DNA of 64,000 nucleotides from Endobacter medicaginis. GTDB lineage: Bacteria > Pseudomonadota > Alphaproteobacteria > Acetobacterales > Acetobacteraceae. Made by a program: the position numbers and the translations under genes. Under the pieces are notes generated by a model that searched no databases, had not been told where the DNA came from, and worked only from the letters and a program-made list of their open reading frames with translations. The stretch covers positions 248,001 to 312,000 of the forward strand of contig NZ_JACHXV010000001.1 in the NCBI RefSeq assembly GCF_014192375.1, given 5' to 3'. Below are positions 1-64,000 of the stretch, piece by piece (the stretch's first letter is position 1; each line of letters opens with the position of its first letter).

Positions 1-1
1 G

Positions 2-808
2 GCATTGACGCTGACCGCCAATGCGCAGCCGGCGCTGATGGCGGTGTCGCTGGCGAGCCTGCGGGTGCTGGAGGCGGAGGGCGGCTTCCGGCTCGCCGAT
101 CGTGCCGTTCTGGTCGCCGGGCACTCGCTGGGCGAGTATTCGGCGCTGGCGGCGGCAGGCGCGTTCGGCATCGCGCAGGCGGCGCGTCTGCTGCGGGTCC
201 GCGGCGAGGCGATGCAGGCGGCGGTCGCACCCGGGATCGGCGCGATGGCGGCCCTGCTCGGGGTGGAGCTCGAGGCGGCCGGCGAGATCTGCGCCGAGGC
301 GGCGAAGGTGCCGGACGAGGCGGGTGGTGGCAGCGAGCTGGTGTCGGTCGCCAACGACAATGGCGGCGGGCAGGTGGTGATTTCCGGTCTGCGTGGCGCG
401 GTGGAACGGGCGATCGCGATCGCCAAGGCCCGCGGCGTCAAGCGCGCCGTGCTGCTGCCCGTCTCCGCACCGTTTCATTGCGCGCTGATGGCGCCGGCCG
501 CCGAGGCGATGGAGGCGGCGCTGGACTCGAGCCCGCCGGTCGCACCGAAGGTGCCGCTGATCGCCAACGTGACGGCGCAGCGCGTGCAGGAGCCCGGAGA
601 GATCGCCGATCTGCTGGTGCGACAGGTGACCGGAGCGGTGCGCTGGCGTGAGAGCCTGCTGGCGGCCGGTGCGATCGGCGTCGACAGCTTCGTCGAGCTC
701 GGCTCGGGCAAGGTTCTCTCCGGCCTGGTGCGCCGCGTGCTGCCCGACGCACAGGCGCTGGCTGCCGGCACCCCCACCGAAATCGAATCCCTCCTTAAGG
801 CTCTTTAA
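2..808 (+). CDS. fabD: Malonyl-CoA:ACP transacylase FabD, 5' end outside the window
   Basis: FabD transfers malonate from CoA to acyl carrier protein to feed fatty-acid elongation in the cytoplasm. The nucleophile elbow GHSLGEYS is present, with the catalytic serine about 41 residues into the visible part, and the second active-site residue is the histidine of PFHCALM near residue 158. The N-terminal motif expected of the family (a PGQGS-type sequence) is missing because the gene begins upstream of base 1. The frame is open to the first base, so the TTG at 5 is not a real start. It ends at TAA 806-808 and is followed by fabG, acpP and fabF, the usual fatty-acid synthesis order. Confidence 0.95.
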   Translation, partial: ALTLTANAQPALMAVSLASLRVLEAEGGFRLADRAVLVAGHSLGEYSALAAAGAFGIAQAARLLRVRGEAMQAAVAPGIGAMAALLGVELEAAGEICAEAAKVPDEAGGGSELVSVANDNGGGQVVISGLRGAVERAIAIAKARGVKRAVLLPVSAPFHCALMAPAAEAMEAALDSSPPVAPKVPLIANVTAQRVQEPGEIADLLVRQVTGAVRWRESLLAAGAIGVDSFVELGSGKVLSGLVRRVLPDAQALAAGTPTEIESLLKAL

Positions 809-819
809 AAACCGCAGGT

Positions 820-863
820 CCAGGAGGCCGAGCCTCCTGGCGGGGTCCGGGGCAGCGCCCCGG
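820..863. repeat. Double-hairpin intergenic element between fabD and fabG
   Basis: Two GC-rich stem-loops stand back to back. The first has 9-bp arms at 820-828 and 832-840 (CCAGGAGGC against GCCTCCTGG) around a 3-base loop. The second has 7-bp arms at 847-853 and 857-863 (CCGGGGC against GCCCCGG). They fill nearly the whole 69-bp gap and end just before the fabG ribosome-binding sequence AAGGAAA. The look is of a dispersed palindromic element. It lacks a T-run, so attenuation or mRNA processing is as likely as termination. Confidence 0.6.
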
Positions 864-877
864 GAAAGGAAACGTCC

Positions 878-1615
878 ATGTTCGATCTGACCGGCAAGGT
901 CGCCCTCGTCACCGGCGCCTCCGGCGGCATCGGTGCCGCCATCGCCACCGCCCTGCACGCGCAGGGCGCCGCCGTGGTGCTGTCCGGCACCCGCCGCGAT
1001 GCGCTGGACGCACTGGCCGCGACGCTTGGCGAGCGCGCCCATGTCTGCCCGGCCGACCTGTCCGACCCGGCCGCCCCCGATGCGCTGGTGGCCGCCGCCG
1101 AGTCGGCGGCCGGCCCGATCGACATCCTGGTCAACAATGCCGGGCTGACCCGTGACGGCCTTGCGCTGCGGATGAAGGACGAGGACTGGGCGCGCGTGCT
1201 GGAGGTCGATCTGGCAGCGCCGTTCCGTCTGTCGCGCTCGGTGCTCAAGGGCATGCTGCGGCGGCGGTCGGGGCGGATCGTGTCGATCGCCTCGGTGGTG
1301 GGGGTCACCGGCAATGCCGGTCAGGCGAATTATTCCGCGGCCAAGGCCGGGCTGATCGGGATGAGCAAGTCGCTCGGCCAGGAGGTCGGCTCGCGCGGCA
1401 TCACCGTCAATGTGGTGGCCCCCGGCTTCATCACCACGGCGATGACCGACGTGCTGCCCGACGCGCAGAAGGAAGCGCTGACGAAATCCATTCCGCTCGG
1501 CCGGATCGGCGCGCCGGAGGATGTCGCTGCGGCTGTGGTCTATCTCGCCTCGGACGAGGCGGCGTGGGTCACGGGGGTGACGCTGCACGTCAATGGCGGC
1601 ATGGCGATGATTTGA
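878..1615 (+). CDS. fabG: 3-oxoacyl-ACP reductase FabG
   Basis: This is the NADPH-dependent ketoacyl-ACP reductase of type II fatty-acid synthesis, 245 residues and full length. The cofactor glycine motif TGASGGIG lies at residues 12-19 and NNAG at 86-89. The short-chain dehydrogenase active site is Ser139, Tyr152 and Lys156 (YSAAK). The ATG at 878 follows the purine-rich AAAGGAAA. It sits between fabD and acpP, which fixes its role as the housekeeping FabG rather than one of the many SDR relatives. Confidence 0.96.
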
Positions 1616-1806
1616 GGCCCGTTGCAACAAGGCCGCACTCTTGTAGGGTGCGCTGCGATCACCTTGGCGGCGTTGCGGGAACCGTGCTAAGCGCCCGCCA
1701 CTTCGTGAAGGACCGTTGTTTGGGTCCAGCCTGCGCCTCTCAACCGGCCAGGACGGGTATCAGAGTTCGAAACGCCGGCAGACACGGCAGACAGGAAGCA
1801 GATCAG

Positions 1807-2046
1807 ATGAGCGAGATCGCCGACAAGGTTAAGAAGATCGTCGTGGAGCACCTCGGCGTCGAGGAAAGCAAGGTCACCCCGGAAGCCTCGTTCATCGACG
1901 ATCTGGGCGCCGACAGCCTCGACACCGTCGAGCTGGTGATGGCCTTCGAGGAAGCCTTCGGCGTCGAGATCCCGGAGGATGCCGCCGAGAAGATCAGCAC
2001 CGTGAAGGACGCGATCGACTACATCGAGAAGCAGAAGGCCGCCTGA
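1807..2046 (+). CDS. acpP: Acyl carrier protein AcpP
   Basis: This 79-residue acidic protein carries growing acyl chains on a phosphopantetheine arm. The attachment site is Ser37 in GADSLDT, and the helix after it ([23 protein letters not shown]) is the standard ACP recognition helix. The ATG at 1807 is preceded by AGGAAG. The open frame extends upstream to 1564, but that part has no ACP homology and would overlap fabG. The 191-bp leader from fabG probably carries a separate promoter, as acpP is usually made in excess, though I could not pick convincing -35/-10 boxes. Confidence 0.97.
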
Positions 2047-2089
2047 GCGGCCCAGGGCTTTCCGGTACCAGTCGCGGGCGGACGAGACG

Positions 2090-3391
2090 ATGAACAGCTA
2101 CACTCCCATGGGCATGCACCCCGGCCGCTTCGACGGGCGGCGCGTGGTGGTCACCGGCATGGGCATCGCCTCGCCGCTCGGAATCGGCGTCGAGCACGTC
2201 TGGAAGCGGCTGGTCGGCGGCGAGAGCGGCATCGGGCCGATCACCGCCTTCGACCCGCGCAACCTGCCCACGCATGTCGCGGGACAGGTGCCGGACGGTC
2301 CGACGGCTGAGGGTGGGCTGACCCTCGATGACTGGGTCCCGCCCAAGGAACAGAAGAAGATGGACCGGTTCATCCATCTCGCTTTGGTCGCTGCGGCCGA
2401 GGCGGTGGAGGATTCCGGCTGGGTGCCGCAGACCGACGAGGATCGCTGGCAGACCGGCGTGATGATCGGTTCGGGCATCGGCGGGCTGTCGCGCATTGCC
2501 GACGCCTCGCTCACGGTCGCCAACGGCAATGCGCGCCGGCTGTCGCCGTTCTTCATTCCGGCCGCGCTGATCAACCTCGCTTCCGGGCATGTCTCGATCC
2601 GATATGGCTTTAAGGGGCCGAACCATTCCGCGGTCACCGCCTGTGCTACCGGCGTGCACGCGATCGGCGATGCCGCCCGGCTGATCCAGCTCGGCGATGC
2701 CGAGGTGATGGTGGCCGGAGGTGCGGAAGGGGCGGTGTGCGAGCTCGGCATCGCCGGCTTCAATGCGGCCCGCGCGCTGTCGACCGAATTCAATGCCACC
2801 CCGCAGCGCGCCTCGCGCCCCTGGGACCGCGATCGCGACGGGTTCGTGATGGGTGAGGGCGCCGGCGTGGTGGTGCTCGAGGAACTCGGGCATGCGAAGG
2901 CGCGCGGTGCGAAGATCTATGGCGAGGTGATCGGCTACGGCATGTCGGGCGATGCGCATCACATCACCGCCCCTGCCGATGGCCATGAAGGTGCCTATCG
3001 CGCCATGAGATCGGCCCTGCGCAGTGCCGGGGTCACACCTGCCGACATCCGCTATGTCAATGCCCACGGCACCTCGACCATGGCCGACGATCTCGAGCTT
3101 GAGGCCGTCGAACGTCTGTTCGGCGACGATGCGAAGGGTCTGGCGATGTCGTCGACCAAGTCGGCGATCGGACATCTGCTGGGGGCGGCCGGCGCGGTGG
3201 AGGCGATCTTCTCCATCCTGGCGATCCGCGACAATGTGGCCCCGCCGACGCTCAATCTCGACAACCCGGCGCGCGACAGCATCATCGACCGGGTGGCGCA
3301 CACCGCCCAGGATCGCCCGATCGATGTTGCGCTGTCCAACAGCTTCGGCTTCGGCGGCACCAACGCGTCGCTCATCGTTCGCCGGTTCTGA
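2090..3391 (+). CDS. fabF: Beta-ketoacyl-ACP synthase II FabF
   Basis: This condensing enzyme elongates acyl-ACP with malonyl-ACP. The thiolase-fold catalytic set is complete: Cys185 in the TACATG motif, His326 in NAHGTST, Lys357 and His362 in GHLLGAAG. At 433 residues it is about 20 longer than typical FabF. The excess is an N-terminal stretch, so an alternative start at ATG 2108 or 2114 is possible. The first recognisable family sequence is RRVVVTGMG at residue 17. It lies 43 bp after acpP in the same operon. Confidence 0.95.
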   Translation: MNSYTPMGMHPGRFDGRRVVVTGMGIASPLGIGVEHVWKRLVGGESGIGPITAFDPRNLPTHVAGQVPDGPTAEGGLTLDDWVPPKEQKKMDRFIHLALVAAAEAVEDSGWVPQTDEDRWQTGVMIGSGIGGLSRIADASLTVANGNARRLSPFFIPAALINLASGHVSIRYGFKGPNHSAVTACATGVHAIGDAARLIQLGDAEVMVAGGAEGAVCELGIAGFNAARALSTEFNATPQRASRPWDRDRDGFVMGEGAGVVVLEELGHAKARGAKIYGEVIGYGMSGDAHHITAPADGHEGAYRAMRSALRSAGVTPADIRYVNAHGTSTMADDLELEAVERLFGDDAKGLAMSSTKSAIGHLLGAAGAVEAIFSILAIRDNVAPPTLNLDNPARDSIIDRVAHTAQDRPIDVALSNSFGFGGTNASLIVRRF

Positions 3392-3545
3392 AACCCTGCA
3401 GGTGGCTGCGCCTGGAACGGCCATCCGACACGTGTCTGCCGCGTCTCGCTGCTCACGACCCTGAAGGTCGCGCCGCTGCGAGGCTGGCAGACGCGCGCCA
3501 TCTGACCAATCCAGATACACCCACCCCCATGGTTTACGGTCGCGT

Positions 3546-4685
3546 ATGAAACTGTCCCGGCGAATTGCGGTGCTGCTGGTCGTGACCCTCCTGTTCGCGA
3601 CCGCGAGCGCTACCGTGCTGTGGTACGGCGCGCGGCAGTACGACGCGCCGGGTCCGCTGAACGCGCCGGCGCAGGTGGTGGTGCCGCATGGCGGCAGCGC
3701 GGCGGTTGCCGGGGTGCTGGCGCAGCAGGGCGTCATCAGGAGCCGGCTGCTGTTTCGTGCCACGGTGCTCGGCACCTGGGGGCAGGGGCAGCTGCACGCG
3801 GCCGAGCTGGCCTTTCCCGCCCATGCCTCGCTGCGCCAGGTGCTCGAAATCCTGCGCCACGCCAAGCCCGTGCAACACGAGTTGACGATACCGGAAGGCT
3901 TCACCGCCGCCCAGATCGCCGCCCTGCTCGACAACGATCCGCTGCTGGCGGGATCGCTGACGCCGCCCGCCGAGGGCAGCGTGCTGCCGCAGACCTATGC
4001 CTATGAGCGCGGCAGCACGCGCGCGGCTCTGCTGGCGCGGATGCAGGCGGCGATGACGAAGACGCTCAGCGAGGTCTGGACCAGCCGCGACCCGTCGCTG
4101 GGTTTGTCGGACGCGCAGGCGCTGCTCACACTCGCCAGCATCGTCGAGCGCGAGACCGGGGTGGGCGAGGAGCGTGCGCGCGTCGCCGGGGTGTTCCTCA
4201 ACCGGCTGCGTCAATCCATGCGCCTGCAGTCCGATCCCACCGTCGCTTATGGCATCACGCATGGCACGCGGCCGCTGGCGACGCTGAGCCGGGCGGATCT
4301 GGCGACCGACAGCCCCTACAACACCTATCTGGTCGCCGGCCTGCCGCCCGGGCCGATCTGCAGCCCCGGTCTTGCTGCGCTGACCGCGACGGCGCATCCC
4401 GCCCCCGGTCCGGCACTGTATTTCGTCGCCACCGGCACCGGCGGCCACGCCTTCGCCGACACGCTGCCGGAGCATGAGGCCAATGTTGCGCGCTATCGCG
4501 CGGTGATGGCGGCGAAATCGGGGGGTGCCGAGGTGCCGATTCCGTCGCAGGGGCTGCTGGGCTCCGATGGTGCGGATGCGGTGCCGCCGGGGGCCGCGCC
4601 GGCGCTGCCGCCGTTCCAGAAAGGGGTGGCCCCGCCCGTCACCCGCGCGCCGCCGCACCCGCATCACCGCCGTCACCCGCACTGA
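3546..4685 (+). CDS. mltG: Endolytic murein transglycosylase MltG
   Basis: MltG is an inner-membrane lytic transglycosylase that cuts nascent glycan strands and so limits their length. A single N-terminal transmembrane helix spans residues 8-27. The YceG/MltG domain follows, with the catalytic glutamate in ASIVERETG (Glu201) and the conserved LRQSMRLQSDPTVAYG region after it. The protein is 379 residues. The last 25 or so residues are proline-rich and end in a histidine/arginine cluster (HPHHRRHPH) not usual for the family. It stands 154 bp after fabF, a neighbour also seen in other proteobacteria. Confidence 0.93.
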   Translation: MKLSRRIAVLLVVTLLFATASATVLWYGARQYDAPGPLNAPAQVVVPHGGSAAVAGVLAQQGVIRSRLLFRATVLGTWGQGQLHAAELAFPAHASLRQVLEILRHAKPVQHELTIPEGFTAAQIAALLDNDPLLAGSLTPPAEGSVLPQTYAYERGSTRAALLARMQAAMTKTLSEVWTSRDPSLGLSDAQALLTLASIVERETGVGEERARVAGVFLNRLRQSMRLQSDPTVAYGITHGTRPLATLSRADLATDSPYNTYLVAGLPPGPICSPGLAALTATAHPAPGPALYFVATGTGGHAFADTLPEHEANVARYRAVMAAKSGGAEVPIPSQGLLGSDGADAVPPGAAPALPPFQKGVAPPVTRAPPHPHHRRHPH

Positions 4686-4737
4686 GGCCGGACCGGGACG
4701 GTTGCGCCGCGGCCGCTCCGCGTAGGACGATGCGCAG

Positions 4738-6123
4738 GTGCTGAGCGTCACCGACCTGTTCTCCATCGGCATCGGCCCATCGAGCTCGCATACGGTCGGG
4801 CCGATGCGGGCCGCCTGTGCCTTCGCGGCCTTTGCCATCGCCGAGGCTGCCGGTCGTGCGGTCGTGCGGGTGACCTGCACGCTGCATGGCTCGCTGTCGC
4901 TGACCGGGCGCGGCCACGCCACCGACCGTGCCGTGCAGCTCGGGCTGATGGGCTGGATGCCCGACGCGATCGACCCCGACGCGATCGGCGCCCTGCTGGA
5001 CGGGCTGGCGCAGACCCGGCGCATGGCGCTGGGCGGACGGATCGGGGTGGATTTCGAGCCGGCGCGCGACGTGGTCTTCGCGCCCGATTTCGATCCCGGC
5101 CATGCCAACACGATGCGCTTCGCCGCCGTCTTCGATGACGGCGCGGGTTGCACGCAAACCTGGTATTCGGTGGGAGGTGGCGAGATCCGCGCCGCCGATG
5201 CCGGCGCTGCGGACGGCGCCAATGTTGCCGTCCCGTATCCGTTCGAGACCGCAGGCGAGTTGCTGGCGCAGGCCGGCGCGGCCGGGCTCGACATCGCCGC
5301 GTTGGTGGCGGCCAACGAGGCCGCCCGGCGTGATCCTGCCGAGACCGGGGCGTTTCTCGATTCGGTGCATGCGGCGATGTCGGCCTGTATTGATCGCGGC
5401 TGTCGCACGGGCGGTGAACTGCCGGGAGGCCTGTCGGTCCGCCGCCGCGCCCCCAGTCTCGAGGCGGCGCTGGTCGCCGAGAGCGGCGATCCCGCACTCG
5501 CCGCCCGCCACATGATGGAATGGGTCAGCCTGTGGGCGCTGGCGGTCAACGAGGAGAATGCCGCGGGCGGGCGGGTGGTGACCGCGCCGACCAACGGCGC
5601 GGCCGGCGTGCTGCCGGCGGTGCTGCGGTTCTACGAGCGCACCACGCCGGGTGCGGATCGCGCCGGCGTGCATCGCTTTCTGCTTACCGCCTCGGCGATC
5701 GGCATGCTCTACAAGCTGCGCGCCTCGGTCTCGGCCGCACATCTGGGCTGTCAGGCCGAGGTGGGGGTGGCGTGCTCGATGGCGGCTGGCGCGCTGTGTG
5801 CAGTGCTGGGCGGCAGCAATGCGCAGGTCGAGAACGCCGCCGAGATCGGCATGGAACACAATCTCGGCCTGACCTGCGACCCGATCGGCGGCCTGGTGCA
5901 GATCCCGTGCATCGAGCGCAACACGATGGGTGCGATCAAGGCGATCAACGCCGCCTGGCTGGCGCTGCGCGGCGATGGGCAGCACGTGGTGTCGCTCGAT
6001 GCGGTGATCGAGACCATGCGCCAGACCGGCGAGGATATGGGCAGCCGCTACAAGGAGACGTCGCTGGCCGGGCTGGCGGTGAATGTCGGGGTGAAAGTGC
6101 CGGTGAACATCGTGGAATGCTGA
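4738..6123 (+). CDS. sdaA: L-serine ammonia-lyase, single-chain iron-sulfur type
   Basis: The enzyme deaminates L-serine to pyruvate and ammonia using a [4Fe-4S] cluster. The N-terminal family signature [18 protein letters not shown] is at residues 6-23. Three cluster cysteines stand at 338, 380 and 391, with the 42- and 11-residue spacing of characterised SdaA proteins. The only start compatible with this N-terminus is GTG 4738, because an in-frame TAG occurs at 4723. The length, 461 residues, is normal. Downstream is a hairpin repeat at 6146-6180, then the convergent SDR gene. Confidence 0.95.
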
Positions 6124-6145
6124 CGCGTCGGTATCAAACGGATAA

Positions 6146-6180
6146 AAGTCTTCTTGCTTCTTTTTCTTCAGAAAAAGAAG
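6146..6180. repeat. Copy 1 of a 35-bp AT-rich hairpin repeat
   Basis: This 35-base sequence recurs at 35777-35811 with one difference (34 of 35 match). Its core is a perfect 10-bp stem, CTTCTTTTTC at 6157-6166 against GAAAAAGAAG at 6171-6180, with loop TTCA. It lies between the convergent 3' ends of sdaA and the SDR gene, and it is symmetrical, so it could act as a bidirectional terminator. The AT-rich composition stands out sharply from the surrounding GC-rich DNA. Confidence 0.75.
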
Positions 6181-6185
6181 ATTTA

Positions 6186-6986
6186 TTACTTGCTTCCCTT
6201 CCTCGTCACCCGTTCCTGCCACTGCGGCGGCAGCAGATCCACCGCCCGTCCCGCCGCGGCCAGCCAGCGCGGAAACACCACCCGTCGCCGGTCCGAGGCG
6301 AGGCCAGCCAGCACCAGACGGGCGGCGCGGTCGGCGTCCATCAGCCCCGGCATCGGGAAGCGGTTGCGCGCCGTCATCGGGCTGCGGATGAAGCCCGGGC
6401 AGACCGAGCACAGCCGCACGCCCTGCCGTGCCCAGGCGCCGGCCTGCGCCACCACCCAGGAATCAAGCGCCGCCTTGCTCGCCGCATAGCTTGGCGCGAC
6501 CGGTGCCGGCAGGAAGGCGGAGATCGAGGCGATGGCGGCGATGCTGCCGCGTAGCCCGCCGGGTCCGGGCGCCTGCGCACGCATCAGCTCGAGGGCGGGG
6601 AGGATGGTGTTGAGCGCACCGGCGAGATTGGTGTCGAAGATGGCGCGGGTCTGGGCTGCCGGCTCGATGCCGTCACGGCCGACGCCGCCGGAGATGCCGG
6701 CATTGGCGATCACCAGGTCGATCCGGCCGGCCTGCGTGATCCAGCTGGCGGTCGCGTCGCGATCGATGAGCTCGATCGCGTGCGCGTGAACCTCGGCGCC
6801 GAGCCGGCGGCAGGTCGCGGCAACGGTGTCGAGACGTGCGGTGTCGCGCCCGCCCAGATGCAGGGTTGCACCCGGCCGGGCGAGCGCTTCGGCGAGGGCG
6901 GCGCCGAGCCCGCTCGAGGCGCCGGTGATGAGGGCGCTCACCGGCCCGGCACCCGGGAGGTGGCCGTTGCGATCGATCCGTGGCAT
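6186..6986 (-). CDS. Short-chain dehydrogenase/reductase family protein
   Basis: This 266-residue protein has the classical SDR layout: glycine motif TGASSGLG (about residues 21-28), NAG at the end of the fourth strand, and the catalytic YAASK with an upstream serine in IASISAFL. It probably binds NADP(H). The substrate cannot be told from sequence. The C-terminus ends in a basic stretch (RVTRKGSK). It is transcribed toward sdaA and ends 5 bp from the hairpin repeat. Its 5' end faces gmk, giving an 81-bp divergent promoter region. Confidence 0.85.
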   Translation of the reverse strand: MPRIDRNGHLPGAGPVSALITGASSGLGAALAEALARPGATLHLGGRDTARLDTVAATCRRLGAEVHAHAIELIDRDATASWITQAGRIDLVIANAGISGGVGRDGIEPAAQTRAIFDTNLAGALNTILPALELMRAQAPGPGGLRGSIAAIASISAFLPAPVAPSYAASKAALDSWVVAQAGAWARQGVRLCSVCPGFIRSPMTARNRFPMPGLMDADRAARLVLAGLASDRRRVVFPRWLAAAGRAVDLLPPQWQERVTRKGSK

Positions 6987-7067
6987 GTGTGTTCTCCACT
7001 GGCGAGGGTGTCGAGTCTAGCGCGGGGCGACCGTGACGGGCAGACCCAGGGCGGGAGAGGGGTGGGG

Positions 7068-7739
7068 ATGACTGTGGCGGGCCGCGATCGCCCGGGCGTG
7101 CACCGCCAGCTTCCGCCGGCCGGCCACGGACGGCGCGGCGTCCTGCTGGTGATCGCAGCGCCCTCCGGTGCGGGCAAGAGCACGATCGCCAACGCGCTGC
7201 GCGCCAGCGAGCCCGAGCTCCAGCATTCGGTGAGTGTGACGACGCGCGCCCCCCGTCCGGGCGAGGCCGATGGCGTGCATTATCATTTCCGCAGCAAGGC
7301 CGAGTTCGACGCCATGGCCGCCGGCGGCGAGCTGCTGGAATGGGCGGAGGTGTTCGGCCGCGGCTATGGCACGCCGCGCGCGCCGGTGGAGGCGGTGCTG
7401 GCCTCGGGGCGCGACATGGTGTTCGACATCGACTGGCAGGGGCACCGGCAGATGCGCGCGGCGATGCCCGGAGATGTGGTCGGGCTGTTCATCCTGCCGC
7501 CCTCGCTCGACATCCTCGAACAGCGGCTGCGCGGGCGCGAATCCGACAGCGAGGACGAGATCGCCCGGCGCATGCAGCAGGCGCGCGACGAGATCTCGCA
7601 CTACGACGAGTTCGATCACGTGCTGGTCAACGATCAGCTCGACCGGGCGATCGGCCAGGCCCGCTCGGTGCTGCATGCGGCGAGGCTTGCGGTCGCGCGT
7701 CAGCCCGGGCCGGACGGCATGATCCGGGGCTGGCGCTGA
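7068..7739 (+). CDS. gmk: Guanylate kinase
   Basis: The enzyme phosphorylates GMP to GDP with ATP. The P-loop APSGAGKS is at residues 31-38. The GMP-binding region follows (SVSVTTRAPRPGE, then the HYHF segment) and the family motif DIDWQG is intact. I chose ATG 7068 because a purine-rich GGGAGAGGGG precedes it and it gives a 223-residue protein. The open frame extends back to 6780 but that part lies over the divergent SDR gene. Residues 1-22 precede the kinase fold and are a little longer than usual. Confidence 0.93.
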   Translation: MTVAGRDRPGVHRQLPPAGHGRRGVLLVIAAPSGAGKSTIANALRASEPELQHSVSVTTRAPRPGEADGVHYHFRSKAEFDAMAAGGELLEWAEVFGRGYGTPRAPVEAVLASGRDMVFDIDWQGHRQMRAAMPGDVVGLFILPPSLDILEQRLRGRESDSEDEIARRMQQARDEISHYDEFDHVLVNDQLDRAIGQARSVLHAARLAVARQPGPDGMIRGWR

Positions 7740-7768
7740 ACGCGCCCGATGCTGCCGGATCTGCCGGC

Positions 7769-8911
7769 GTGGTTCCGGTCTATCGCGCCAGGCTGCCCGC
7801 GGCGGAAGCGATCCTGCCCTATCTGCGGCAGATCGACGCCTCCGGTCAGTACAGCAACCGGGGCCCGCTGGTATGGGCGTTCGAGCGCCGGCTCGACAGT
7901 CTGCTGGGCGGAAATGCGGCGCATGTGGTGAGTGCCGCCTCGGGCACGGCGGCGATCGCCGCCGCGATCCTGGCCACCGCCGGACCGGCCTCGGCGGCGG
8001 CGCCGCTGGCGCTGATGCCGTCCTATACCTTCGTCGCCACCGCGCAGGCCGCCGAGCTGTGCGGCTATCGTCCCTGGTTCGTCGATGTCGATGCCGCAGG
8101 CTGGGCGCTCGATCCGATACGGCTGCGCACAAATCCGCAGCTCGGCCCGGCCGGGGTGGTGGTGGTGGCGGCCCCCTACGGCCGGCTGCCCGATATCGAG
8201 GGCTGGACACGATTCGCGGCCGACACCGGCCGGGCCGTGGTGATCGATGCGGCGGCCTCGGTGGAGGCGCTGGCCCGCCGGGTCGAGGCCACGCCCGACG
8301 CTCCGGTGGGGGTGCCGGTGGCGGTCAGCCTGCATGCCACCAAGCCCCTGGCCTGCGGCGAGGGCGGTCTGGTGCTGTGGTCGGATCGCACCGGGTTGGA
8401 ACGGGTGGCGCGGGCGCTGAATTTCGGCTTCCTGGGCAGCCGCTCGGCGCAGTCGGCCGGGTTCAACGGCAAGATGAGCGAATACCACGCCGCCGTCGGT
8501 CTTGCCGCGCTCGACGGCTGGGGCGCGCGACGCTCGGCTGTGGCCCGGCTGCACGCGCGCATGGCCAGGATGATCCAGGCGCGCGGGCTGGGCCCGAGGC
8601 TGGTCGCCTGGCCCGATATCGCGAGCTGCTACCTGCTGCACGATGCCGGCGAGGCCGGTGATCCGGCGGCACGCACGCAGACACTCGCGCGTCGCCTTGA
8701 CGAAAGCCGCATCGAGCACCGCTTCTGGTATGGTGGCGGCGTGCATCGCGAACCGGTCTTTCTCGGCCGCGACGGCTGTGATGCGCTGCCGGTGACCGAG
8801 GCGCTGGCCATGCGTCTGCTCGGCATTCCGGTGCGTGCGCCCGGTGGCGGGGACGCGGAGGACGAGGCGGTCGCGGCGCGGGTCTTCGATGCAATGGAGC
8901 AGGTGCCATGA
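7769..8911 (+). CDS. DegT/DnrJ/EryC1-family aminotransferase
   Basis: This family of PLP-dependent sugar aminotransferases makes amino sugars from nucleotide-linked keto sugars. PLP would be held by the lysine of HATKPLACGEGG, and the SAASGTAA loop and the APYG region also fit. No ATG stands at the expected N-terminus. GTG 7769 gives VVPVYRARLP and a 380-residue protein, but it has no clear ribosome-binding site, so the start is uncertain; the frame is open back through gmk. The stop overlaps the start of the acetyltransferase gene (ATGA at 8908-8911), so the two are probably translated together. Confidence 0.8.
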   Translation: MVPVYRARLPAAEAILPYLRQIDASGQYSNRGPLVWAFERRLDSLLGGNAAHVVSAASGTAAIAAAILATAGPASAAAPLALMPSYTFVATAQAAELCGYRPWFVDVDAAGWALDPIRLRTNPQLGPAGVVVVAAPYGRLPDIEGWTRFAADTGRAVVIDAAASVEALARRVEATPDAPVGVPVAVSLHATKPLACGEGGLVLWSDRTGLERVARALNFGFLGSRSAQSAGFNGKMSEYHAAVGLAALDGWGARRSAVARLHARMARMIQARGLGPRLVAWPDIASCYLLHDAGEAGDPAARTQTLARRLDESRIEHRFWYGGGVHREPVFLGRDGCDALPVTEALAMRLLGIPVRAPGGGDAEDEAVAARVFDAMEQVP

Positions 8912-9597
8912 GGAACCCGATCGTCATCTACGGATCGACCGGGCATGCGCTGGCGGTGCACGAGCAATTGCTGATGTATGGTCCGCGCTACCAGACGGTC
9001 GCCTATATCGACGACATCAACGCGCCCGGCGAGGTGCAGGGCGTGCCGGTGATCAGCTTCGAGACCTGGGCGGAGTCGTGGTCCGAGGTGCCGGTGCTGA
9101 TCTCGATCGGCATGCCGGCGGGGCGGCGCAGGCTGGCAGAGCGTATCGCCGCCGCCGGTGGGCGCTTCGTGACCCTGTTCGACCGGGTGCCGCCGATCGC
9201 GTCCGATTTCGATGCCGGCGAGGGCACCTTCGTCGGCCAGCCCGCCTATATCGGCCCCAACGTGCGCTTCGGCCGCCATGTGCAGATGCAGCCGATGGCA
9301 GCGGTCGGGCATGACAGCCGCATCGGCGATTTCGTGACGATCTGTGCGTGTCACATCGCCGGTTGGGTGCTGGTCGAGGATGACGTGTTCGTTGGCATCG
9401 GCTCGGTGATCATCCATGGCAATGCCGCTCGGCCGCTGGTCATTGGTCGCGGCGCGGTGATCGGCGCCGGCGCCGTGGTGATGAAGTCGGTGCCGCCGGG
9501 CGCGGTGATGGTGGGCAATCCGGCCCGCGACATGAGCCTGCGCGGCCGGCGCGCGGCGCGACGCGGCGCGGCCGCAACGGACGGGGGCGAGGCATGA
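8908..9597 (+). CDS. NeuD/PglD-like sugar O- or N-acyltransferase
   Basis: The 229-residue protein has the two-part NeuD/PglD architecture. An N-terminal nucleotide-sugar-binding domain opens with IVIYGSTGHA. A C-terminal left-handed beta-helix of hexapeptide repeats runs from about residue 95 (GTFVGQPAYIGPNVRFG). The conserved VGHDSRIGD holds the likely catalytic histidine. PglD partners act on the product of a DegT aminotransferase, and here the gene overlaps exactly such a gene, so N-acetylation of an amino sugar is the best guess. The last 20 residues are Arg/Ala-rich and unlike the family. Confidence 0.82.
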   Translation: MRNPIVIYGSTGHALAVHEQLLMYGPRYQTVAYIDDINAPGEVQGVPVISFETWAESWSEVPVLISIGMPAGRRRLAERIAAAGGRFVTLFDRVPPIASDFDAGEGTFVGQPAYIGPNVRFGRHVQMQPMAAVGHDSRIGDFVTICACHIAGWVLVEDDVFVGIGSVIIHGNAARPLVIGRGAVIGAGAVVMKSVPPGAVMVGNPARDMSLRGRRAARRGAAATDGGEA

Positions 9598-9689
9598 CCG
9601 TGGCCGGCGGGACGCCGGTCACCGCGGTGGCCTGTCCGCTGTTCGATCTGCGCGGCGGCGGGGCTGAAACCCAAGGATCATGGGGATAA
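9594..9689 (+). CDS. Possible 31-residue coupled small ORF
   Basis: An ATG at 9594 overlaps the stop of the acetyltransferase gene in the ATGA manner used throughout this window, and opens a 31-codon frame ending at TAA 9687-9689. The peptide (MTVAGGTPVTAVACPLFD at its start) resembles nothing I know. It could be a degraded remnant of a longer gene, a small coupled peptide or chance. The overlap is the only support. Confidence 0.25.
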   Translation: MTVAGGTPVTAVACPLFDLRGGGAETQGSWG

Positions 9690-9738
9690 ATCGCCGGGGG
9701 TGCGCGGCGGGGACGGTGGTGGTGTAGGATCGCGAGCG

Positions 9739-11217
9739 ATGAGCATCACCACACTCGACCAGATCCCGGTTCGCCTGCCGCCGACCAACATCACCGCCGA
9801 ACAGGCGCTGCTCGGTGCGCTGCTGGCCAACAACAAGGCCTATGAGCGGGTGGCGGAATTCCTGCTGCCGGCGCATTTCGCCGACCCGGTCAACGGGCGC
9901 ATCTTCCAGTCGATCAAGCGCCGCGTCGAGGCGGGGCAACTCGCTGACGCGGTGACGCTGAAGACCGAGTTCGAACATAACGGTGCGCTGGCCGAGGTGG
10001 GCGGCACGGCCTATCTGGCGCAGTTGCTGACCGCGATGGTCGGCATCATCAATGCCGGCGAGTATGGCCGCGCGGTGCATGATGCCTGGCTGCGCCGGCA
10101 ACTGATCGATATCGGCGAGACGGTGGTCAACAACGCCTTCGGCGCCGAGCCCGAGCTCGACGGCGCACGCCAGATCGAGGCGGCCGAGGAGCAGCTCTTT
10201 GCGCTGGCGCGCGACAATGCCGCCGATAACGGCATGGTGGATTTCGAACACGCGCTGGGCGCGGCGATCAGCTCGGCGGAGCGGGCGTTCAAGCAGGGCG
10301 GCCAGGTGACCGGGCTCACCACCGGCCTGCGCGACCTCGACAAGCGCACTGGTGGGCTGCATCCGTCCGACCTGCTGATCCTCGCCGGGCGTCCTGGCAT
10401 GGGCAAGACCGCGCTGGCCACCAAGATCGCGTTCTCGGCGGCGCGCTCGCTGCTGGAGGCGGCGCGTGCGGCGGGGCCGGAGGTCAAGCCACGCGGGTCG
10501 GTGGCGATCTTCTCGCTGGAAATGAGTTCCGACCAGCTCGCTACTCGCCTGTTGTCGGAGGAGGCGCGGGTGTCGGGCGAGCGCATCCGGCGCGGCGATA
10601 TCGGACAGAAGGATTTCGACCGTTTCGTCGCGGTGTCGCGCGAGCTGGGCGAACTGCCGCTGTTCATCGACGACACCCCGGCGATCACCTTGTCGGCATT
10701 GCGCACCCGCTGCCGGCGCCTGCAGCGTACGCGCGGGCTCGATCTGGTGGTGGTGGACTACCTCCAGCTCATGCGCCCCTCCGTCGGCACCCGCCCCGAG
10801 AGCCGGGTGCTGGAGATCAGCATGATCACCCAGGGTCTGAAGGCGATCGCCAAGGAGTTGTCGATTCCCGTCCTCGCCCTGAGTCAGCTGTCGCGCTCGG
10901 TGGAAAGCCGCGAGGACAAGCGCCCGATGCTGTCGGACCTGCGCGAATCCGGCTCGATCGAACAGGACGCGGATGCGGTGATGTTCGTCTACCGCGACGA
11001 CTACTACCTCAAGCAGCGCGAGCCCAAGGAGGTCGCCTACGACAGCGCCGACAAGTTCCAGATCGCGCTGGAGGACTGGAAGCGCAAGATGGACCTCGCC
11101 TACAACAAGGCCGAGCTCCTGCTGGAGAAGCAGCGCCACGGGCCCACCGGCAAGATCGAGCTGTTCTTCGAGGGTGAGTTCACGCGGTTCGCGGACCTCG
11201 AGCAAAGATACGAGTAG
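9739..11217 (+). CDS. dnaB: Replicative DNA helicase DnaB
   Basis: DnaB is the hexameric 5'-3' helicase of the replication fork. The N-terminal domain starts at about residue 16 (NITAEQALLGALLANN). The RecA-like domain carries Walker A GRPGMGKT at 217-224, Walker B in LDLVVVDYLQLM and the conserved SQLSRSVE and DLRESGSIEQDAD motifs. The 492-residue length is standard. ATG 9739 was chosen over upstream in-frame codons because it matches the usual N-terminus. No intein is present. The region downstream is accessory. Confidence 0.96.
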   Translation: MSITTLDQIPVRLPPTNITAEQALLGALLANNKAYERVAEFLLPAHFADPVNGRIFQSIKRRVEAGQLADAVTLKTEFEHNGALAEVGGTAYLAQLLTAMVGIINAGEYGRAVHDAWLRRQLIDIGETVVNNAFGAEPELDGARQIEAAEEQLFALARDNAADNGMVDFEHALGAAISSAERAFKQGGQVTGLTTGLRDLDKRTGGLHPSDLLILAGRPGMGKTALATKIAFSAARSLLEAARAAGPEVKPRGSVAIFSLEMSSDQLATRLLSEEARVSGERIRRGDIGQKDFDRFVAVSRELGELPLFIDDTPAITLSALRTRCRRLQRTRGLDLVVVDYLQLMRPSVGTRPESRVLEISMITQGLKAIAKELSIPVLALSQLSRSVESREDKRPMLSDLRESGSIEQDADAVMFVYRDDYYLKQREPKEVAYDSADKFQIALEDWKRKMDLAYNKAELLLEKQRHGPTGKIELFFEGEFTRFADLEQRYE

Positions 11218-11509
11218 CCGTTCGTCAAGGATTGGTTGTCATCCGTCTGAGGTATGGATGTCGGCGGCGATAGTCACCACGAAGTGATCTCATGGCGCTG
11301 TCTCCCATCTTGCTCCAACCTGTCGGAAGTGCTCGCGCCCGGAATGCAGGCATCCATAGGGCGACCCGTGGTGGGCTTGCGATCGAGCGGTTCTCTGGCC
11401 TCTGCCGGAGGTCATCGGGGTGGCGGCAGCGGCTCCAGCCTCGGCCGAGGACAACGGCCGCTGAACGACGTGCAAGGCGACGACAATGACGTCGTCGACG
11501 ATCAAACCC
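11218..11509. other. Non-coding gap after dnaB
   Basis: This 292-bp stretch separates dnaB from the convergent hydrolase-like gene. Small open frames cross it on both strands, but none has a ribosome-binding site or a recognisable product. It includes a 12-bp palindrome (CCTCGGCCGAGG) near 11439. It may be a gene remnant left at the edge of the accessory region. I see no terminator with a clear T-run. Confidence 0.4.
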
Positions 11510-13021
11510 TCACTTGACGTCGATTGGTCTGCGCCGGCCGTGGGGCATGTCACTCGCGTTCGGACGGCGAAACAAGCGGGCGATCGCCGACCGCCGAGGC
11601 AGGTCGGCTCCCCGGGGAGTTGCGATCGCATTCCGCATGACCGCCTGCTCGAACCAGTTGCCGGTGGTGAAGCCGGATTCCATGAACTTTGGCGGAACGG
11701 GAAACAACGTGAACATTTCGTGCGATCCGATCTCGTAGTTCACGATGTCGAGCTTTCCATCAGGGTATGCCCGGACGCATTTGCGAGCCCCGCCCTCGAA
11801 ATCAACCGCAATCGCACTGGTGTCACCGAGTGTAACCTCTGAGTAGGTCGCGTTTCCCGTTCCATGCAGTGTAATACCGATGACCTCCTGACCCTTTGCA
11901 AAGGAGAAAGTCAGAAAATTACCGTTTCTTCTGACAATCACGGGGCGCTGATACGGAACGTCAACGGTCGAATGCACGAAAACGAGCGACTCCGCCACGA
12001 TGTCATACGCCAGAAAAGTCGACAGCTCAGAAAACAGAAGATATGTGTCGTAGCGAGGAGTTCCATCTGGGCCCGACCAGTCATCAACGGTGATTTTCTC
12101 GGAATATCGGTCCAAGTGTCGTTGCCGAAAGACATCGTAAGCAAGGCTATAGTTCTTTCGTGCGTATAGCCGGCACAGCAATATATTTGCGATATAGCTT
12201 GCCTCGATATCCTTTATGTATGTTCGAATGGCGACATTTTGTGAATTCATGGCCCGAAGAGCCATTCGCGGTTTGCGACGAGCGGTCTCGTGCAAGACGC
12301 TCAAAATATATTTGACATTTGAACGAAGGCTATCGGTCAAAAACCGAAGGAGGCGGGTTTGGTCGTTCTCCATGATTATATTAATAAGTTTAAGCATGGC
12401 CACATCACTTTGGTATGTATCGATGGCGATATGCCCAATATGACGAAGACCAATTAGATCAAAAGAGGGGTGTTTTTTTGCGTACATTAAAGCAGAAAAC
12501 TCGTCGATGATCTCCTTCGGATCATAAACAACGGTTATTTTGCCTTGAACATCTTCGGCTCGGGGAGCCATAGTCTTGAAAGATTCTCTCCTAACAATCT
12601 TATGCGCAATTAATCCGCTTCGAAGATAGATCTTTTTCTCATCATCAAGTTCAAGCTCGATCGGATCTACCGAATAATTAGGGTTAAATGCCAAGACGTG
12701 GGTTGCACCGAGCATCTTCGAGTATTTAATGGCTGCATAGCCGCCCATCGAGGAACCAATGATAATGACGGTTTTGTATAGCGCGATAATATTTCTGATT
12801 TTCTTCTCAATCGCTGCCATCTCCGGCGAGAGAAAAAAACCTCGGACTGAACTGGTAAATCCCAGGCAAGTAATACCGTTCCGCTGTGCTATGTCCTGAA
12901 GCAGATAGCGTCGCGACGCATCCTGCGTATCGCCGGCTGTAGTGAACGTAATCAGGAGATAGGCTGAATTGCCTTTATGGTAGTGGCAGTATATTTCTTC
13001 ACCTTCGAAAATCAATGTCAT
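11510..13021 (-). CDS. Alpha/beta-hydrolase-like protein of low GC content, unknown function
   Basis: The 503-residue protein has an N-terminal alpha/beta-hydrolase-like half. The nucleophile elbow is GSSMGGY, with Ser91 as candidate nucleophile. Asp167 (VVYDPKE) and His194 or His197 (LRHIGHIAI) are candidate triad partners. The second half, after about residue 200, is helical then beta-rich and matches nothing I recognise. No signal peptide is visible. The gene is markedly AT-richer than its neighbours, with many AAA, ATA and TTT codons, which suggests acquisition by transfer. Such hydrolase-like proteins occur in polysaccharide loci, which fits the region but does not fix a substrate. Confidence 0.65.
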   Translation of the reverse strand: MTLIFEGEEIYCHYHKGNSAYLLITFTTAGDTQDASRRYLLQDIAQRNGITCLGFTSSVRGFFLSPEMAAIEKKIRNIIALYKTVIIIGSSMGGYAAIKYSKMLGATHVLAFNPNYSVDPIELELDDEKKIYLRSGLIAHKIVRRESFKTMAPRAEDVQGKITVVYDPKEIIDEFSALMYAKKHPSFDLIGLRHIGHIAIDTYQSDVAMLKLINIIMENDQTRLLRFLTDSLRSNVKYILSVLHETARRKPRMALRAMNSQNVAIRTYIKDIEASYIANILLCRLYARKNYSLAYDVFRQRHLDRYSEKITVDDWSGPDGTPRYDTYLLFSELSTFLAYDIVAESLVFVHSTVDVPYQRPVIVRRNGNFLTFSFAKGQEVIGITLHGTGNATYSEVTLGDTSAIAVDFEGGARKCVRAYPDGKLDIVNYEIGSHEMFTLFPVPPKFMESGFTTGNWFEQAVMRNAIATPRGADLPRRSAIARLFRRPNASDMPHGRRRPIDVK

Positions 13022-13364
13022 TGCAGTGCGCCGTGCCTGTAGATCAATTCCGATCCGGGTCTGTATCGTTCAGCCCTACTTCATTATCGCCAAATGGCTC
13101 CAGAGGTAAAGGGTGGAGCCATACGCACGATGTCCCGCCGATGGTTTTGGACCGCCGTGGCGATCCCTTTGATCAGGATAGCGTGCACGTCCGTGCACTC
13201 TGACGCATCGTCAAACAATCCGACGGGTTGGTTGGGTGGACGTTTGCTCGTGCAGCGGTCGTCCGCCCCTTTTAGGAAGTCATAATATCGTGAGGTCCGA
13301 TCATTCTCGCCTGATCGAGGATTGCCGCTCCATCCCTACAGTCGGTTTCTCGGCAGTCCTCTGG
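13022..13364. other. Non-coding gap with a small inverted repeat
   Basis: This 343-bp gap lies between two minus-strand genes. Short frames exist but none is convincing. A perfect 8-bp inverted repeat, TGGCTCCA at 13095-13102 and TGGAGCCA at 13114-13121, could form a stem with an 11-base loop after the secreted-protein gene. It lacks a T-run. The gap likely holds the promoter of the hydrolase-like gene, but I could not pick boxes with confidence. Confidence 0.4.
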
Positions 13365-15221
13365 TCAGTTAGCGACCGGGTCGCCGTTGGCATACCAGAC
13401 CCCCGCAGTCGTGCAGTAAGCGAGTGAGCCAGTTCCCTTGCCGGCAGCCTCCCCGTGGTTGCGTGCATCAAGCACGAATACCGACTGTCCGGCCGTGCAC
13501 CCGCTCGGCAGCGAGGCGAACGTCGCCGTGGCATTGCTGATTGGGTGCCCGACATAGAGGTAGTTCGTATACACGCCCCAGTTGCCGAAGCTTGCGTCCC
13601 ACTGGCGGTTGGTCGGTGTGGTGTCCGCGCCGCCATTCAGGAACAACGCCCCGCCGTAGAAGAAGGCGCCGAGATAGGCTCGCAGGAATGATGTCGCGAT
13701 CCCATAGCTCGGCGCCAAAATGTCGGATGCAGGCGCGGTGGACGGCACGTTGGCGGTGTTGCCGTCCCGCGTGACGACGAGTCCCTTGGTTGCGCCGGGA
13801 TCGGTTGTCCCGCCTGAGATCAGGCCACCGACGGCGATCATACGGCCGTGCATGTCGAAGCCGGCATCTATGTCACTGAGCTTGTAGTGTGCGCCGTATT
13901 TGTAATGCGCTGCGATGCACCAATCGAGCACGCTGTAGGTGCAAGCCATGCCGATATGCCAGCCGACATTTGCCCACGATCCGAACACGATGCCCACGGT
14001 GTCATTTGTATTGCCCAGCGCGTCAAGATGCAGCCCGTAGCGCGCATTGCTGGCAGTGCCGCCTTGCCCGTCCGAGCATGAGCCCTGGTCCAGGAGATCG
14101 CCGCGACTGTCGCAGCCGGAGTTGTTGAGATATTCGAGCTCGGCCAGTGACGAGCCGCCATACTGGCCCGGTCTCCATTCCATCACGGCATGGTAGGCGA
14201 ATTGCAGGCCTCGCGCGATTGACGGCGCGACGCTGGTCCGCACCTCCTCGCCGACGACCGCGGCCGGACTGCCGGCGGCATAGCCATCGTAATCGAGCAT
14301 TCCCGACAGAAGGAGCAGGTTCACCTGCTGGCCCGGAGGAGCCTTGACGTTCTGAAGAATTGCGAAGGCGTTCGCATTCATGGACGTTGGGGCTTGTGCA
14401 TACACCGTGCCTGAAGCGCCTCCCCAGAAACACCCGCCACACGAGTCTGTCGCTTCCGCCATCGCCGAGCCATGGGCAGCGAAGACGCCACCATGCTCGA
14501 CCAACGACGCTCCATCAGGAAGTGTGACTTCATCTCTAACGATCATGTAGTGATCTGCAGGCACCTCCAAAGTGCCAGGTACGCCGTTCGACGACGACAG
14601 TGCCGCTCCGGCAGCCTGGAATGCCGGCCGATCGTCCTGCTGGGCGATCGAGACAGGGGTGCCGGCCGCAACGGCCAAAGACAGCGGTGGAATTGTCAGC
14701 GCGGCCGTGCCGGGTGACGGGTAGTTGACGCCACTGATTGGCGCAGCTCCGTTGCCGTCGATGCCGAGATATCGCGCCGTTGCCAGTTTCGTGACCAGAT
14801 CCGGCGTCGTCTTGATGACGACGGTGGTGGCACCCGAGGCGGCAGCCGAGATGGTCGTGGTGTCGATCACGCCCCCGACATTGCCGGTGGATGTTGCGGC
14901 AGCAAACGAGCGGACATTGATCGTATCGCCAAGTAGATCCATCAAGCGAGCCGAGATCGGCGCCGCCCGATTGTGGATCTGCTGAATGGTCGCAGGGCCC
15001 GCCGGGTTGAAGATCTGTCCCGCCGCGTCAAGGCCGGCGATGCCCCCGGGTCGACCGATCTGTCCGTCGATCGCGACGCCGATCTGCCTCAGGTCAGTGG
15101 ATGCTATCGGATTTGGGGCGGCGGCCAGGAGCGCGTTCAACTGTGCTGCCGTCAGCCCGTCGGCGAGGCTGGGGCTCGACGTGAAACACATGGCGAGGAG
15201 GAAACCCAATGCATATTTCAT
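13365..15221 (-). CDS. Secreted beta-rich protein, tail-fibre/pectate-lyase-like, unknown function
   Basis: The 618-residue product begins with a Sec signal peptide (MKYALGFLLAMC, cleavage probably after SPSLA at residue 20). The mature protein is rich in Ala, Gly, Thr, Ser and Asn with short beta-prone segments. A stretch near residues 100-210 resembles the start of tail-spike or pectate-lyase-type beta-helix proteins. The C-terminal 45 residues (AGQSVFVLDARNHGEAAGKG onward) look like a small terminal domain with a paired cysteine. I chose the ATG at 15221 because TAGGGA lies 5 bases upstream; an earlier start at 15236 would add five residues before the signal. Function is unknown; adhesin or glycan-active protein are guesses. 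Confidence 0.65.
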   Translation of the reverse strand: MKYALGFLLAMCFTSSPSLADGLTAAQLNALLAAAPNPIASTDLRQIGVAIDGQIGRPGGIAGLDAAGQIFNPAGPATIQQIHNRAAPISARLMDLLGDTINVRSFAAATSTGNVGGVIDTTTISAAASGATTVVIKTTPDLVTKLATARYLGIDGNGAAPISGVNYPSPGTAALTIPPLSLAVAAGTPVSIAQQDDRPAFQAAGAALSSSNGVPGTLEVPADHYMIVRDEVTLPDGASLVEHGGVFAAHGSAMAEATDSCGGCFWGGASGTVYAQAPTSMNANAFAILQNVKAPPGQQVNLLLLSGMLDYDGYAAGSPAAVVGEEVRTSVAPSIARGLQFAYHAVMEWRPGQYGGSSLAELEYLNNSGCDSRGDLLDQGSCSDGQGGTASNARYGLHLDALGNTNDTVGIVFGSWANVGWHIGMACTYSVLDWCIAAHYKYGAHYKLSDIDAGFDMHGRMIAVGGLISGGTTDPGATKGLVVTRDGNTANVPSTAPASDILAPSYGIATSFLRAYLGAFFYGGALFLNGGADTTPTNRQWDASFGNWGVYTNYLYVGHPISNATATFASLPSGCTAGQSVFVLDARNHGEAAGKGTGSLAYCTTAGVWYANGDPVAN

Positions 15222-15256
15222 CTTGATCCCTACCATCCGGCGTGCGCTCGAGATCT

Positions 15257-15262
15257 ATTCTA
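15257..15262 (-). promoter_or_regulatory. Candidate -10 box for the secreted-protein gene
   Basis: On the minus strand the hexamer TAGAAT (5 of 6 to consensus) stands 36 bases before the ATG at 15221. The -35 position at 17-bp spacing is a poor match, so only the -10 is proposed. Confidence 0.3.
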
Positions 15263-15328
15263 GCCGTCCTCACCCGCGCACTCTCGCCTGATCGGCGACC
15301 GCAAGCTCCCCTGACTTGGGCCGGTCTA

Positions 15329-15357
15329 TTGCTCATGCGCTGTCGGCAATCTATACG
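15329..15357 (+). promoter_or_regulatory. Candidate promoter for the fkbH-like operon
   Basis: TTGCTC at 15329-15334 and TATACG at 15352-15357 are separated by 17 bp and stand 29 bp before the ATG at 15387. It would drive the plus-strand FkbH-ACP-WcbI genes, divergent from the secreted-protein gene. Support is by match and position only. Confidence 0.4.
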
Positions 15358-15386
15358 TATGAGACAGTCCGAGACATGAGCATACG

Positions 15387-17123
15387 ATGCCTCAAACCTT
15401 GCAGCATGCCCTGAACGGTCGGCCGCAACCGACGGCGGTCGAGATTTTTACGCATGGCACACGACTGCTCAAGTCGGCGGGGCCGTCGGACCTGAGGATT
15501 GTGGTGGCCGGCTCGTCGACGATCGACATGGTCGCTCGCGCTGTGGCCGTCGCCACGGCGCTGGAGGGTCGCACCAGCGAGATCATCATCAGTCCGTTCG
15601 GTGCCTGGCAACAGGAGGCGCTTGATCCGATGTCGTCGTTGCGACGCGGCGGCGCGGACATCTTGGTGTTGGTCAATGACTGGCGCGATCTGGTGACTCC
15701 GATGCGTCTGGATGCGACGCTGGATGAGGTCCGTACGGCAGTCGCCGCCAAGGTCAAGTCATTTCGTGTGGTGTGGGATGCATTGGTTACGACGGGGGTT
15801 CGCGTCATACAGCATCTGCCGGCAGAGCCGCTCGCGAGGTATGCAGGAATCGCGGAACGACGTTTGCCGGCGAGCCCGCTGTCACAGATGCGTCTCGCGA
15901 TCGACGCGCTTCTTGATGCCGGTCCCGAGATCATCTTTCTCGACATGGCAGGGCTCGTGGTCGACCCGCGCGCATGGTATGGGGCCAAGCTGACCTTTGG
16001 CCAACAAGCGCTGCCGGAATACGTTGCGCGTATGCGTGGCGCGCTGCGGACCGCGACAAGTCGTGCCAAGAAGGTCCTTGCGCTCGATCTCGACAACACG
16101 CTGTGGGGCGGTGTGATCGGTGATGATGGTGTAAGCGGGATCAAGCTTGGCCCCGAGACGCCGACCGGCTCGGCATTCACCGCATTCCAGGCCTATGTCA
16201 AGGCACTCGCGGCGCGCGGCATCATCCTCGCTGTCTGTAGCAAGAATGAACCCGAGATCGCAGAGACAGGCCTGTCGCACCCGCACTCGCTGCTCCAGCG
16301 CAGTGATTTCGCTGCGTTCGAGTGTTCCTGGTCCGACAAGGCCGGGGGGCTGCGTCGGATCGCGCAGGCGCTCAACGTGGGGATCGATTCGATCGTGTTC
16401 GCCGATGACAATCCGGTGGAATGCGCTTTGGTCCGCGAGATGCTGCCGGAGGTCGCGGTGGTCGAACTTGGCGGCGATCCGGCGGTGTTCATCGAGAAGC
16501 TGGATGCAGGGTGCTGGTTCGACAGCCAGGGTCTGAGCCGTGAGGACTTCGCACGAGGTGCGCTCTATCAGGCGCGCGCAGAGGCCAGTGCGGCGCAGGC
16601 GTCGAGTGGTGATTTGGGCAGCTTCCTCGCCTCGCTCGACATGAAAGGCGTTGCGCGTCCCGCCCAGGCCGACGAACTGGCACGGGTCGCACAGCTCGAA
16701 GGCAAGACCAACCAGTTCAACCTCACGACCCGCCGCTACGATCAGGCGCAGGTTGCTGCGTTCGCCGAGCGCGATGACGCGGTGGTGCTGGTCGGTTATC
16801 TCGCTGACAAATTCGGCGACCATGGGCTGGTCTCGACGGTGATCGGGGTCAAGGACGGCGATGCGCTAAGTATCGAAAGCTGGCTGATGAGTTGCCGCGT
16901 TTTCTCGAGGACGTTCGAGCACTACGTCATGCGCGAGATCCTGGTGACGGCTGGGCGGCTCGGGGCGAGGCGGGTCGTCGGCCGTTACGAGCGCACGTCC
17001 AAGAACGACGTGGTTGCCGACCTTTATGACAGGCTCGGTTTCAAGCGGATCGGCGAGGACGTCTGGGAGCGAGCGGTTGACCGCGATGCTACAGATCTCG
17101 AAACCTGCATCACGGCGCGCTGA
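15387..17123 (+). CDS. FkbH-like HAD-family protein (glyceryl-ACP formation)
   Basis: FkbH-type proteins take 1,3-bisphosphoglycerate, dephosphorylate it and load a glyceryl unit onto an acyl carrier protein. This 578-residue protein shows the full three-part layout. Residues 36-200 are an SGNH-hydrolase-like domain (VVAGSSTID). The HAD domain begins at ALDLDNTLWGG, with nucleophile Asp234 and Asp236, and continues through SKNEPEIAE and FADDNPVE. The C-terminal GNAT-like domain begins at KTNQFNLTTRRY. The next gene is a free-standing ACP, the expected partner. No polyketide synthase is nearby, so a role in glycan decoration fits the context better than antibiotic synthesis. Confidence 0.88.
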   Translation: MPQTLQHALNGRPQPTAVEIFTHGTRLLKSAGPSDLRIVVAGSSTIDMVARAVAVATALEGRTSEIIISPFGAWQQEALDPMSSLRRGGADILVLVNDWRDLVTPMRLDATLDEVRTAVAAKVKSFRVVWDALVTTGVRVIQHLPAEPLARYAGIAERRLPASPLSQMRLAIDALLDAGPEIIFLDMAGLVVDPRAWYGAKLTFGQQALPEYVARMRGALRTATSRAKKVLALDLDNTLWGGVIGDDGVSGIKLGPETPTGSAFTAFQAYVKALAARGIILAVCSKNEPEIAETGLSHPHSLLQRSDFAAFECSWSDKAGGLRRIAQALNVGIDSIVFADDNPVECALVREMLPEVAVVELGGDPAVFIEKLDAGCWFDSQGLSREDFARGALYQARAEASAAQASSGDLGSFLASLDMKGVARPAQADELARVAQLEGKTNQFNLTTRRYDQAQVAAFAERDDAVVLVGYLADKFGDHGLVSTVIGVKDGDALSIESWLMSCRVFSRTFEHYVMREILVTAGRLGARRVVGRYERTSKNDVVADLYDRLGFKRIGEDVWERAVDRDATDLETCITAR

Positions 17124-17151
17124 ACAACCGTTGACGACAAGGAGCAGGACT

Positions 17152-17397
17152 GTGGAGCAGACGGGAATTCTTGATCAGGTCAAGCAGGTCGTCAGCGATA
17201 CGTTTGGAGTATCGGTCGGGTCGCTGACTGCCGAAACGACTGCGAACGACGTTGAGGGCTGGGACTCGGTGGCGCATCTGATCTTCATCAACGGGATCGA
17301 GAGCGCGTTCGGCGTGCGTCTGCCGATGCAGCAGGCATTGGATGTCTCCAATCTGGGCGATATGGCGAAACTTGTTCAAGATGTCCGGCAGGCATGA
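17152..17397 (+). CDS. Small acyl carrier protein partnered with FkbH-like protein
   Basis: The 81-residue product has the ACP fold pattern with the phosphopantetheine serine at residue 39 (GWDSVAHL). It is a different lineage from AcpP at 1807: the WDS motif is typical of specialised carrier proteins. The start is GTG 17152, with AAGGAG 7 bases upstream; no ATG is available. It follows the FkbH-like gene by 28 bp, and its stop overlaps the next ATG (17394), so the three are likely one transcript. It is the likely acceptor of the glyceryl unit. Confidence 0.88.
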   Translation: MEQTGILDQVKQVVSDTFGVSVGSLTAETTANDVEGWDSVAHLIFINGIESAFGVRLPMQQALDVSNLGDMAKLVQDVRQA

Positions 17398-18272
17398 GCG
17401 AGGCGGAAAGCCGGAAGCCTGTGGTCCTCGTCGAGGGACATTGGCAATTCGCCCATCTGATCAGTTTGTTCGAATATACTCCGTCGATGATGCAGGAGGT
17501 CTCGTTTCGCCGCTTTGGCGATCTGGACGAGATGAGGCGGTTGCTCGACACCGCTGACGATGCCGACCGCATCATAGCCGTTGTGCGTCGGGTCGATCAT
17601 CCCGATGATATCGAGCAGACACAACCACCGGTTTGGCTGCGCGAGGACATCTCGGTCATACGGGTCCCGGCTGAAAGCGCGGGCCATCTGTTTTGGCCTG
17701 TCGCGGGCACCGATACACGCTCTGTGGCGGAACCGCTTTATCCGAATGGACGCTACGGCTTCAGTGATCATCACGCGGAGGCACTTGCGCCTCGCGCCGG
17801 TGAGTCCGACGACAGACTTTACCAGGCCTATCTCGGGGAGAGTTCGGTCGAACTCGCCGCAGCACAGCCGCGCCTGGCGCACACCCTCGCCTTCATGCGG
17901 CGACTCGACAGCGTGTGCGACATAGCCTTCGCTGAGCATTTCGAGAGGACGCTGAGCGATGTGAAATATTTCACCGGACCGGTCACGGGGGCCGGGCCGT
18001 TGTTCGCTTGGCTCGCGAATTGCGTGCTGGGGTGTCTGGCCGCGCCTGTGGGTTGGGACACTAAGCGCCTGGAGACGCTGCGCGAGGCTGTTCGCTATCG
18101 AACAATCGGCTTCAGGGGTAATGCGGCGCATGAGTTTCCGGTCCACCCGGTGGTCGCGGCGTCGTTCGGCCTGTCCTGGGCGCAGAATGCGCGTTTCCGC
18201 TGGGGTAGGAACCTGTGGACACATCGCGAGGCGATGCTTCGTGCCATTCGCTGGGAGCCTTGGCTGCCATGA
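17394..18272 (+). CDS. WcbI-like polysaccharide-modification protein (first copy)
   Basis: The 292-residue protein appears to be a divergent member of the WcbI family, putative acyltransferases of capsular polysaccharide loci. A short N-terminal strand (KPVVLVEGHWQ) replaces the usual NCQ motif. The internal pattern FWPVAG...RYGFSDHH and the C-terminal EFPVHPVVAASFGL match the positions of conserved blocks in the second copy next to it. It lacks the cysteine of NCQ, so it may be a non-catalytic or altered-specificity partner. It overlaps the ACP gene by 4 bp and the next gene by ATGA. Confidence 0.6.
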   Translation: MSEAESRKPVVLVEGHWQFAHLISLFEYTPSMMQEVSFRRFGDLDEMRRLLDTADDADRIIAVVRRVDHPDDIEQTQPPVWLREDISVIRVPAESAGHLFWPVAGTDTRSVAEPLYPNGRYGFSDHHAEALAPRAGESDDRLYQAYLGESSVELAAAQPRLAHTLAFMRRLDSVCDIAFAEHFERTLSDVKYFTGPVTGAGPLFAWLANCVLGCLAAPVGWDTKRLETLREAVRYRTIGFRGNAAHEFPVHPVVAASFGLSWAQNARFRWGRNLWTHREAMLRAIRWEPWLP

Positions 18273-19138
18273 CCAAACCGAAGCTGCTTGTCTATGCAAA
18301 CTGCCAGGGCGATGAGATCGACGGTCTGGTGCGCCGCCTGCCGACAATGAGCGGGCTCTTCGACTATGAGAGGATCTTTCTCGGGTCGCTGCACGAGTTC
18401 ATCGATGCCCATGGTGAGGCGGGCGCGCGCGATCGCCTCAACGACGTCGTCGCGGTCTGGGAGCAGAGCAGTCAGGCGAGCGAGCAGGAACGGGTTCTGA
18501 TCCGCGATTTCGTGCCGCGGCAGGCTCGGTGGCTGCGCTTTCCGGCGCTCACCTGTTCGACCCTTTGGCCATTCGGCGTGAGCGACAATCGCCCCTGCGG
18601 CTACGAGCGCTACGCCTACAGCGACATGCTTGCCATGCGGGTCTGGCGGGAGTGCGGTGGCCCGGATGGCACGATCGACAGCCGTTCGGACGAGGAGCTT
18701 TTCGACCGCTACATGACCCTGTCGAGCCGGATGCTGCCGGACCTCGAGCGCACATTGGAGCGCGATATGCTGCAATGGACGCAGCGTGATCGCGATTGCG
18801 ATCTGCCGATGGCGGATTTCCTGCACGCCAATCTCCGTGAGCAGCAGCTTTTCTATACGGTCGGACGCGCCAGTTGGGTCGCGAACGGCGAGATGACCCG
18901 TCAACTTGTTGCGGCCACTGCTCCAGCGGAGTCGCGCGATGACATCCTGGGTGAACTGGCGGCGGCAAGCGCTGGCTGCCTTGGCAACGATACGCTGTCC
19001 ATTCCCGTGCATCCGATGATCATCGAGCGCCTCGGGCTGAAGTGGACAAATGCCTCGGCGATCTGGCATTGGAATTCCTACGAGTTTGATTTCCGGACCT
19101 GGGTTCTTCGTTGCGTCCGGCTCGTCGACTGCATGTAG
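18269..19138 (+). CDS. WcbI-like polysaccharide-modification protein (second copy)
   Basis: The 289-residue protein starts with KLLVYANCQGDE, the NCQ motif typical of WcbI, a CoA-binding putative acetyltransferase required for some capsules. Other blocks are FPALTCSTLWPFG, RYAYSDM and the terminal SIPVHPMIIERLGL. It shares layout with the preceding gene, which suggests an old tandem duplication. ATG 18269 overlaps the preceding stop. Its neighbours suggest it could use an acyl- or glyceryl-ACP donor instead of acetyl-CoA, but that is inference. The operon continues after a 56-bp gap with a glycosyltransferase. Confidence 0.7.
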   Translation: MTKPKLLVYANCQGDEIDGLVRRLPTMSGLFDYERIFLGSLHEFIDAHGEAGARDRLNDVVAVWEQSSQASEQERVLIRDFVPRQARWLRFPALTCSTLWPFGVSDNRPCGYERYAYSDMLAMRVWRECGGPDGTIDSRSDEELFDRYMTLSSRMLPDLERTLERDMLQWTQRDRDCDLPMADFLHANLREQQLFYTVGRASWVANGEMTRQLVAATAPAESRDDILGELAAASAGCLGNDTLSIPVHPMIIERLGLKWTNASAIWHWNSYEFDFRTWVLRCVRLVDCM

Positions 19139-19194
19139 GTCGCGGACCGTGCCCTACGGACAAAGAGACAAGTAGTAGAGAACGAAGAGGTTGC

Positions 19195-20211
19195 ATGAAC
19201 CACAGGTTTCGCAGGTCCTCGACTGTCGTGGAAGCTGTCCATGCGCCCGTCGTCACAGCATCTCCAACCGAGCTCGTGGTGACCGGAACGCCGCTCGGGG
19301 TTCTGCAGACGCATTGCGACCAGCTCGCGCGCGCCAGCTTCCATGATCAGCGGGCGTCCAGCAGTTGGCATCCTCACCAAGACGTCACTCTTGCTGCGCT
19401 TGGCTCAGCGGTCTTGGTGATGATGGTCAAGGACGAGTCCGACATTATTCGGCAGAATCTCCAACATCACTATAAGTTGGGGTTTCGTTACTTCTTCGTG
19501 CTCGACAACCGCAGTAATGATGCAACAGCGGCCGTGATCGCGGAGTTCAGGGCAGGCCACCCCGATGCCCAGGTCGCCTGTCTGTATGATTTCGTCGTCG
19601 GGTATTACCAGGCGGCGAAAATGGCGGCGGTCGTGGCGTTTCTGTCGATCTATCTGGAACATGAGAATAACCCCGGGCGCTGGTTGTTCTTCGTCGATGC
19701 TGACGAATTCATCACCTTCTGTGCGGGAGACGTTGTCGAGGGACCGAAACGGATATCGGCCGCACTCGATGACCCCGCACACAAGATGTTGGTCATGCAC
19801 TGGGCGCAATGCGCGAGCATGGAGGTCGTCGAGCACGACACGCCGGACAGGTCGTTGCTGGAGACGCATACCCGGATATGGACCACTATGGAGCCTGCGG
19901 TGACCAAGGTCGCGATCCGGATGGACGCCGGGATGACCACGCGTCAGGGCAACCACATGGTGGAGTCGTTCCCCTATCAGACCGATGCCGCCGTGGTTCT
20001 CGCGGAATTCGGCCTCTACATGCTGCATTTCCCGCAGCGCAGCGTCGATCAGATGCGACGCAAGGTGGTCAATGGAGCCGCAGCCTATGCCGCGACCAAA
20101 GGCCAGGAGAATCATGGCGGCCACTGGCGCCAGTACTACGAGTGGTATTCCCAGAATGGCGACGTCGTACTGCGGCAGCTGATCCAGCAGCACATCGATA
20201 GCTGCTCCTAG
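19195..20211 (+). CDS. Glycosyltransferase family 2-like protein (copy A)
   Basis: The 338-residue protein has a GT-A type core: KDE at 79-81 after LVMMV, DNRSND at 104-109 and the metal-binding DADEF at 168-172. This matches the group of short bacterial GT2 proteins in polysaccharide loci. The first 70 residues are variable and without a membrane segment. ATG 19195 follows GAAGAGG by 4 bases. The protein is closely related to copy B at 20931-22262, down to the shared C-terminal ENHGGHWR...HIDSC block. Sugar and acceptor are unknown. Confidence 0.82.
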   Translation: MNHRFRRSSTVVEAVHAPVVTASPTELVVTGTPLGVLQTHCDQLARASFHDQRASSSWHPHQDVTLAALGSAVLVMMVKDESDIIRQNLQHHYKLGFRYFFVLDNRSNDATAAVIAEFRAGHPDAQVACLYDFVVGYYQAAKMAAVVAFLSIYLEHENNPGRWLFFVDADEFITFCAGDVVEGPKRISAALDDPAHKMLVMHWAQCASMEVVEHDTPDRSLLETHTRIWTTMEPAVTKVAIRMDAGMTTRQGNHMVESFPYQTDAAVVLAEFGLYMLHFPQRSVDQMRRKVVNGAAAYAATKGQENHGGHWRQYYEWYSQNGDVVLRQLIQQHIDSCS

Positions 20212-20259
20212 ATCCGGTCAGGATCGCGCCGCAGCAAGCGCGTGGCGACCACGACGGTC

Positions 20260-20898
20260 TCAAAGAGGGGCCGCGTTGATCCTGTAGGCATCGAAGACCG
20301 ATCTCAGCAGAGTATTGTCACCCGGTGCAGAGTAGCGACGTCCGGCCTCGAACTCTGAACTTGGAGCAAACTCGACCGTTCGCGTATCGCCGTCCACCGC
20401 ATGCTCGACGAGTTCGGCCTGCTGCTGCTTGGGTCTGATGCCTATAGTGAGAAAGGCTGGTGATGCAGTGGCCTCGCGAATGAGCGAACGCATGGTTTCG
20501 AGGCCGGGATATGCGAGCCACTCGACGCCGATCATCGTGACGAAAAGCTTCGGTCGAGGATCGGCAAGTACTTGGCGGAAGCGGTCCACCGCACGGGACA
20601 AGGAGCCGAAATCGGCATCGTTGCTGATGTCATGGTGAAGGATGATCAGGCCCGAGCCACAGTTCTGCTGAAAAAAGGGGTGCGTCCACTCATTGCGAGC
20701 ACCACAGCACTGCCACTGTGCGCGGCTGAGAAACTGACTGAAATCGTCTCGAATGCAGGCCGCGACCATGTCGGCATTCGAAAACAACCAGTCGAATGGT
20801 GACGAAAAGCGTCGCAGCCCCGCATCCTCGATCGCCTGCGCCGTCGGGCAGGCCGTCCCTAGGCTGATCACGAAGGCGATGTCTTCGGCTGGTGTCAT
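20260..20898 (-). CDS. DUF1796 putative papain-like cysteine peptidase (copy A)
   Basis: This 212-residue protein matches the DUF1796 family, which is predicted to have a papain-like fold. The hallmark SLGTACPTAQAIEDAGLRRF holds Cys17, followed by SSPFDWLF. A later HHDIS segment supplies a candidate histidine. No activity has been shown for the family that I know of. ATG 20898 follows AGGAACC. The frame runs upstream to 21342, but that part is antisense-frame shadow of the glycosyltransferase gene. It is transcribed after copy B of the glycosyltransferase and convergent with copy A. Confidence 0.75.
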   Translation of the reverse strand: MTPAEDIAFVISLGTACPTAQAIEDAGLRRFSSPFDWLFSNADMVAACIRDDFSQFLSRAQWQCCGARNEWTHPFFQQNCGSGLIILHHDISNDADFGSLSRAVDRFRQVLADPRPKLFVTMIGVEWLAYPGLETMRSLIREATASPAFLTIGIRPKQQQAELVEHAVDGDTRTVEFAPSSEFEAGRRYSAPGDNTLLRSVFDAYRINAAPL

Positions 20899-20930
20899 CA
20901 AATTAGGTTCCTGTTTACCAACGAGCCGGA

Positions 20931-22262
20931 TCAAATGCACGAGTCGATGTGGGTCTGCAGGATTTCGCTCAGCACGTCCTCGCCACGGGTCTCGTAGGCG
21001 ATGTAGCGCTCTCGCCAATGACCGCCGTGATTCTCGAGGCCCTTCGACGCCTTGAACGCCCGACCGCCGTTGATGACCTTCTTCTTCACATGCTCCAGCG
21101 AGCGCAGCGGCGCGTGGAGCATGTACCAGCCGTCCTCGGCGAGGACATGCATGGTGTCGAGAGGATGGTCGAAATTCTCGACGAAATGATTGCCCATGGC
21201 GGGATCGAGACCGAGCGCGCAGCGCAGCGCAATCTTCGGCACAGCCGGACGCAGTTGCGCCGGGCGCCGGACGAACACGGACAACATCTCGTCGCCCTCG
21301 GGGAGCGTCTGCATGATGTTCGCGGTCGCCGAGTTGACCCACTGCATCACGATCATCCCAACGGCCGGATCACCGAGAGCGGCCTCGAAGCGGGCAACTG
21401 CGCCGGCGTCGTCATCCCCGGCGTAGGCGATGAATTCGTCGGCATCGATAAAGAACATCCACTCGAGCGCACGTCCGTCGATCGCCGCGTAGTCGAGCAG
21501 CGTGCGCTGGAAGGCGGCAATCTTCGCCGACTGATAGTAGCCGACGATCGGGTCGTGCACGAGCAGCACCAGTGCATCGGGATGTGCGTCACGGAAAGCG
21601 GTCACCAGCGCGGCGGTGCCGTCGGTGCTGTTGTTGTCGAGCAGGCAGAAGCAGCGAAAGCCGAGCCGGTAGTGATGTTCGAGATTGGCGGTGACGATGT
21701 CGGCCTCGTCCTTGACCATCATTACCAGCCCGGCCCGTGCCAGCGCCGGCACGCTGCCTGGCACATGCAGGCCGGCCCAGCCCGGCTGCATGTCGGCGTA
21801 GCTGCTCTCCGCCCGGATCTCGCTGTGGCGCCGGGCCAGCCGGGCACGTCCGTCCGGCCTGACATTGGGGTAGACATGCTCGATCAGCGACAGCGCGAGG
21901 GCCGGTTGCCCGGCGCCGATCGCCGCGTCCACTCGAGGCCAGAGCGGCCAGTCGCTGCCAGGATCCATCGCCTGTGCCTCGACCAGTGCGGAGGTCGCCT
22001 CCGCCTCGCGTCCCAGCAGCAGCAGGCAGATGCCGCGCTCGATCAGGGCGCGGAAGCGGACATGGAAATCACCCTCGGCGATGGCCGGGGCAAGGATGTC
22101 GAGCGCCTCGGATGGATGGTCCGCTTCCTTGAGGGCGGTAGCGAAATCGACCCGCAGACCATCGTCGGGCGCGAGTGTCGACGCCTTGGCATGGAGTTCG
22201 CGCAGGGCGATGTCCGCCCCTTCCGTCTGCGCCCTGTGACGGAAACTCTCCCAGACGCTCAT
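20931..22262 (-). CDS. Glycosyltransferase family 2-like protein with helical N-terminal extension (copy B)
   Basis: The 443-residue protein has the same catalytic core as copy A (MMVKDEADI, DNNSTDGT, IDADEFIAY) and the same terminal ENHGGHWRERY...HIDSC block. It differs by an N-terminal helical extension of about 150 residues (ALREL, DILAPAI and LGREAEA segments) that resembles TPR-like repeats and may bind a partner. ATG 22262 follows a GGGA stretch by 5 bases; the frame extends to 22304 without support. It is flanked on both sides by DUF1796 genes on the same strand. Confidence 0.82.
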   Translation of the reverse strand: MSVWESFRHRAQTEGADIALRELHAKASTLAPDDGLRVDFATALKEADHPSEALDILAPAIAEGDFHVRFRALIERGICLLLLGREAEATSALVEAQAMDPGSDWPLWPRVDAAIGAGQPALALSLIEHVYPNVRPDGRARLARRHSEIRAESSYADMQPGWAGLHVPGSVPALARAGLVMMVKDEADIVTANLEHHYRLGFRCFCLLDNNSTDGTAALVTAFRDAHPDALVLLVHDPIVGYYQSAKIAAFQRTLLDYAAIDGRALEWMFFIDADEFIAYAGDDDAGAVARFEAALGDPAVGMIVMQWVNSATANIMQTLPEGDEMLSVFVRRPAQLRPAVPKIALRCALGLDPAMGNHFVENFDHPLDTMHVLAEDGWYMLHAPLRSLEHVKKKVINGGRAFKASKGLENHGGHWRERYIAYETRGEDVLSEILQTHIDSCI

Positions 22263-22334
22263 CGCGATCCCATCCTGTCGAGCACGGCGACGCAACGATA
22301 ACACGGGCGTCCGGGTGGCGTCACCCGTCGTGGT

Positions 22335-22979
22335 TCAGGCCGGCTCGATCGCGAGCCGGTAGGGTGCGAACACGCAGCGCAGCAGCGCGCCGTCACCGGG
22401 GGCGGGAAAGCGAAGCCCGTCTGTGCTCGGCGCGCCGGGCGAGAAGCTCCAGCGGCGGAAGCGGTCGGCGCGCCCCACCTCGCGCAGCGTGCCGTGCGCG
22501 CGGGGCTGCGGCGGGCCGGGGTTGAGGCCGATCGCCAGCAGATCGGCGTCCGGCGCCTTGTCCTGCAGCCGCGCGCGGAGCTGGGTGAAGCTGCGTGCGT
22601 CGAGATGGCGGTTTTCGGTCATCACCACGAACAGGCTGCGTACACCGGGCCGCAATGCGGCGCGCAGCCGATCCGTCGCCCGCATCAGCCGGGCGAAGTC
22701 CGCATCGACACTGATATCGTGATGGTTGGTGATCGGGCCGAGCCCGAGCCGGGCGCGCAGTCGGGTGAGCGACCATTGCTGCGGGCCGCCCACCCGCTCC
22801 CAGGCAGAGCGGTCGCAAAACTGCGCGAAATCGTCGCGCAGGCAGGCCAGCACCAGCTTCGGGTCGGTGAAGGTCCAGTCGAACGGGCCGGAGAAGCGCC
22901 GCAGCCCGGCATCGGCGATCAGGGTCGCGGTCCAGCAGGCGGAGCCGAGGCTGAGGACCTGCGTGATCGCGGGCCGCAT
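22335..22979 (-). CDS. DUF1796 putative papain-like cysteine peptidase (copy B)
   Basis: The 214-residue protein is a paralogue of the gene at 20260. It shares SLGSACWTATLIADAGLRRF (Cys15), GPFDWTF, and NHHDISVDADFARLMRATDR with candidate histidines. Copy B is much GC-richer than copy A, so the two have diverged in composition or arrived separately. Its ATG overlaps the hldE stop (ATGA), giving likely co-translation with LPS-core heptose synthesis. Confidence 0.75.
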   Translation of the reverse strand: MRPAITQVLSLGSACWTATLIADAGLRRFSGPFDWTFTDPKLVLACLRDDFAQFCDRSAWERVGGPQQWSLTRLRARLGLGPITNHHDISVDADFARLMRATDRLRAALRPGVRSLFVVMTENRHLDARSFTQLRARLQDKAPDADLLAIGLNPGPPQPRAHGTLREVGRADRFRRWSFSPGAPSTDGLRFPAPGDGALLRCVFAPYRLAIEPA

Positions 22980-24442
22980 CAGCCGCCGCCGATGCGTGCG
23001 ATGGTGCGCGTGGTGGAGTGCCCGGCGACGAGGTCCACCAGATCCACCCGGCCGCCGCGGGCGAGCACGAACTCCGCCCCCACCACCCGGTCGAGCGTGT
23101 AGTCCGCCCCCTTGACCAGGACGTCGGGGCGCAGCGCGGTGATCAGCGCCAGCGGCGTGTCCTCGCCGAACCCCACCACCGCATCGACATGGCGGATCGC
23201 GGCGATCACCGTCGCGCGGGCGGCGAGGTCGTTGACCGGCCGGCCCGCCCCCTTGAGCCGTGCGACGGAGGCATCCTCGTTGAGCCCCACCACCAGCCGG
23301 TCGCAGCTGGCCCGTGCTGCGGCGAGCAGGGCGACATGGCCGGGGTGGAGGATGTCGAAACAGCCATTGGTGAAGCCGACCCGCAGCCCCTGCGCCTGCC
23401 AGCGGGCCACCAGATCGCGGATGGTGGGCAGGTCGGCCAGCCCGATCGGGTCGGAGGCGTCGGGGCCGATGCCGTGGCCGTGCAGCTCGCGCTGCACCTC
23501 GGCGATGTCGGCGGTGGCGGTGCCGAGCTTGCCGACCACCACGCCTGCGGCCGCATTGGCCACCTCCATCGCCGCCTCCAGCGACATCCCCGAGGCATGC
23601 GCCAGCGCGAGCGTCGCGATCACCGTGTCGCCCGCACCCGAGACGTCGAACACCTCGCGCGCGCGGGCCGGCACCGAGGCCATGCGGCCATCGGGCTCGA
23701 CCAGCATCATGCCCTTGTCGGAGCGCGTCGCCAGGATCGCCGAGCCATCGGTCTGCTGCGCGATCACCGCGCGGGCGGCGGCGACGACGTCCGCCTCGTC
23801 GCCGGTCGGCAGCCTTGCGGCGAGTGCCAACTCGCGTGCATTGGGGGTGATGCAGGCCGCGCCACGGTAGCGGGAGAAATCCTCGCCCTTGGGATCGACG
23901 AAGACCGGGATACCGCGCGCCTTCGCGCCGTCGATGACCGCGCGCAGCACCGCCTCGCCGCAGACCGCCTTGCCGTAATCCGACACCACCACCGCGTCGG
24001 CGCGGGCCAGCGGTGCGTCGATGGCGGCGAGCAGGGCCGCCTCCTCGTCGGGTGCGAGCGGGGCGCGGCTTTCCTCGTCGATTCTCACCACCTGCTGGTG
24101 GGTGGCGATGAAGCGCGTCTTGCGGATGGTCGGGCGGTGGCCGGTGACGATCAGCACGCCGTCGAGACGCGGGCGCTCGCCGATCAGCCGGCGCAGGATC
24201 GCGCCCGCCTCGTCCTCGGCAGCCAGGGCGAGCAGGATCGCCGAACCGCCGAGCGAGAGGATGTTGTTAGCGACATTGCCCGCCCCGCCGAGCATCTCCA
24301 CCGTGCGCCCCTGACGGATCACCGGCACCGGCGCCTCGGGCGAGATGCGTTCCATGTCGCCATAGATGAAGCGGTCGAGCATCACGTCGCCGACGCACAG
24401 CACGGTGATGGCGGAAAAATCGAGCCCCGCGGCAGCGTTCAT
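22979..24442 (-). CDS. hldE: Bifunctional heptose-7-phosphate kinase / heptose-1-phosphate adenylyltransferase HldE
   Basis: HldE supplies ADP-glycero-manno-heptose, a precursor of LPS inner core and some glycoproteins. The 487 residues hold both domains. The N-terminal PfkB-type kinase has GGAGNVANN and the catalytic GAGDT at 269-273. The C-terminal cytidylyltransferase-like domain has FTNGCFDILHPGH, ending at 369. ATG 24442 overlaps the ugd stop. The much longer open frame upstream is a shadow over ugd. Whether the other heptose genes are near cannot be seen from this window. Confidence 0.94.
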   Translation of the reverse strand: MNAAAGLDFSAITVLCVGDVMLDRFIYGDMERISPEAPVPVIRQGRTVEMLGGAGNVANNILSLGGSAILLALAAEDEAGAILRRLIGERPRLDGVLIVTGHRPTIRKTRFIATHQQVVRIDEESRAPLAPDEEAALLAAIDAPLARADAVVVSDYGKAVCGEAVLRAVIDGAKARGIPVFVDPKGEDFSRYRGAACITPNARELALAARLPTGDEADVVAAARAVIAQQTDGSAILATRSDKGMMLVEPDGRMASVPARAREVFDVSGAGDTVIATLALAHASGMSLEAAMEVANAAAGVVVGKLGTATADIAEVQRELHGHGIGPDASDPIGLADLPTIRDLVARWQAQGLRVGFTNGCFDILHPGHVALLAAARASCDRLVVGLNEDASVARLKGAGRPVNDLAARATVIAAIRHVDAVVGFGEDTPLALITALRPDVLVKGADYTLDRVVGAEFVLARGGRVDLVDLVAGHSTTRTIARIGGG

Positions 24443-25761
24443 CGGCCGATGCCGCGATAGCGCATGCCGGCGGCGGCCATCGCGGCCGGGTCGAACACGT
24501 TGCGCAGGTCGACCACCACCACGCCCGCCATCAGGTCGCGCAGCTTCACCGGCGGGATGGCGCGGAACTCGTTCCACTCGGTGAGCACCAGCAGCGCATC
24601 CGCGCCGCGCGCCGCGTCCAGCCCGTCGGTGCAGTAGATCACGCCTTCGGGCAGCAGCGGCCGCGCCGCCTCCATTCCGGCCGGATCGTAGGCGCGCAGG
24701 ATCGCGCCGGCCTCGGCGAGACGATGCAGGATCGGGATCGACGAGGCGTCGCGCATGTCGTCGGTCTCGGGCTTGAAGGTGAGACCGAGCACGCCGACGG
24801 TCAGGCCGGCGACGCTGCCGCCGCAGGCCTCGATCAGTCGCCCGGCCATCGCTTCCTTGCGGGCCTCGTTGACGGCGATGGTGGTCTCGATCAGCCGGCT
24901 CGGCGCGCCGGCCTCCTCGGCGATGGCGACCAGCGCGCGGGTGTCCTTGGGAAAGCACGAGCCGCCGAAGCCCGGCCCGGCATGCAGGAACTTGCGCCCG
25001 ATGCGGTTGTCGAGTCCCATGCCACGGGCGATCTCGTGGACGTCCGCGCCGACGCGCTCGCACAGATCCGCCATCTCGTTGATGAACGTCACCTTCATCG
25101 CCAGGAAGGCATTGGAGGCATATTTGATCAGCTCTGCCGATTCGAGCGACGTGAACAGGATCGGCGCCTCGATCAGGTAGAGCGGCCGGTACAGACGATG
25201 CAGGATCTCGCGCGCCCGCTCACCCCCACCCGGCGCGTCGGTGTCGATGCCGATCACCACCCGGTCGGGGCGCATGAAATCGCCGATCGCGCTGCCCTCG
25301 CGCAGGAACTCCGGGTTGGAGGCGACATCGAAATCGAGATCGGGACGGGTCCGGCGCAGGATCTCTGCCACCTTGCGGCCGGTGCCGACCGGCACGGTGG
25401 ACTTGGTCACCACCACCGCATGCGCGGTAAGCGCGCGTGCCACCTGGTCGGCGGCCTCGTGCACATAGGTGAGGTCGGCATGGCCGTCGCCGCGCCTTGT
25501 CGGGGTGCCGACGGCGATGAACACCGCCTCGGCGCCATCCACCGCATGGGCGATGTCGTCGCCGAAGGAGAGCCGCCCGGCGGTCGTATTGTCGGCGACC
25601 AGCCGGTCGAGCCCCGGCTCGTAGATCGGGATGCGGCCCTCGCGCAGGGCGGCCAGACGGCCGGGATGGGTTTCCACCACCCGCACCTCGGTGCCGAATT
25701 CGGCAAAGCAGGCGGCGGAGACCAGCCCCACATAGCCGCCGCCAATCATCGCTATCCGCAT
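24439..25761 (-). CDS. ugd: UDP-glucose 6-dehydrogenase
   Basis: The enzyme oxidises UDP-glucose to UDP-glucuronate using two NAD+, for uronic-acid-containing polysaccharides. The Rossmann start MRIAMIGGGYVG is exact. Glu152, Lys213 and the catalytic Cys269 (GFGGSCFPKD) are all present. The 440-residue length is typical. ATG 25761 matches the family N-terminus; an upstream frame to 25815 adds nothing. It is the promoter-proximal gene of a run through hldE, DUF1796, glycosyltransferase and DUF1796, each joined by overlap or short gaps. Confidence 0.95.
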   Translation of the reverse strand: MRIAMIGGGYVGLVSAACFAEFGTEVRVVETHPGRLAALREGRIPIYEPGLDRLVADNTTAGRLSFGDDIAHAVDGAEAVFIAVGTPTRRGDGHADLTYVHEAADQVARALTAHAVVVTKSTVPVGTGRKVAEILRRTRPDLDFDVASNPEFLREGSAIGDFMRPDRVVIGIDTDAPGGGERAREILHRLYRPLYLIEAPILFTSLESAELIKYASNAFLAMKVTFINEMADLCERVGADVHEIARGMGLDNRIGRKFLHAGPGFGGSCFPKDTRALVAIAEEAGAPSRLIETTIAVNEARKEAMAGRLIEACGGSVAGLTVGVLGLTFKPETDDMRDASSIPILHRLAEAGAILRAYDPAGMEAARPLLPEGVIYCTDGLDAARGADALLVLTEWNEFRAIPPVKLRDLMAGVVVVDLRNVFDPAAMAAAGMRYRGIGR

Positions 25762-25876
25762 GACGCCAATCCCCGGCCGCGCCTGTCCATCGACGCTGTG
25801 CTCTAGCGGGCGCACCGCCGTTTGACCAGCGGGCGACGGGCACGGACCACGTGCCGCACGGTTGCGCTTTTGACCT

Positions 25877-25892
25877 GCGCGGCGCGCCGCGC
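25877..25892. repeat. 16-bp perfect palindrome upstream of mlaE
   Basis: GCGCGGCGCGCCGCGC reads the same on both strands. It stands in the divergent ugd/mlaE gap, 15 bp before the mlaE start, and directly follows a TTGACC hexamer at 25870-25875. It could be an operator or a leader hairpin for mlaE, though GC-only palindromes occur easily in this composition. Confidence 0.35.
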
Positions 25893-25906
25893 TACGGCAT
25901 GCGACG

Positions 25907-26731
25907 ATGTCGTCTCCCCCCGCGCCTTCCGACGCCGCCGATGGGCTGCCACTGCCGCTCCGCCCGATCGCCGCCCTCGGCCGGACGGTGCTCGCGCTGC
26001 TGCAGGGAGCCGGGTCGCTGGCGCTGTTCGGGCTGGAGGGGCTCTCGCACCTGCTGCGGCCGCCCTTCTACGGGCGCCAGTTCCTCGCCGCCTTCCTCGA
26101 ATTCGCCTTCTACAGCCTGCCGGTGGTGGCACTCACCGCGATCTTCTCCGGCATGGTGATCGCGCTGCAATCCTATACCGGCTTCGCGCGGTTCAACGCG
26201 CAGAGCGCGATCGCCTCGATCGTGGTGCTGTCGGTGGTGCGCGAGCTCGGACCGGTGCTGGCCGGGCTGATGGTGGCCGGACGGCTGGGGGCGGCGATGG
26301 CCGCCGAACTCGGCACCATGCGCGTCACCGACCAGATCGACGCGCTGACCACGCTGTCCACCAACCCGATGAAATACCTCGTCGCCCCGCGGCTGTTCGC
26401 CGGTATCGTGGCACTGCCGCTGCTGGTGGCGGTGGCCGATCTGCTCGGCGTGATGGGTGGGTTCCTGGTCGCCACCGTCAAGCTCGGCTTCAATGCGCAC
26501 GCCTATGCGTCCGACACGATCGGCTTCGTGCAGACCTCCGACGTGGTGGTGGGTCTGGCCAAGGCGGCGGTGTTCGGGTTCCTGATCGCGCTGATGGGCT
26601 GCTACAACGGCTATCGCTCGAAGGGCGGTGCGCAGGGCGTGGGGTCTGCGACCACCTCGGCGGTGGTGTCGGCCTCGATCCTGGTGCTGGCCTTCGACTT
26701 CATCCTTACCGAGATGTTCTTCTCGCGATGA
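25907..26731 (+). CDS. mlaE: Mla-type ABC transporter permease MlaE
   Basis: MlaE is the inner-membrane permease of the system that moves phospholipid between inner and outer membranes and maintains outer-membrane asymmetry. The 274-residue protein has the MlaE/YrbE pattern: an interfacial N-terminal helix, then five or so membrane segments (FYSLPVVALTAIFSGMVIA onward), with the conserved VRELGPVLAGLMVAGRLGAAMAAELGTM region. It overlaps mlaF by ATGA. The usual third gene mlaD (MCE protein) is not next in line. Confidence 0.92.
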   Translation: MSSPPAPSDAADGLPLPLRPIAALGRTVLALLQGAGSLALFGLEGLSHLLRPPFYGRQFLAAFLEFAFYSLPVVALTAIFSGMVIALQSYTGFARFNAQSAIASIVVLSVVRELGPVLAGLMVAGRLGAAMAAELGTMRVTDQIDALTTLSTNPMKYLVAPRLFAGIVALPLLVAVADLLGVMGGFLVATVKLGFNAHAYASDTIGFVQTSDVVVGLAKAAVFGFLIALMGCYNGYRSKGGAQGVGSATTSAVVSASILVLAFDFILTEMFFSR

Positions 26732-27531
26732 GCGGCACCGTCCCCAAGATCAGGATCCGCGGCCTGCACAAGGCCTTCGGCTCGAAGAAGGTGCTCGACG
26801 GCGTCGATCTCGACGTGATGCCCGAAACCTCGATGGTGGTGATCGGTGGTTCGGGTTCGGGCAAATCGGTGCTGCTGCGCTGCATCCTCGGCCTGATCGA
26901 GCCCGATTCCGGCAGCATCGAGATCGACGGTGTCGATGTGCTGGCCCTGGGCGAGCGGGCGCGTGACGAGATGCGCCAGTGTATCGGCATGCTGTTCCAG
27001 AACGCGGCCCTGTTCGACAGCCTCACGGTCTGGGAAAACGTCGCCTTCGGCCTGCTGGCCAAGGGGCGGCGGCCGCGTCACGGTGCCGAGCCGCGGCTGA
27101 CGCGGGCGCAGGCCAGGGTGCATGCCGGCAAGGTTCTCGAACAGGTGGGTCTGGCGGCGAGTGTCGGCGATCTCAGCCCGTCGGAGCTGTCAGGCGGCAT
27201 GCAGAAGCGAGTCGGCCTGGCGCGCGCCATTGCCGCGCGGCCGGAAATCCTGTTCTTCGACGAGCCGACCACCGGCCTCGATCCGATCATGGGCGCCGTG
27301 ATCGACGGGCTGATCGTCGATTGCGTGCAGAACCTCGGCAGCACCGCGATCGCTATCACCCATGACATGGCGAGCGCGACACGGATCGGCACGCAGGCGG
27401 CGATGCTCTATCGCGGCCGCATCGTCTGGCGCGGCGCGGCGGCCGAGCTGCTGCACAGCGGCAACGACATGGTGGACCAGTTCACCCACGGCCGCCGCGA
27501 GGGCCCGATCAGCATGGAGCTGCGCAAATAA
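26728..27531 (+). CDS. mlaF: Mla-type ABC transporter ATPase MlaF
   Basis: This 267-residue ATPase powers the MlaE permease. Walker A GGSGSGKS is at 40-47, the signature LSGGMQKRV follows, and Walker B is ILFFDEPTTGLD. ATG 26728 overlaps the mlaE stop. Its last codons and TAA stop (27529-27531) overlap the ATA that appears to start radA. A GGAG inside its final codons (27516-27519) sits at the right distance to serve as radA ribosome-binding site. Confidence 0.93.
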   Translation: MSGTVPKIRIRGLHKAFGSKKVLDGVDLDVMPETSMVVIGGSGSGKSVLLRCILGLIEPDSGSIEIDGVDVLALGERARDEMRQCIGMLFQNAALFDSLTVWENVAFGLLAKGRRPRHGAEPRLTRAQARVHAGKVLEQVGLAASVGDLSPSELSGGMQKRVGLARAIAARPEILFFDEPTTGLDPIMGAVIDGLIVDCVQNLGSTAIAITHDMASATRIGTQAAMLYRGRIVWRGAAAELLHSGNDMVDQFTHGRREGPISMELRK

Positions 27532-28946
27532 GCCGCAAATCGGTCCGTTTCGTCTGCCAGCAATGCGGGGCGGCATTCCCGAAATGGGCCGGGCGCTGCG
27601 AGACCTGCGGGGCGTGGAACAGCCTCGTCGAGGAGGCCGTCGCCCCCACGCCGCTGGCGGGCGGCAAGACGCGTCCCGCGAGCGGGGCGGCGGCGTCGCG
27701 GCTCGCATTCGTCCCGCTCGCCGGACAGAGCGAGCCGCCGCCACGCATCGAGACTTCGATTGCCGAGCTCGACCGGGTGCTGGGCGGCGGGCTGGTGCCG
27801 GGCTCGGTGGTACTGGTCGGCGGTGATCCCGGCATCGGCAAGTCGACCCTGCTGCTCCAGGCCGCCGCCGCCCTCTCGCGTGACCCGGCCCTGCCCGAGC
27901 GCGTGCTGTACGTGTCGGGCGAGGAGGCGATCGACCAGTTGCGGCTGCGCGCGCAGCGGCTGGGCCTCGCCGCACCGGGGCTGGGGCTGGCGGCGTCGAT
28001 CGACGTGCGCGAGATCCTCGCCGCCCTGGAGGCGGCGCGCGGTGCGGCGCTGGTGGTGATCGATTCGATCCAGACCATGTGGCTCGATGGCGTGGACAGC
28101 GCACCGGGCTCGGTGTCCCAGGTGCGTGCGGCCGGGTTCGAGCTGATCCGGGCGGCCAAGGCGCGCGGCTTCGCGCTGATCCTGGTCGGGCATGTGACCA
28201 AGGAGGGGGCGATCGCAGGCCCGCGTGTGCTCGAGCACATGGTCGATGCGGTGCTGTATTTCGAGGGCGATCGCGGTCACCAGTTCCGCATCCTGCGCGC
28301 CGCCAAGAACCGCTTCGGGGCGACGGACGAGATCGGCGTGTTCGAGATGACCGATCGGGGGCTCGCCGAGGTGCCGAACCCATCGGCGCTGTTCCTCGCC
28401 GAGCGGCGCGGCAACATCGCCGGATCGGCGGTGTTCGCCGGCATGGAGGGCACGCGCCCGGTGCTGCTGGAGGTGCAGGCGCTGCTGTCGGGCAATAACG
28501 GGTCGAGTCCGCGGCGTTCCGTGGTGGGCTGGGATTCGGCGCGGCTGAACATGCTGCTGGCGGTGCTGGAGACGCGGGCGGGGCTGAAATTCGGCGCCAC
28601 CGACGTCTATCTCAACATCGCCGGCGGGCTGCGGGTGAGCGAGCCCGCTGCCGATCTCGCGGTGGTGGCCGCCCTGGTCTCGGCCGCGACCGAGACGCCC
28701 AACTCCGCCGGGGCGGTGTTCTTCGGTGAGGTCGGCCTGTCGGGCGAGGTGCGTCAGGTGGCGCATGGCGAGGCGCGCCTGCGCGAGGCGCAGAAGCTCG
28801 GCTTCGAGCAGGCCTTCCATCCTCGCATGGTGGCGCGTGGCAACCGCAAGTTCAGTGCGCCGGCCGGCCTGCGCCTCGAGGAGATCGGCCACCTGACCGA
28901 CTTCGTCGGCCGCTTCACCGGCAAGTCGAAGGAGTCCAGAGGATGA
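27528..28946 (+). CDS. radA: DNA repair protein RadA with an apparent ATA start
   Basis: RadA is a RecA-related ATPase that promotes branch migration in recombination. From codon 1 the protein has the complete C4 zinc finger (Cys10, 13, 24, 27), Walker A GGDPGIGKST at 98-107, the RadA-specific KNRFG motif and a Lon-like C-terminal domain. Its 472 residues match the family. The oddity is the start: no ATG, GTG or TTG occurs in frame between the stop at 27363 and the GTG at 27777, which would delete the zinc finger. ATA 27528 falls where homologues start and has GGAG 8 bases upstream. An ancestral ATGA overlap changed to ATAA would explain it. Confidence 0.88.
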   Translation: MSRKSVRFVCQQCGAAFPKWAGRCETCGAWNSLVEEAVAPTPLAGGKTRPASGAAASRLAFVPLAGQSEPPPRIETSIAELDRVLGGGLVPGSVVLVGGDPGIGKSTLLLQAAAALSRDPALPERVLYVSGEEAIDQLRLRAQRLGLAAPGLGLAASIDVREILAALEAARGAALVVIDSIQTMWLDGVDSAPGSVSQVRAAGFELIRAAKARGFALILVGHVTKEGAIAGPRVLEHMVDAVLYFEGDRGHQFRILRAAKNRFGATDEIGVFEMTDRGLAEVPNPSALFLAERRGNIAGSAVFAGMEGTRPVLLEVQALLSGNNGSSPRRSVVGWDSARLNMLLAVLETRAGLKFGATDVYLNIAGGLRVSEPAADLAVVAALVSAATETPNSAGAVFFGEVGLSGEVRQVAHGEARLREAQKLGFEQAFHPRMVARGNRKFSAPAGLRLEEIGHLTDFVGRFTGKSKESRG

Positions 28947-31900
28947 CTATCCTCTGGTGGGGTTCGGTGCGACGCCCCGATCCGACGCCAGCAGCATGTA
29001 GACCGCAGGCAGCACGAACAACGTGAACAGCGTGCCGATCGCCAGCCCCGCCGCGATCACCAGTCCCATCACATAGCGCGACGCAGCACCCGCGCCGGTG
29101 GCGAGCACCAGCGGCATCACGCCGAGCACCATCGCCGCCGTGGTCATCAGGATCGGCCGCAGACGCAGCGCGCAGGCGCGCTCGATCGCATCGCGCTTCG
29201 ACATCCCAGCCCCCTGCGCCTCCTTGGCGACCTCGACGATGAGGATGCCGTGCTTGGAGATCAGCCCCATCAGCGTGACGAGGCCGACCTCGGTGAACAG
29301 GTTGATGCTGGCACCGCCGATGCCGAGCCAGACGAACAGCAGCGCGCCGGCGATCGACATCGGTACCGAGACGAGGATGATGAGTGGATCGCGGAAGCTC
29401 TCGAACAGCGCGGCAAGGGCCAGATAGGTGATGATGACGGCGAGTGCGAAGGTGGCGGCGAAGCCACCGGTCTCATGGACGAACTGGCGCAGCGAGCCGA
29501 CGGTGTCGGTGGTGTAGCCCGACGGCAGCATCTGGGCTGCGAGGTTCTGGAGGTAGTCGTAGGCCTCACCCTGAGTGATGCCGGGCGCAGGCAGGGCCTG
29601 GATGGTGGTGGCATTGAGCTGCTGGAAATGGGCGATCGATTCCGGCACCACGGTGTCGACGATATGGGCCACCGAGCGCAGCGGCACGGACACGCCGTTC
29701 ACCGACTTGATCGGATAGTCCAGGATCTGTTCGGGGGTGAGTCGGAAGCGCCGCGCGACGAGCGGCTCGACCTTGTAGCTGCGCTGGTCGGTGGCGAAGA
29801 AGCCGACATAGCCGCCGCCCAGCATGGTGTTCAGTGAATTGCCCAGATCGTTCATGGTGAGATTGAGCGTCGAGAGCTTGGCGCGATCGACGACGATGGT
29901 CGATTGCGGCTGGTCGATCTTGAGATCCTTGTCGGCGTAGACGAATTTCCCCGAGGCGCGCATCCGTGCCAGGAACGCGTCGGAGACCTCGCCAAGCCGG
30001 GCGACGTCGCCGGTGCTCTGCAGCACATACTGCACCGGCAGACCCCACGAACCCGGCAGATAGGGCGGCACGAAGATCGCCAGTTCCAGACCGGGAATTT
30101 TTTGCAGCTTCGCCTGCACCTGATGGCTGATGGTGAACACGTCGCGATGGCGCCTGTTCCAGTCCACCAGGCTGAGGCCACCCTGCACCGAGGGCGGCGA
30201 GACCACATGCCAGTAATCGCGCTCCTCGGGCACCGAACGGTAGATGTCGGTGATCGCATCGTCGTAGAGCGACAGCGCTTCGAGCGTGGCATCGGGAGCG
30301 CCGTTGCCGGAGACGACGAGTTCGCCCGTATCCTCGGCGGGCGAGAGCTCGTGCTTCGAATGCTGGTAGAAATACCACGAGCTGACCAGCACCACGCAGC
30401 CGAGGATCAGGATCGTCGGCTGCTGGCGCAGGGTGTGGCGCAGCAGCGCGCTGTAGCGGCGCTGGAGCGATTCGAGGGCGCGCTCGGAGGCATGCTCGAT
30501 GCGTTCGCCGAGCGAGGGCCGATGGCCGTCGGCGCTGCGCGCGCGCAGCAGGCGGGCGCTCATCATCGGCGACAAGGTCAGCGCGAGCAGCGCCGAGACG
30601 CTAACCGCCGCGGCTAGGGTGAAGGCGAACTCGATGAACAGCGCGCCGGTCAGCCCGCCCTGCAATCCGAGTGGCACATAGACCGCGATCAGCACCACGG
30701 TCATCGCGAGGATCGGTTGCAGCAGCTCGGAGGCGGCGGCGGAGGCGGCAGCGAGCGGGGTGAGACCCTCGGCGAGATGGCGGTTGACGTTCTCGACGAT
30801 GATGATGGCGTCATCGACGACGAGGCCGATCGCCAGCACCAGTGCCAGCAAAGTGAGCAGGTTGATCGAGAAGCCCATCGCCGCCATCAGCGCGAAGGTG
30901 CCGATCAGCGACAGCGGAATCGTCACCAGCGGCACCACCACCGCCCGCGGCGAGCCGAGGAACGCGAACACCACCAGCGAGACGATGACCAAGCTCTCGA
31001 GCAGCGTGATCACCACCTCATGGATCGAGTTGCGGATGTAGTCGCCGCTGTTGCTGAGGATGGAGATGTGCAGTGTGGGCGGGATCTGGTGGCGCAGGGT
31101 CGCGATCTGCGCACTCAGCGCCTGCGCGACGGCGAGCGTGTTGGCGGTCGCGGTGGGTTTGATCTGGATATAGACACCGCTCTGGCCGTTGGCGGTGACC
31201 CTGAACGTGTCGGGGTCGCTGCCGAACTCGACCCGCGCCACGTCTCCGAGACGGATGATGTGGTTGGCGTTCTGCCTGATGACCAGATCGCGGAACTGCT
31301 CGGCGGTGTGCAGGCCGGACGTGATGTTGAGCGTGACCGACACGCTGTGGCCGAGTGTGTTGCCGACCCCGGTGATGAAGTTGTTGGCCGACAGCGCAGC
31401 CGACACCTCGGCCGGGGTCAGGCCGAGGGCGGCCATCCGGTCGGGATCGAGCCAGGCGCGCATCACCGTATTGGGCGCACCCTGGATGTCCACCGACTGC
31501 ACGCCGGGGACGGATTGTAGGCGGGGGCCGATCACCCGGCGGGCGAAATCCGCGATCTGCACGAAGGAGAGGTCGTCGCTGTTGATGGCGAGATCCATCA
31601 CCTCCTGCCCGGAAATGCCGAGGCTGATCGAGGGCTGCTGCACGCCGGCCGGGAACTGCGCGGTCGCCGCACTGACATAGGAGGTAATTTCGGCCAGTGC
31701 CCGGGTCGGGTCGTAGCCGAGCTTGAGTGTGACCTCGATGTCCGAGGTGCCCGTCGTCGAGCTCGACGTCATGTAGTCGATGCCCTGTGCCTGGCTGACC
31801 GCGCCCTCGATCGGGGTGGTGACGAAGCCGGCGACCGTCGCCGGGTCGGCGCCGTAGTACTGGGTCTGGATCTCGACGCCGCCGCGCACCGTATGCGGGA

Positions 31901-32042
31901 ACTTCTCGATCGGCATGGACTGCTCGGCGCGCAGCCCGAACACCAGCACGAGGATCGAGATCACGCAGGACAGCACCGCGCGATGGATGAACAGGTCGGT
32001 CAGCCGCGTCCGTCCGGTCGTGGGGGAATGGGCCTCACTCAT
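28947..32042 (-). CDS. RND-family efflux pump inner-membrane subunit (system 1)
   Basis: The 1031-residue protein is a complete RND pump of the hydrophobe/amphiphile type. It has the first membrane helix after residue 20, two large periplasmic loops and twelve predicted helices. The proton-relay motif GLVVDDAIIIVENV in helix 4 carries the paired aspartates. It forms a tripartite system with the adaptor and outer-membrane genes just upstream on the same strand (order OMF, MFP, RND). ATG 32042 overlaps the adaptor stop by 8 bp. Its stop abuts the radA stop with no base between. Substrates cannot be inferred. Confidence 0.92.
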   Translation of the reverse strand: MSEAHSPTTGRTRLTDLFIHRAVLSCVISILVLVFGLRAEQSMPIEKFPHTVRGGVEIQTQYYGADPATVAGFVTTPIEGAVSQAQGIDYMTSSSTTGTSDIEVTLKLGYDPTRALAEITSYVSAATAQFPAGVQQPSISLGISGQEVMDLAINSDDLSFVQIADFARRVIGPRLQSVPGVQSVDIQGAPNTVMRAWLDPDRMAALGLTPAEVSAALSANNFITGVGNTLGHSVSVTLNITSGLHTAEQFRDLVIRQNANHIIRLGDVARVEFGSDPDTFRVTANGQSGVYIQIKPTATANTLAVAQALSAQIATLRHQIPPTLHISILSNSGDYIRNSIHEVVITLLESLVIVSLVVFAFLGSPRAVVVPLVTIPLSLIGTFALMAAMGFSINLLTLLALVLAIGLVVDDAIIIVENVNRHLAEGLTPLAAASAAASELLQPILAMTVVLIAVYVPLGLQGGLTGALFIEFAFTLAAAVSVSALLALTLSPMMSARLLRARSADGHRPSLGERIEHASERALESLQRRYSALLRHTLRQQPTILILGCVVLVSSWYFYQHSKHELSPAEDTGELVVSGNGAPDATLEALSLYDDAITDIYRSVPEERDYWHVVSPPSVQGGLSLVDWNRRHRDVFTISHQVQAKLQKIPGLELAIFVPPYLPGSWGLPVQYVLQSTGDVARLGEVSDAFLARMRASGKFVYADKDLKIDQPQSTIVVDRAKLSTLNLTMNDLGNSLNTMLGGGYVGFFATDQRSYKVEPLVARRFRLTPEQILDYPIKSVNGVSVPLRSVAHIVDTVVPESIAHFQQLNATTIQALPAPGITQGEAYDYLQNLAAQMLPSGYTTDTVGSLRQFVHETGGFAATFALAVIITYLALAALFESFRDPLIILVSVPMSIAGALLFVWLGIGGASINLFTEVGLVTLMGLISKHGILIVEVAKEAQGAGMSKRDAIERACALRLRPILMTTAAMVLGVMPLVLATGAGAASRYVMGLVIAAGLAIGTLFTLFVLPAVYMLLASDRGVAPNPTRG

Positions 32043-33183
32043 CGGTCAGCTCCCCGCTGAACGGCGCCGCCGGGCGCAGCGTGTCGTTGATCTCGACGAT
32101 CGAGCCGTCGCGCAGCTTGAGCTGCCCGGTGCCGACGATGGTCTCGCCCGATTTGAGCCCGTGCGTGACCACCACCATGTCGTCCTGCGCCTCGCCGGTG
32201 GTCACCACGCGCGAGTGGGCGACGAAGCGGCCGGGATGATCGGCCAGTGGGGTGAGCACATAGACGAAATTGCCATACGGATTGAAGCTGACCGCGCCCT
32301 GCGGGACCGCGAGAACCTCGTGCGGGCCGCCACGGTCGAGACGGACGGTGGCGAACATCCCCGGCAGCAGCGCATGGTCGGCATTGGCCAGCGAGGCGCG
32401 CACCGATACCATGCGGCTGGCCGGGTCGATGCGGCTGTCAAGCGCGATGATCTCGGCGGTGAAGCGGCGGTCCGGCCAGGAATCGACATGCAGCTCGACG
32501 GTGCCGCCGGGATGCAGCTCGCCGATCTGCTGCTGGGCGACGTTGAAGTCGACATAGATCGGGTCGAGCGATTGCAGCGAGGTGATCGGCGTGCCGGCCG
32601 GCAGGTATTGGCCGAGATCGACCTGTCGGATGCCGAGCTTGCCGGCGTAAGGCGCGCGGATGGTCTTCTCGTCCATCGCCTGGGATTGCGCGGCCGCCTG
32701 GGCCTGATAGCTGCGCAGGGTGGCGATGTCGGTGTCCACGGTCGCGCGGCTGACCGCCTGTGCCTCGAACTGCTTCTGGTCGCGCGCGAAATTGGCCGTC
32801 CACAGCGCGACTTCGGCATTGAGCTGCGCGAGCTTGGCCGGGTCGTCGTAGAGGCGCAGCCGCACCAGCACGGTCCCGGCCTTCACCTCCTGCCCGGACT
32901 GGAAATCGATCTCGTCGACGATGCCGGAGACCTGGGCGGAGAGATCCGCGCCCTGCACCGCCCGCATCTGCCCGAACGCCTTGAGCGTGCTCTGCCAGCG
33001 CATCGGGCGCACGGCATAGTCCGACACCACCTGCGGCGGTTCGGCGGCCTCGCCATGCGTCGCCCCCGGCTGCGGCCGGTGCAGGTACCACCAGATCGCG
33101 GCGCACAGCCCGACCAGCACGATCATCGGCAACAGCAGGCGGGCAGGTTTCATCGGCATCTTCCGGTCGGGCAGGGCGGTCAT
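32035..33183 (-). CDS. RND efflux periplasmic adaptor (system 1)
   Basis: This membrane-fusion protein links the pump to the outer-membrane channel. Of 382 residues, a single N-terminal anchor (ARLLLPMIVLVGLCAAIWWYL) is followed by the lipoyl half-motifs (LSAQVSGIVDEIDFQSGQEVK and IRAPYAGKLGIRQVDLGQYL), the coiled-coil hairpin between them and a beta-barrel domain. ATG 33183 overlaps the stop of the outer-membrane gene. In-frame ATGs at 33159 and 33153 would still keep the anchor. The upstream frame to 33621 is a shadow. Confidence 0.91.
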   Translation of the reverse strand: MTALPDRKMPMKPARLLLPMIVLVGLCAAIWWYLHRPQPGATHGEAAEPPQVVSDYAVRPMRWQSTLKAFGQMRAVQGADLSAQVSGIVDEIDFQSGQEVKAGTVLVRLRLYDDPAKLAQLNAEVALWTANFARDQKQFEAQAVSRATVDTDIATLRSYQAQAAAQSQAMDEKTIRAPYAGKLGIRQVDLGQYLPAGTPITSLQSLDPIYVDFNVAQQQIGELHPGGTVELHVDSWPDRRFTAEIIALDSRIDPASRMVSVRASLANADHALLPGMFATVRLDRGGPHEVLAVPQGAVSFNPYGNFVYVLTPLADHPGRFVAHSRVVTTGEAQDDMVVVTHGLKSGETIVGTGQLKLRDGSIVEINDTLRPAAPFSGELTDE

Positions 33184-34700
33184 GGCAGTGGCGAGCTCAG
33201 CAGCCCGGGCGGCGGTGGCGGCATGTCGTGACGGTTCCACCAGCCGCCGCCGAGGGCGGCGAACAGCGCAATGGTATCGGCGTAGCGGGCTGCACGGGCC
33301 CGGATCAGGGTGAGGGATGCGGTCTGGTAGGTCTGCTGCGCGGTCAGCACGCTCAGATAGCTGACCCCGCCCAGTTTGAACTGGAGCGACGCCAGCGACA
33401 GACCGCGCTGTGCCGCATCCGCGGCGGTCAGGGCCGCGCGCAGCCCGACCGCGTCGTTCTGGAGTGCCGCGAGCACGTCGGCGACGTTCTGGAACGCGGC
33501 GACCACCGTCTGCCGCCACTGCGCGGCCGCCTGCTCCATCGCTGCGCGCTGGGCACGCTGGGCATGCAGCAGCTGCCCGGCATCGAAGATCGGCTGCACC
33601 GCCTGGTTGACCAGCGACCACATGCCGTTGGTCGGGCTGAACATCTGATGCACGTCGGCCGCCGTGGTGCCGACCCCGGCTGTCAGCGTGACATTCGGCA
33701 GCCTCGCTGCGATCGCGACCCCGAGGGCGGCTGTCTGCTGGTGCAGCAGCGCCTCTGCGGCGCGGATGTCCGGTCGCTGGGCGAGCAGTGCGGACGGCAC
33801 CGAGACCGGCACCGTTTCAGGCAGGGTGAAATCGTCGAGATCGAAATCCGGCAGCGCAGCTTGCGAGGGCGCGCGGCCGAGATAGGCGGCGAGCTGGTCG
33901 CGGGTCTGGGCGAGCTCTGTCAGCAGCGGCACCAGGATGGTCTGCGCCTGGGCGAGCTGCGCCTGCTGGGTGGCGAGGTCGGTGCCGGTCGCGCCTCCGG
34001 CCTCGAACTGCGCATGCACGGTGTCGAGCTGCTTCTGCTCGAAGCCGATCAGCGCTTTCTGTACCGCGATCTGGCCGGCGAGCGAGGCGGCCTGCACCGC
34101 GCTCGCGGCAACCCCGGAGGTGAGCGTCAGATAGGCCTGCTCGAGCTGGAAGCGTTGGTAGTCCGCGCCGGCCTGCTGCTGCTCGATCGCGCGGCGCAGC
34201 CCGCCCCAGATGTCGAGCGTGTAGCTCAGGTTGAGCTGGGCGCTGTAGGCGCTGATCGTCGGCGCCGGACCGGGGATGCCGAGATAGGCCTCGGGCTGCT
34301 CGGAGCGCGTGCGGCTGATCGTGCCGGAGATGGACGGAAACAGCGTGCCGGTCTGCTGGAGGGTCTTCTCCTGCGCCTGGCGCAGGGCTGCGTCGGCAGC
34401 CTCGATGGTGGGGCTGTCGCGCATCGCCGTTGCGACCAGCGCGGTCAGCGCGCGCGAGCCGAACAGCGTCCACCATTGCCCGGGCAGATCGGCACCGGCC
34501 GACAGCGTCTGCGCTTCGCCGCCGCCGATCTTCGCCGAAGCGGTCCGCTGGGCGATCGGCTGTTCGCTGACCCGTGAGGGCCCGTCGATCGACGGGCGGT
34601 GGAAATCCGGGCCCACCGCGCAGCCGGCCAACAGGATCGACAGCAGGCACGGGCAGGCGAGGCGCGGCAGGAAAGGAAAGGGCAGGGGCATCGGTTCCAT
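33180..34700 (-). CDS. NodT-type outer-membrane efflux lipoprotein (system 1)
   Basis: The 506-residue protein is a TolC/OprM-type channel. A lipoprotein signal ends in the lipobox LLAGC (Cys27 from the chosen start), and two copies of the outer-membrane efflux repeat follow. I chose ATG 34700, which gives MEPMPLPF; ATG 34691 is an alternative and the TTG at 34748 is unlikely. It is the first gene of the operon. A strong hairpin stands upstream at 34797-34831. No regulator gene is adjacent, unlike system 2. Confidence 0.9.
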   Translation of the reverse strand: MEPMPLPFPFLPRLACPCLLSILLAGCAVGPDFHRPSIDGPSRVSEQPIAQRTASAKIGGGEAQTLSAGADLPGQWWTLFGSRALTALVATAMRDSPTIEAADAALRQAQEKTLQQTGTLFPSISGTISRTRSEQPEAYLGIPGPAPTISAYSAQLNLSYTLDIWGGLRRAIEQQQAGADYQRFQLEQAYLTLTSGVAASAVQAASLAGQIAVQKALIGFEQKQLDTVHAQFEAGGATGTDLATQQAQLAQAQTILVPLLTELAQTRDQLAAYLGRAPSQAALPDFDLDDFTLPETVPVSVPSALLAQRPDIRAAEALLHQQTAALGVAIAARLPNVTLTAGVGTTAADVHQMFSPTNGMWSLVNQAVQPIFDAGQLLHAQRAQRAAMEQAAAQWRQTVVAAFQNVADVLAALQNDAVGLRAALTAADAAQRGLSLASLQFKLGGVSYLSVLTAQQTYQTASLTLIRARAARYADTIALFAALGGGWWNRHDMPPPPPGLLSSPLP

Positions 34701-34796
34701 GGGCAGGCGTGGCGTGCCTCCCCAAGCAGGTTCCGTGCCAACCGGCAAGTTACTGCGGAAACCGGCCGTTCGTATCGTCGCCCCGAACCGGAAACA

Positions 34797-34831
34797 TGGC
34801 CTTCCGCGTCACAATCTGACGCGGAAGGCCA
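34797..34831 (-). terminator. Strong hairpin between an aldo/keto reductase gene and the efflux operon
   Basis: A perfect 15-bp stem (arms 34797-34811 and 34817-34831) closes on the 5-base loop CAATC. It lies 8 bp after the stop of the aldo/keto reductase gene (minus strand) and about 97 bp before the efflux operon start. The downstream side on the minus strand reads ATGTTTCC, a poor T-run, so termination may be inefficient or the element may insulate the two units. Confidence 0.65.
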
Positions 34832-34838
34832 CATGGCA

Positions 34839-35666
34839 TCACAGCATGGCGAGATGCCGCTTGCGCTTGGGCGGGGCGAAGGCCGCATCCAGTTCGGCCA
34901 GGTCCTCGCCGGTCATTTGCAGCTTCGCCCCTTCGATGTTGTCGCGCTGATGCGCTGCCGTGCCGGCCTTGGGGATGGCGAGCATGTTGTCCTGCCGCAA
35001 GACCCAGGCCAGCGCGACCTGCGCCGGTTTCGCACCGTGGCGTTTGGCGATCGTCGCCAGCGCGGGATGCTGCAGCAGATCGCCACCCTGACCGAGCGGC
35101 GAATAGGCCATGGTGACGACCCCGGCCTCGCGGTCGCGTTCCAGCAGGTCGAATTCGGTGCCGCGATACTCGAGGCTGTAGAGGATCTGGTTGGCCGCAC
35201 AGTCGGGGCTGACCGATTCCAGATTTTCCATGTCATCGACGTCGAAGTTCGACACCCCCCAGGCGCCGATCTTGCCCTGGTCGCGCAGCCGCTCGAACCC
35301 CTCGACGGTGTCCGACAGCGGCACGCCGCCGCTCCAGTGCAGCAGATACAGATCGACGTGATCGGTGCCGAGACGCTTCAGCGACGCCTCGCAGGCGCGC
35401 TGCACGCCCGAGGTCGACGCGTTCGACGGCAGCACCTTGGTGACCAGATAGACCTCGTCGCGCCGCCCGGCGATCGCCTCGCCGACCAGCTTTTCCGAAC
35501 GGCCGGAGCCATACATCTCGGCCGTGTCGATGACGGTGAGCCCCGCATCGAGACCGACGCGCAGCGCCTCGATCTCGGCCGCGCGTTTCGCGCTGCTGTC
35601 GCCGATGTTCCAGGTGCCCATGCCAAGGGCCGGCACCGTGGTACCGGCAATGGTGACGGTTTTCAT
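34839..35666 (-). CDS. Aldo/keto reductase (first)
   Basis: A 275-residue NADPH-dependent oxidoreductase of the AKR superfamily. The TIM-barrel marks are ALGMGTWNIG, the catalytic Asp-Tyr pair in DTAEMYGSG, Lys in VTKVLP and His in LLHWSG. The C-terminal IPKAG loop would contact the cofactor phosphate. ATG 35666 has GAGG 8 bases upstream; the longer frame to 35699 enters a palindrome. The physiological aldehyde is not predictable. Its terminator is the hairpin at 34797-34831. Confidence 0.9.
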   Translation of the reverse strand: MKTVTIAGTTVPALGMGTWNIGDSSAKRAAEIEALRVGLDAGLTVIDTAEMYGSGRSEKLVGEAIAGRRDEVYLVTKVLPSNASTSGVQRACEASLKRLGTDHVDLYLLHWSGGVPLSDTVEGFERLRDQGKIGAWGVSNFDVDDMENLESVSPDCAANQILYSLEYRGTEFDLLERDREAGVVTMAYSPLGQGGDLLQHPALATIAKRHGAKPAQVALAWVLRQDNMLAIPKAGTAAHQRDNIEGAKLQMTGEDLAELDAAFAPPKRKRHLAML

Positions 35667-35685
35667 GGTGTGATCCTCGGTTGAT

Positions 35686-35707
35686 GTTCTTTCTTGCAAG
35701 AAAGAAC
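35686..35707. repeat. 22-bp perfect palindrome before an aldo/keto reductase gene
   Basis: The sequence is self-complementary over 22 bases around its centre TTGCAA, each half being GTTCTTTCTTG. It starts 20 bp upstream of the ATG at 35666 and is AT-rich. It may be part of the composite repeat that continues to 35811, or an operator for this gene. Confidence 0.55.
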
Positions 35708-35724
35708 CAAAGAACTTTTAAATT

Positions 35725-35767
35725 TTGGGCGGCTTCGGAAAGTGCCGCAGCATTCCGAACCGCCCAA
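35725..35767. repeat. Imperfect hairpin within the 35.7-kb repeat cluster
   Basis: Arms TTGGGCGGCTTCGGAA (35725-35740) and TTCCGAACCGCCCAA (35753-35767) pair along their whole length with a single bulged C. The 12-base loop is AGTGCCGCAGCA. It lies between the palindrome at 35686 and the 35-bp repeat at 35777, giving three palindromic units in about 125 bp. Confidence 0.55.
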
Positions 35768-35776
35768 ATCGAGTCG

Positions 35777-35811
35777 AAGTCTTTTTGCTTCTTTTTCTTC
35801 AGAAAAAGAAG
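35777..35811. repeat. Copy 2 of the 35-bp AT-rich hairpin repeat
   Basis: Matches the element at 6146-6180 in 34 of 35 positions. The stem is CTTCTTTTTC at 35788-35797 and GAAAAAGAAG at 35802-35811 with loop TTCA. It stands 10 bp past the stop of the second aldo/keto reductase gene. Both copies sit directly after a minus-strand stop, in line with a terminator role. Confidence 0.75.
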
Positions 35812-35821
35812 GAATCCTCCC

Positions 35822-36850
35822 TCACACCGGCGCCGGATTTCGCTCCCTGAACCCCGCCTGATGCCAGTAGGGGTAGGGAGCAGGCAGCGCCGATGCCTCA
35901 TCCAGCCTTGCCACCTGATCCGCGGTGAGATCCCAGCCGATCGCGCCGAGGTTCTGGATGAGCTGATCCTCGTTGCGCGCGCCGACGATAACGCTGGACA
36001 CGGTCGGGCGTTGCAGAAGCCAGTTCAGCGCGATCTGCGGCACCGTCTTTCCGGTCTCCTTCGCGATCTCGTCGATCGCGTCGACGACCTTGTAGAGATG
36101 GTCGAGCTCCACCACCGGACCGCCGACATCGCCGCCCTGCGCGAGACGGCTGCCCTCGGGCAAGGGCTGGCCACGACGGATCTTGCCGGTGAGGCGCCCC
36201 CAGCCGAGCGGGCTCCACACGATCGCGCCGATGCCCTGGTCGAGGCCGAGCGGCATCAGTTCGTGCTCGTAGTCGCGGCCGACCAGCGAGTAGTAGGTCT
36301 GGTTGGCGACGTAGCGCGGCAGGTTGTAGCGGTCGGCAACTCCGAGGGACTTCATGATGTGCCAGCCGGAGAAGTTCGACACCCCGACATAGCGGATCTT
36401 GCCCGAGCGGACGAGACCGTCGAGCGTGTCGAGCGTCTCTTCCACCGGGGTCTGCGCATCGAAGCCGTGCAGCTGGAAGATGTCGATATGCTCGGTGCCA
36501 AGCCGTCGGAGCGAGCCTTCAACGGCCTCGATCAGATGGCTGCGCGACGAGCCGACATCGTTGGGCGCGCCGGAGAAGCGGAAGGTGGCCTTGGTCGAGA
36601 CCAGCACCTTGTCGCGACGCCCCCTGATCGCGGCACCCAGCACTTCCTCGGAGCCGCCTTTGGAATAGATGTCGGCGGTGTCGAAGAGGTTCAGGCCATG
36701 ATCGAGACACAGATCGACAATGCGGGTCGCCTCGGCGGCTTCGGTCGCGCCCCATTTCTCGAAGAACTCACCGCGGCCGCCGAACGTGGCGGTGCCGAGG
36801 CTGAGAGCGGGGACGGTCAGGCCGGAGCGGCCCAGGCGTCGGAACTGCAT
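35822..36850 (-). CDS. Aldo/keto reductase (second)
   Basis: A 342-residue AKR of the voltage-gated potassium-channel beta-subunit/YdhF-like group. It shows SLGTATFGG, the catalytic DTADIYSKGGSEE, Lys in VSTKATF, His in QLHGFD and the cofactor-binding GARNEDQL near the end. ATG 36850 fits the family N-terminus (MQFRRLGRSGLTVP). Longer frames to 36940 run over the MFS gene. It precedes the first AKR gene across the repeat cluster and is unrelated to it beyond the fold. Confidence 0.9.
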   Translation of the reverse strand: MQFRRLGRSGLTVPALSLGTATFGGRGEFFEKWGATEAAEATRIVDLCLDHGLNLFDTADIYSKGGSEEVLGAAIRGRRDKVLVSTKATFRFSGAPNDVGSSRSHLIEAVEGSLRRLGTEHIDIFQLHGFDAQTPVEETLDTLDGLVRSGKIRYVGVSNFSGWHIMKSLGVADRYNLPRYVANQTYYSLVGRDYEHELMPLGLDQGIGAIVWSPLGWGRLTGKIRRGQPLPEGSRLAQGGDVGGPVVELDHLYKVVDAIDEIAKETGKTVPQIALNWLLQRPTVSSVIVGARNEDQLIQNLGAIGWDLTADQVARLDEASALPAPYPYWHQAGFRERNPAPV

Positions 36851-36923
36851 CGTCGAACTCCATCGCTGTGCGGTGTTCGATATCGGGGCCGGAGCCGGGG
36901 GCTTCAACCCGCCGTCGTGAGGT

Positions 36924-38168
36924 TCACACGGGCGCTGCACGCACCGAGGCGGTCATCGCGAACGCGCCGGCACACAGCATCGCCGCCAGCGGCCACAGGG
37001 CGGGATGCAGCGAGAGCGCGGACATCAGCGCGCCGGCGACGGCGCCGAGCGCATACTGGATGGTGCCCATCAGCGCCGAAGCGCTGCCGGCCTGGTGCGG
37101 ATGCGGTACCAGCGCGGCCGCGGCGGCGTTGGAGAACACGAAGCCGAGCGAGCCGATACAGACGAAGCACAGCCCCATCACCGGTATGACCGGCGGGTGA
37201 TGGTCGCAGAGGACGGCGAGCAGGGCCAGCCCGAGCGCGCCGGCCAGGCAGAGCGAGGTGCCCAGATACAGCAGCCGCCGCAGGCCGAGCCGGTGCACCA
37301 GCGCGGCATTGGCCTGGGTGGCGGCGATGTAGCCCATCGCATTGAGGCCGAAGGCGATGCCGTAATCGCGCGGGCTCAGCCCCAGCAGGGTCTCGAACAC
37401 CATCGGGCCGGCAGCGAGATAGGTGAACATCACGAAGCCGCCGAAACCGCCGGCGAGCGCGTTGGTCACGAAGGCGCGGTCGGCGAGGATGCGCACGAAG
37501 CGCTCGAGCATGTCCATCGGCGCGAGCCCGGCGCGCATCGAGGGCGGCATCGTGTCGGGCAGCAGCCGCCAGGCGGCGAACAGGCTGAGCGCGCCATAGA
37601 GCACGGTGATCCAGAACAGGTCGCGCCAGGAACCGAAGGCCAGCAGCGCGCCACCCAGGGCCGGGGCGGCGATCGGCACCACGCCCATCACCAGGGTGAG
37701 GCGCGACATCGCCCGGGCGGCGGCAGGGCCGGAGGCGATGTCACGCACCATCGCGCGCGGGATCACCATGCTGGCCGAGCCGCCGATCGCGGCCAGCACG
37801 CGGAAGATCGAAAGCGCGGTGAGCGAGCTGGCCGTCGCACAGCCGATCGAGGCCAGCGTGTAGAGAGCCGTGCCGGCGAGCAGCGGCGCGCGGCGGCCGA
37901 ACCGGTCCGACAGCGGCCCCTGGCTGAGCTGGCCGATGGCGAGGCCGACGAACCAGGCCGACAGCGTGATCTGCACGCTGCCGGGCGCGCAGTGCAGGTC
38001 GCGCTCGATGGCGGGGAAGGCCGGCAGGTACAGATCGGTGGAGAACGGTCCCACTGCAATCAGCCCACCGAGCAGGAGGGTGAGCCAGAGCGGGAAGCGG
38101 GCGGTTCCGGGCGGCGGGGGACTGGCAGGCTGGGACGGCAGGCGGTCGCGGGTCGATGGCAGGCTCAT
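36924..38168 (-). CDS. Bcr/CflA-type MFS drug exporter (first)
   Basis: The 414-residue protein has twelve predicted helices and the marks of the Bcr/CflA drug-resistance group: PFSTDLYLPAFPAIERDL in helix 1, the MFS loop GPLSDRFGRR between helices 2 and 3, and the helix 5 motif MGVVPIAAPALGG. It is probably an inner-membrane proton antiporter. A paralogue lies at 43453-44742. It ends 73 bp before the second aldo/keto reductase and starts 8 bp after the stop of the lactonase-like gene, so it may be in that operon. Confidence 0.9.
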   Translation of the reverse strand: MSLPSTRDRLPSQPASPPPPGTARFPLWLTLLLGGLIAVGPFSTDLYLPAFPAIERDLHCAPGSVQITLSAWFVGLAIGQLSQGPLSDRFGRRAPLLAGTALYTLASIGCATASSLTALSIFRVLAAIGGSASMVIPRAMVRDIASGPAAARAMSRLTLVMGVVPIAAPALGGALLAFGSWRDLFWITVLYGALSLFAAWRLLPDTMPPSMRAGLAPMDMLERFVRILADRAFVTNALAGGFGGFVMFTYLAAGPMVFETLLGLSPRDYGIAFGLNAMGYIAATQANAALVHRLGLRRLLYLGTSLCLAGALGLALLAVLCDHHPPVIPVMGLCFVCIGSLGFVFSNAAAAALVPHPHQAGSASALMGTIQYALGAVAGALMSALSLHPALWPLAAMLCAGAFAMTASVRAAPV

Positions 38169-38176
38169 GGCTGCGC

Positions 38177-39358
38177 TTATGACAGGAAACTCATCGTCAC
38201 CGGGCTGCCGATCCCGAAATACTGACCTGTGAAGGCGAGCTGGCCCGAGCTCTGGTCGATGCGGAAGGAGGTGATGCTGTCGCCGCGCTGGTTGGCGCAG
38301 AACAGGAACCGGCCGGACGGGTCGATGGTGCAGTTGCGCGGGTAGTCGCCGCGCGTCCAGGTCTCGTCGATCAGGCGCAGGCGCCCGTCGGCGCCGATCG
38401 CCAGCACGCTGATCGAATCGTGCAGGCGCTGGGTGGCGTAGAGGAAGCGGCCATCGGCCGAGATCACCAGCTCGGCGGCGAGATTGCTGCCCGCGAAGCC
38501 CAGTGGGAGGCTGCGCACGCGCTGGAACGGGGTCAGCGCGCCGGTGACAGGGTCGAAATGGAAGGCGTCGATGGCGGAATCCTGCTCGCTGAGCACGTAG
38601 ACCGTGCGTCCATGGCCGCCGAACACCAGATGGCGCGGCGCCGAGCCGGGTTCCAGCGCGACGAAGGGCCTCGCCGCCGCGCGCAGCCTGCCGGTGGCGA
38701 GATCGATGGAGAACACGTCGATCCGGTCACGCCCGGCGTCCACCGCAAGGACGAAGCGCCCCGTCGGATCGGCCCGGACCATGTGCATGTGCGAGGCGGC
38801 ATGGTCCGATTTCGCATGGTTGTCCGGCGCGGTGGCGGGGTGCTCGGGACCGCGCGGTCCGGTGCCGGGGACGATATCGGCGGCGGGCGCGAGCTGTCCG
38901 TCGGGCTGGCGGACCGGCAGCACAGAGATGTTGCCGCCCATGTAGTTCGCGCACAGCACGTAGCGGCCGGAGGGATGCACGCTGACATAGGCGGGAGCAG
39001 CTCCCCCGGAGGCGACCTCGTTGAGCCGGCGGAGGGAGAAATCGCCCGGATCGATCGCCCAGGCACTGACCGCGCCGTCGGATTTCTCGTCGAGCGCATA
39101 GAGGTTGCGCCGGGCCGGATCGATCGCGATCCAGGACGGATCGCCGGTGGTGACCTGGGCGATCTTCGACAGCGCGCCGCTGTGCGGCTCCATGCGCACC
39201 AGGGTGATGCCGGGACCGACCCCCTGATTCTCGGCCGAGGTATAGGAGCCGACATAGGCAAGGCCCTGGCGCTCGATCGGTGCCGCGCGGCCAGTGGCGG
39301 AGCGCGCCCATGGCGCCGCCAGGCCCGCGGCGAGCAGGGTGCGGCGGCGCAGGCTCAT
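38177..39358 (-). CDS. Exported lactonase-like beta-propeller protein
   Basis: The 393-residue protein belongs to the seven-bladed beta-propeller lactonase family that includes YbhE-type 6-phosphogluconolactonase. Family marks include LAYVGSYT at the first blade, YVSVHPSGRYVLCANY and NCTIDPSGRFLFCANQRGD near the end. Unlike cytosolic YbhE it has a twin-arginine-like leader (RRRTLLAAGLAA), which suggests a periplasmic sugar lactonase, plausible in bacteria with periplasmic sugar oxidation. ATG 39358 overlaps the tldD stop. Confidence 0.85.
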   Translation of the reverse strand: MSLRRRTLLAAGLAAPWARSATGRAAPIERQGLAYVGSYTSAENQGVGPGITLVRMEPHSGALSKIAQVTTGDPSWIAIDPARRNLYALDEKSDGAVSAWAIDPGDFSLRRLNEVASGGAAPAYVSVHPSGRYVLCANYMGGNISVLPVRQPDGQLAPAADIVPGTGPRGPEHPATAPDNHAKSDHAASHMHMVRADPTGRFVLAVDAGRDRIDVFSIDLATGRLRAAARPFVALEPGSAPRHLVFGGHGRTVYVLSEQDSAIDAFHFDPVTGALTPFQRVRSLPLGFAGSNLAAELVISADGRFLYATQRLHDSISVLAIGADGRLRLIDETWTRGDYPRNCTIDPSGRFLFCANQRGDSITSFRIDQSSGQLAFTGQYFGIGSPVTMSFLS

Positions 39359-40803
39359 CGTCCCGTACCGCCCACGGTCAGCCCGGTCATCTTCAGGGTA
39401 GGCTGGCCGACGCCGACCGGCACGCCCTGGCCCTGCTTGCCACAGGTGCCGACGCCGGGGTCGAGGGCGAGGTCGTTGCCGATCATGCTGACCCGGTTCA
39501 TCGCGTCCTTGCCGTTGCCGATCAGGGTCGCGCCCCGCACCGGGGCGGTGATCCTGCCGTTTTCGATCAGCCAGGCCTCGGAGGCGGCGAAGTTGAAGTT
39601 GCCGGAGGTGATGTCCACCGAGCCGCCGCCGAAATTCGCCGCATAGATGCCGCGTTTGACCGAGGCGATCATCTCTTCCTTCGTGTGCTCGCCCGGTGCC
39701 ATCACCGTGTTGGTCATCCGTGGCATCGGCGCATGCGCATAGGATTCGCGCCGTCCATTGCCGGTGGGGGCGACGCCCATCAGGCGGGCGTTGAGGCGGT
39801 CCTGGATGAATCCGACCAGGATTCCGTCCTCGATCATCACCGTGCGGCCGGCCGGCGTGCCCTCGTCATCGACGGTCAGGCTGCCACGCCGGTCCTCGAT
39901 CGTGCCGTCATCGACGATGGTGACCCCTTTCGATGCCACCCGGCTGCCGACCAGCCCCGCGAACACCGAGGTGCCCTTGCGGTTGAAATCGCCCTCGAGG
40001 CCATGCCCGACCGCCTCGTGCAGCAGGATGCCGGGCCAGCCATTGCCCAGCACCACCTCCATCTCGCCGGCCGGCGCAGGGCGCGAGTCGAGATTGACCA
40101 GGGCGAGGCGCAGTGCGCTGTCGCAGGCGGTTTTCCAGTAGGTCTCGGCCAGCACCGAGGCGTAGGGCTGGCGGCCGCCGCCGCCGAAGCTGCCGCTCTC
40201 GCGACGGCCATCCTTCTCGACCACGACGGAGACGTTGAGCCGCACCAGCGGGCGCAGGTCGGCGACGCGCTGGCCGTCGGCTCGGATGATCTGCACCGCC
40301 TGCCACTCGGCGGCGAGCGAGGCGGAGACCTGCACCACGCGCGTGTCGGCGCCACGCACATAGGCGTCGATCCGGCCGAGCAGCGCGGCGCGCTCTGCGA
40401 AGGTGCTCTCGTGCAGCGGGTTGAAATCGGCGTAGCGGCGGGCATTGGAGGCGCGCGGCCCTTCGCCGGCCTCGCCGGAGCGGCCGCGACGCACCGCGCC
40501 GACCGTCTCGGCGGCACGGGCGAGGGCGGCTTCGGAGATCTCGCCGGCATGGGCGTAGCCGCTCTCCTCGCCGAGCACCGCGCGCAGGCCGAACCCCGAC
40601 GAGGTGTCGAAGCTGGCGGTGCGGATCACCCCGTCATCAAGGCTGAGGAATTCGCTCTCGCGGTATTCGAGGAACAGCTCGCCGTCATCCATGCCGGCCA
40701 GTGCTGCGGCGGTGAGCCGTTCGGCACCGTCGCGGTCGAGCGCGCTGGCGGCGTCGTCGAAGAACAGTCGGTCGGTGGCGGCGAGGGCGGAGATCGCGGT
40801 CAT
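39355..40803 (-). CDS. tldD: Metalloprotease TldD
   Basis: TldD pairs with TldE/PmbA to degrade unfolded peptides and to mature some modified peptides. The 482-residue protein has the zinc-binding HEAVGH (His262, Glu263, His267) and the conserved GTCGKQGQ near the C-terminus. ATG 40803 gives a normal N-terminus; the frame upstream to 41892 is a shadow over the MFS gene. No tldE/pmbA gene is in the window. It shares a strand with the LplT-like gene 26 bp upstream. Confidence 0.93.
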   Translation of the reverse strand: MTAISALAATDRLFFDDAASALDRDGAERLTAAALAGMDDGELFLEYRESEFLSLDDGVIRTASFDTSSGFGLRAVLGEESGYAHAGEISEAALARAAETVGAVRRGRSGEAGEGPRASNARRYADFNPLHESTFAERAALLGRIDAYVRGADTRVVQVSASLAAEWQAVQIIRADGQRVADLRPLVRLNVSVVVEKDGRRESGSFGGGGRQPYASVLAETYWKTACDSALRLALVNLDSRPAPAGEMEVVLGNGWPGILLHEAVGHGLEGDFNRKGTSVFAGLVGSRVASKGVTIVDDGTIEDRRGSLTVDDEGTPAGRTVMIEDGILVGFIQDRLNARLMGVAPTGNGRRESYAHAPMPRMTNTVMAPGEHTKEEMIASVKRGIYAANFGGGSVDITSGNFNFAASEAWLIENGRITAPVRGATLIGNGKDAMNRVSMIGNDLALDPGVGTCGKQGQGVPVGVGQPTLKMTGLTVGGTGR

Positions 40804-40829
40804 GTCGGTCTTTCGGCGGGGCTCGCCTT

Positions 40830-41966
40830 TCAATATAGGCGCAACTGGCGAGATCGCCACCATGCCGCACCCAGTGTGGCGAGCACCGGCCCGAGCGCGC
40901 CCAGCGCGCCGAACAACGGCGTGGGAGCGATGCCGGCACGCTGCAGGGCGGCGATCGCCAGCGCGCCGGCGACCATCGCCGCCGCCGACAGCGTGTTGGC
41001 GCGCGCGATCCAGCGGGCGCGCTGTCCGGGCGGGCTGGCAGCCTGCAGGATCGCGCCGGCCGGCACGCCGATCAGCCCGGCGCAGACCGCCATCGCCACC
41101 GCGTCGGCGAGCATCGGCGCAGTGCCGGCGGCGAGCAGCGCCTGCCAGTCGCGTGCCGGGCCGGCCGGTGCGGACAGATGGGCGGCGCGCCGGCAGAGAT
41201 CGAGCATCGCCAGGCCCAGCCCGACGCTTCCCGCCAGCGCGGGGGCGAGGCTGATGCGCCCATGCTGCCATCGCGCGGCCAGCACGGCGCCGGGGCCGAT
41301 GCCGAGCGCGAAGGCGCCCAGGGCGAGGGCCGCGGCCTGCGAATCGCCGCCGAGCGTCTGTTGCACCAGCACCGGCAGCAGCGCCATCGCCAGGCTGCCG
41401 GCGAGCCAGAACCAGGTGCCGGCGACCAGGGCGGCGGCGATCGCGGGGTCGAGCCCGCGCCAGCCCGGCAGCGCGCCGTCGCGCTCGCCGGCCGGGCGCG
41501 GCGGGGCAGGCGGGATCAGCATGGCGGCGATCAGGGCGATGGCGGCGGTGGCGAGCAGCGCGGCGGCGAGGGCGAGACGCGGCCCGTCGTGCCGGCCGTC
41601 GAGCAGCGCGCTGCCGTTCAGCCCGCCGGCGAAGGTGCCGGCGAGAATGGCGAGGAAGGTGGTGGTCTCGATCGCGGCATTGGCCGCCGGCAGGCGGGGC
41701 TTGGGCAGATGGTCGGGCAGCAGGGCGTATTTGACCGGCCCGAACAGGGCGGCACAGACACCGTAGCCGAGCAGGGCGAGATACAGCAGGGCGGCCACGG
41801 CGTGGCCGCGTGCGCACAGGCCGGTCATGGCGACCACGGTGCAGCCGAGCTCGGCGGTCTTGATGTGCCGGGCGAGGCGGGCGCGGTCGCACCTCTCGGC
41901 GAGGCGTCCGGCAAAGGTCGAGCCGAACAGGAACGGCAGCACCAGGGTCGCCCCGACGATCGCCAC
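40830..41966 (-). CDS. LplT-like MFS transporter with unclear start
   Basis: The protein resembles LplT-type MFS lysophospholipid transporters, with YGVCAALFGPVKYALLPDHLP matching a family block. The first canonical start is GTG 41966 (378 residues), but family homology clearly extends upstream: the in-frame sequence before it reads PLLVCQASAALGENLLKSAL, equivalent to the first helix of LplT. No ATG, GTG or TTG exists there. An ATC at 42092 has AGGA 9 bases upstream and would add 42 residues. The gene may use a rare start, be mutated at its start codon or be truncated in function. Confidence 0.75.
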   Translation of the reverse strand: MAIVGATLVLPFLFGSTFAGRLAERCDRARLARHIKTAELGCTVVAMTGLCARGHAVAALLYLALLGYGVCAALFGPVKYALLPDHLPKPRLPAANAAIETTTFLAILAGTFAGGLNGSALLDGRHDGPRLALAAALLATAAIALIAAMLIPPAPPRPAGERDGALPGWRGLDPAIAAALVAGTWFWLAGSLAMALLPVLVQQTLGGDSQAAALALGAFALGIGPGAVLAARWQHGRISLAPALAGSVGLGLAMLDLCRRAAHLSAPAGPARDWQALLAAGTAPMLADAVAMAVCAGLIGVPAGAILQAASPPGQRARWIARANTLSAAAMVAGALAIAALQRAGIAPTPLFGALGALGPVLATLGAAWWRSRQLRLY

Positions 41967-42103
41967 CCCCGCCCCGGCCCAGGCAGCGGGCAGGGTATAG
42001 AGCAGGATGATCGCCAGCGCCGACTTGAGTAGGTTCTCGCCGAGTGCGGCGCTGGCCTGGCAGACCAGCAGCGGCCAGAGGGACCGGCCGATGGGGTGCG
42101 GTC

Positions 42104-42544
42104 CTAGCGGTTCAGGCCGGACTGGACCGGCGAGAGCGTGCCGGGCGCGGAGAGATTGGCGCCCGGCGAGGGCGAGGAACTGCCATAGGCGCTGCCGAAC
42201 TGCCCGATCGCGGCGTCGGTGTTGGCGTCGCGGCCGGAGCCGGGGCGATAGCGCGATGTATTGAGCCAGCCCTGCTTGCCGCGATAGGTGCCGCCCTCGA
42301 ACTTGTTGATCACGTCGCTGTTGTAGGTCGGCAGTGCGACGAAGTGGCGCTGGCCGTGCACGGTGAAGTTCTCGGTCGAGCCTTCCATCGGCGCGGGCGC
42401 ATCGGCGCCGACCTTCGCCGCATCCGCGCCGCGTACCGTCGTGCCGGGCGGGGCGGCGATCGCAGTGGAAACGAGCCCCAGACCGGCCAGGGAAGCGAGC
42501 CAGTGCGGTGTCAGGCGGCGCGTCGCCTTGGGGGGAGGGCTCAT
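42104..42544 (-). CDS. Small secreted protein of unknown function
   Basis: The 146-residue product has a basic N-terminus and hydrophobic core (LASLAGLGLVSTAIAA) typical of a Sec signal peptide, cleaved about residue 34. The mature part is polar, with Gly-, Ser- and Asn-rich stretches toward the C-terminus and no cysteine. I recognise no family. It lies 11 bp before the ATC proposed for the LplT-like gene. The ATG at 42544 follows AAAGAGA; the frame continues to 42595 without support. Confidence 0.6.
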   Translation of the reverse strand: MSPPPKATRRLTPHWLASLAGLGLVSTAIAAPPGTTVRGADAAKVGADAPAPMEGSTENFTVHGQRHFVALPTYNSDVINKFEGGTYRGKQGWLNTSRYRPGSGRDANTDAAIGQFGSAYGSSSPSPGANLSAPGTLSPVQSGLNR

Positions 42545-42587
42545 CACGATGGTCTCTTTCCGGCTTCGTTCAGCTCGATCATGCGGG

Positions 42588-42603
42588 CGCGACATGTGTC
42601 GCG
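42588..42603. promoter_or_regulatory. Inverted repeat in a divergent promoter region
   Basis: CGCGACA and TGTCGCG are exact reverse complements separated by TG. The element lies 44 bp upstream of the small secreted-protein start and about 97 bp before the TVP38-like start, where a shared operator would be expected. No regulator gene is adjacent. Confidence 0.35.
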
Positions 42604-42699
42604 ATTACGCAAGACCCAACATGGGTTGCCGCAGTGCATCATGCAAACGAAATGCGCCTCCCCTTGCGCAGGGCGGGGCAGCGTCCGACAACCGCGCCG

Positions 42700-43386
42700 A
42701 TGACGATGCCCACCACCGATCGCGAGGCGCCGCCGGCGGCCGGGGCGGCGACGCTGCTCAGGCCGGCGCTGACCGTGGCGGTGCTGCTCGGCGTCGGCCT
42801 CGGGCTGCGGGTGCTGCTGCTGCACCATGGCGGTCTGGCGGGGTTGCAGGATCTGCGGCTGCCGTGGTGGGAGTTCACAGCGCTTGGAGCGGTGGTCTGT
42901 GCGGTCGGGCTGCCGCGCCAGGCGGTCTGTTTCGCCGCCGCCTTCGCCTATGGCACGGGTGCCGGGCTGGGGCTCGCCTTCGCCGCCAACCTGATCGCCT
43001 GTCTGGCCGTGTATGGTCTGGCGCGCGGGCTGGCGGGCACGATGCGGACGCGCTGGCTGCGGCCGGACGGGCGCGGGCGGCGGCTGGTCGCCCGGCTGCG
43101 GGCGCGGCCGTTCGTCGCGGTGCTGACCCTGCGCCTGCTGCCGGTGGGCAGTTCGCTGCTGATCAACCTCGCTTCCGGGGCTGCCGGGCTGCGGCTGGTT
43201 CCGTTCGCGCTTGCGACCGCGTTGGGCAGCCTGCCGCAGACGGTGATCTTCACCCTGCTGGGCGGTGGCACGCGGATCGGCCATGTCGGTCAGATCGGGC
43301 TCGGCATCGGGCTGTTCGTGCTGTCGGGGCTGTGCGGTGTGGCGCTGCTGCGGCGCAATGAGGCAGAAATCGGGCCGGCGGATTAA
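42700..43386 (+). CDS. TVP38/TMEM64 (DedA-related) membrane protein
   Basis: The 228-residue inner-membrane protein has the SNARE-associated/VTT domain layout: helices, a region of conserved small residues (FAAAFAYGTGAGLGLAFAANLIAC), a re-entrant loop with RPFVAVLTLRLLPVGSSLLINLASG and a helix ending the fold. Proteins of this group are thought to move phospholipids or act as scramblases. ATG 42700 was chosen by the hydrophobic start; the ATG at 42706 or 42652 is possible. A T-rich terminator follows. Confidence 0.85.
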   Translation: MTMPTTDREAPPAAGAATLLRPALTVAVLLGVGLGLRVLLLHHGGLAGLQDLRLPWWEFTALGAVVCAVGLPRQAVCFAAAFAYGTGAGLGLAFAANLIACLAVYGLARGLAGTMRTRWLRPDGRGRRLVARLRARPFVAVLTLRLLPVGSSLLINLASGAAGLRLVPFALATALGSLPQTVIFTLLGGGTRIGHVGQIGLGIGLFVLSGLCGVALLRRNEAEIGPAD

Positions 43387-43388
43387 AT

Positions 43389-43409
43389 TGCTGCATTGCG
43401 GCATTTTTT
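43389..43409 (+). terminator. Intrinsic terminator after the TVP38-like gene
   Basis: A short stem TGCTG (43389-43393) and CGGCA (43399-43403) with one G-T pair closes on loop CATTG, followed by six T residues at 43404-43409. The stem is weak, but it is the only run of six Ts after a hairpin seen in the area. Confidence 0.6.
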
Positions 43410-43452
43410 GTCTTGAGACCGGTGGGCAGCGCTCCTCATAGTCGCGGACACG

Positions 43453-44742
43453 ATGACCCAACCCGCGAGAGTCATGCCCATGCGCCCTTCCGCGCACGCC
43501 CCGTCGGCGTTCTGGCTGCGGCTGATGCCGGTGATCCTCGGCATCCTGACCGCGGTCGGCCCGGTCTCGACCGATATCTACCTGCCGGCCTTCCCCGCGC
43601 TCGAGCACAGCTTCGGCACCGCCGCCGGCTCGGCGCAGATCACGCTGGCGGTCTGGTTCATCGGCCTCGCCTGCGGGCAGATCACCCAGGGACCGTTCTC
43701 CGACCGCTTCGGCCGACGGCTGCCGCTGCTGCTCGGCGGCGTGCTCTACACGCTGGCCTCGATCGGCTGCGCGCTGGCGCATGACCTGTGGAGCTTCACT
43801 GCCTGTCGTTTCATCGCTGCCCTCGGCGCCTCGGCGGCCATGGTGGTGCCGGCCGCGACCGTGCGCGATGTCAGCGAGGGCGCCGAGGCGGCGCGCAAGA
43901 TGTCGACGCTGGTGCTGATCATGGGCGTGGTGCCGATCCTGGCCCCGGCGATCGGCGGCGTCGTGCTGGGCTTCGCCTCCTGGCGGGTGATCTTCTGGGC
44001 TGCGGCGGTCTATGGCGTGGTCTGTCTGGCCCTGGTGTGGCGGGTGCTGCCGGAGACGCTGCCGCATGAGCGCCGGACCGCGCTGCCGCCGGTCGCGCTG
44101 CTGGCGCGCTATCTTCACATCGCCCGCGATCCGCAGTTCTCCACCAATGCGGTGATCGGCGGCTTCTCCGCTTTCGTCTGTTTCGCCTATCTCGGCGGCG
44201 CGCCGGGCCTGTTCATCCGGGAACTGCATTTCAGTCCTACCCAGTTCGGCGTGCTGTTCGGAATGAATGCGGTAGCGATGATCGGCGCGAGCCAGGTCAA
44301 CGGATTGCTGGTGCGCCGGGTGGGCGTGTCGCGCCTGCTGCGCTTCGCGGTGGCCGGCACGATGGCGGCGTCTCTGCTGCTGCTGGCGGCCAGCCTTGCC
44401 GGGCGGGCGCATCCCACCGCGGCGCTGTTCGTCGCACCGGTGATGCTCTGCCTCGCGCCGCTGGGTCTGGTCGGGCCGAACGCCACCGTCGGTGCGCTGG
44501 CGCGCCACGCCCAGCATGCCGGCAGTGCCGCCGCCCTGCTCGGCACGCTGCAATACCTGCTGGGCGCGGCCTCGGGCTTCATCATCGGCCTGCTGCCGGG
44601 CGGCACGCCGCTGTCGATGGCCGGGCTGATGGCGGCGGGCGCGCTCGGCATGGTGCTGGCCGACCGGGTCAGGCTGCGCGACGAGCGCCGCCACGGCACG
44701 CCGTCCATCGATCTCAGCACGGCTGCAATGGCGGTTCACTGA
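43453..44742 (+). CDS. Bcr/CflA-type MFS drug exporter (second)
   Basis: The 429-residue paralogue of the 36924 gene shares TAVGPVSTDIYLPAFPALE, GPFSDRFGRR and LIMGVVPILAPAIGG. Helix count and length are normal. The start at 43453 gives MTQPARVM; ATG 43483 could be the true start. Its 3' end overlaps the convergent TetR gene by 29 bp (44714-44742). Confidence 0.9.
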   Translation: MTQPARVMPMRPSAHAPSAFWLRLMPVILGILTAVGPVSTDIYLPAFPALEHSFGTAAGSAQITLAVWFIGLACGQITQGPFSDRFGRRLPLLLGGVLYTLASIGCALAHDLWSFTACRFIAALGASAAMVVPAATVRDVSEGAEAARKMSTLVLIMGVVPILAPAIGGVVLGFASWRVIFWAAAVYGVVCLALVWRVLPETLPHERRTALPPVALLARYLHIARDPQFSTNAVIGGFSAFVCFAYLGGAPGLFIRELHFSPTQFGVLFGMNAVAMIGASQVNGLLVRRVGVSRLLRFAVAGTMAASLLLLAASLAGRAHPTAALFVAPVMLCLAPLGLVGPNATVGALARHAQHAGSAAALLGTLQYLLGAASGFIIGLLPGGTPLSMAGLMAAGALGMVLADRVRLRDERRHGTPSIDLSTAAMAVH

Positions 44743-45367
44743 TCGCCGACCCGCCGGCCCCGCGCCGCCGCAAGGCATACAGTGCGAGGCCGGCGCGCTC
44801 GCGCAAGGTGGCGTCGAACTCGTGACCCGAGACCGCGTGCTTGGTCACCTCCAGCAGCCCGTCGAGCAGATACGTGGAGAGGGTCAGATCGAAGATGAGC
44901 TGCCCACCCGCCGTCGGGTCGGTATCGGGCAGGCTTCCGGCGGCGATCTCGGTGGCGACCCAGGTCGCCAGCACGTCCTGATCGCGTTCGAGCAACAGGC
45001 GGGTGAAGATGTCGCGCATCGTCTCGGTCTGGCGCCGCTCGGCGACGATCAGCCGGATCAGGGCCAGGCGCTCGGGGGCAAGCAGGAGGTCAGCGAAGCG
45101 GCCCAGCAACGCGGTGAGGCGGTCGAGATGGTCGCCGGGGTCGGAGCTGGTCTGCGGGGCGATGTCATGCTCGAACAGCCGTGCGCGCACCAGATCCTCG
45201 AACAGCGCTGCCTTGGACGAAAACAGGCGATAGAGCGTCTTCTTCGACATGCCCGCACGGCTGGCGATCGCATCGGTGGTGGTGGCGGTGTAGCCATCGC
45301 GCAGGAACAGCTCCGAGGCGGCGTCCAGCAGCGTGCTCCGCCGCATCTCCTCTATCCCGCCGCTCAC
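44714..45367 (-). CDS. TetR-family repressor of the second RND operon
   Basis: The 217-residue protein has the TetR N-terminal DNA-binding fold with the helix-turn-helix TTDAIASRAGMSKKTLYRLF, followed by a helical ligand domain. It is transcribed away from the RND operon at 45494, with the large inverted-repeat operator at 45419-45461 between them, a classic arrangement for an AcrR-like repressor that also controls itself. The ligand is unknown. The 3' end overlaps the MFS gene on the opposite strand. Confidence 0.92.
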   Translation of the reverse strand: MSGGIEEMRRSTLLDAASELFLRDGYTATTTDAIASRAGMSKKTLYRLFSSKAALFEDLVRARLFEHDIAPQTSSDPGDHLDRLTALLGRFADLLLAPERLALIRLIVAERRQTETMRDIFTRLLLERDQDVLATWVATEIAAGSLPDTDPTAGGQLIFDLTLSTYLLDGLLEVTKHAVSGHEFDATLRERAGLALYALRRRGAGGSAISEPPLQPC

Positions 45368-45405
45368 CGTGTTCCCCGCCTCATTGCGGCCACGAGCATG
45401 CCCGG

Positions 45406-45434
45406 TTGACCGGCGTTTGGAAACCCGATAGTTT
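45406..45434 (+). promoter_or_regulatory. Candidate promoter of the second RND operon
   Basis: TTGACC at 45406-45411 and TAGTTT at 45429-45434 are spaced by 17 bp. The proposed -10 lies inside the left half of the inverted repeat at 45419, so bound repressor would block RNA polymerase. The -10 match is only moderate. Confidence 0.45.
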
Positions 45435-45461
45435 CCATGTTACGGAAACTATCTGGTTTCC
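45419..45461. promoter_or_regulatory. 43-bp inverted-repeat operator for TetR
   Basis: The left half GGAAACCCGATAGTTTCC (45419-45436) and the right half GGAAACTATCTGGTTTCC (45444-45461) are reverse complements at 17 of 18 positions, with 7 bases between. Each half is itself nearly palindromic (GGAAAC and GTTTCC at its ends), so two TetR dimers could bind. Its position between the divergent tetR and efflux genes supports an operator. The upstream in-frame ATG at 45437 lies inside it, which argues against that as the gene start. Confidence 0.8.
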
Positions 45462-45493
45462 TTTTTTCGACGGCGTGTTTGGGGAGCGTGGCT

Positions 45494-46669
45494 ATGCGCC
45501 TGCATCTGCATGGTCTGGTGTGTCTGGCGGCCGTCACGCTGCTCGCGGGATGCGACCGCAAACCGAAACAGCCCCCCCAGCACACGCCCGATGTCGATGT
45601 GGTGGTGCTGCACACGCAGCCGGTGACGCTGAAGACCGAGCTGCCCGGGCGGCTGTCGGCGCATCGCATCGCCGAGGTTCGCCCGCAGGTGAGCGGCGTG
45701 ATCCTGCATCGGCTGTTCGAGGAAGGGCAGGTGGTCCACGCCGGGCAGCAGCTCTACCAGATCGACCCGCGCCCCTATCAGGCGACGCTGGCGAGTGCGA
45801 AGGCGTCGGTCGAGAAGGCGCGGGCGTCGGTGTTCGCCGCACAGCAGACCGTCAACCGCTACCGGCCGTTGGCCAAGGCGTTCGCTGTCAGCAAGCTCGA
45901 TCTCGACAACGCGGTCTCCACCCTGGGCCAGGCGCGCGCCGACGTCGCCTCCGGGCTCGCCGCCGTGCAGAGTGCGGAGGTCAATCTCGCCTATACGAAG
46001 ATGTTCGCACCGATCACCGGTCGCACCGGTCGCACGCTGGTCACCGAAGGCGCGCTGGTGACGGCCAACCAGACCGATTCGCTGGTCACCGTCACCGAGC
46101 TCGACCCGATCTATGTCGATGTCACGCAGCCGGTCGGCACCATGCTGCGTCTCAAGCGCGAGTACGCCGCCGGCCAGCTCCGCTCCGCTGGCGACGAGGC
46201 GGCCGAGGTGCATCTGGTGCTCGATGACGGGACCCCCTATGCACAGCCCGGCCGGCTGCTGTTCTCCGAGGTCACCGTCGATCCGTCGACCGGTTCGGTG
46301 ACGATGCGGGCCCTCTTTCCCAATCCGGACGGCCTGCTGATGCCGGGCATGTTCGTGCGCGAGACGATCGAGGAGGGCGTGCGCCCCGACGGGCTGCTGG
46401 TGCCGCAGCGAGGGGTCACGCACGACGCCAAGGGCCAGGCGCAGGCGCTGGTGGTCGGCGGCGACGGCAAGGTCGCGGTCCGCAATCTCGCGATCAACCG
46501 CTCCATCGGCACCGACTGGCTGGTCGATTCCGGCCTCGCTGCCGGCGATCGCGTCATCGTCGCCGGCACCCAGTCGGCCAAGCCGGGCAGCGCGGTCAAC
46601 CCGCATGAGGTGCGTATCGACGGCGTGAAGCTGGTGCCGGTGGGCGCCGCCGCGCCGGGTGCGAACTGA
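45494..46669 (+). CDS. RND efflux periplasmic adaptor lipoprotein (system 2)
   Basis: The 391-residue adaptor is an AcrA/MexA-type lipoprotein: signal [10 protein letters not shown] with lipid-attachment Cys20, lipoyl halves ([19 protein letters not shown] and [16 protein letters not shown]) and a coiled-coil hairpin between them. The start is ATG 45494, with GGGGAG at 45481-45486 seven bases upstream. The frame opens at 45437 inside the operator, giving no signal. It overlaps the pump gene by one base (TGATG). A TetR operator controls it. Confidence 0.92.
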
Positions 46670-49600
46670 TGTCGCAGTTCTTCATCGGCCGCCCGGTCTT
46701 CGCCTGGGTGCTGGCGATCGTCACCATCATCGCCGGCCTGCTCTCACTCAACACCCTGCCGGTCGCCCAGTATCCGTCGATCGCGCCGCCGGCGGTGTCG
46801 ATCACCGTCACCTATCCGGGCGCATCGGCAGAGACCGTGCAGTCGACCGTCGTGCAGGTCATCGAGCAGCAGCTCTCGGGCATCGACCATCTGCTCTACA
46901 TCGATTCCGAAAGCGACAAGGACGGGTCGATGGACATCACCCTGTCCTTCGACCAGGGCACCAATCCCGACATCGCCCAGGTGCAGGTGCAGAACAAGCT
47001 CCAGCTCGCCGAGCCCCGCCTGCCGCAGGAGGTGCAGCAGCAGGGTATCCGGGTCGCCAAGGCGACCAAGAACTTCCTGATGGTGGCGGGGTTCGTGTCG
47101 ACGGACGGGCGCATGACCAGCGGCGACGTCGCCGACATGATCGCCTCGAAGATCCAGGACCCGCTGTCGCGTACCGAAGGTGTCGGCGACTACCAGCTCT
47201 TCGGCACCGAATATGCCATGCGGATCTGGCTCGATCCTGCCAAGCTGAATTCGTACTCGCTGACCACCTCCGACGTCGCTAGTGCGATCTCGTCGCAGAA
47301 CGTGCAGGTCGCCGCCGGCGAGCTCGGCGGCCTGCCGGCGGTGGGCGGCCAGCAGCTCAACGCCACCATCATCGGGCCGACCTATCTCAACACGCCCGAG
47401 CAGTTCTCCAACATCCTCGTCAAGGTGCTGAGCTCGGGTGCGCGCATCCACCTGCGCGATATCGCGCGCATCGAGATGGGGCCTGAGCAGTATTCGGTGA
47501 ATACAGAATACAACGGCAAGCCGGCGGCCGGCATCGCGATCAAGCTCGCCTCGGGCGCCAATGCGCTCAATACCGTCGCCGCCGTCAAGCAGACCATCGA
47601 CGAGCTGCGCCCGCAGCTCCCGCGGGGCATCGACGTCGTCTATCCCTATGACACCTCGCCCTTCGTGCGGCTGTCGATCCACGACGTGGTGGAGACGCTG
47701 TTCGAGGCCATCGGCCTCGTCTTCGTCATCATGTTCATCTTCCTGCAGAATTTCCGCGCCACCCTGATCCCGACCATTGCGGTGCCGGTGGTGCTGCTCG
47801 GCACCTGCGCGGTGCTCGGCGTCGCCGGCTATTCGATCAACACGCTGACCATGTTCGGCATGGTGCTGGCGATCGGCCTGTTGGTCGACGACGCGATCGT
47901 GGTGGTCGAGAATGTCGAGCGCCTGATGGAGGAGGACGAGAGCCTTACGCCAAAACAGGCCGCCCGCCGCTCGATGGGCCAGATCACCGGCGCGCTGGTC
48001 GGCATCGCCACGGTGCTGTCGGCGGTGTTCCTGCCGATGGCGTTCTTCGGCGGCTCGGTGGGCGTGATCTATCGCCAGTTCTCCGTCACCATCGTCGCCT
48101 CGATGGTGCTGTCGGTGATCACCGCAATGGTGTTCACGCCCGCGCTGTGCGCGACGATCCTCAAGCGCAAGAAGAAAGGGGCCGGGGAGCGCGGCTTCTT
48201 CGGCTGGTTCAACCGCAGTTTCGACCGCACCAACCGTGCCTATGGCGGCTGGGTGAGCCGGATGATCGCGCGGCCGCTGCTGCCGATGGTAATGTATGTG
48301 GTGCTGATCGCGGTGATGGCGTTCGCCTTCCTGCGCATCCCCGGCGGCTTCCTGCCCGACGAGGACCAGGGCGTGATGTTCGTGCAGGTCACCGAGCCGC
48401 CGGGTGCGACCGGCAACCGCACCCAGGCGGTGCTCGACGACGTCACGCACTACCTGCTCGACAAGGAAGGCGACTACGTCAAGAGCGTGTTCGCGGTGAA
48501 CGGCTTCGGCTTCGTCGGCCGCGGCCAGACCGCCGGCATCGCCTTCGTCAGTCTCAAGGACTTCGACAAGCGCGGCTCGGGGCGGGGTTCCGCGCAGGCC
48601 ATCGCCGGCCGCGCGATGCAGCATTTCGGCGCCATCCGCGATGCGCAGGTGTTTGCCTTCATCCCGCCGGCGGTGCTCGAGCTCGGCAACGCGACGGGCT
48701 TCGACTTCGAACTTCGCGACATCGGCGGCGTGGGACACGAGGCGCTGGTCGCGGCCCGCAACCAGTTGCTCGGCATGGCGGCGAAGGATCCGAAACTGTC
48801 GCAGGTGCGACCGAACGATCTCGATGACGAGCCGCAGTTCAAGGTCGATATCGATCGCGAGAAGGCTGCCGCCTACGGCATCACGCTGTCCGACATCAAC
48901 ACCATCCTCGGCTCGGCCTGGGGGTCGTCCTATGTGAACGATTTCCTCGCCGAAGGCCGCATCAAGCGCGTCTATCTCCAGGGCGAGGCGGCGACCCGCA
49001 TGCAGCCGGACGACTTTGCCAAATGGTATGTCCGCAACAATGCCGCCGCCACGGCGGCCAGCGGTGCGACTGTCGGCAGTCTCGAACAGATGGTGCCGCT
49101 GTCGGCCTTCATGACCGGAAACTGGATCTACGGTGCGCCGAAGCTGCAGCGCTACAACGGCCTGCCGGCCATCGAGCTGCTCGGCGCGCCGGCAGAGGGC
49201 GAAAGCAGCGGTACGGCCATGAAGGAGATGGAAACACTGGCCGGCAAGCTGCCGGACGGCATCGGCTACCAGTGGACAGGCATGTCCTATGAGGAACAGA
49301 AGGCGGGCTCGCAGACGACGTTGCTGTACAGCCTGTCGCTGATCGTGGTGTTCCTCTGTCTGGCGGCCCTTTACGAGAGCTGGTCGATCCCGACCGCCGT
49401 GCTGCTGGTGGTGCCCCTGGGCATTCTCGGCGTCGCGCTGGCGACGCTGTTCCGCGGGCTCAGCAACGACGTCTATTTCCAGGTCGGCCTGCTGACCACG
49501 ATCGGCCTGGCGGCCAAGAACGCCATCCTGATCGTCGAATTCGCCAAGGAGAACTACGACGAGGGCATGTCGCTGGTCGACTCCGCGCTGCACGCCGCCG

Positions 49601-49842
49601 AGCAGCGGCTGCGGCCGATCCTGATGACCTCGCTGGCATTCATTCTTGGCGTGCTGCCGCTGGCGATCTCGACGGGCGCAGGCGCGGGCTCGCAGAACGC
49701 GATCGGCACCGCGGTGGTGGGCGGCATGCTGGCCGCGACGGTGCTGGCGATCTTCTTCGTTCCGCTGTTCTTCGTGCTGGTGCTGAAACTCTTCAAGGTG
49801 CCGCCCGGTCGGCCGGGCGTGGACGAGGAGCCGGCGCGATGA
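46669..49842 (+). CDS. RND efflux pump, AcrB/MexB type (system 2)
   Basis: The 1057-residue pump has the AcrB/MexB layout. The start [18 protein letters not shown] is the usual first helix, and the helix 4 aspartates are in [13 protein letters not shown]. Further family marks include [11 protein letters not shown] and [22 protein letters not shown]. Such pumps export hydrophobic drugs, bile salts and dyes; specificity is not predictable. It overlaps the adaptor at TGATG and the outer-membrane gene at ATGA, so the three are translationally coupled. Confidence 0.95.
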
Positions 49843-51374
49843 GACGCAACCTCCTGCTGTCCCTGGTGGCCTCGGCCACCCTGCTCGCGGGCTGCGATCT
49901 CTCGCCGGACTATCATCGCCCGGTCTTGCCGACCGCGCCGACCTATCCGGCCAATGGTGCATCGGCGCGTCCGACGATGCCGCCGGCGCAGTCGATCGCC
50001 TGGGAGGCATTCTTCACCGACGCGCGCCTGCGCCGACTCATCGGCATCGCACTGCGCGACAACCGCGACCTGCGCACCGCCGTCATCCAGGTCGCGCAGG
50101 CCCAGGCGCAGTTCCGCCTCGCGCGGGCCGACCTGTTTCCGTCGATCGGCCTGCAGGGTTCGGCCAATTACCAGGGCCTGTCCGACAGCGGGCTGGTCGG
50201 CTCGTCGGCCAGCTCGAGCGCGGGCTCCGCGGGCGTGGGCAACGGCGGCAGCGCGGGTACCGGCGCCGGATCGGGCTCCTCGGGCTTCGCCGGTCAGGGT
50301 GGTGGCACGTTCCGCTACTACCAGGCCGGTGTCGGCTTCTCCTCCTACGAGATCGACCTGTTCGGCCGGTTGCGCAATCTCAGCCGCCAGGCCTTCGAGA
50401 CCTGGCTCGCACAACGCGAGAACCAGCGTGCGGTGCAGATCACCGTCATCGGCACCGTGGCGAGCGACTACATCGCCTGGCTCGCCGATCGCGAACAGCT
50501 CAAGGTGACGCTGGACACGCTCGGCGCGCAGTCCGCCACGCTGCGGCTGACCCAGGCCGAGTTCGACCACGGCGCGACCACCCTGCTCACGCTGCGTCAG
50601 GTGCAGACTTCCGTCGAGACCGCGCGCGCCAATCTTGCGCAGTATCAGCGTCAGGTCGCACAGGACATCAATGCGCTGGTGCTCGACATCGGCGCCCCGC
50701 TGCCGGCCGACCTGCCGCCGCCGGCGCCGCTGGGCTCGCAGACCCTGCTGGCCGACATTCCCGCCGGACTGCCGTCGGATCTGCTCACACAGCGTCCCGA
50801 CATCATGCAGGCCGAGCACACGCTGCTGGCGGCGAATGCCAATATCGGTGCGGCGCGGGCGGCGTTCTTTCCCCAGCTGACGCTCACGGCGAGCGACGGG
50901 CTGCAGAGCCTGCAGTTCAACAAGCTGTTCACCTCGGCGGCGACCACCTGGACGGTCGCACCGGCGCTGACGGTGCCGATCTTCACCTGGGGCAAGAACC
51001 GCGCCAATCTCGACATCGCCAAGACGCAGGCCGATGCGGATGTCGCCGCCTACGAAAAAACCATCCAGACCGCGTTCCGCGAGGTGTCCGACGCGCTGGT
51101 CGCACGCGCGACCTACCGCGACCAGACCGCCGCCCAGCAGCGCGACGTGAACGCCGCCTCCGATTACTACCGGCTGGCGAAGATGCGCTTCGATGCCGGG
51201 GTCGACACATATCTGACCACGCTCGATGCGCAGCGTTCGCTCTATGCCGCGCAGCAGACGCTGGTCAGCGTGCGCGAGGCACAGCTGCAGAACCTCGTCA
51301 CCGTCTACCGCGCACTCGGCGGCGGCTGGACCAGGCCGGTGGCGGGCACGAAACCTGTTGCCTCGCCCGGCTGA
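49839..51374 (+). CDS. OprM-type outer-membrane efflux lipoprotein (system 2)
   Basis: The 511-residue channel has lipobox LLAGC (Cys19) and two outer-membrane efflux repeats. A low-complexity Gly/Ser-rich segment occupies residues 121-157, between the first ([10 protein letters not shown]) and second ([21 protein letters not shown]) beta strands. By comparison with OprM that places it in an extracellular loop. Such a long Gly/Ser loop is unusual. It overlaps the pump gene by 4 bp and is the last gene of the operon. Confidence 0.92.
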
Positions 51375-51489
51375 GGATTGCTAGGAGCGGGGTACACCGC
51401 CCGTTCGGCAGCCCTTGGCCGCCGATGACGATCCAGCGCTCGCAATGCCGGAACAGGGCCCGTCGCGACACAGCGAAAGGGCCCCGATC

Positions 51490-52839
51490 ATGGCCGATTA
51501 TCTGGTCATCAACGCCTATCTCGTCATCGACCGCGGTATCGAGATCGCCGGCGGCTGGCTGGCCGTCACTGACGGCCGCATCTCCGCCTATGGCGGACCG
51601 GACGTGCTGGCGCCGTCCGCCGCGCGCACCATCGACGCCGGCGGCGCACTGCTCACGCCGGGGCTCATCAACGCGCATCACCACATGTACCAGAACCTCA
51701 CCCGCGCCCATGCGCCGGCGGTGAACGGCTCGCTGTTCGAATGGCTGACCACGCTGTATCCGCTCTGGGCGGGTCTCGACGACGAGAACGTCTATCTCTC
51801 GACCTTCGTCGCCATGGTCGAGCTGCTGATGGGCGGCTGCACCACCTCGATGGACCACATGTATGTCCATCCGCGTCCGCAGCTGATCGACGCGCAGTTC
51901 CGTGCGGCGCGCGAGATCGGCTTCCGCTTCCATGCCACCCGCGGCTCGATGACGCGTTCCGTCGACGATGGCGGCCTCCCGCCGGCCTCGGTGGTGCAGG
52001 ACGAGGACACGATCCTCGCGGACAGCGAGCGTCTCGTGCGTGGCTTCCACGACCCCGCGCCGGGCGCGATGGGCCGCGTCGCCCTCGCGCCGTGCTCGCT
52101 GTTCTCGGTGTCGGAATCGATCATGCGCCGTTCGGCCGAACTCGCCGAACGCCACGACCTGCGCCTGCACACCCATCTCGCCGAGGACCATGACGAGGAC
52201 CGCTATTGCGCCGAGGTCTATGGCTGCACGCCGGTCGAGTATCTCGAGCGCGTCGGCTGGGCCAGCCACCGGACGTGGGTCGCGCATTTCATCTACCCGA
52301 GTAAGGCGGAGATCGACCGCCTCGCCCATGCCGGGGTGTGCGCCGTGCAGTGCCCGTGCTCGAACATGATGATCGGCGGCGGCAGCCTCGATGCCATGGA
52401 TCTGCGCCGGCGCGGCATGCGCGTGGGGTTGGGCTGCGACGGGTCGGCCTCGACCGATTCCGCCTCGCTGTGGCTGGAGACGCGACAGGCGCTGCTGCTT
52501 GGCCGCTACCGCAACGGGCCCGCCTCGATGACCGCGCGCGACGCGCTCGATCTCGCCACCCGCGGCGGCGCGGCCTGTCTCGGGCGGGAGGACGAGCTCG
52601 GCCATCTGCGCGTCGGCGCATGTGCGGATTTCGTCATCTGGCAGATGTCCGAGGTCGCACTGGCCGGCGCGCTGTCGGACCCCGTCGAGGCCTGGCTGCG
52701 CTGCGCCCCGGCGGTCGCCGGCACCACCGTGGTCGCCGGCCGGGTCCTGGTCGAGCGCGGCGAGCCGCAGATCGCCGGTCTGGGCGACATCCTGCGCGCC
52801 CACGCACAGGCCGCCCGGCGCATGCAGCGCCTGAACTGA
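51490..52839 (+). CDS. 8-oxoguanine deaminase-like amidohydrolase
   Basis: The 449-residue protein belongs to the amidohydrolase superfamily, closest in motif to the AtzC/TrzN-related 8-oxoguanine deaminases. The metal site includes NAHHHMYQNLTRA (His63/65), HTHLAED and the GCDGSASTDSASL block. Family-typical VNGSLFEWLTTLYPLWAGLD is present. The zinc enzyme would hydrolyse an amino group from an oxidised or modified purine. ATG 51490 was chosen over 51415 because MADYLVINAYLV matches the fold start. It converges on the CoA-transferase gene with no gap. Confidence 0.82.
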   Translation: MADYLVINAYLVIDRGIEIAGGWLAVTDGRISAYGGPDVLAPSAARTIDAGGALLTPGLINAHHHMYQNLTRAHAPAVNGSLFEWLTTLYPLWAGLDDENVYLSTFVAMVELLMGGCTTSMDHMYVHPRPQLIDAQFRAAREIGFRFHATRGSMTRSVDDGGLPPASVVQDEDTILADSERLVRGFHDPAPGAMGRVALAPCSLFSVSESIMRRSAELAERHDLRLHTHLAEDHDEDRYCAEVYGCTPVEYLERVGWASHRTWVAHFIYPSKAEIDRLAHAGVCAVQCPCSNMMIGGGSLDAMDLRRRGMRVGLGCDGSASTDSASLWLETRQALLLGRYRNGPASMTARDALDLATRGGAACLGREDELGHLRVGACADFVIWQMSEVALAGALSDPVEAWLRCAPAVAGTTVVAGRVLVERGEPQIAGLGDILRAHAQAARRMQRLN

Positions 52840-53985
52840 TCAGACACGCTCGAGCGGCGGCGGCATCATCCGCACCTGCAGGCGGCGCCCGTCGATCCGG
52901 TACGGCGGGGCGAGCACGAAGCGCTCGCCCTGCGCGTTGGTCTCCTGAACGACGCCGCCGGCCCGCCGCGTGCGCTCCGAGGTCAGCGCCTCGTGTACGC
53001 CCAGCACCTCGCCGCCGGGGATACCGGCCGCGTCGAGGCGGCGGCGCAGCTCGGCGCGCGGCCGGGCGCGCAGCTCGCGCAGGATCTCGGGGATCAGTGC
53101 GGCGCGGTGCGTGCCCCGGTCGAGATTGGTGCGGAAACGCGGGTCGGCGGCAATGTCGGGGCGCTCGATCACCTCGGTGCAGAAGCGCAGGAACTGCGCG
53201 TTGTTGCCGACCGTCACCACCAGTGGCCCGTCGGCGGTTTCATAGACTCCGTAAGGCACGATCGAGGGATGCGCATTGCCCCAGCGCGGCGGGTCGCGCC
53301 CGTCATGCAGTGCGTCGAGCCCGTAATAGACCAGGAGGTTCTGCCCGCAATCGAACAGCGACAACGCGACATGGCTGCCGCGTCCGGTGCGGCTGCGCCT
53401 GTAGAGTGCGGCCAGCACCGCCTGGGCGGCATACTGGCCGGTGAACAGATCGACCACAGCGACGCCGAATTTCAGCGGCGGCTGGTCCGCCTCACCATTG
53501 ATCGCCATCAGCCCCGCCTCGCCCTGCACCAGCAGGTCGTAGCCAGGACGCGCCGCTTCCGGCCCGTCGGGCGGATAGCCGGACACCGAGCAGTAGATCA
53601 GCCCCGGGTTGATCGCCGCCATCGCCTCGTAACCGATGCCCAGACGGTCGGCGCCCCCGAACTTGAAGTTCTGCACGAGAATGTCGGCATTCTTCACCAG
53701 ACGGCCGACCTCGGCGATGCCGGTCTCGCTGTGCAGGTCGAGGCTGATCGAGCGCTTGTTGCGGTTGATGCTGTCGAAATAGGTGGTGGTGGTCTCGCCG
53801 GTGCGGTTGCCCCAGTCGCGGGTGTCGTCGCCGCGCTCGGGGTGCTCGATCTTGAGCACGTCTGCGCCGAAATCGCCGAGCACCATCGCACACCACGGCC
53901 CCGCCAGCACGCGGCTGAGATCGAGAACCTTCACCCCCGCTAAGGGAAGATCGTCGTCCGCCGGATCGTCTGCGGCATCGTTCAT
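52840..53985 (-). CDS. Class III (CaiB/BaiF) CoA-transferase, probable dicarboxylate type
   Basis: The 381-residue protein has the family III fold: GVKVLDLSRVLAGPWC at the start, ADVLKIEHPERGDDTRDWG, the catalytic Asp in PGYDLLVQGEAG and the CoA-binding GRGSHVALSLFD. The closest motif match is the succinyl-CoA:glutarate CoA-transferase group. Placement beside glutaryl-CoA dehydrogenase and the beta-oxidation genes supports activation of glutarate or a longer dicarboxylate. It follows the iclR gene 30 bp downstream on the same strand. Confidence 0.85.
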   Translation of the reverse strand: MNDAADDPADDDLPLAGVKVLDLSRVLAGPWCAMVLGDFGADVLKIEHPERGDDTRDWGNRTGETTTTYFDSINRNKRSISLDLHSETGIAEVGRLVKNADILVQNFKFGGADRLGIGYEAMAAINPGLIYCSVSGYPPDGPEAARPGYDLLVQGEAGLMAINGEADQPPLKFGVAVVDLFTGQYAAQAVLAALYRRSRTGRGSHVALSLFDCGQNLLVYYGLDALHDGRDPPRWGNAHPSIVPYGVYETADGPLVVTVGNNAQFLRFCTEVIERPDIAADPRFRTNLDRGTHRAALIPEILRELRARPRAELRRRLDAAGIPGGEVLGVHEALTSERTRRAGGVVQETNAQGERFVLAPPYRIDGRRLQVRMMPPPLERV

Positions 53986-54015
53986 CGGTCGTTTCCTGTC
54001 GTTGTCTTTATGTCT

Positions 54016-54822
54016 TCACTTGCCGGCACACAGCGAGTGCGCGAGCGCGATCAGCCGTGGCCGGATGTCGTCGAGCAGTCGCACGGGTGAGAGCAGCTCC
54101 GCCGGCGCGCCGCAGCTCAGTGCCATCACCGGCATGCCGGGCGCGGTGCGGAAGCCGACGGCGATCGCATTGACCCCGGGCTGCCAGTCGCCGAACGAAC
54201 GACAGCAGCCGTCGCGGTGGTGATCCTCGATCGCCGCCTGCACCCCCGGCCCGATCGCGGCCCAGCCTTCCGGGTCGACGACGTGCAGCTCCTCGACGAT
54301 GTCGTGGCGCTCGGCCTCGTCGCAGACGGCAAGATAGGCGCGGCCCATCGAGGAGCGTGCGATCGACAGCCGCGAGCCCACCCCCATGTTCATCGCCGCC
54401 GCATGGGCCTCGTCGGTCTCGCAGGCGATGTAGCGCATCGACAGCCGGTCACGCACGCCGAGCCCGACCGAGGCGCCGGAATAGGCCGCCAGCGCCCGCA
54501 TGCCGGGCCGGGCGATTTCCTTGAGCTCCAGCCCGCCGAGAATGGTCGAGGCCAGCGCGATCAGCGCCGGACCGGGCTGATAACGGCCCTGCTCGGCGTC
54601 GAGATGCAGATGCCCGGTCCGGGTCAGCGTCCGCGTCAGGCGCGAGACCGTCGATCGCGGCAGGCCGCTGCGCTGGGCGAAGTCGCCATTGGCGAGACTG
54701 CCCTCGCCGCGACGGAAACAGGCCAACAGGTCGAGCCCGCGCGCCAGGGCGGTGACGAAATGACGATCGTCGGGGTCGCTCGGCAGTTCCGCTATGCGGA
54801 ACTTACTCTGGAGTTGATCCAT
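54016..54822 (-). CDS. IclR-family transcriptional regulator
   Basis: The 268-residue regulator has the N-terminal winged helix-turn-helix (FAQRSGLPRSTVSRLTRTL) and the GAF-like effector domain (GASVGLGVRDRLSMRYIACE). Proteins of this family control aromatic and dicarboxylate pathways and often respond to a pathway acid. The gene is divergent from the beta-oxidation operon at 55025 and upstream of the CoA-transferase. A palindrome resembling IclR-type sites lies over its own first codons. Confidence 0.9.
   Translation of the reverse strand: MDQLQSKFRIAELPSDPDDRHFVTALARGLDLLACFRRGEGSLANGDFAQRSGLPRSTVSRLTRTLTRTGHLHLDAEQGRYQPGPALIALASTILGGLELKEIARPGMRALAAYSGASVGLGVRDRLSMRYIACETDEAHAAAMNMGVGSRLSIARSSMGRAYLAVCDEAERHDIVEELHVVDPEGWAAIGPGVQAAIEDHHRDGCCRSFGDWQPGVNAIAVGFRTAPGMPVMALSCGAPAELLSPVRLLDDIRPRLIALAHSLCAGK
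54786..54802. promoter_or_regulatory. IclR-type palindrome inside the start of the regulator gene
   Basis: GTTCCGC and GCGGAAC are exact reverse complements with TAT between, covering codons 7-12 of the iclR gene. Several IclR-family sites have the pattern TTCCGC-N3-GCGGAA. Further TTCCGG half-sites occur at 54894-54899 and 54954-54959, and a 12-bp palindrome (CGCAAGCTTGCG) at 54915-54926, all in the divergent promoter gap. Confidence 0.5.
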
Positions 54823-55024
54823 GTTCAGCCTCCCTCCAAGCGGCCATCAATGACGCCGGATCGCGCCATGTAACTCGACAAGACCGCTGCATATTCCGGC
54901 AAACTAAGCGCCTTCGCAAGCTTGCGGCTCCATCGGTTTCGACTTGACCCCTTTCCGGACAAGGCGCACGGTCGACGTCAAGGGTGGATAACGAACTGCA
55001 TTGCAGAACAAAGTGTCGAACAAG

Positions 55025-57148
55025 ATGCCAGACGAGACGCAGACCGTGACGCGAGAGATGACGCCCGCCGCGGGCGGTGGGGCCGTCGCCATCGAGGATC
55101 GCGGCGCCATCCGCGTGTTGGTGATCGACAATCCGCCGGTCAATGCGCTCGCCGGCCGGGTGCGGGCCGGCCTGCAGGCTGCCCTGCGCACAGCCCTGGC
55201 CGATCCGGCGGTCGACGGGCTGGTGATCGCCGCCGCAGGCCGCATCTTCGTCGCCGGGGCCGACATCACCGAGTTCGGCAAGCCGCCGCTGCCCCCCGCC
55301 CTGCCGGACCTGCTCGACGAGATCGAGGTGGCGGCCAAACCGGTGGTCGCCGCGATCGGCGGTGCCGCCCTTGGCGGCGGTCTGGAGCTCGCTCTGGCCT
55401 GTCATGTCCGTCTGGTGTGCCCAAAGGCGCAGCTCGGCCTGCCGGAGGTCAAGCTGGGTCTGCTGCCGGGTGCGGGCGGCACCCAGCGGTTGCCGCGCCT
55501 GCTCGATCCGGCGGTGACGTTCGGCATGATCGCCTCGGGCAAGCCCGTCGATGCGGCCCGCGCCTGTGCGCTTGGGCTGGCCGAGCCCGCCGAGGGCGAT
55601 CTCGTCGGGGCTGCGGTCGCACGCGCCGAGGCGCTGGCCTGTGTCGGCGGCCCCTTGCCAAGTGCCGGCGAGCGGCAGGCCGATCCCACCCGGCGCGAGG
55701 CGTTCGAGACCGCCGCTGACAAGGCGATCGCTGCCGATCGCGACGCATTCAACCTGCCGGCGATCGCCGATTGCGTGCGCGCCGCCTTCGGCGACGACCT
55801 TGCCGCCGGACTTGCGGTGGAACGCGCCGCCTTCCTCGATCTGATGAACGATCCGCGTTCGGCGGCACTTCGCCACCTCTTCTTCGCCGAGCGCGAGGCG
55901 GGCAAGGTGCCTGGCGTGGGCCGCGACACCGCCGCCCGCCCGATCACCCATGTCGCTGTGATCGGTGCCGGCACCATGGGCGGCGGCATCGCCATGGCAC
56001 TGGTGCAGGCCGGGCTGAAAGTGACGCTGATCGAGAGCGGCGCCGACTCACTCGCGCGCGGAACGGCGCGGATCCACGATCTGTGGGCCAACTCGATCCG
56101 GCGCGGCTCGCTGAGCGAGGAGCAGGCTGAGGCGCGACGGGCGCTGATCACCGGCAGCATCGACCTGTCGGACGCCGCCGGTGCGGATCTGGTGATCGAG
56201 GCGGTGTTCGAGGAAATGTCGGTCAAGACCGAGCTGTTCGACAGGCTGGATGCGATCGTCCCACCGGATGCGATCGTGGCGACCAACACCTCCTATCTCG
56301 ACATCGACCGCATCGCCTCGGCGATCTCGCATCCAGAACGGGTCATCGGCCTGCATTTTTTCTCGCCGGCCAACGTCATGCGGCTGCTGGAGATCGTGCG
56401 CGGTGCGGCGACCGCACCCGAGGCGATCGCCACCGCACTGGCGCTGGCGCGGCGGATCGGCAAGCTGCCGGTGGTGGTCGGCAACTGCCCCGGCTTCGTC
56501 GGCAACCGCATCCTCGGCCCGCGCGGCGTCGCCGCCGAGCGGCTGCTGCTGGCCGGGGTCGCACGCGAGGCGATCGACACGGCGGTGACGGATTTCGGCT
56601 TCCGCATGGGCCCGCTGGCAATGGGCGATCTCGCCGGTCTCGACATCGGCTATCGCAACCGCCGCGCCTATGGCGGCTTCGCTCCGATCGCCGACATGAT
56701 GGTCGAGGCCGGGCGGCTCGGACAGAAGACCGGTGCGGGCTATTTCGCCTATCCCGATGGCACGCGGCAGGGTGTCGCCGATGACGCGGGCGCTGCGATG
56801 ATCGCGGGCAAGGCCGCGGAGCTGGGCCTCGCACCCCACTCGCTGGAGACACCGGACATCCTCGCGCGCCTGTTCTACCCGATGATCAACGAGGCCGCGC
56901 GCATCCTCGACGAGGGCATCGCCGCCGGCGTCTCCGACATCGATCTGGTCTGGGTCAACGGCTATGGCTGGCCGGCCTGGCGTGGCGGTCCGATGCACTG
57001 GGCCGATCGCGAGGGATTGTCGAAGATCGCCGACAAACTGGGGCAATTCGCCGAGGAGAGTGGCGACGAGCGACTGCGCCCGTCTGCGCTGCTCGCGCGC
57101 CTCGCAGCCGTTGGCGGGCGTTTCGCCGACCTGCCTCGCAAAAGCTGA
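55025..57148 (+). CDS. Bifunctional enoyl-CoA hydratase / 3-hydroxyacyl-CoA dehydrogenase, PimF-like
   Basis: The 707-residue protein combines an N-terminal crotonase domain (ADITEF oxyanion loop, ALGGGLELALAC, PEVKLGLLPGAGGT with a catalytic Glu) and a C-terminal NAD-linked dehydrogenase (VIGAGTMGGGIA, HFFSPANVMRLLEIV, NRILGP). This matches FadB/FadJ and PimF proteins of dicarboxylate beta-oxidation. The open frame begins at TTG 55001; ATG 55025 or 55058 are likelier starts, as the first conserved sequence comes later. No thiolase gene lies in the cluster. Confidence 0.88.
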   Translation: MPDETQTVTREMTPAAGGGAVAIEDRGAIRVLVIDNPPVNALAGRVRAGLQAALRTALADPAVDGLVIAAAGRIFVAGADITEFGKPPLPPALPDLLDEIEVAAKPVVAAIGGAALGGGLELALACHVRLVCPKAQLGLPEVKLGLLPGAGGTQRLPRLLDPAVTFGMIASGKPVDAARACALGLAEPAEGDLVGAAVARAEALACVGGPLPSAGERQADPTRREAFETAADKAIAADRDAFNLPAIADCVRAAFGDDLAAGLAVERAAFLDLMNDPRSAALRHLFFAEREAGKVPGVGRDTAARPITHVAVIGAGTMGGGIAMALVQAGLKVTLIESGADSLARGTARIHDLWANSIRRGSLSEEQAEARRALITGSIDLSDAAGADLVIEAVFEEMSVKTELFDRLDAIVPPDAIVATNTSYLDIDRIASAISHPERVIGLHFFSPANVMRLLEIVRGAATAPEAIATALALARRIGKLPVVVGNCPGFVGNRILGPRGVAAERLLLAGVAREAIDTAVTDFGFRMGPLAMGDLAGLDIGYRNRRAYGGFAPIADMMVEAGRLGQKTGAGYFAYPDGTRQGVADDAGAAMIAGKAAELGLAPHSLETPDILARLFYPMINEAARILDEGIAAGVSDIDLVWVNGYGWPAWRGGPMHWADREGLSKIADKLGQFAEESGDERLRPSALLARLAAVGGRFADLPRKS

Positions 57149-57163
57149 TCACGGAGCACTGCG

Positions 57164-58372
57164 ATGGACCTGAACTACACCACCGAGGAACTGGCGTTTC
57201 GTGACGAGGTGCGGGCCTTCCTGCTGGCGGAGATCCCGGAGGCGATCCGCGACAAGGTGTCGCGCGGCGACAAGCTCGAGCGCGACGACCTCGTCACCAC
57301 GCAGCGCATCCTCAACAGGCGCGGCTGGGCCGTACCCCACTGGCCGGTCGAATGGGGCGGGCAGGACTGGAGCCCCGTGCAGCGCACGATCTTCTTCGAT
57401 GAGCTGATGTTCGCCGCCGTGCCGCTGCCGCTGCAGTTCAACTGCTTCATGGTCGGCCCGGTGATCGCCCGCTTCGGCAGCGAGGAACAGAAGCAGCGCT
57501 TCCTGCCGCGCGCCGCCAATCTCGACGACTGGTGGTGCCAGGGGTTCTCCGAGCCCGGCTCGGGCTCCGATCTCGCCTCGCTGCGCACCAGGGCGGTGCG
57601 CGACGGCGACGACTACATCGTCGACGGGCAGAAGACCTGGACCACGCTCGCGCAATATGCCGACTGGATCTTCTGCCTGGTGCGCACCGATCCGGCGGCG
57701 AAGAAACAGGAAGGCATCTCGTTCCTGCTGATCGACATGAAGACGCCGGGCATCACCGTGCGGCCGATCATCACCATCGATGGCCGCCACGAGGTCAACG
57801 AGGTGTTCTTCGACAGCGTGCGCGTGCCGGTGGCCAATCTCGTCGGGCAGGAAAACAAGGGCTGGGACTACGCGAAATTCCTGCTCGCCAACGAACGCGC
57901 CGGCATCGCGCGCATCGGGGTCTCGAAGGAGCGCGTCGCGCGACTCAAGCGCCTCGCGCGTCGCGTGCCGGCCGGTGACGGCACGATGTGGGACGACGCC
58001 GCGTTCCGCACCCGGCTGCTGGAGGTCGAGGTCGAGCTCAAGGCGCTGGAGATGACGCAGATGCGGGTGATCGCCGCGCAGGCCAAGAGCCGCACCGCCG
58101 CCCCCGATCCGGCCTCGTCGATCCTCAAGATCAAGGGCTCGCAGCTCCAGCAGGCGACCACGCAGCTGCTGATGGAACTGGCCGGTCCCGCGGTGTTTGC
58201 GGCCGCCCCCCCGGGCAACGCTCCGAACGGGATCGATGACGATCTCGCAGGGGATCTCGATTGGGCATCCCCTGCGGCCGCGACCTACATGAACTATCGC
58301 AAGGTCTCGATCTACGGCGGCTCCAACGAGATCCAGCGCAACGTGATCGCCCGCGGCATTCTCGGACTCTGA
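57164..58372 (+). CDS. Acyl-CoA dehydrogenase, PimC-like large subunit
   Basis: The 402-residue flavoenzyme has the acyl-CoA dehydrogenase domains in order: N-terminal helices, the beta domain with QGFSEPGSGSDLASL (FAD-contact) and TIDGRHEVNEVFF, and the C-terminal helices ending in IYGGSNEIQRNVIARGILGL. The pairing with the next, smaller dehydrogenase and the PimF-like gene upstream matches the pimeloyl-CoA dehydrogenase PimC/PimD arrangement. ATG 57164 has GGAG close upstream. Electrons would pass to ETF, encoded near 62-63 kb. Confidence 0.87.
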   Translation: MDLNYTTEELAFRDEVRAFLLAEIPEAIRDKVSRGDKLERDDLVTTQRILNRRGWAVPHWPVEWGGQDWSPVQRTIFFDELMFAAVPLPLQFNCFMVGPVIARFGSEEQKQRFLPRAANLDDWWCQGFSEPGSGSDLASLRTRAVRDGDDYIVDGQKTWTTLAQYADWIFCLVRTDPAAKKQEGISFLLIDMKTPGITVRPIITIDGRHEVNEVFFDSVRVPVANLVGQENKGWDYAKFLLANERAGIARIGVSKERVARLKRLARRVPAGDGTMWDDAAFRTRLLEVEVELKALEMTQMRVIAAQAKSRTAAPDPASSILKIKGSQLQQATTQLLMELAGPAVFAAAPPGNAPNGIDDDLAGDLDWASPAAATYMNYRKVSIYGGSNEIQRNVIARGILGL

Positions 58373-58383
58373 AGGCATAGACG

Positions 58384-59550
58384 ATGGATTTCGACCTTTC
58401 CTCCGAACAGTCGATGCTGGCCGAGACCGCCACCCGCTGGGCGCGCGACCATTACGGCGCGCTGGCGCAGTATCAGGACGCCGCACGTCAGCCGGCCGGC
58501 TTCCCGGCCGCGCAATGGGGTGAGCTCGGCGAACTCGGCCTGCTCGGCCTGCCCTGGAGCGAGGACGAGGGCGGCATCGGCGGCGGCCCGGTCGAGACGA
58601 TGGTGGTTGCCGAAGCCTTCGGCCGCACGCTGATGCCTGCGCCCTGGCTGGCGTCGGTGATCCTCGCCGGCGGCGTGGCGCGCGTGGCTGCTACCCCAGA
58701 ACAGCGCGCCACCCTCGCCCCCGGGCTGATCGACGGCAGTGCGAGGCTGGCCTTCGCGCATGGCGAGCGTCAGTCGCGCTACGATCTCACCGACGTCGCC
58801 ACCACCGCGCGCCGCGACGGCGACGGCTGGGTGCTGGACGGGGCGAAGACCGCGGTCTAGAGCGGCGGCGGGGCGTCGCATTTCCTCATCAGCGCACGCA
58901 GCGCCGGATCGCGGCGCGATCGGGACGGTCTGTCGCTGTTCGTGGTCGAGGCGGACCGGCCGGGCCTGTCGGTGCGCGAAGTCGCGACCCATGATGGCGG
59001 GCGCGATGCGGAGCTGGTGCTCGACGGCGTCCGCGTCGACGACGCGGCCCGCATCGGGGTGCTCGGCGAGGCCTTCGCCGCCATCGAGCAGGGATTCGAC
59101 GTCGCGGTGGCGGCGCTGTGTGCGAACGCGGTCGGCGCGATGGCGGCCCTGCACGAGATGACGGTGGATTATCTCAAGACCCGCAAGCAGTTCGGCGTGG
59201 CGTTCGGCAGTTTCCAGTCCTTGCAGCATGCGGCGGTGGACATGCTGACCGCGCTCGAGCAGTCGCGGTCGATGTCGTACTACGCGGCGATGATGGCCTC
59301 ACACGAGAATGCCGGTGAGCGTGCCGCGGCGATCTCGGCGGCGAAGGTGCAGATCAATCGCGCCGCCCGCCAGATCGGCGAACAGGCCGTGCAGCTGCAT
59401 GGCGGCATCGGCATGACCGAGGAATATCTCGGCGCGCATTACTTCCGGCATCTTGCCTTGCTCGAGTTCCGCCTCGGCGACACCGACTGGCATCTCTGCC
59501 GGCTCGATGCCCGGGGCGGGTTGATCGGCGGTCTGGTCAAGGCTGCATAG
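58384..59550 (+). pseudogene. Acyl-CoA dehydrogenase, PimD-like small subunit, interrupted by an amber codon
   Basis: The reading frame spans 389 codons with one in-frame TAG at 58858-58860. Before it the protein runs MDFDLSSEQSMLAETATRW to WVLDGAKTAV; after it, in the same frame, SGGGASHFLISARSAG continues the beta domain and the C-terminus holds [12 protein letters not shown]. Both halves fit one acyl-CoA dehydrogenase. There is no frameshift. The fragment ends before the full FAD site, so it would be inactive unless the codon is suppressed. Restart codons such as GTG 58942 would make only a C-terminal half. A sequencing error cannot be excluded. Confidence 0.85.
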
Positions 59551-59564
59551 GAGAGGAAACGGTC

Positions 59565-60767
59565 ATGGACGGTTCCGCACATTCGCCGAAGGCCGCGTTC
59601 GACTGGGCCGACCCGCTGCGCCTCGACGCGCAGCTCACGCCCGAGGAGATCGACATCCAGCAGACGGCGCGTCGCTATGCGCAGGACAAGCTGGCCCCGC
59701 GCGTGACCGACGCCTTCCTCGACGAGACCACCGATCCCGAGATCTTCCGCGAGCTCGGCGCGCTCGGCCTGCTCGGCGTCACCGTCGCCGAGGAATATGG
59801 CGGTGTCGGCGCGGGCTATGTCGCCTACGGCCTGGTGGCGCGCGAGGTGGAGCGGGTCGATTCCGGCTATCGCTCGATGATGAGCGTGCAGTCCTCGCTG
59901 GTGATGTATCCGATCGAGGCCTATGGCAGCGAGGAACAGAAGCAAAGATACCTGCCCAGGCTCGCCACCGGCGAATTCATCGGCTGTTTCGGTCTCACCG
60001 AACCGGAAGCCGGCTCCGACCCGGGCGGCATGCACACCCGCGCCGAGAAGATCGAGGGCGGCTACAGGATCACTGGCAACAAGACCTGGATTTCCAACGC
60101 GCCGATCGCCGACGTGTTCGTGGTCTGGGCGAAGTCCGACGCGCATGAGGGCCGCATCCGCGGCTTCGTGCTGGAAAAGGGCATGAAGGGTCTCTCCGCA
60201 CCGAAGATCGAGGGCAAGCTGTCGCTGCGCGCCTCGATCACCGGCGAGATCGTGATGGACAATGTCGAAGTCGGCGAGGACGCGCTGCTGCCCAACGTCT
60301 CCGGCCTCGGCGGCCCGTTCGGCTGCCTCAACCGCGCGCGCTACGGCATCTCCTGGGGCGCGATGGGCGCTGCCGAGGATTGCTGGCACCGCGCACGGCA
60401 GTACGGCCTCGACCGCCGCCAATTCGGCCGCCCGCTGGCCGCCACCCAGCTGCATCAGAAGAAGCTCGCCGACATGCAGACCGAGATCGCGCTCGGCCTG
60501 CAGGGCTCACTGCGGGTGGGTCGCCTGTTCGAGGCCGGCGAGATGGCCCCGGAGATGATCTCGCTGATCAAGCGCAACAACTGCGGCAAGGCCCTCGACA
60601 TCGCCCGCGCCGCCCGCGACATGCATGGCGGCAACGGCATCCAGGCCGGCTATCACGTCATGCGCCATCTGATGAATCTGGAAACCGTCAACACCTACGA
60701 GGGTGCGCACGACGTGCATGCGCTGATCCTCGGTCGCGCGCAGACGGGGATCCAGGCGTTCTACTGA
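59565..60767 (+). CDS. gcdH: Glutaryl-CoA dehydrogenase
   Basis: The enzyme oxidises and decarboxylates glutaryl-CoA to crotonyl-CoA. The 400-residue protein has the family-specific N-terminus ([21 protein letters not shown]), [27 protein letters not shown] and the catalytic base Glu379 in [10 protein letters not shown]. It would take the C5 product of odd-chain dicarboxylate beta-oxidation by the genes upstream. It follows the interrupted dehydrogenase by 14 bp. Confidence 0.93.
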
Positions 60768-60792
60768 GCATCCGAACGAACGACGGTTGCGG

Positions 60793-61347
60793 CTACGGGG
60801 ACGCCGGGGTCCGGTCCCCATAGGGATCACACCAGAAGAATCGCGGGCGGAGGCGTATCGCCCGGCCCCGGCAGATGTCTTGCATGACGGCCTTGTCTCC
60901 CCAGTGCATCGTATCTGGGGGGTGGGCCGGTCGGCCTTGCATCAGGGCCTGCGGATCATCCGTGTAGATGAAGAAGGAGCCTGTCTGACCGAAGCCACCG
61001 CCCCATAAAAACGCCCGAAAGTGCCGCTGATCGGGCGGAAGCCTGGCGAGCGCCCGATCATACGCCGGGACGACTTTTGACAGTTCAAGCTCGAGCTTCG
61101 CAAGTTCCAGCGTCGGCATCATCCCGAACATCACGCCGATGGCCACCATGCAAGACAAGACCGATCGCCATCGTCTCCTCAACAAGTGCAGCAGACCGAT
61201 GATGATCGTGATTGGCACGACGAGGATCCACAGGGCAACAAGTCCGTAAGACGGCAGCCCCGCCAGCCAGTGAGCCGCGATGAAGAGCGAGCCGAAGAGT
61301 CCCGGAAGGCCCACGGCCAACCGCAGATCGACGGGATGCCTTTTCAT
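60793..61347 (-). CDS. Membrane-anchored protein of unknown function
   Basis: The 184-residue product has two or three membrane segments in its first 80 residues (LAVGLPGLFGSLFIAAHWLA, LVALWILVVPITIIIGLLHL, then VLSCMVAIGVMFGMM) followed by a soluble domain of about 100 residues with one tryptophan-rich stretch (RAFLWGGGFGQTGSFFIYT). I recognise no family. It lies convergent to gcdH with 25 bp between stops and about 97 bp from etfA. The base composition is close to its neighbours, so it seems a native gene. Confidence 0.6.
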   Translation of the reverse strand: MKRHPVDLRLAVGLPGLFGSLFIAAHWLAGLPSYGLVALWILVVPITIIIGLLHLLRRRWRSVLSCMVAIGVMFGMMPTLELAKLELELSKVVPAYDRALARLPPDQRHFRAFLWGGGFGQTGSFFIYTDDPQALMQGRPAHPPDTMHWGDKAVMQDICRGRAIRLRPRFFWCDPYGDRTPASP

Positions 61348-61443
61348 GTCTCGTCGTTCCCGGTCCTGCGCCGGCCCGCAGATCCGGTGGCTCGGACAGT
61401 TGCATCTGCCTCGATGGGGCGGTCTGCGACCGCCCCATCGGCG

Positions 61444-62397
61444 TCAGGCCTTCGCCAGTTCCGCGTCCAGCTCCGGCACCGCCTTGAACAGGTCGGCGAC
61501 CAGGCCGTAATCGGCGACCTGGAAGATCGGCGCTTCCTCGTCCTTGTTGATCGCCACGATGACCTTGCTGTCCTTCATGCCGGCGAGGTGCTGGATCGCG
61601 CCGGAAATGCCGATCGCGATGTAGAGCTCGGGGGCGACGATGGTGCCGGTCTGGCCGACCTGGCGGTCGTTGGGCACGAAGCCGGAATCGACCGCCGCGC
61701 GCGAGGCGCCGATGGCGGCACCCAGCTTGTCGGCGATCGGTTCGAGCAGCTTGAAATTCTCCGAGGCCGCCATGCCGCGGCCGCCGGAGACCACCACGCG
61801 GGCGGCGGACAGTTCCGGGCGCTCGGATTTGTGGATCTCGTAGGAGACGTGACGCGACTTTGCGGCGGCTGCCTTGGCCGCATCCAGCGCGGCGGCGGGA
61901 GCTGCCTCGGTGCTGGCACTGCCGCCCGTGGGCTCGGCCGGCGGGAATGCGGCGGCACGCACCGTCAGCACCCTCACCGGGTCCTTCGACTTCACCGTCG
62001 CCAGCGCATTGCCGGCATAGATCGGCCGGATGAAGGTGTCGGCGCCCTCGACGCCGACGATGTCGGAGATCACCTGCGCGTCCAGCAGCGCGGCCGCACG
62101 CGGCAGCGCGTTCTTGCCGGCGGCGGTGGCGGCCGCGGCGACGTGGCTGTAGTCGCCGGCCAGTGCGGTGAGCAGCGCGGCCAGCGGCTCGGCGAGGTTG
62201 TCGGCGAGCACCGCGTCCTCGGCGGTTAGCACCTTCGCAACGCCCGCGATCGACGCGGCGGCGGTGGCGGCGGCAGACAGATCGGTGCCGGCGAGCAGCA
62301 CATGCACGTCGCCGAGCTTGGCCAGGGCGGCGATCGCCGAGCGCGACGGCTGACGGATGGCGCCGTTCTCGTGTTCGATAAAGACAAGTGCGGTCAT
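61444..62397 (-). CDS. etfA: Electron transfer flavoprotein alpha subunit
   Basis: EtfA with EtfB accepts electrons from acyl-CoA dehydrogenases and passes them to ETF-quinone oxidoreductase. The 317-residue protein has the FAD-binding C-terminal signature [19 protein letters not shown]...[20 protein letters not shown] and the conserved SGGRG loop. It starts 2 bp after the etfB stop. Its nearness to the acyl-CoA dehydrogenase cluster makes functional coupling likely. Confidence 0.95.
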
Positions 62398-62399
62398 GG

Positions 62400-63149
62400 T
62401 CAGATCACCCGTGCTTCGGTCTTGAGCTTCTCGACGAGTTCGGCGACCGAACCCACTTTCTTGCCGCCCTGGCGCTTGGCCGGCTCGGCGACCTTCAGCG
62501 TCTCCAGGCGCGGGGTCACGTCGACGCTGAGATCGGCCGGCGTGAGCGTCTCCAGCGGCTTCTTGCGCGCCTTCATGATGTTGGGCAGCGCAGCGTAGCG
62601 CGGCTCGTTGAGGCGCAGGTCGGTGGAAATGATCGCCGGCAGCTTCAGCGCGACGGTCTCCAGACCGCCATCGATCTCGCGGGTCACCTCGACCTCCTCG
62701 CCCTTGACCTCGACCTTGGAGGCAAACGTGCCCTGCGGCCAGTCGAGCAGCGCGGCGAGGGACTGCGAGGTCGCGTTCATGTCGTCATCGATCGCCTGCT
62801 TGCCCAGGATGATGATCGACGGCCCTTCCTTCTCCGCGACAGCCTTGATGAGCTTGGCGACGGCCAGCGGCTCCGGGTTCGGCTCGGCGGTAATCAGCAC
62901 CGCGCGGTCGGCCCCCATGGCGAGCGCGGTGCGCAACGTGTCCTGTGCCTGGGCGGGGCCGATCGACAGCACGACGATCTCGGTGGCGACGCCCTTTTCC
63001 TTGAGGCGCACGGCCTCCTCGACGGCAATCTCGTCGAACGGGTTCATCGACATTTTCACGCCGGTGGTCTCGACGCCCTGCTGGTCGGCGCGGACGCGGA
63101 CCTGCACGTTGTAATCGACCACCCGCTTGACGGGGACGAGGATTTTCAT
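62400..63149 (-). CDS. etfB: Electron transfer flavoprotein beta subunit
   Basis: The 249-residue partner of EtfA has [19 protein letters not shown] at the N-terminus, the AMP-binding region and the conserved [21 protein letters not shown] recognition loop region. ATG 63149 gives the family start; GTG 63158 is possible, since GGAG lies 4 bases before it but 13 before the ATG. A palindrome at 63198-63213 and a TTGACA box stand upstream, divergent from apt. Confidence 0.95.
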
Positions 63150-63197
63150 GGGACTCACGCTTCTCCGGATGCGTTGCGGACGCAGGTCTTATCGTGG

Positions 63198-63213
63198 TTG
63201 CCGTATACGGCAA
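63198..63213. promoter_or_regulatory. 16-bp perfect palindrome, candidate operator of etfBA
   Basis: TTGCCGTATACGGCAA is fully self-complementary. It stands 49 bp upstream of the etfB start and a few bases after a candidate promoter, near the expected transcription start, where a repressor would block initiation. No regulator is adjacent. Confidence 0.55.
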
Positions 63214-63220
63214 GGGGGGC

Positions 63221-63250
63221 AAACTAGTCGGCGGTTTTGCAGCGTGTCAA
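63221..63250 (-). promoter_or_regulatory. Candidate promoter of etfBA
   Basis: On the minus strand TTGACA (63250-63245) is a perfect -35 and TAGTTT (63226-63221) a partial -10 at 18-bp spacing, 72 bp before the etfB ATG. Confidence 0.45.
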
Positions 63251-63371
63251 ACGCCCGGCGCAGCAGAACCCGGCGCGGCGTCCGCGTCAAACCGGTTGCC
63301 GCCACCTTGCGGGCAGGCTAGAGCCCTTCCGCCCCCGATTTTCGACATCCAACCCATCAGGAGACCCGCCG

Positions 63372-63914
63372 ATGGACAGCCTGCCGCGTGCCGACGGGAT
63401 CGACCTCAAGGCGCATATCCGCAGCGTTCCGGATTTTCCGAAGCCCGGCATCCTGTTCTATGACATCTCGACGCTGCTGCGTGACGCGGATGCATGGCAG
63501 ATCGCGATTGCGCGCATGACCCGCGCGCTCACCCCGCGTCGTCCGGAGCTGCTGGCCGGCATCGAATCGCGCGGCTTCCTGCTCGCTGCACCGCTCGCCA
63601 GCCGGCTGGGGCTGGGTTTCACCATGATCCGCAAGCCCGGCAAGCTGCCGGGGCCGACCGTCGGGCTCGATTACGAGCTCGAATACGGCTCCGACCGGCT
63701 GGAAATCCAGCAGGACGCGGTGCGCCCGGGACAGCGCGTGGTCGTGCTCGACGACCTGCTCGCGACCGGCGGGACCATGGCGGCGGCGATCAGCCTGCTT
63801 CAGCAGGTGGGGGCCGAGGTGGTCTCGGCTGCGGTGACCATCGAGCTGAATTTCCTCGGCGGCCGCGACAAACTCGGCGTACCCGTGGACGCGCTCGTCA
63901 GCTACGACGAATAG
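63372..63914 (+). CDS. apt: Adenine phosphoribosyltransferase
   Basis: The enzyme joins adenine to PRPP to form AMP in purine salvage. The 180-residue protein has the PRPP-binding signature [13 protein letters not shown] and the N-terminal adenine-binding [17 protein letters not shown] 63372 has AGGAG upstream; the longer frame to 63237 has no homology. It is divergent from etfB and ends in a strong terminator. Confidence 0.95.
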
Positions 63915-63937
63915 CCGGGCCGGCCCGTAGAGACGAA

Positions 63938-63969
63938 AAAGGCGCCGGGCCTTGCCGCCCGGCGCCTTT
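63938..63969 (+). terminator. Strong intrinsic terminator after apt
   Basis: A perfect 13-bp stem, AAAGGCGCCGGGC at 63938-63950 and GCCCGGCGCCTTT at 63957-63969, closes on loop CTTGCC. It starts 24 bp after the apt stop and is followed by only a few bases of the window; A and T residues at its base give a bidirectional form. Nothing else is recognisable from 63970 to 64000. Confidence 0.85.
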
Positions 63970-64000
63970 CGGATCAGCCAGCGTTCGACGGCGCCGGCGT

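Follow-up and report, generated by a model that had tools for sequence, protein, structure and literature searches.

The window, the whole stretch of 64,000 nucleotides of Endobacter medicaginis DNA analysed here, contains a run of genes encoding an FkbH-type protein, an acyl carrier protein (ACP) and two WcbI-like proteins, W1 and W2 (Table 1). A first-pass annotation had claimed these four genes, and all are present on one strand as a tightly coupled operon with the overlapping or close spacing it described: W1, starting at 17394, overlaps the ACP gene by 4 nt, and W2, whose best start is the ATG at 18269, overlaps W1 by 4 nt, the longest W2 frame running from 18215. The best ACP start is the GTG at 17152, which is preceded by AAGGAG and lies 28 nt past the end of the FkbH gene. 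A promoter and terminator scan of positions 15150–20400 gave one and two sites, respectively, not above shuffled sequences. The downstream PF13704 glycosyltransferase gene probably belongs to the same glycan locus as W1-W2; at another locus (L055) a PF13704 gene likewise lies 3' of the W1-W2 pair. A fused W1-W2 gene was also sought, and the candidate, a 570 aa protein at L085, proved to be one WcbI domain plus another region.

Table 1. Genes of the operon and the glycosyltransferase gene that follows it (window positions).
Feature	Position	Strand	Evidence
FkbH-type protein, 578 aa, proposed glyceryl loader	15387..17123	+	TIGR01686; motifs; 3slr/BF1531 match
Dedicated ACP of 81 aa, phosphopantetheine site GWDS	17152..17397	+	PF00550; GTG start
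W1, WcbI-fold protein without CoA-binding cysteine or histidine, proposed non-catalytic partner	17394..18272	+	AlphaFold2, WcbI fold match, residues
W2, WcbI-type protein, NCQ cysteine, proposed transferase	18269..19138	+	PF18588, AlphaFold2, fold match
Glycosyltransferase PF13704	19414..20211	+	PF13704 56.7 bits; 275 nt 3' of W2

The operon sits between dnaB and ugd in an island with glycosyltransferases, in a stretch of lower G+C (0.58–0.63 versus 0.676). Glycan genes also lie around the annotated loci and, in other phyla, beside FAAL-ACP-W2 sets. That no polyketide synthase is found here holds genome-wide: the assembly, rated 100% complete, yielded one full-length ketosynthase match, at about 2138–2890 of the window beside the housekeeping ACP, along with two short fragments. 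With one full ketosynthase only, we rejected the idea that FkbH serves polyketide synthesis here. The proteins scanned from 11510 to 22979 included no FabH-like protein, dehydrogenase/methyltransferase partner or polyketide synthase.

The FkbH-type protein scores 268.9 bits against the NCBIfam profile TIGR01686 (cut-off 146.65) and matches 3slr/BF1531 (1.5e-40). Its HAD phosphatase part has the DLDNT, SKN and DDNP motifs, with D234, D236, SKN 285–287 and D340/D341 retained, while its C-terminal part bears an MSCR cysteine, Cys503, which is conserved in 23/23 aligned FkbHs and presumably carries the acyl group. As for the earlier description of all three FkbH domains, the FkbH domain (residues 227–553) is recognized by profile and the N-terminal part by alignment with 22 other FkbHs alone. 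The ACP (PF00550, 31.8 bits against a cut-off of 20.8) is encoded at one of five PP-binding places in the genome, and the WDS motif reported for it is indeed the phosphopantetheine motif, GWDSVAHL.

The two WcbI-like proteins are about 25% identical to each other (E 1e-9). W2 matches PF18588 at 48.3 bits (cut-off 29.2), and its AlphaFold2 model (pLDDT 89.7) matches the solved WcbI 4bqn_B with a Z of 21.6 and an rmsd of 3.4 over 262 residues. W1 has no Pfam (to E 0.1) or NCBIfam match, and its relative at L065 reaches 27.2 bits against PF18588, slightly under the cut-off; its model (pLDDT 90.3) nevertheless matches 4bqn_B with a Z of 17.8 and an rmsd of 4.3 over 252 residues. Beyond WcbI, fold searches with both proteins returned only partial, middling matches (Z < 10). 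The NCQ of W2 pairs with the WcbI motif, its cysteine occupying the Cys14 position; a cysteine stands there in 41 of 44 WcbI-like rows of the alignment and in 0/13 W1 rows. No W1 row has either Cys14 or His201 (0/13), and four have a gap at the cysteine place. At the His201 place, His is found in 39/44 rows and Arg in the window's W2 and three others; despite this substitution, W2 is a member of PF18588 by profile and fold. Judged from residues and models, W1 looks like a WcbI fold that has lost the site and resembles a pseudo-enzyme partner. Because W1 lacks both Cys and His, we ruled out two equal WcbI transferases.

The first-pass annotation had staked its idea on the genes being conserved together, and FkbH, a dedicated ACP and a WcbI-like protein do co-occur in other genomes. 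The fixed four-gene system it envisaged did not survive: the loader may be FkbH or an acyl-AMP-ligase-like enzyme, and a single WcbI-type protein can suffice, as on a Niveispirillum plasmid found in the class survey (FkbH-ACP-WcbI-SDR). Since these combinations vary among loci, the recurring unit is 'loader + ACP + WcbI-type protein' rather than a fixed set of four. Retrieval by similarity to W2, with no other criterion, gave 21 named loci. An ACP lies close by in 17 of them, accompanied by FkbH at nine, by an acyl-AMP-ligase-like enzyme at five and by neither at three; the remaining 4/21 have neither ACP nor loader nearby. Within the family (Acetobacteraceae), 11 of 15 W1-W2 pairs, the window's included and L069–L071 (single or very large W proteins) excluded, have an ACP near them, against a chance expectation from ACP density of 1.8% (4.1% at most). 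In the class survey (385 genomes), four of five other W matches had ACP and loader. Related loci in these counts are not independent, and some counting profiles were built from loci later counted with them. The ligases include FAAL-like enzymes in genomes with no FkbH match (G182, G259, G125) and, adjoining W2 at L135, one fused to a PP-binding domain. The ACP link is confined to one branch of the WcbI family (5/7 stretches), being found at 0/12 other WcbI-family loci; the W2 tree omits eight unnamed loci that repeat named ones, as well as those WcbI loci whose matches were weak (E ≥ 1e-8) or short.

FkbH itself is far commoner than W, occurring in 116 versus 21 of 299 family genomes; the loci fetched at the W place exclude the weak W matches of the family search in G088, G156, G194, G201, G278, G303 and G305. 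FkbH loci of another type (L043–L050) have no W nearby in 8/8 cases, and a W2-type gene (E < 1e-30, a cut set after a gap was seen between 5e-37 and 1e-13) lies within 6 kb of only 6/12 window-type FkbH genes. FkbH-ACP and W1-W2 are each found without the other.

The Burkholderia capsule protein WcbI (PF18588; 4bqn/4bqo) binds CoA at Cys14, with Arg294 contacting the CoA 3'-phosphate, and was inactive alone, for which an unidentified partner was proposed; its acyltransferase activity is itself unproven (PMC4104973). Both W2 and W1 share its fold, and W2 has the cysteine at the CoA-thiol place, but W2 is only about 15% identical to WcbI, has Arg for His201, and has a fold-match range that stops short of Arg294; the window furthermore adds a dedicated ACP, a loader and a paired Cys-less W1. 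In tetronate and methoxymalonyl-ACP pathways (e.g. Mad7/Mad8, Mad14/Mad12; PMC7489565), FkbH adjoins a standalone ACP as it does here, whereas the window has WcbI-type proteins and, among the proteins scanned, lacks the polyketide synthase, FabH-like and dehydrogenase/methyltransferase partners. Systems that pair an acyl-AMP ligase (FAAL) with an ACP (PMC8460268) resemble those relatives of the operon where a ligase of this kind, alongside a dedicated ACP, replaces FkbH; the window itself uses FkbH, and the relatives' ligases score under the NCBIfam FAAL cut-offs.

Other likenesses are by description, not sequence. The Campylobacter jejuni flagellar glycosylation locus has an FkbH-domain gene, cj1302 (PMC7099621), and the glycan bears di-O-methylglyceric acid (PMC3068675), so that here too FkbH lies in a polyketide synthase-free glycan locus with a glyceric acid derivative on the glycan; the excerpts of these two papers make no mention of a WcbI-type protein there and report no test tying cj1302 to the modification. 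Glyceroylated glycans, the type of product proposed below, exist in nature, namely gellan (PMC9737242), Pragia fontium O-antigen (PMC10609480) and a Tannerella forsythia glycan, whose glyceroyl gene 'remains elusive' (PMC6120980). The gellan glyceroyl is L (PMC9737242), while FkbH should give D. In the PMC literature searched, no single paper combined FkbH, 'acyl carrier protein' and WcbI, and the excerpt of PMC2824669 holds nothing on FkbH or ACP.

We lean slightly towards the operon being a module that acylates a surface glycan, with a carrier protein instead of CoA as the source of the acyl group. By analogy with FkbH chemistry elsewhere, FkbH would take D-1,3-bisphosphoglycerate, strip the phosphate and load glyceryl onto the dedicated ACP. 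W2, with its cysteine positioned like the one that holds the CoA pantetheine end in WcbI, could accept the ACP phosphopantetheine arm and move the glyceryl to a sugar-containing precursor from the neighbouring glycosyltransferases, while W1 may play a non-catalytic part, completing the complex or presenting the acceptor. We infer donor, transfer and acceptor alike, from the 4-nt overlaps, the recurrence of ACP and loader at W2 loci, the FkbH-ligase swap, the cysteine pattern and the surrounding glycan genes, together with the report that WcbI binds CoA, was inactive alone and was proposed to have a partner (PMC4104973). Against this module stand the much greater abundance of FkbH, the many FkbH-ACP pairs with no WcbI nearby, the W2 loci with neither ACP nor loader (four of the 21), and the Arg in the window's W2 at the acyl-holding His201 of WcbI.

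W2 might instead be a CoA-dependent acetyltransferase, the role suggested for WcbI, that modifies the ACP-bound group or acetylates a sugar independently, another enzyme using the ACP-bound product. WcbI binds both CoA and acetyl-CoA (PMC4104973), the NCBI family name is putative acetyltransferase, and tetronate pathways have an acetyltransferase working alongside FkbH and ACP (PMC7489565); yet the ACP link marks one family branch and no other, and the ACP is retained when the loader is swapped, and we consider this alternative unlikely. It is rather improbable that the product is a secreted small molecule containing glycerate, such as a glycolipid or another secondary metabolite, with W2 releasing the acyl group onto that small acceptor: FkbH is chiefly familiar from natural-product pathways (PMC7489565, PMC8949500), but the genome has no polyketide synthase, the dnaB-ugd island carries glycosyltransferases, and the FAAL-ACP-W2 sets of other phyla are adjoined by glycan genes.

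FkbH-ACP and W1-W2 could also both be frequent cargo of a variable glycan island, with no joint action, as their separate existence and the lower-G+C stretch between dnaB and ugd would allow. The recurrence is nevertheless well above ACP density and extends to other families of the class, two unrelated loader types are involved, and the genes overlap by 4 nt, which makes such co-residence very improbable; chance neighbourhood of the two pairs is unlikely.

More tentatively, at somewhat under even odds in our judgement, the WcbI-family branch fed by a dedicated ACP may be a general plug-in that acylates surface glycans: the loader would determine which acyl group is used (glyceryl for FkbH, other acids for the ligase-like enzymes), and the WcbI-type protein, often with a degenerate copy, would transfer it. 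On that reading the ACP and the pseudo-WcbI would be the kind of partner missing in the WcbI structure paper (PMC4104973), and FkbH-ACP-WcbI would be a candidate pathway for glyceroylated glycans that lack assigned genes. Were this branch a transferase pair supplied by the ACP, a handful of small soluble proteins from environmental bacteria would be enough to test for the donor and partner that WcbI lacks, and the FkbH-ligase swap would show how a one-gene change could alter the acyl group on surface sugars.

The operon in the window, within a genome of 3.6 Mb in 61 contigs, runs from an FkbH-type enzyme and an acyl carrier protein (ACP) into two WcbI-like proteins, W1 and W2 (see table). The FkbH and ACP genes are 28 nt apart, 4-nt overlaps join ACP to W1 and W1 to W2, and G+C content is 0.58–0.63 for the operon genes versus 0.676 window-wide. 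The whole genome holds five phosphopantetheine-binding (PP-binding, PF00550) places and one full ketosynthase, and therefore no polyketide synthase for FkbH to serve, so that the absence claimed in the first-pass annotation holds genome-wide.

Features of the glycan region in the window (nucleotide positions)
Feature	Position	Strand	Remarks
DegT-type aminotransferase + PglD-like gene	7769-9597	+	upstream of dnaB
dnaB	9739-11217		
503-aa frame	11510-13021	-	G+C 0.49; weak UPF0227 match only
623-aa protein	13365-15236	-	no Pfam match; signal-peptide-like start
FkbH	15387-17123	+	TIGR01686 (FkbH profile), 268.9 bits
ACP	17152-17397	+	GTG start behind AAGGAG
W1	17394-18272	+	no match in family-profile search; WcbI fold by model
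W2	18269-19138	+	meets PF18588 (WcbI family)
PF13704 glycosyltransferase	19414-20211	+	downstream of W2
DUF1796 gene pair (putative papain-like cysteine peptidases)	20260-20934, 22335-22979	-	flank a further PF13704 glycosyltransferase
ugd	24439-25749		

Among 23 FkbHs compared, the HAD motifs are retained in at least 90% and the cysteine of the MSCR motif in all; 3slr (BF1531) was the sole solved relative of the window FkbH found by sequence. In other pathways, according to passages of two sources, D-1,3-bisphosphoglycerate is the substrate that FkbH loads and dephosphorylates, leaving glyceryl on the carrier (PMC8949500, PMC7489565), and by analogy the window FkbH would load glyceryl onto its ACP.

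Both W proteins resemble WcbI in predicted structure. The AlphaFold2 model of W2 (built from 14 sequences, pLDDT 89.7) matched WcbI with Z 21.6, rmsd 3.4 over 262 residues and Foldseek E 1.5e-10 (best non-WcbI entry, Z 9.3), and that of W1 (pLDDT 90.3) with Z 17.8, rmsd 4.3 over 252 residues and Foldseek 4.2e-7 (next entry, Z 8.4). Passages of the WcbI study report that Cys14 bonds the CoA thiol and, with His201, holds the acetyl carbonyl, and that Arg294 contacts the 3'-phosphate of CoA; acetyltransferase activity was not detected there, and a partner was suggested (PMC4104973). Cysteine occupies the Cys14 place in 41 of 44 WcbI-like rows (the others being one Ser and two gaps) and histidine the His201 place in 39 (Arg in four, including the window W2, and Ala in one), while none of the 13 W1 rows has either residue, the Cys place falling in a gap in four of them. 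Given this pattern of retention and loss, W2 looks like the catalytic protein and W1 like a pseudo-enzyme. In the structure comparison, the range matched between the W2 model and WcbI stops short of Arg294, which would fit ACP better than CoA but proves nothing. Long extra regions occur on many WcbI-type proteins (L068, L086, L066, L065, L116, L131), comprising TPR repeats in L086 and L131 and otherwise N-terminal stretches without family; they possibly serve acceptor binding.

A unit of WcbI protein, ACP and loader (the enzyme proposed to charge the ACP, either FkbH or an acyl-AMP-ligase-like 'ligase') is almost certainly real. Searching 84,980 named species genomes with a pattern made from the W2 alignment gave a W2 relative at 21 loci, partly from the same genome (two MAGs with three each, another with two). 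With neighbours called by profiles built in this analysis, FkbH and ACP were present at nine (L072, L074, L075, L077, L079, L080, L081, L082, L086), ligase and ACP at five (L084, L085, L088, L089, L091), ACP without loader at three (L073, whose contig stops right after the ACP, L076, L078) and neither at four (L083, L087, L090, L092). FkbH, ACP and WcbI-type genes thus do recur together, so the refuting condition set in the first-pass annotation (genes not kept together) did not apply, but the set is not fixed, the ligase replacing FkbH at some loci and no loader being present at others. 

Within the 299 genomes of the window's family (own included), a W1 search matched 21. At 15 W1-W2 pairs read, own included, ACP lay within 5 kb in 11 and a loader in nine; eight places also belong to the 21 W2 loci of the species-genome search. 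The ACP neighbour expected from PP-binding density averages 1.8% (maximum 4.1%), giving a formal p of 6e-13 without correction for relatedness. A pair with no loader linked to it may still have one farther off: in G274 FkbH adjoins a PP-binding place elsewhere in the genome, and in L063 FkbH-ACP lies ~8 kb from the pair.

Across 398 genomes of the phylum (own included), a PF18588 search gave 23 places in 15 genomes, the 22 others than our own falling in 19 stretches. Seven of these were W2-type (E < 1e-30), with ACP in five and ligase in four (L116, where ligase and ACP are on the opposite strand to the WcbI gene, L128, L130, L134); of the two that lack ACP, one is a contig of 3.5 kb. In the 12 stretches of other WcbI types no ACP was present, also with a profile including AcpP. 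Finally, in the class (385 genomes, own included), searching with the W2 alignment matched five more, with ACP and loader within 5 kb in four (L116, also in the phylum set; L146; L147, whose W match is weak; L148, whose W match is truncated at the contig end) and not found within that distance in L145. On L146 (Niveispirillum cyanobacteriorum plasmid NZ_CP025615.1), a group flanked by mobile elements is annotated as HAD-IIIC phosphatase, acyl carrier protein, WcbI family putative acetyltransferase and SDR (FkbH 305.2 bits, WcbI 86.6); the proposed four-gene set appears there with a single WcbI protein in place of two.

The loader differs between loci. Three genomes of one genus (G182, G259, G125) have the order W1-W2-ligase-ACP and gave no FkbH match, and at L135 a ligase with its own PP-binding domain adjoins the WcbI protein (118.8 bits), followed by FkbH and then ugd. 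In five ligases scanned, the best NCBIfam model was fatty acyl-AMP ligase in two and long-chain-fatty-acid-CoA ligase in three, with fatty acyl-AMP ligase second; all score below cut-offs, so 'FAAL-like' is a guess based on the top-scoring models and the adjacent ACP. In a 41-row tree of W2, loader/ACP neighbour types are clustered but swapped repeatedly (12 changes versus a shuffled mean of 22.1). The window W2 groups with L055 (100/100), then with L063 and L072 (92/93), whereas the window FkbH is 50–54% identical to those of L065, L067 and L042 and 36% to the L056 protein (L056 and L072 being one place); from these differing affinities we infer that FkbH and W2 have changed partners.

FkbH matches occur in 116 of the 299 family genomes, far more commonly than W. 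At eight fetched loci with FkbH of the 40%-identity type (L043-L050), no W was near and seven had ACP. For window-type FkbH (E <= 1e-140; 12 genomes), a W2-type gene lay within 6 kb in six (own, G179, G288, G191, G126, G264) and not in G013, G278 (FkbH on a 3.9-kb contig), G208, G246, G085 and G318. W1 was matched anywhere in the genome in eight of these 12 (four matches weak) versus 13 of 287 others (Fisher p 6e-8, relatedness uncorrected). FkbH being common without W, FkbH-ACP is so a broader tool on which W proteins draw. At L043-L046, L048-L050, L136-L140 and L144, the fetched stretch holds an FkbH-ACP pair and no WcbI-type gene. Among these, L046 has a multidomain glycosyltransferase next to the pair, L048 has an epimerase and L049 a class IV aminotransferase there, and in L136 an ABC transporter gene and dnaB are near.

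The window operon is placed between dnaB and ugd, which bracket a variable glycan island (9739-25749); the 503-aa frame in it looks foreign to the window. In G274 (L055) the same ends enclose different content, in the order ugd - W1 - W2 - glycosyltransferase (GT) - homologue of the window's 623-aa protein (~30%, beside W1-W2) - GT - dnaB. Elsewhere, glycosyltransferase, PglD-like and DegT aminotransferase genes lie beside ligase-ACP-W2 in Caulobacter sp. D5 (L088), the last two directly so and of the same families as the pair upstream of dnaB in the window, REEB354 (L089) has GtrA, hexapeptide protein, ligase-ACP-W1-like-W2 and GT, and an Eremiobacterota locus (L091) has ABC-2 exporter, W2-ligase-ACP and epimerase. 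Together with L135, such glycan genes favour a glycan acceptor, the DegT/PglD-like neighbours hinting at amino sugars.

Passages of the literature describe an L-glyceryl group in gellan (PMC9737242), a D-glyceroyl group in Pragia fontium O-antigen (PMC10609480) and N-glyceroyl pseudaminic acid in Tannerella (PMC9912281), where the glyceroyl gene was called 'elusive' (PMC6120980). As in the window, Campylobacter jejuni has FkbH (cj1302) in a glycan locus (PMC7099621) and its flagellin bears di-O-methylglyceric acid (PMC3068675), a tie not proven in the passages of those sources. Glyceroylated glycans and FkbH in a glycan locus are already known; a description of the loader-ACP-WcbI unit was looked for in a collection of PMC papers and not found. 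The acyl group is probably glyceryl, and we lean slightly towards the full reading, in which FkbH would make glyceryl-ACP and W2, with W1, would move glyceryl from ACP to a glycan precursor.
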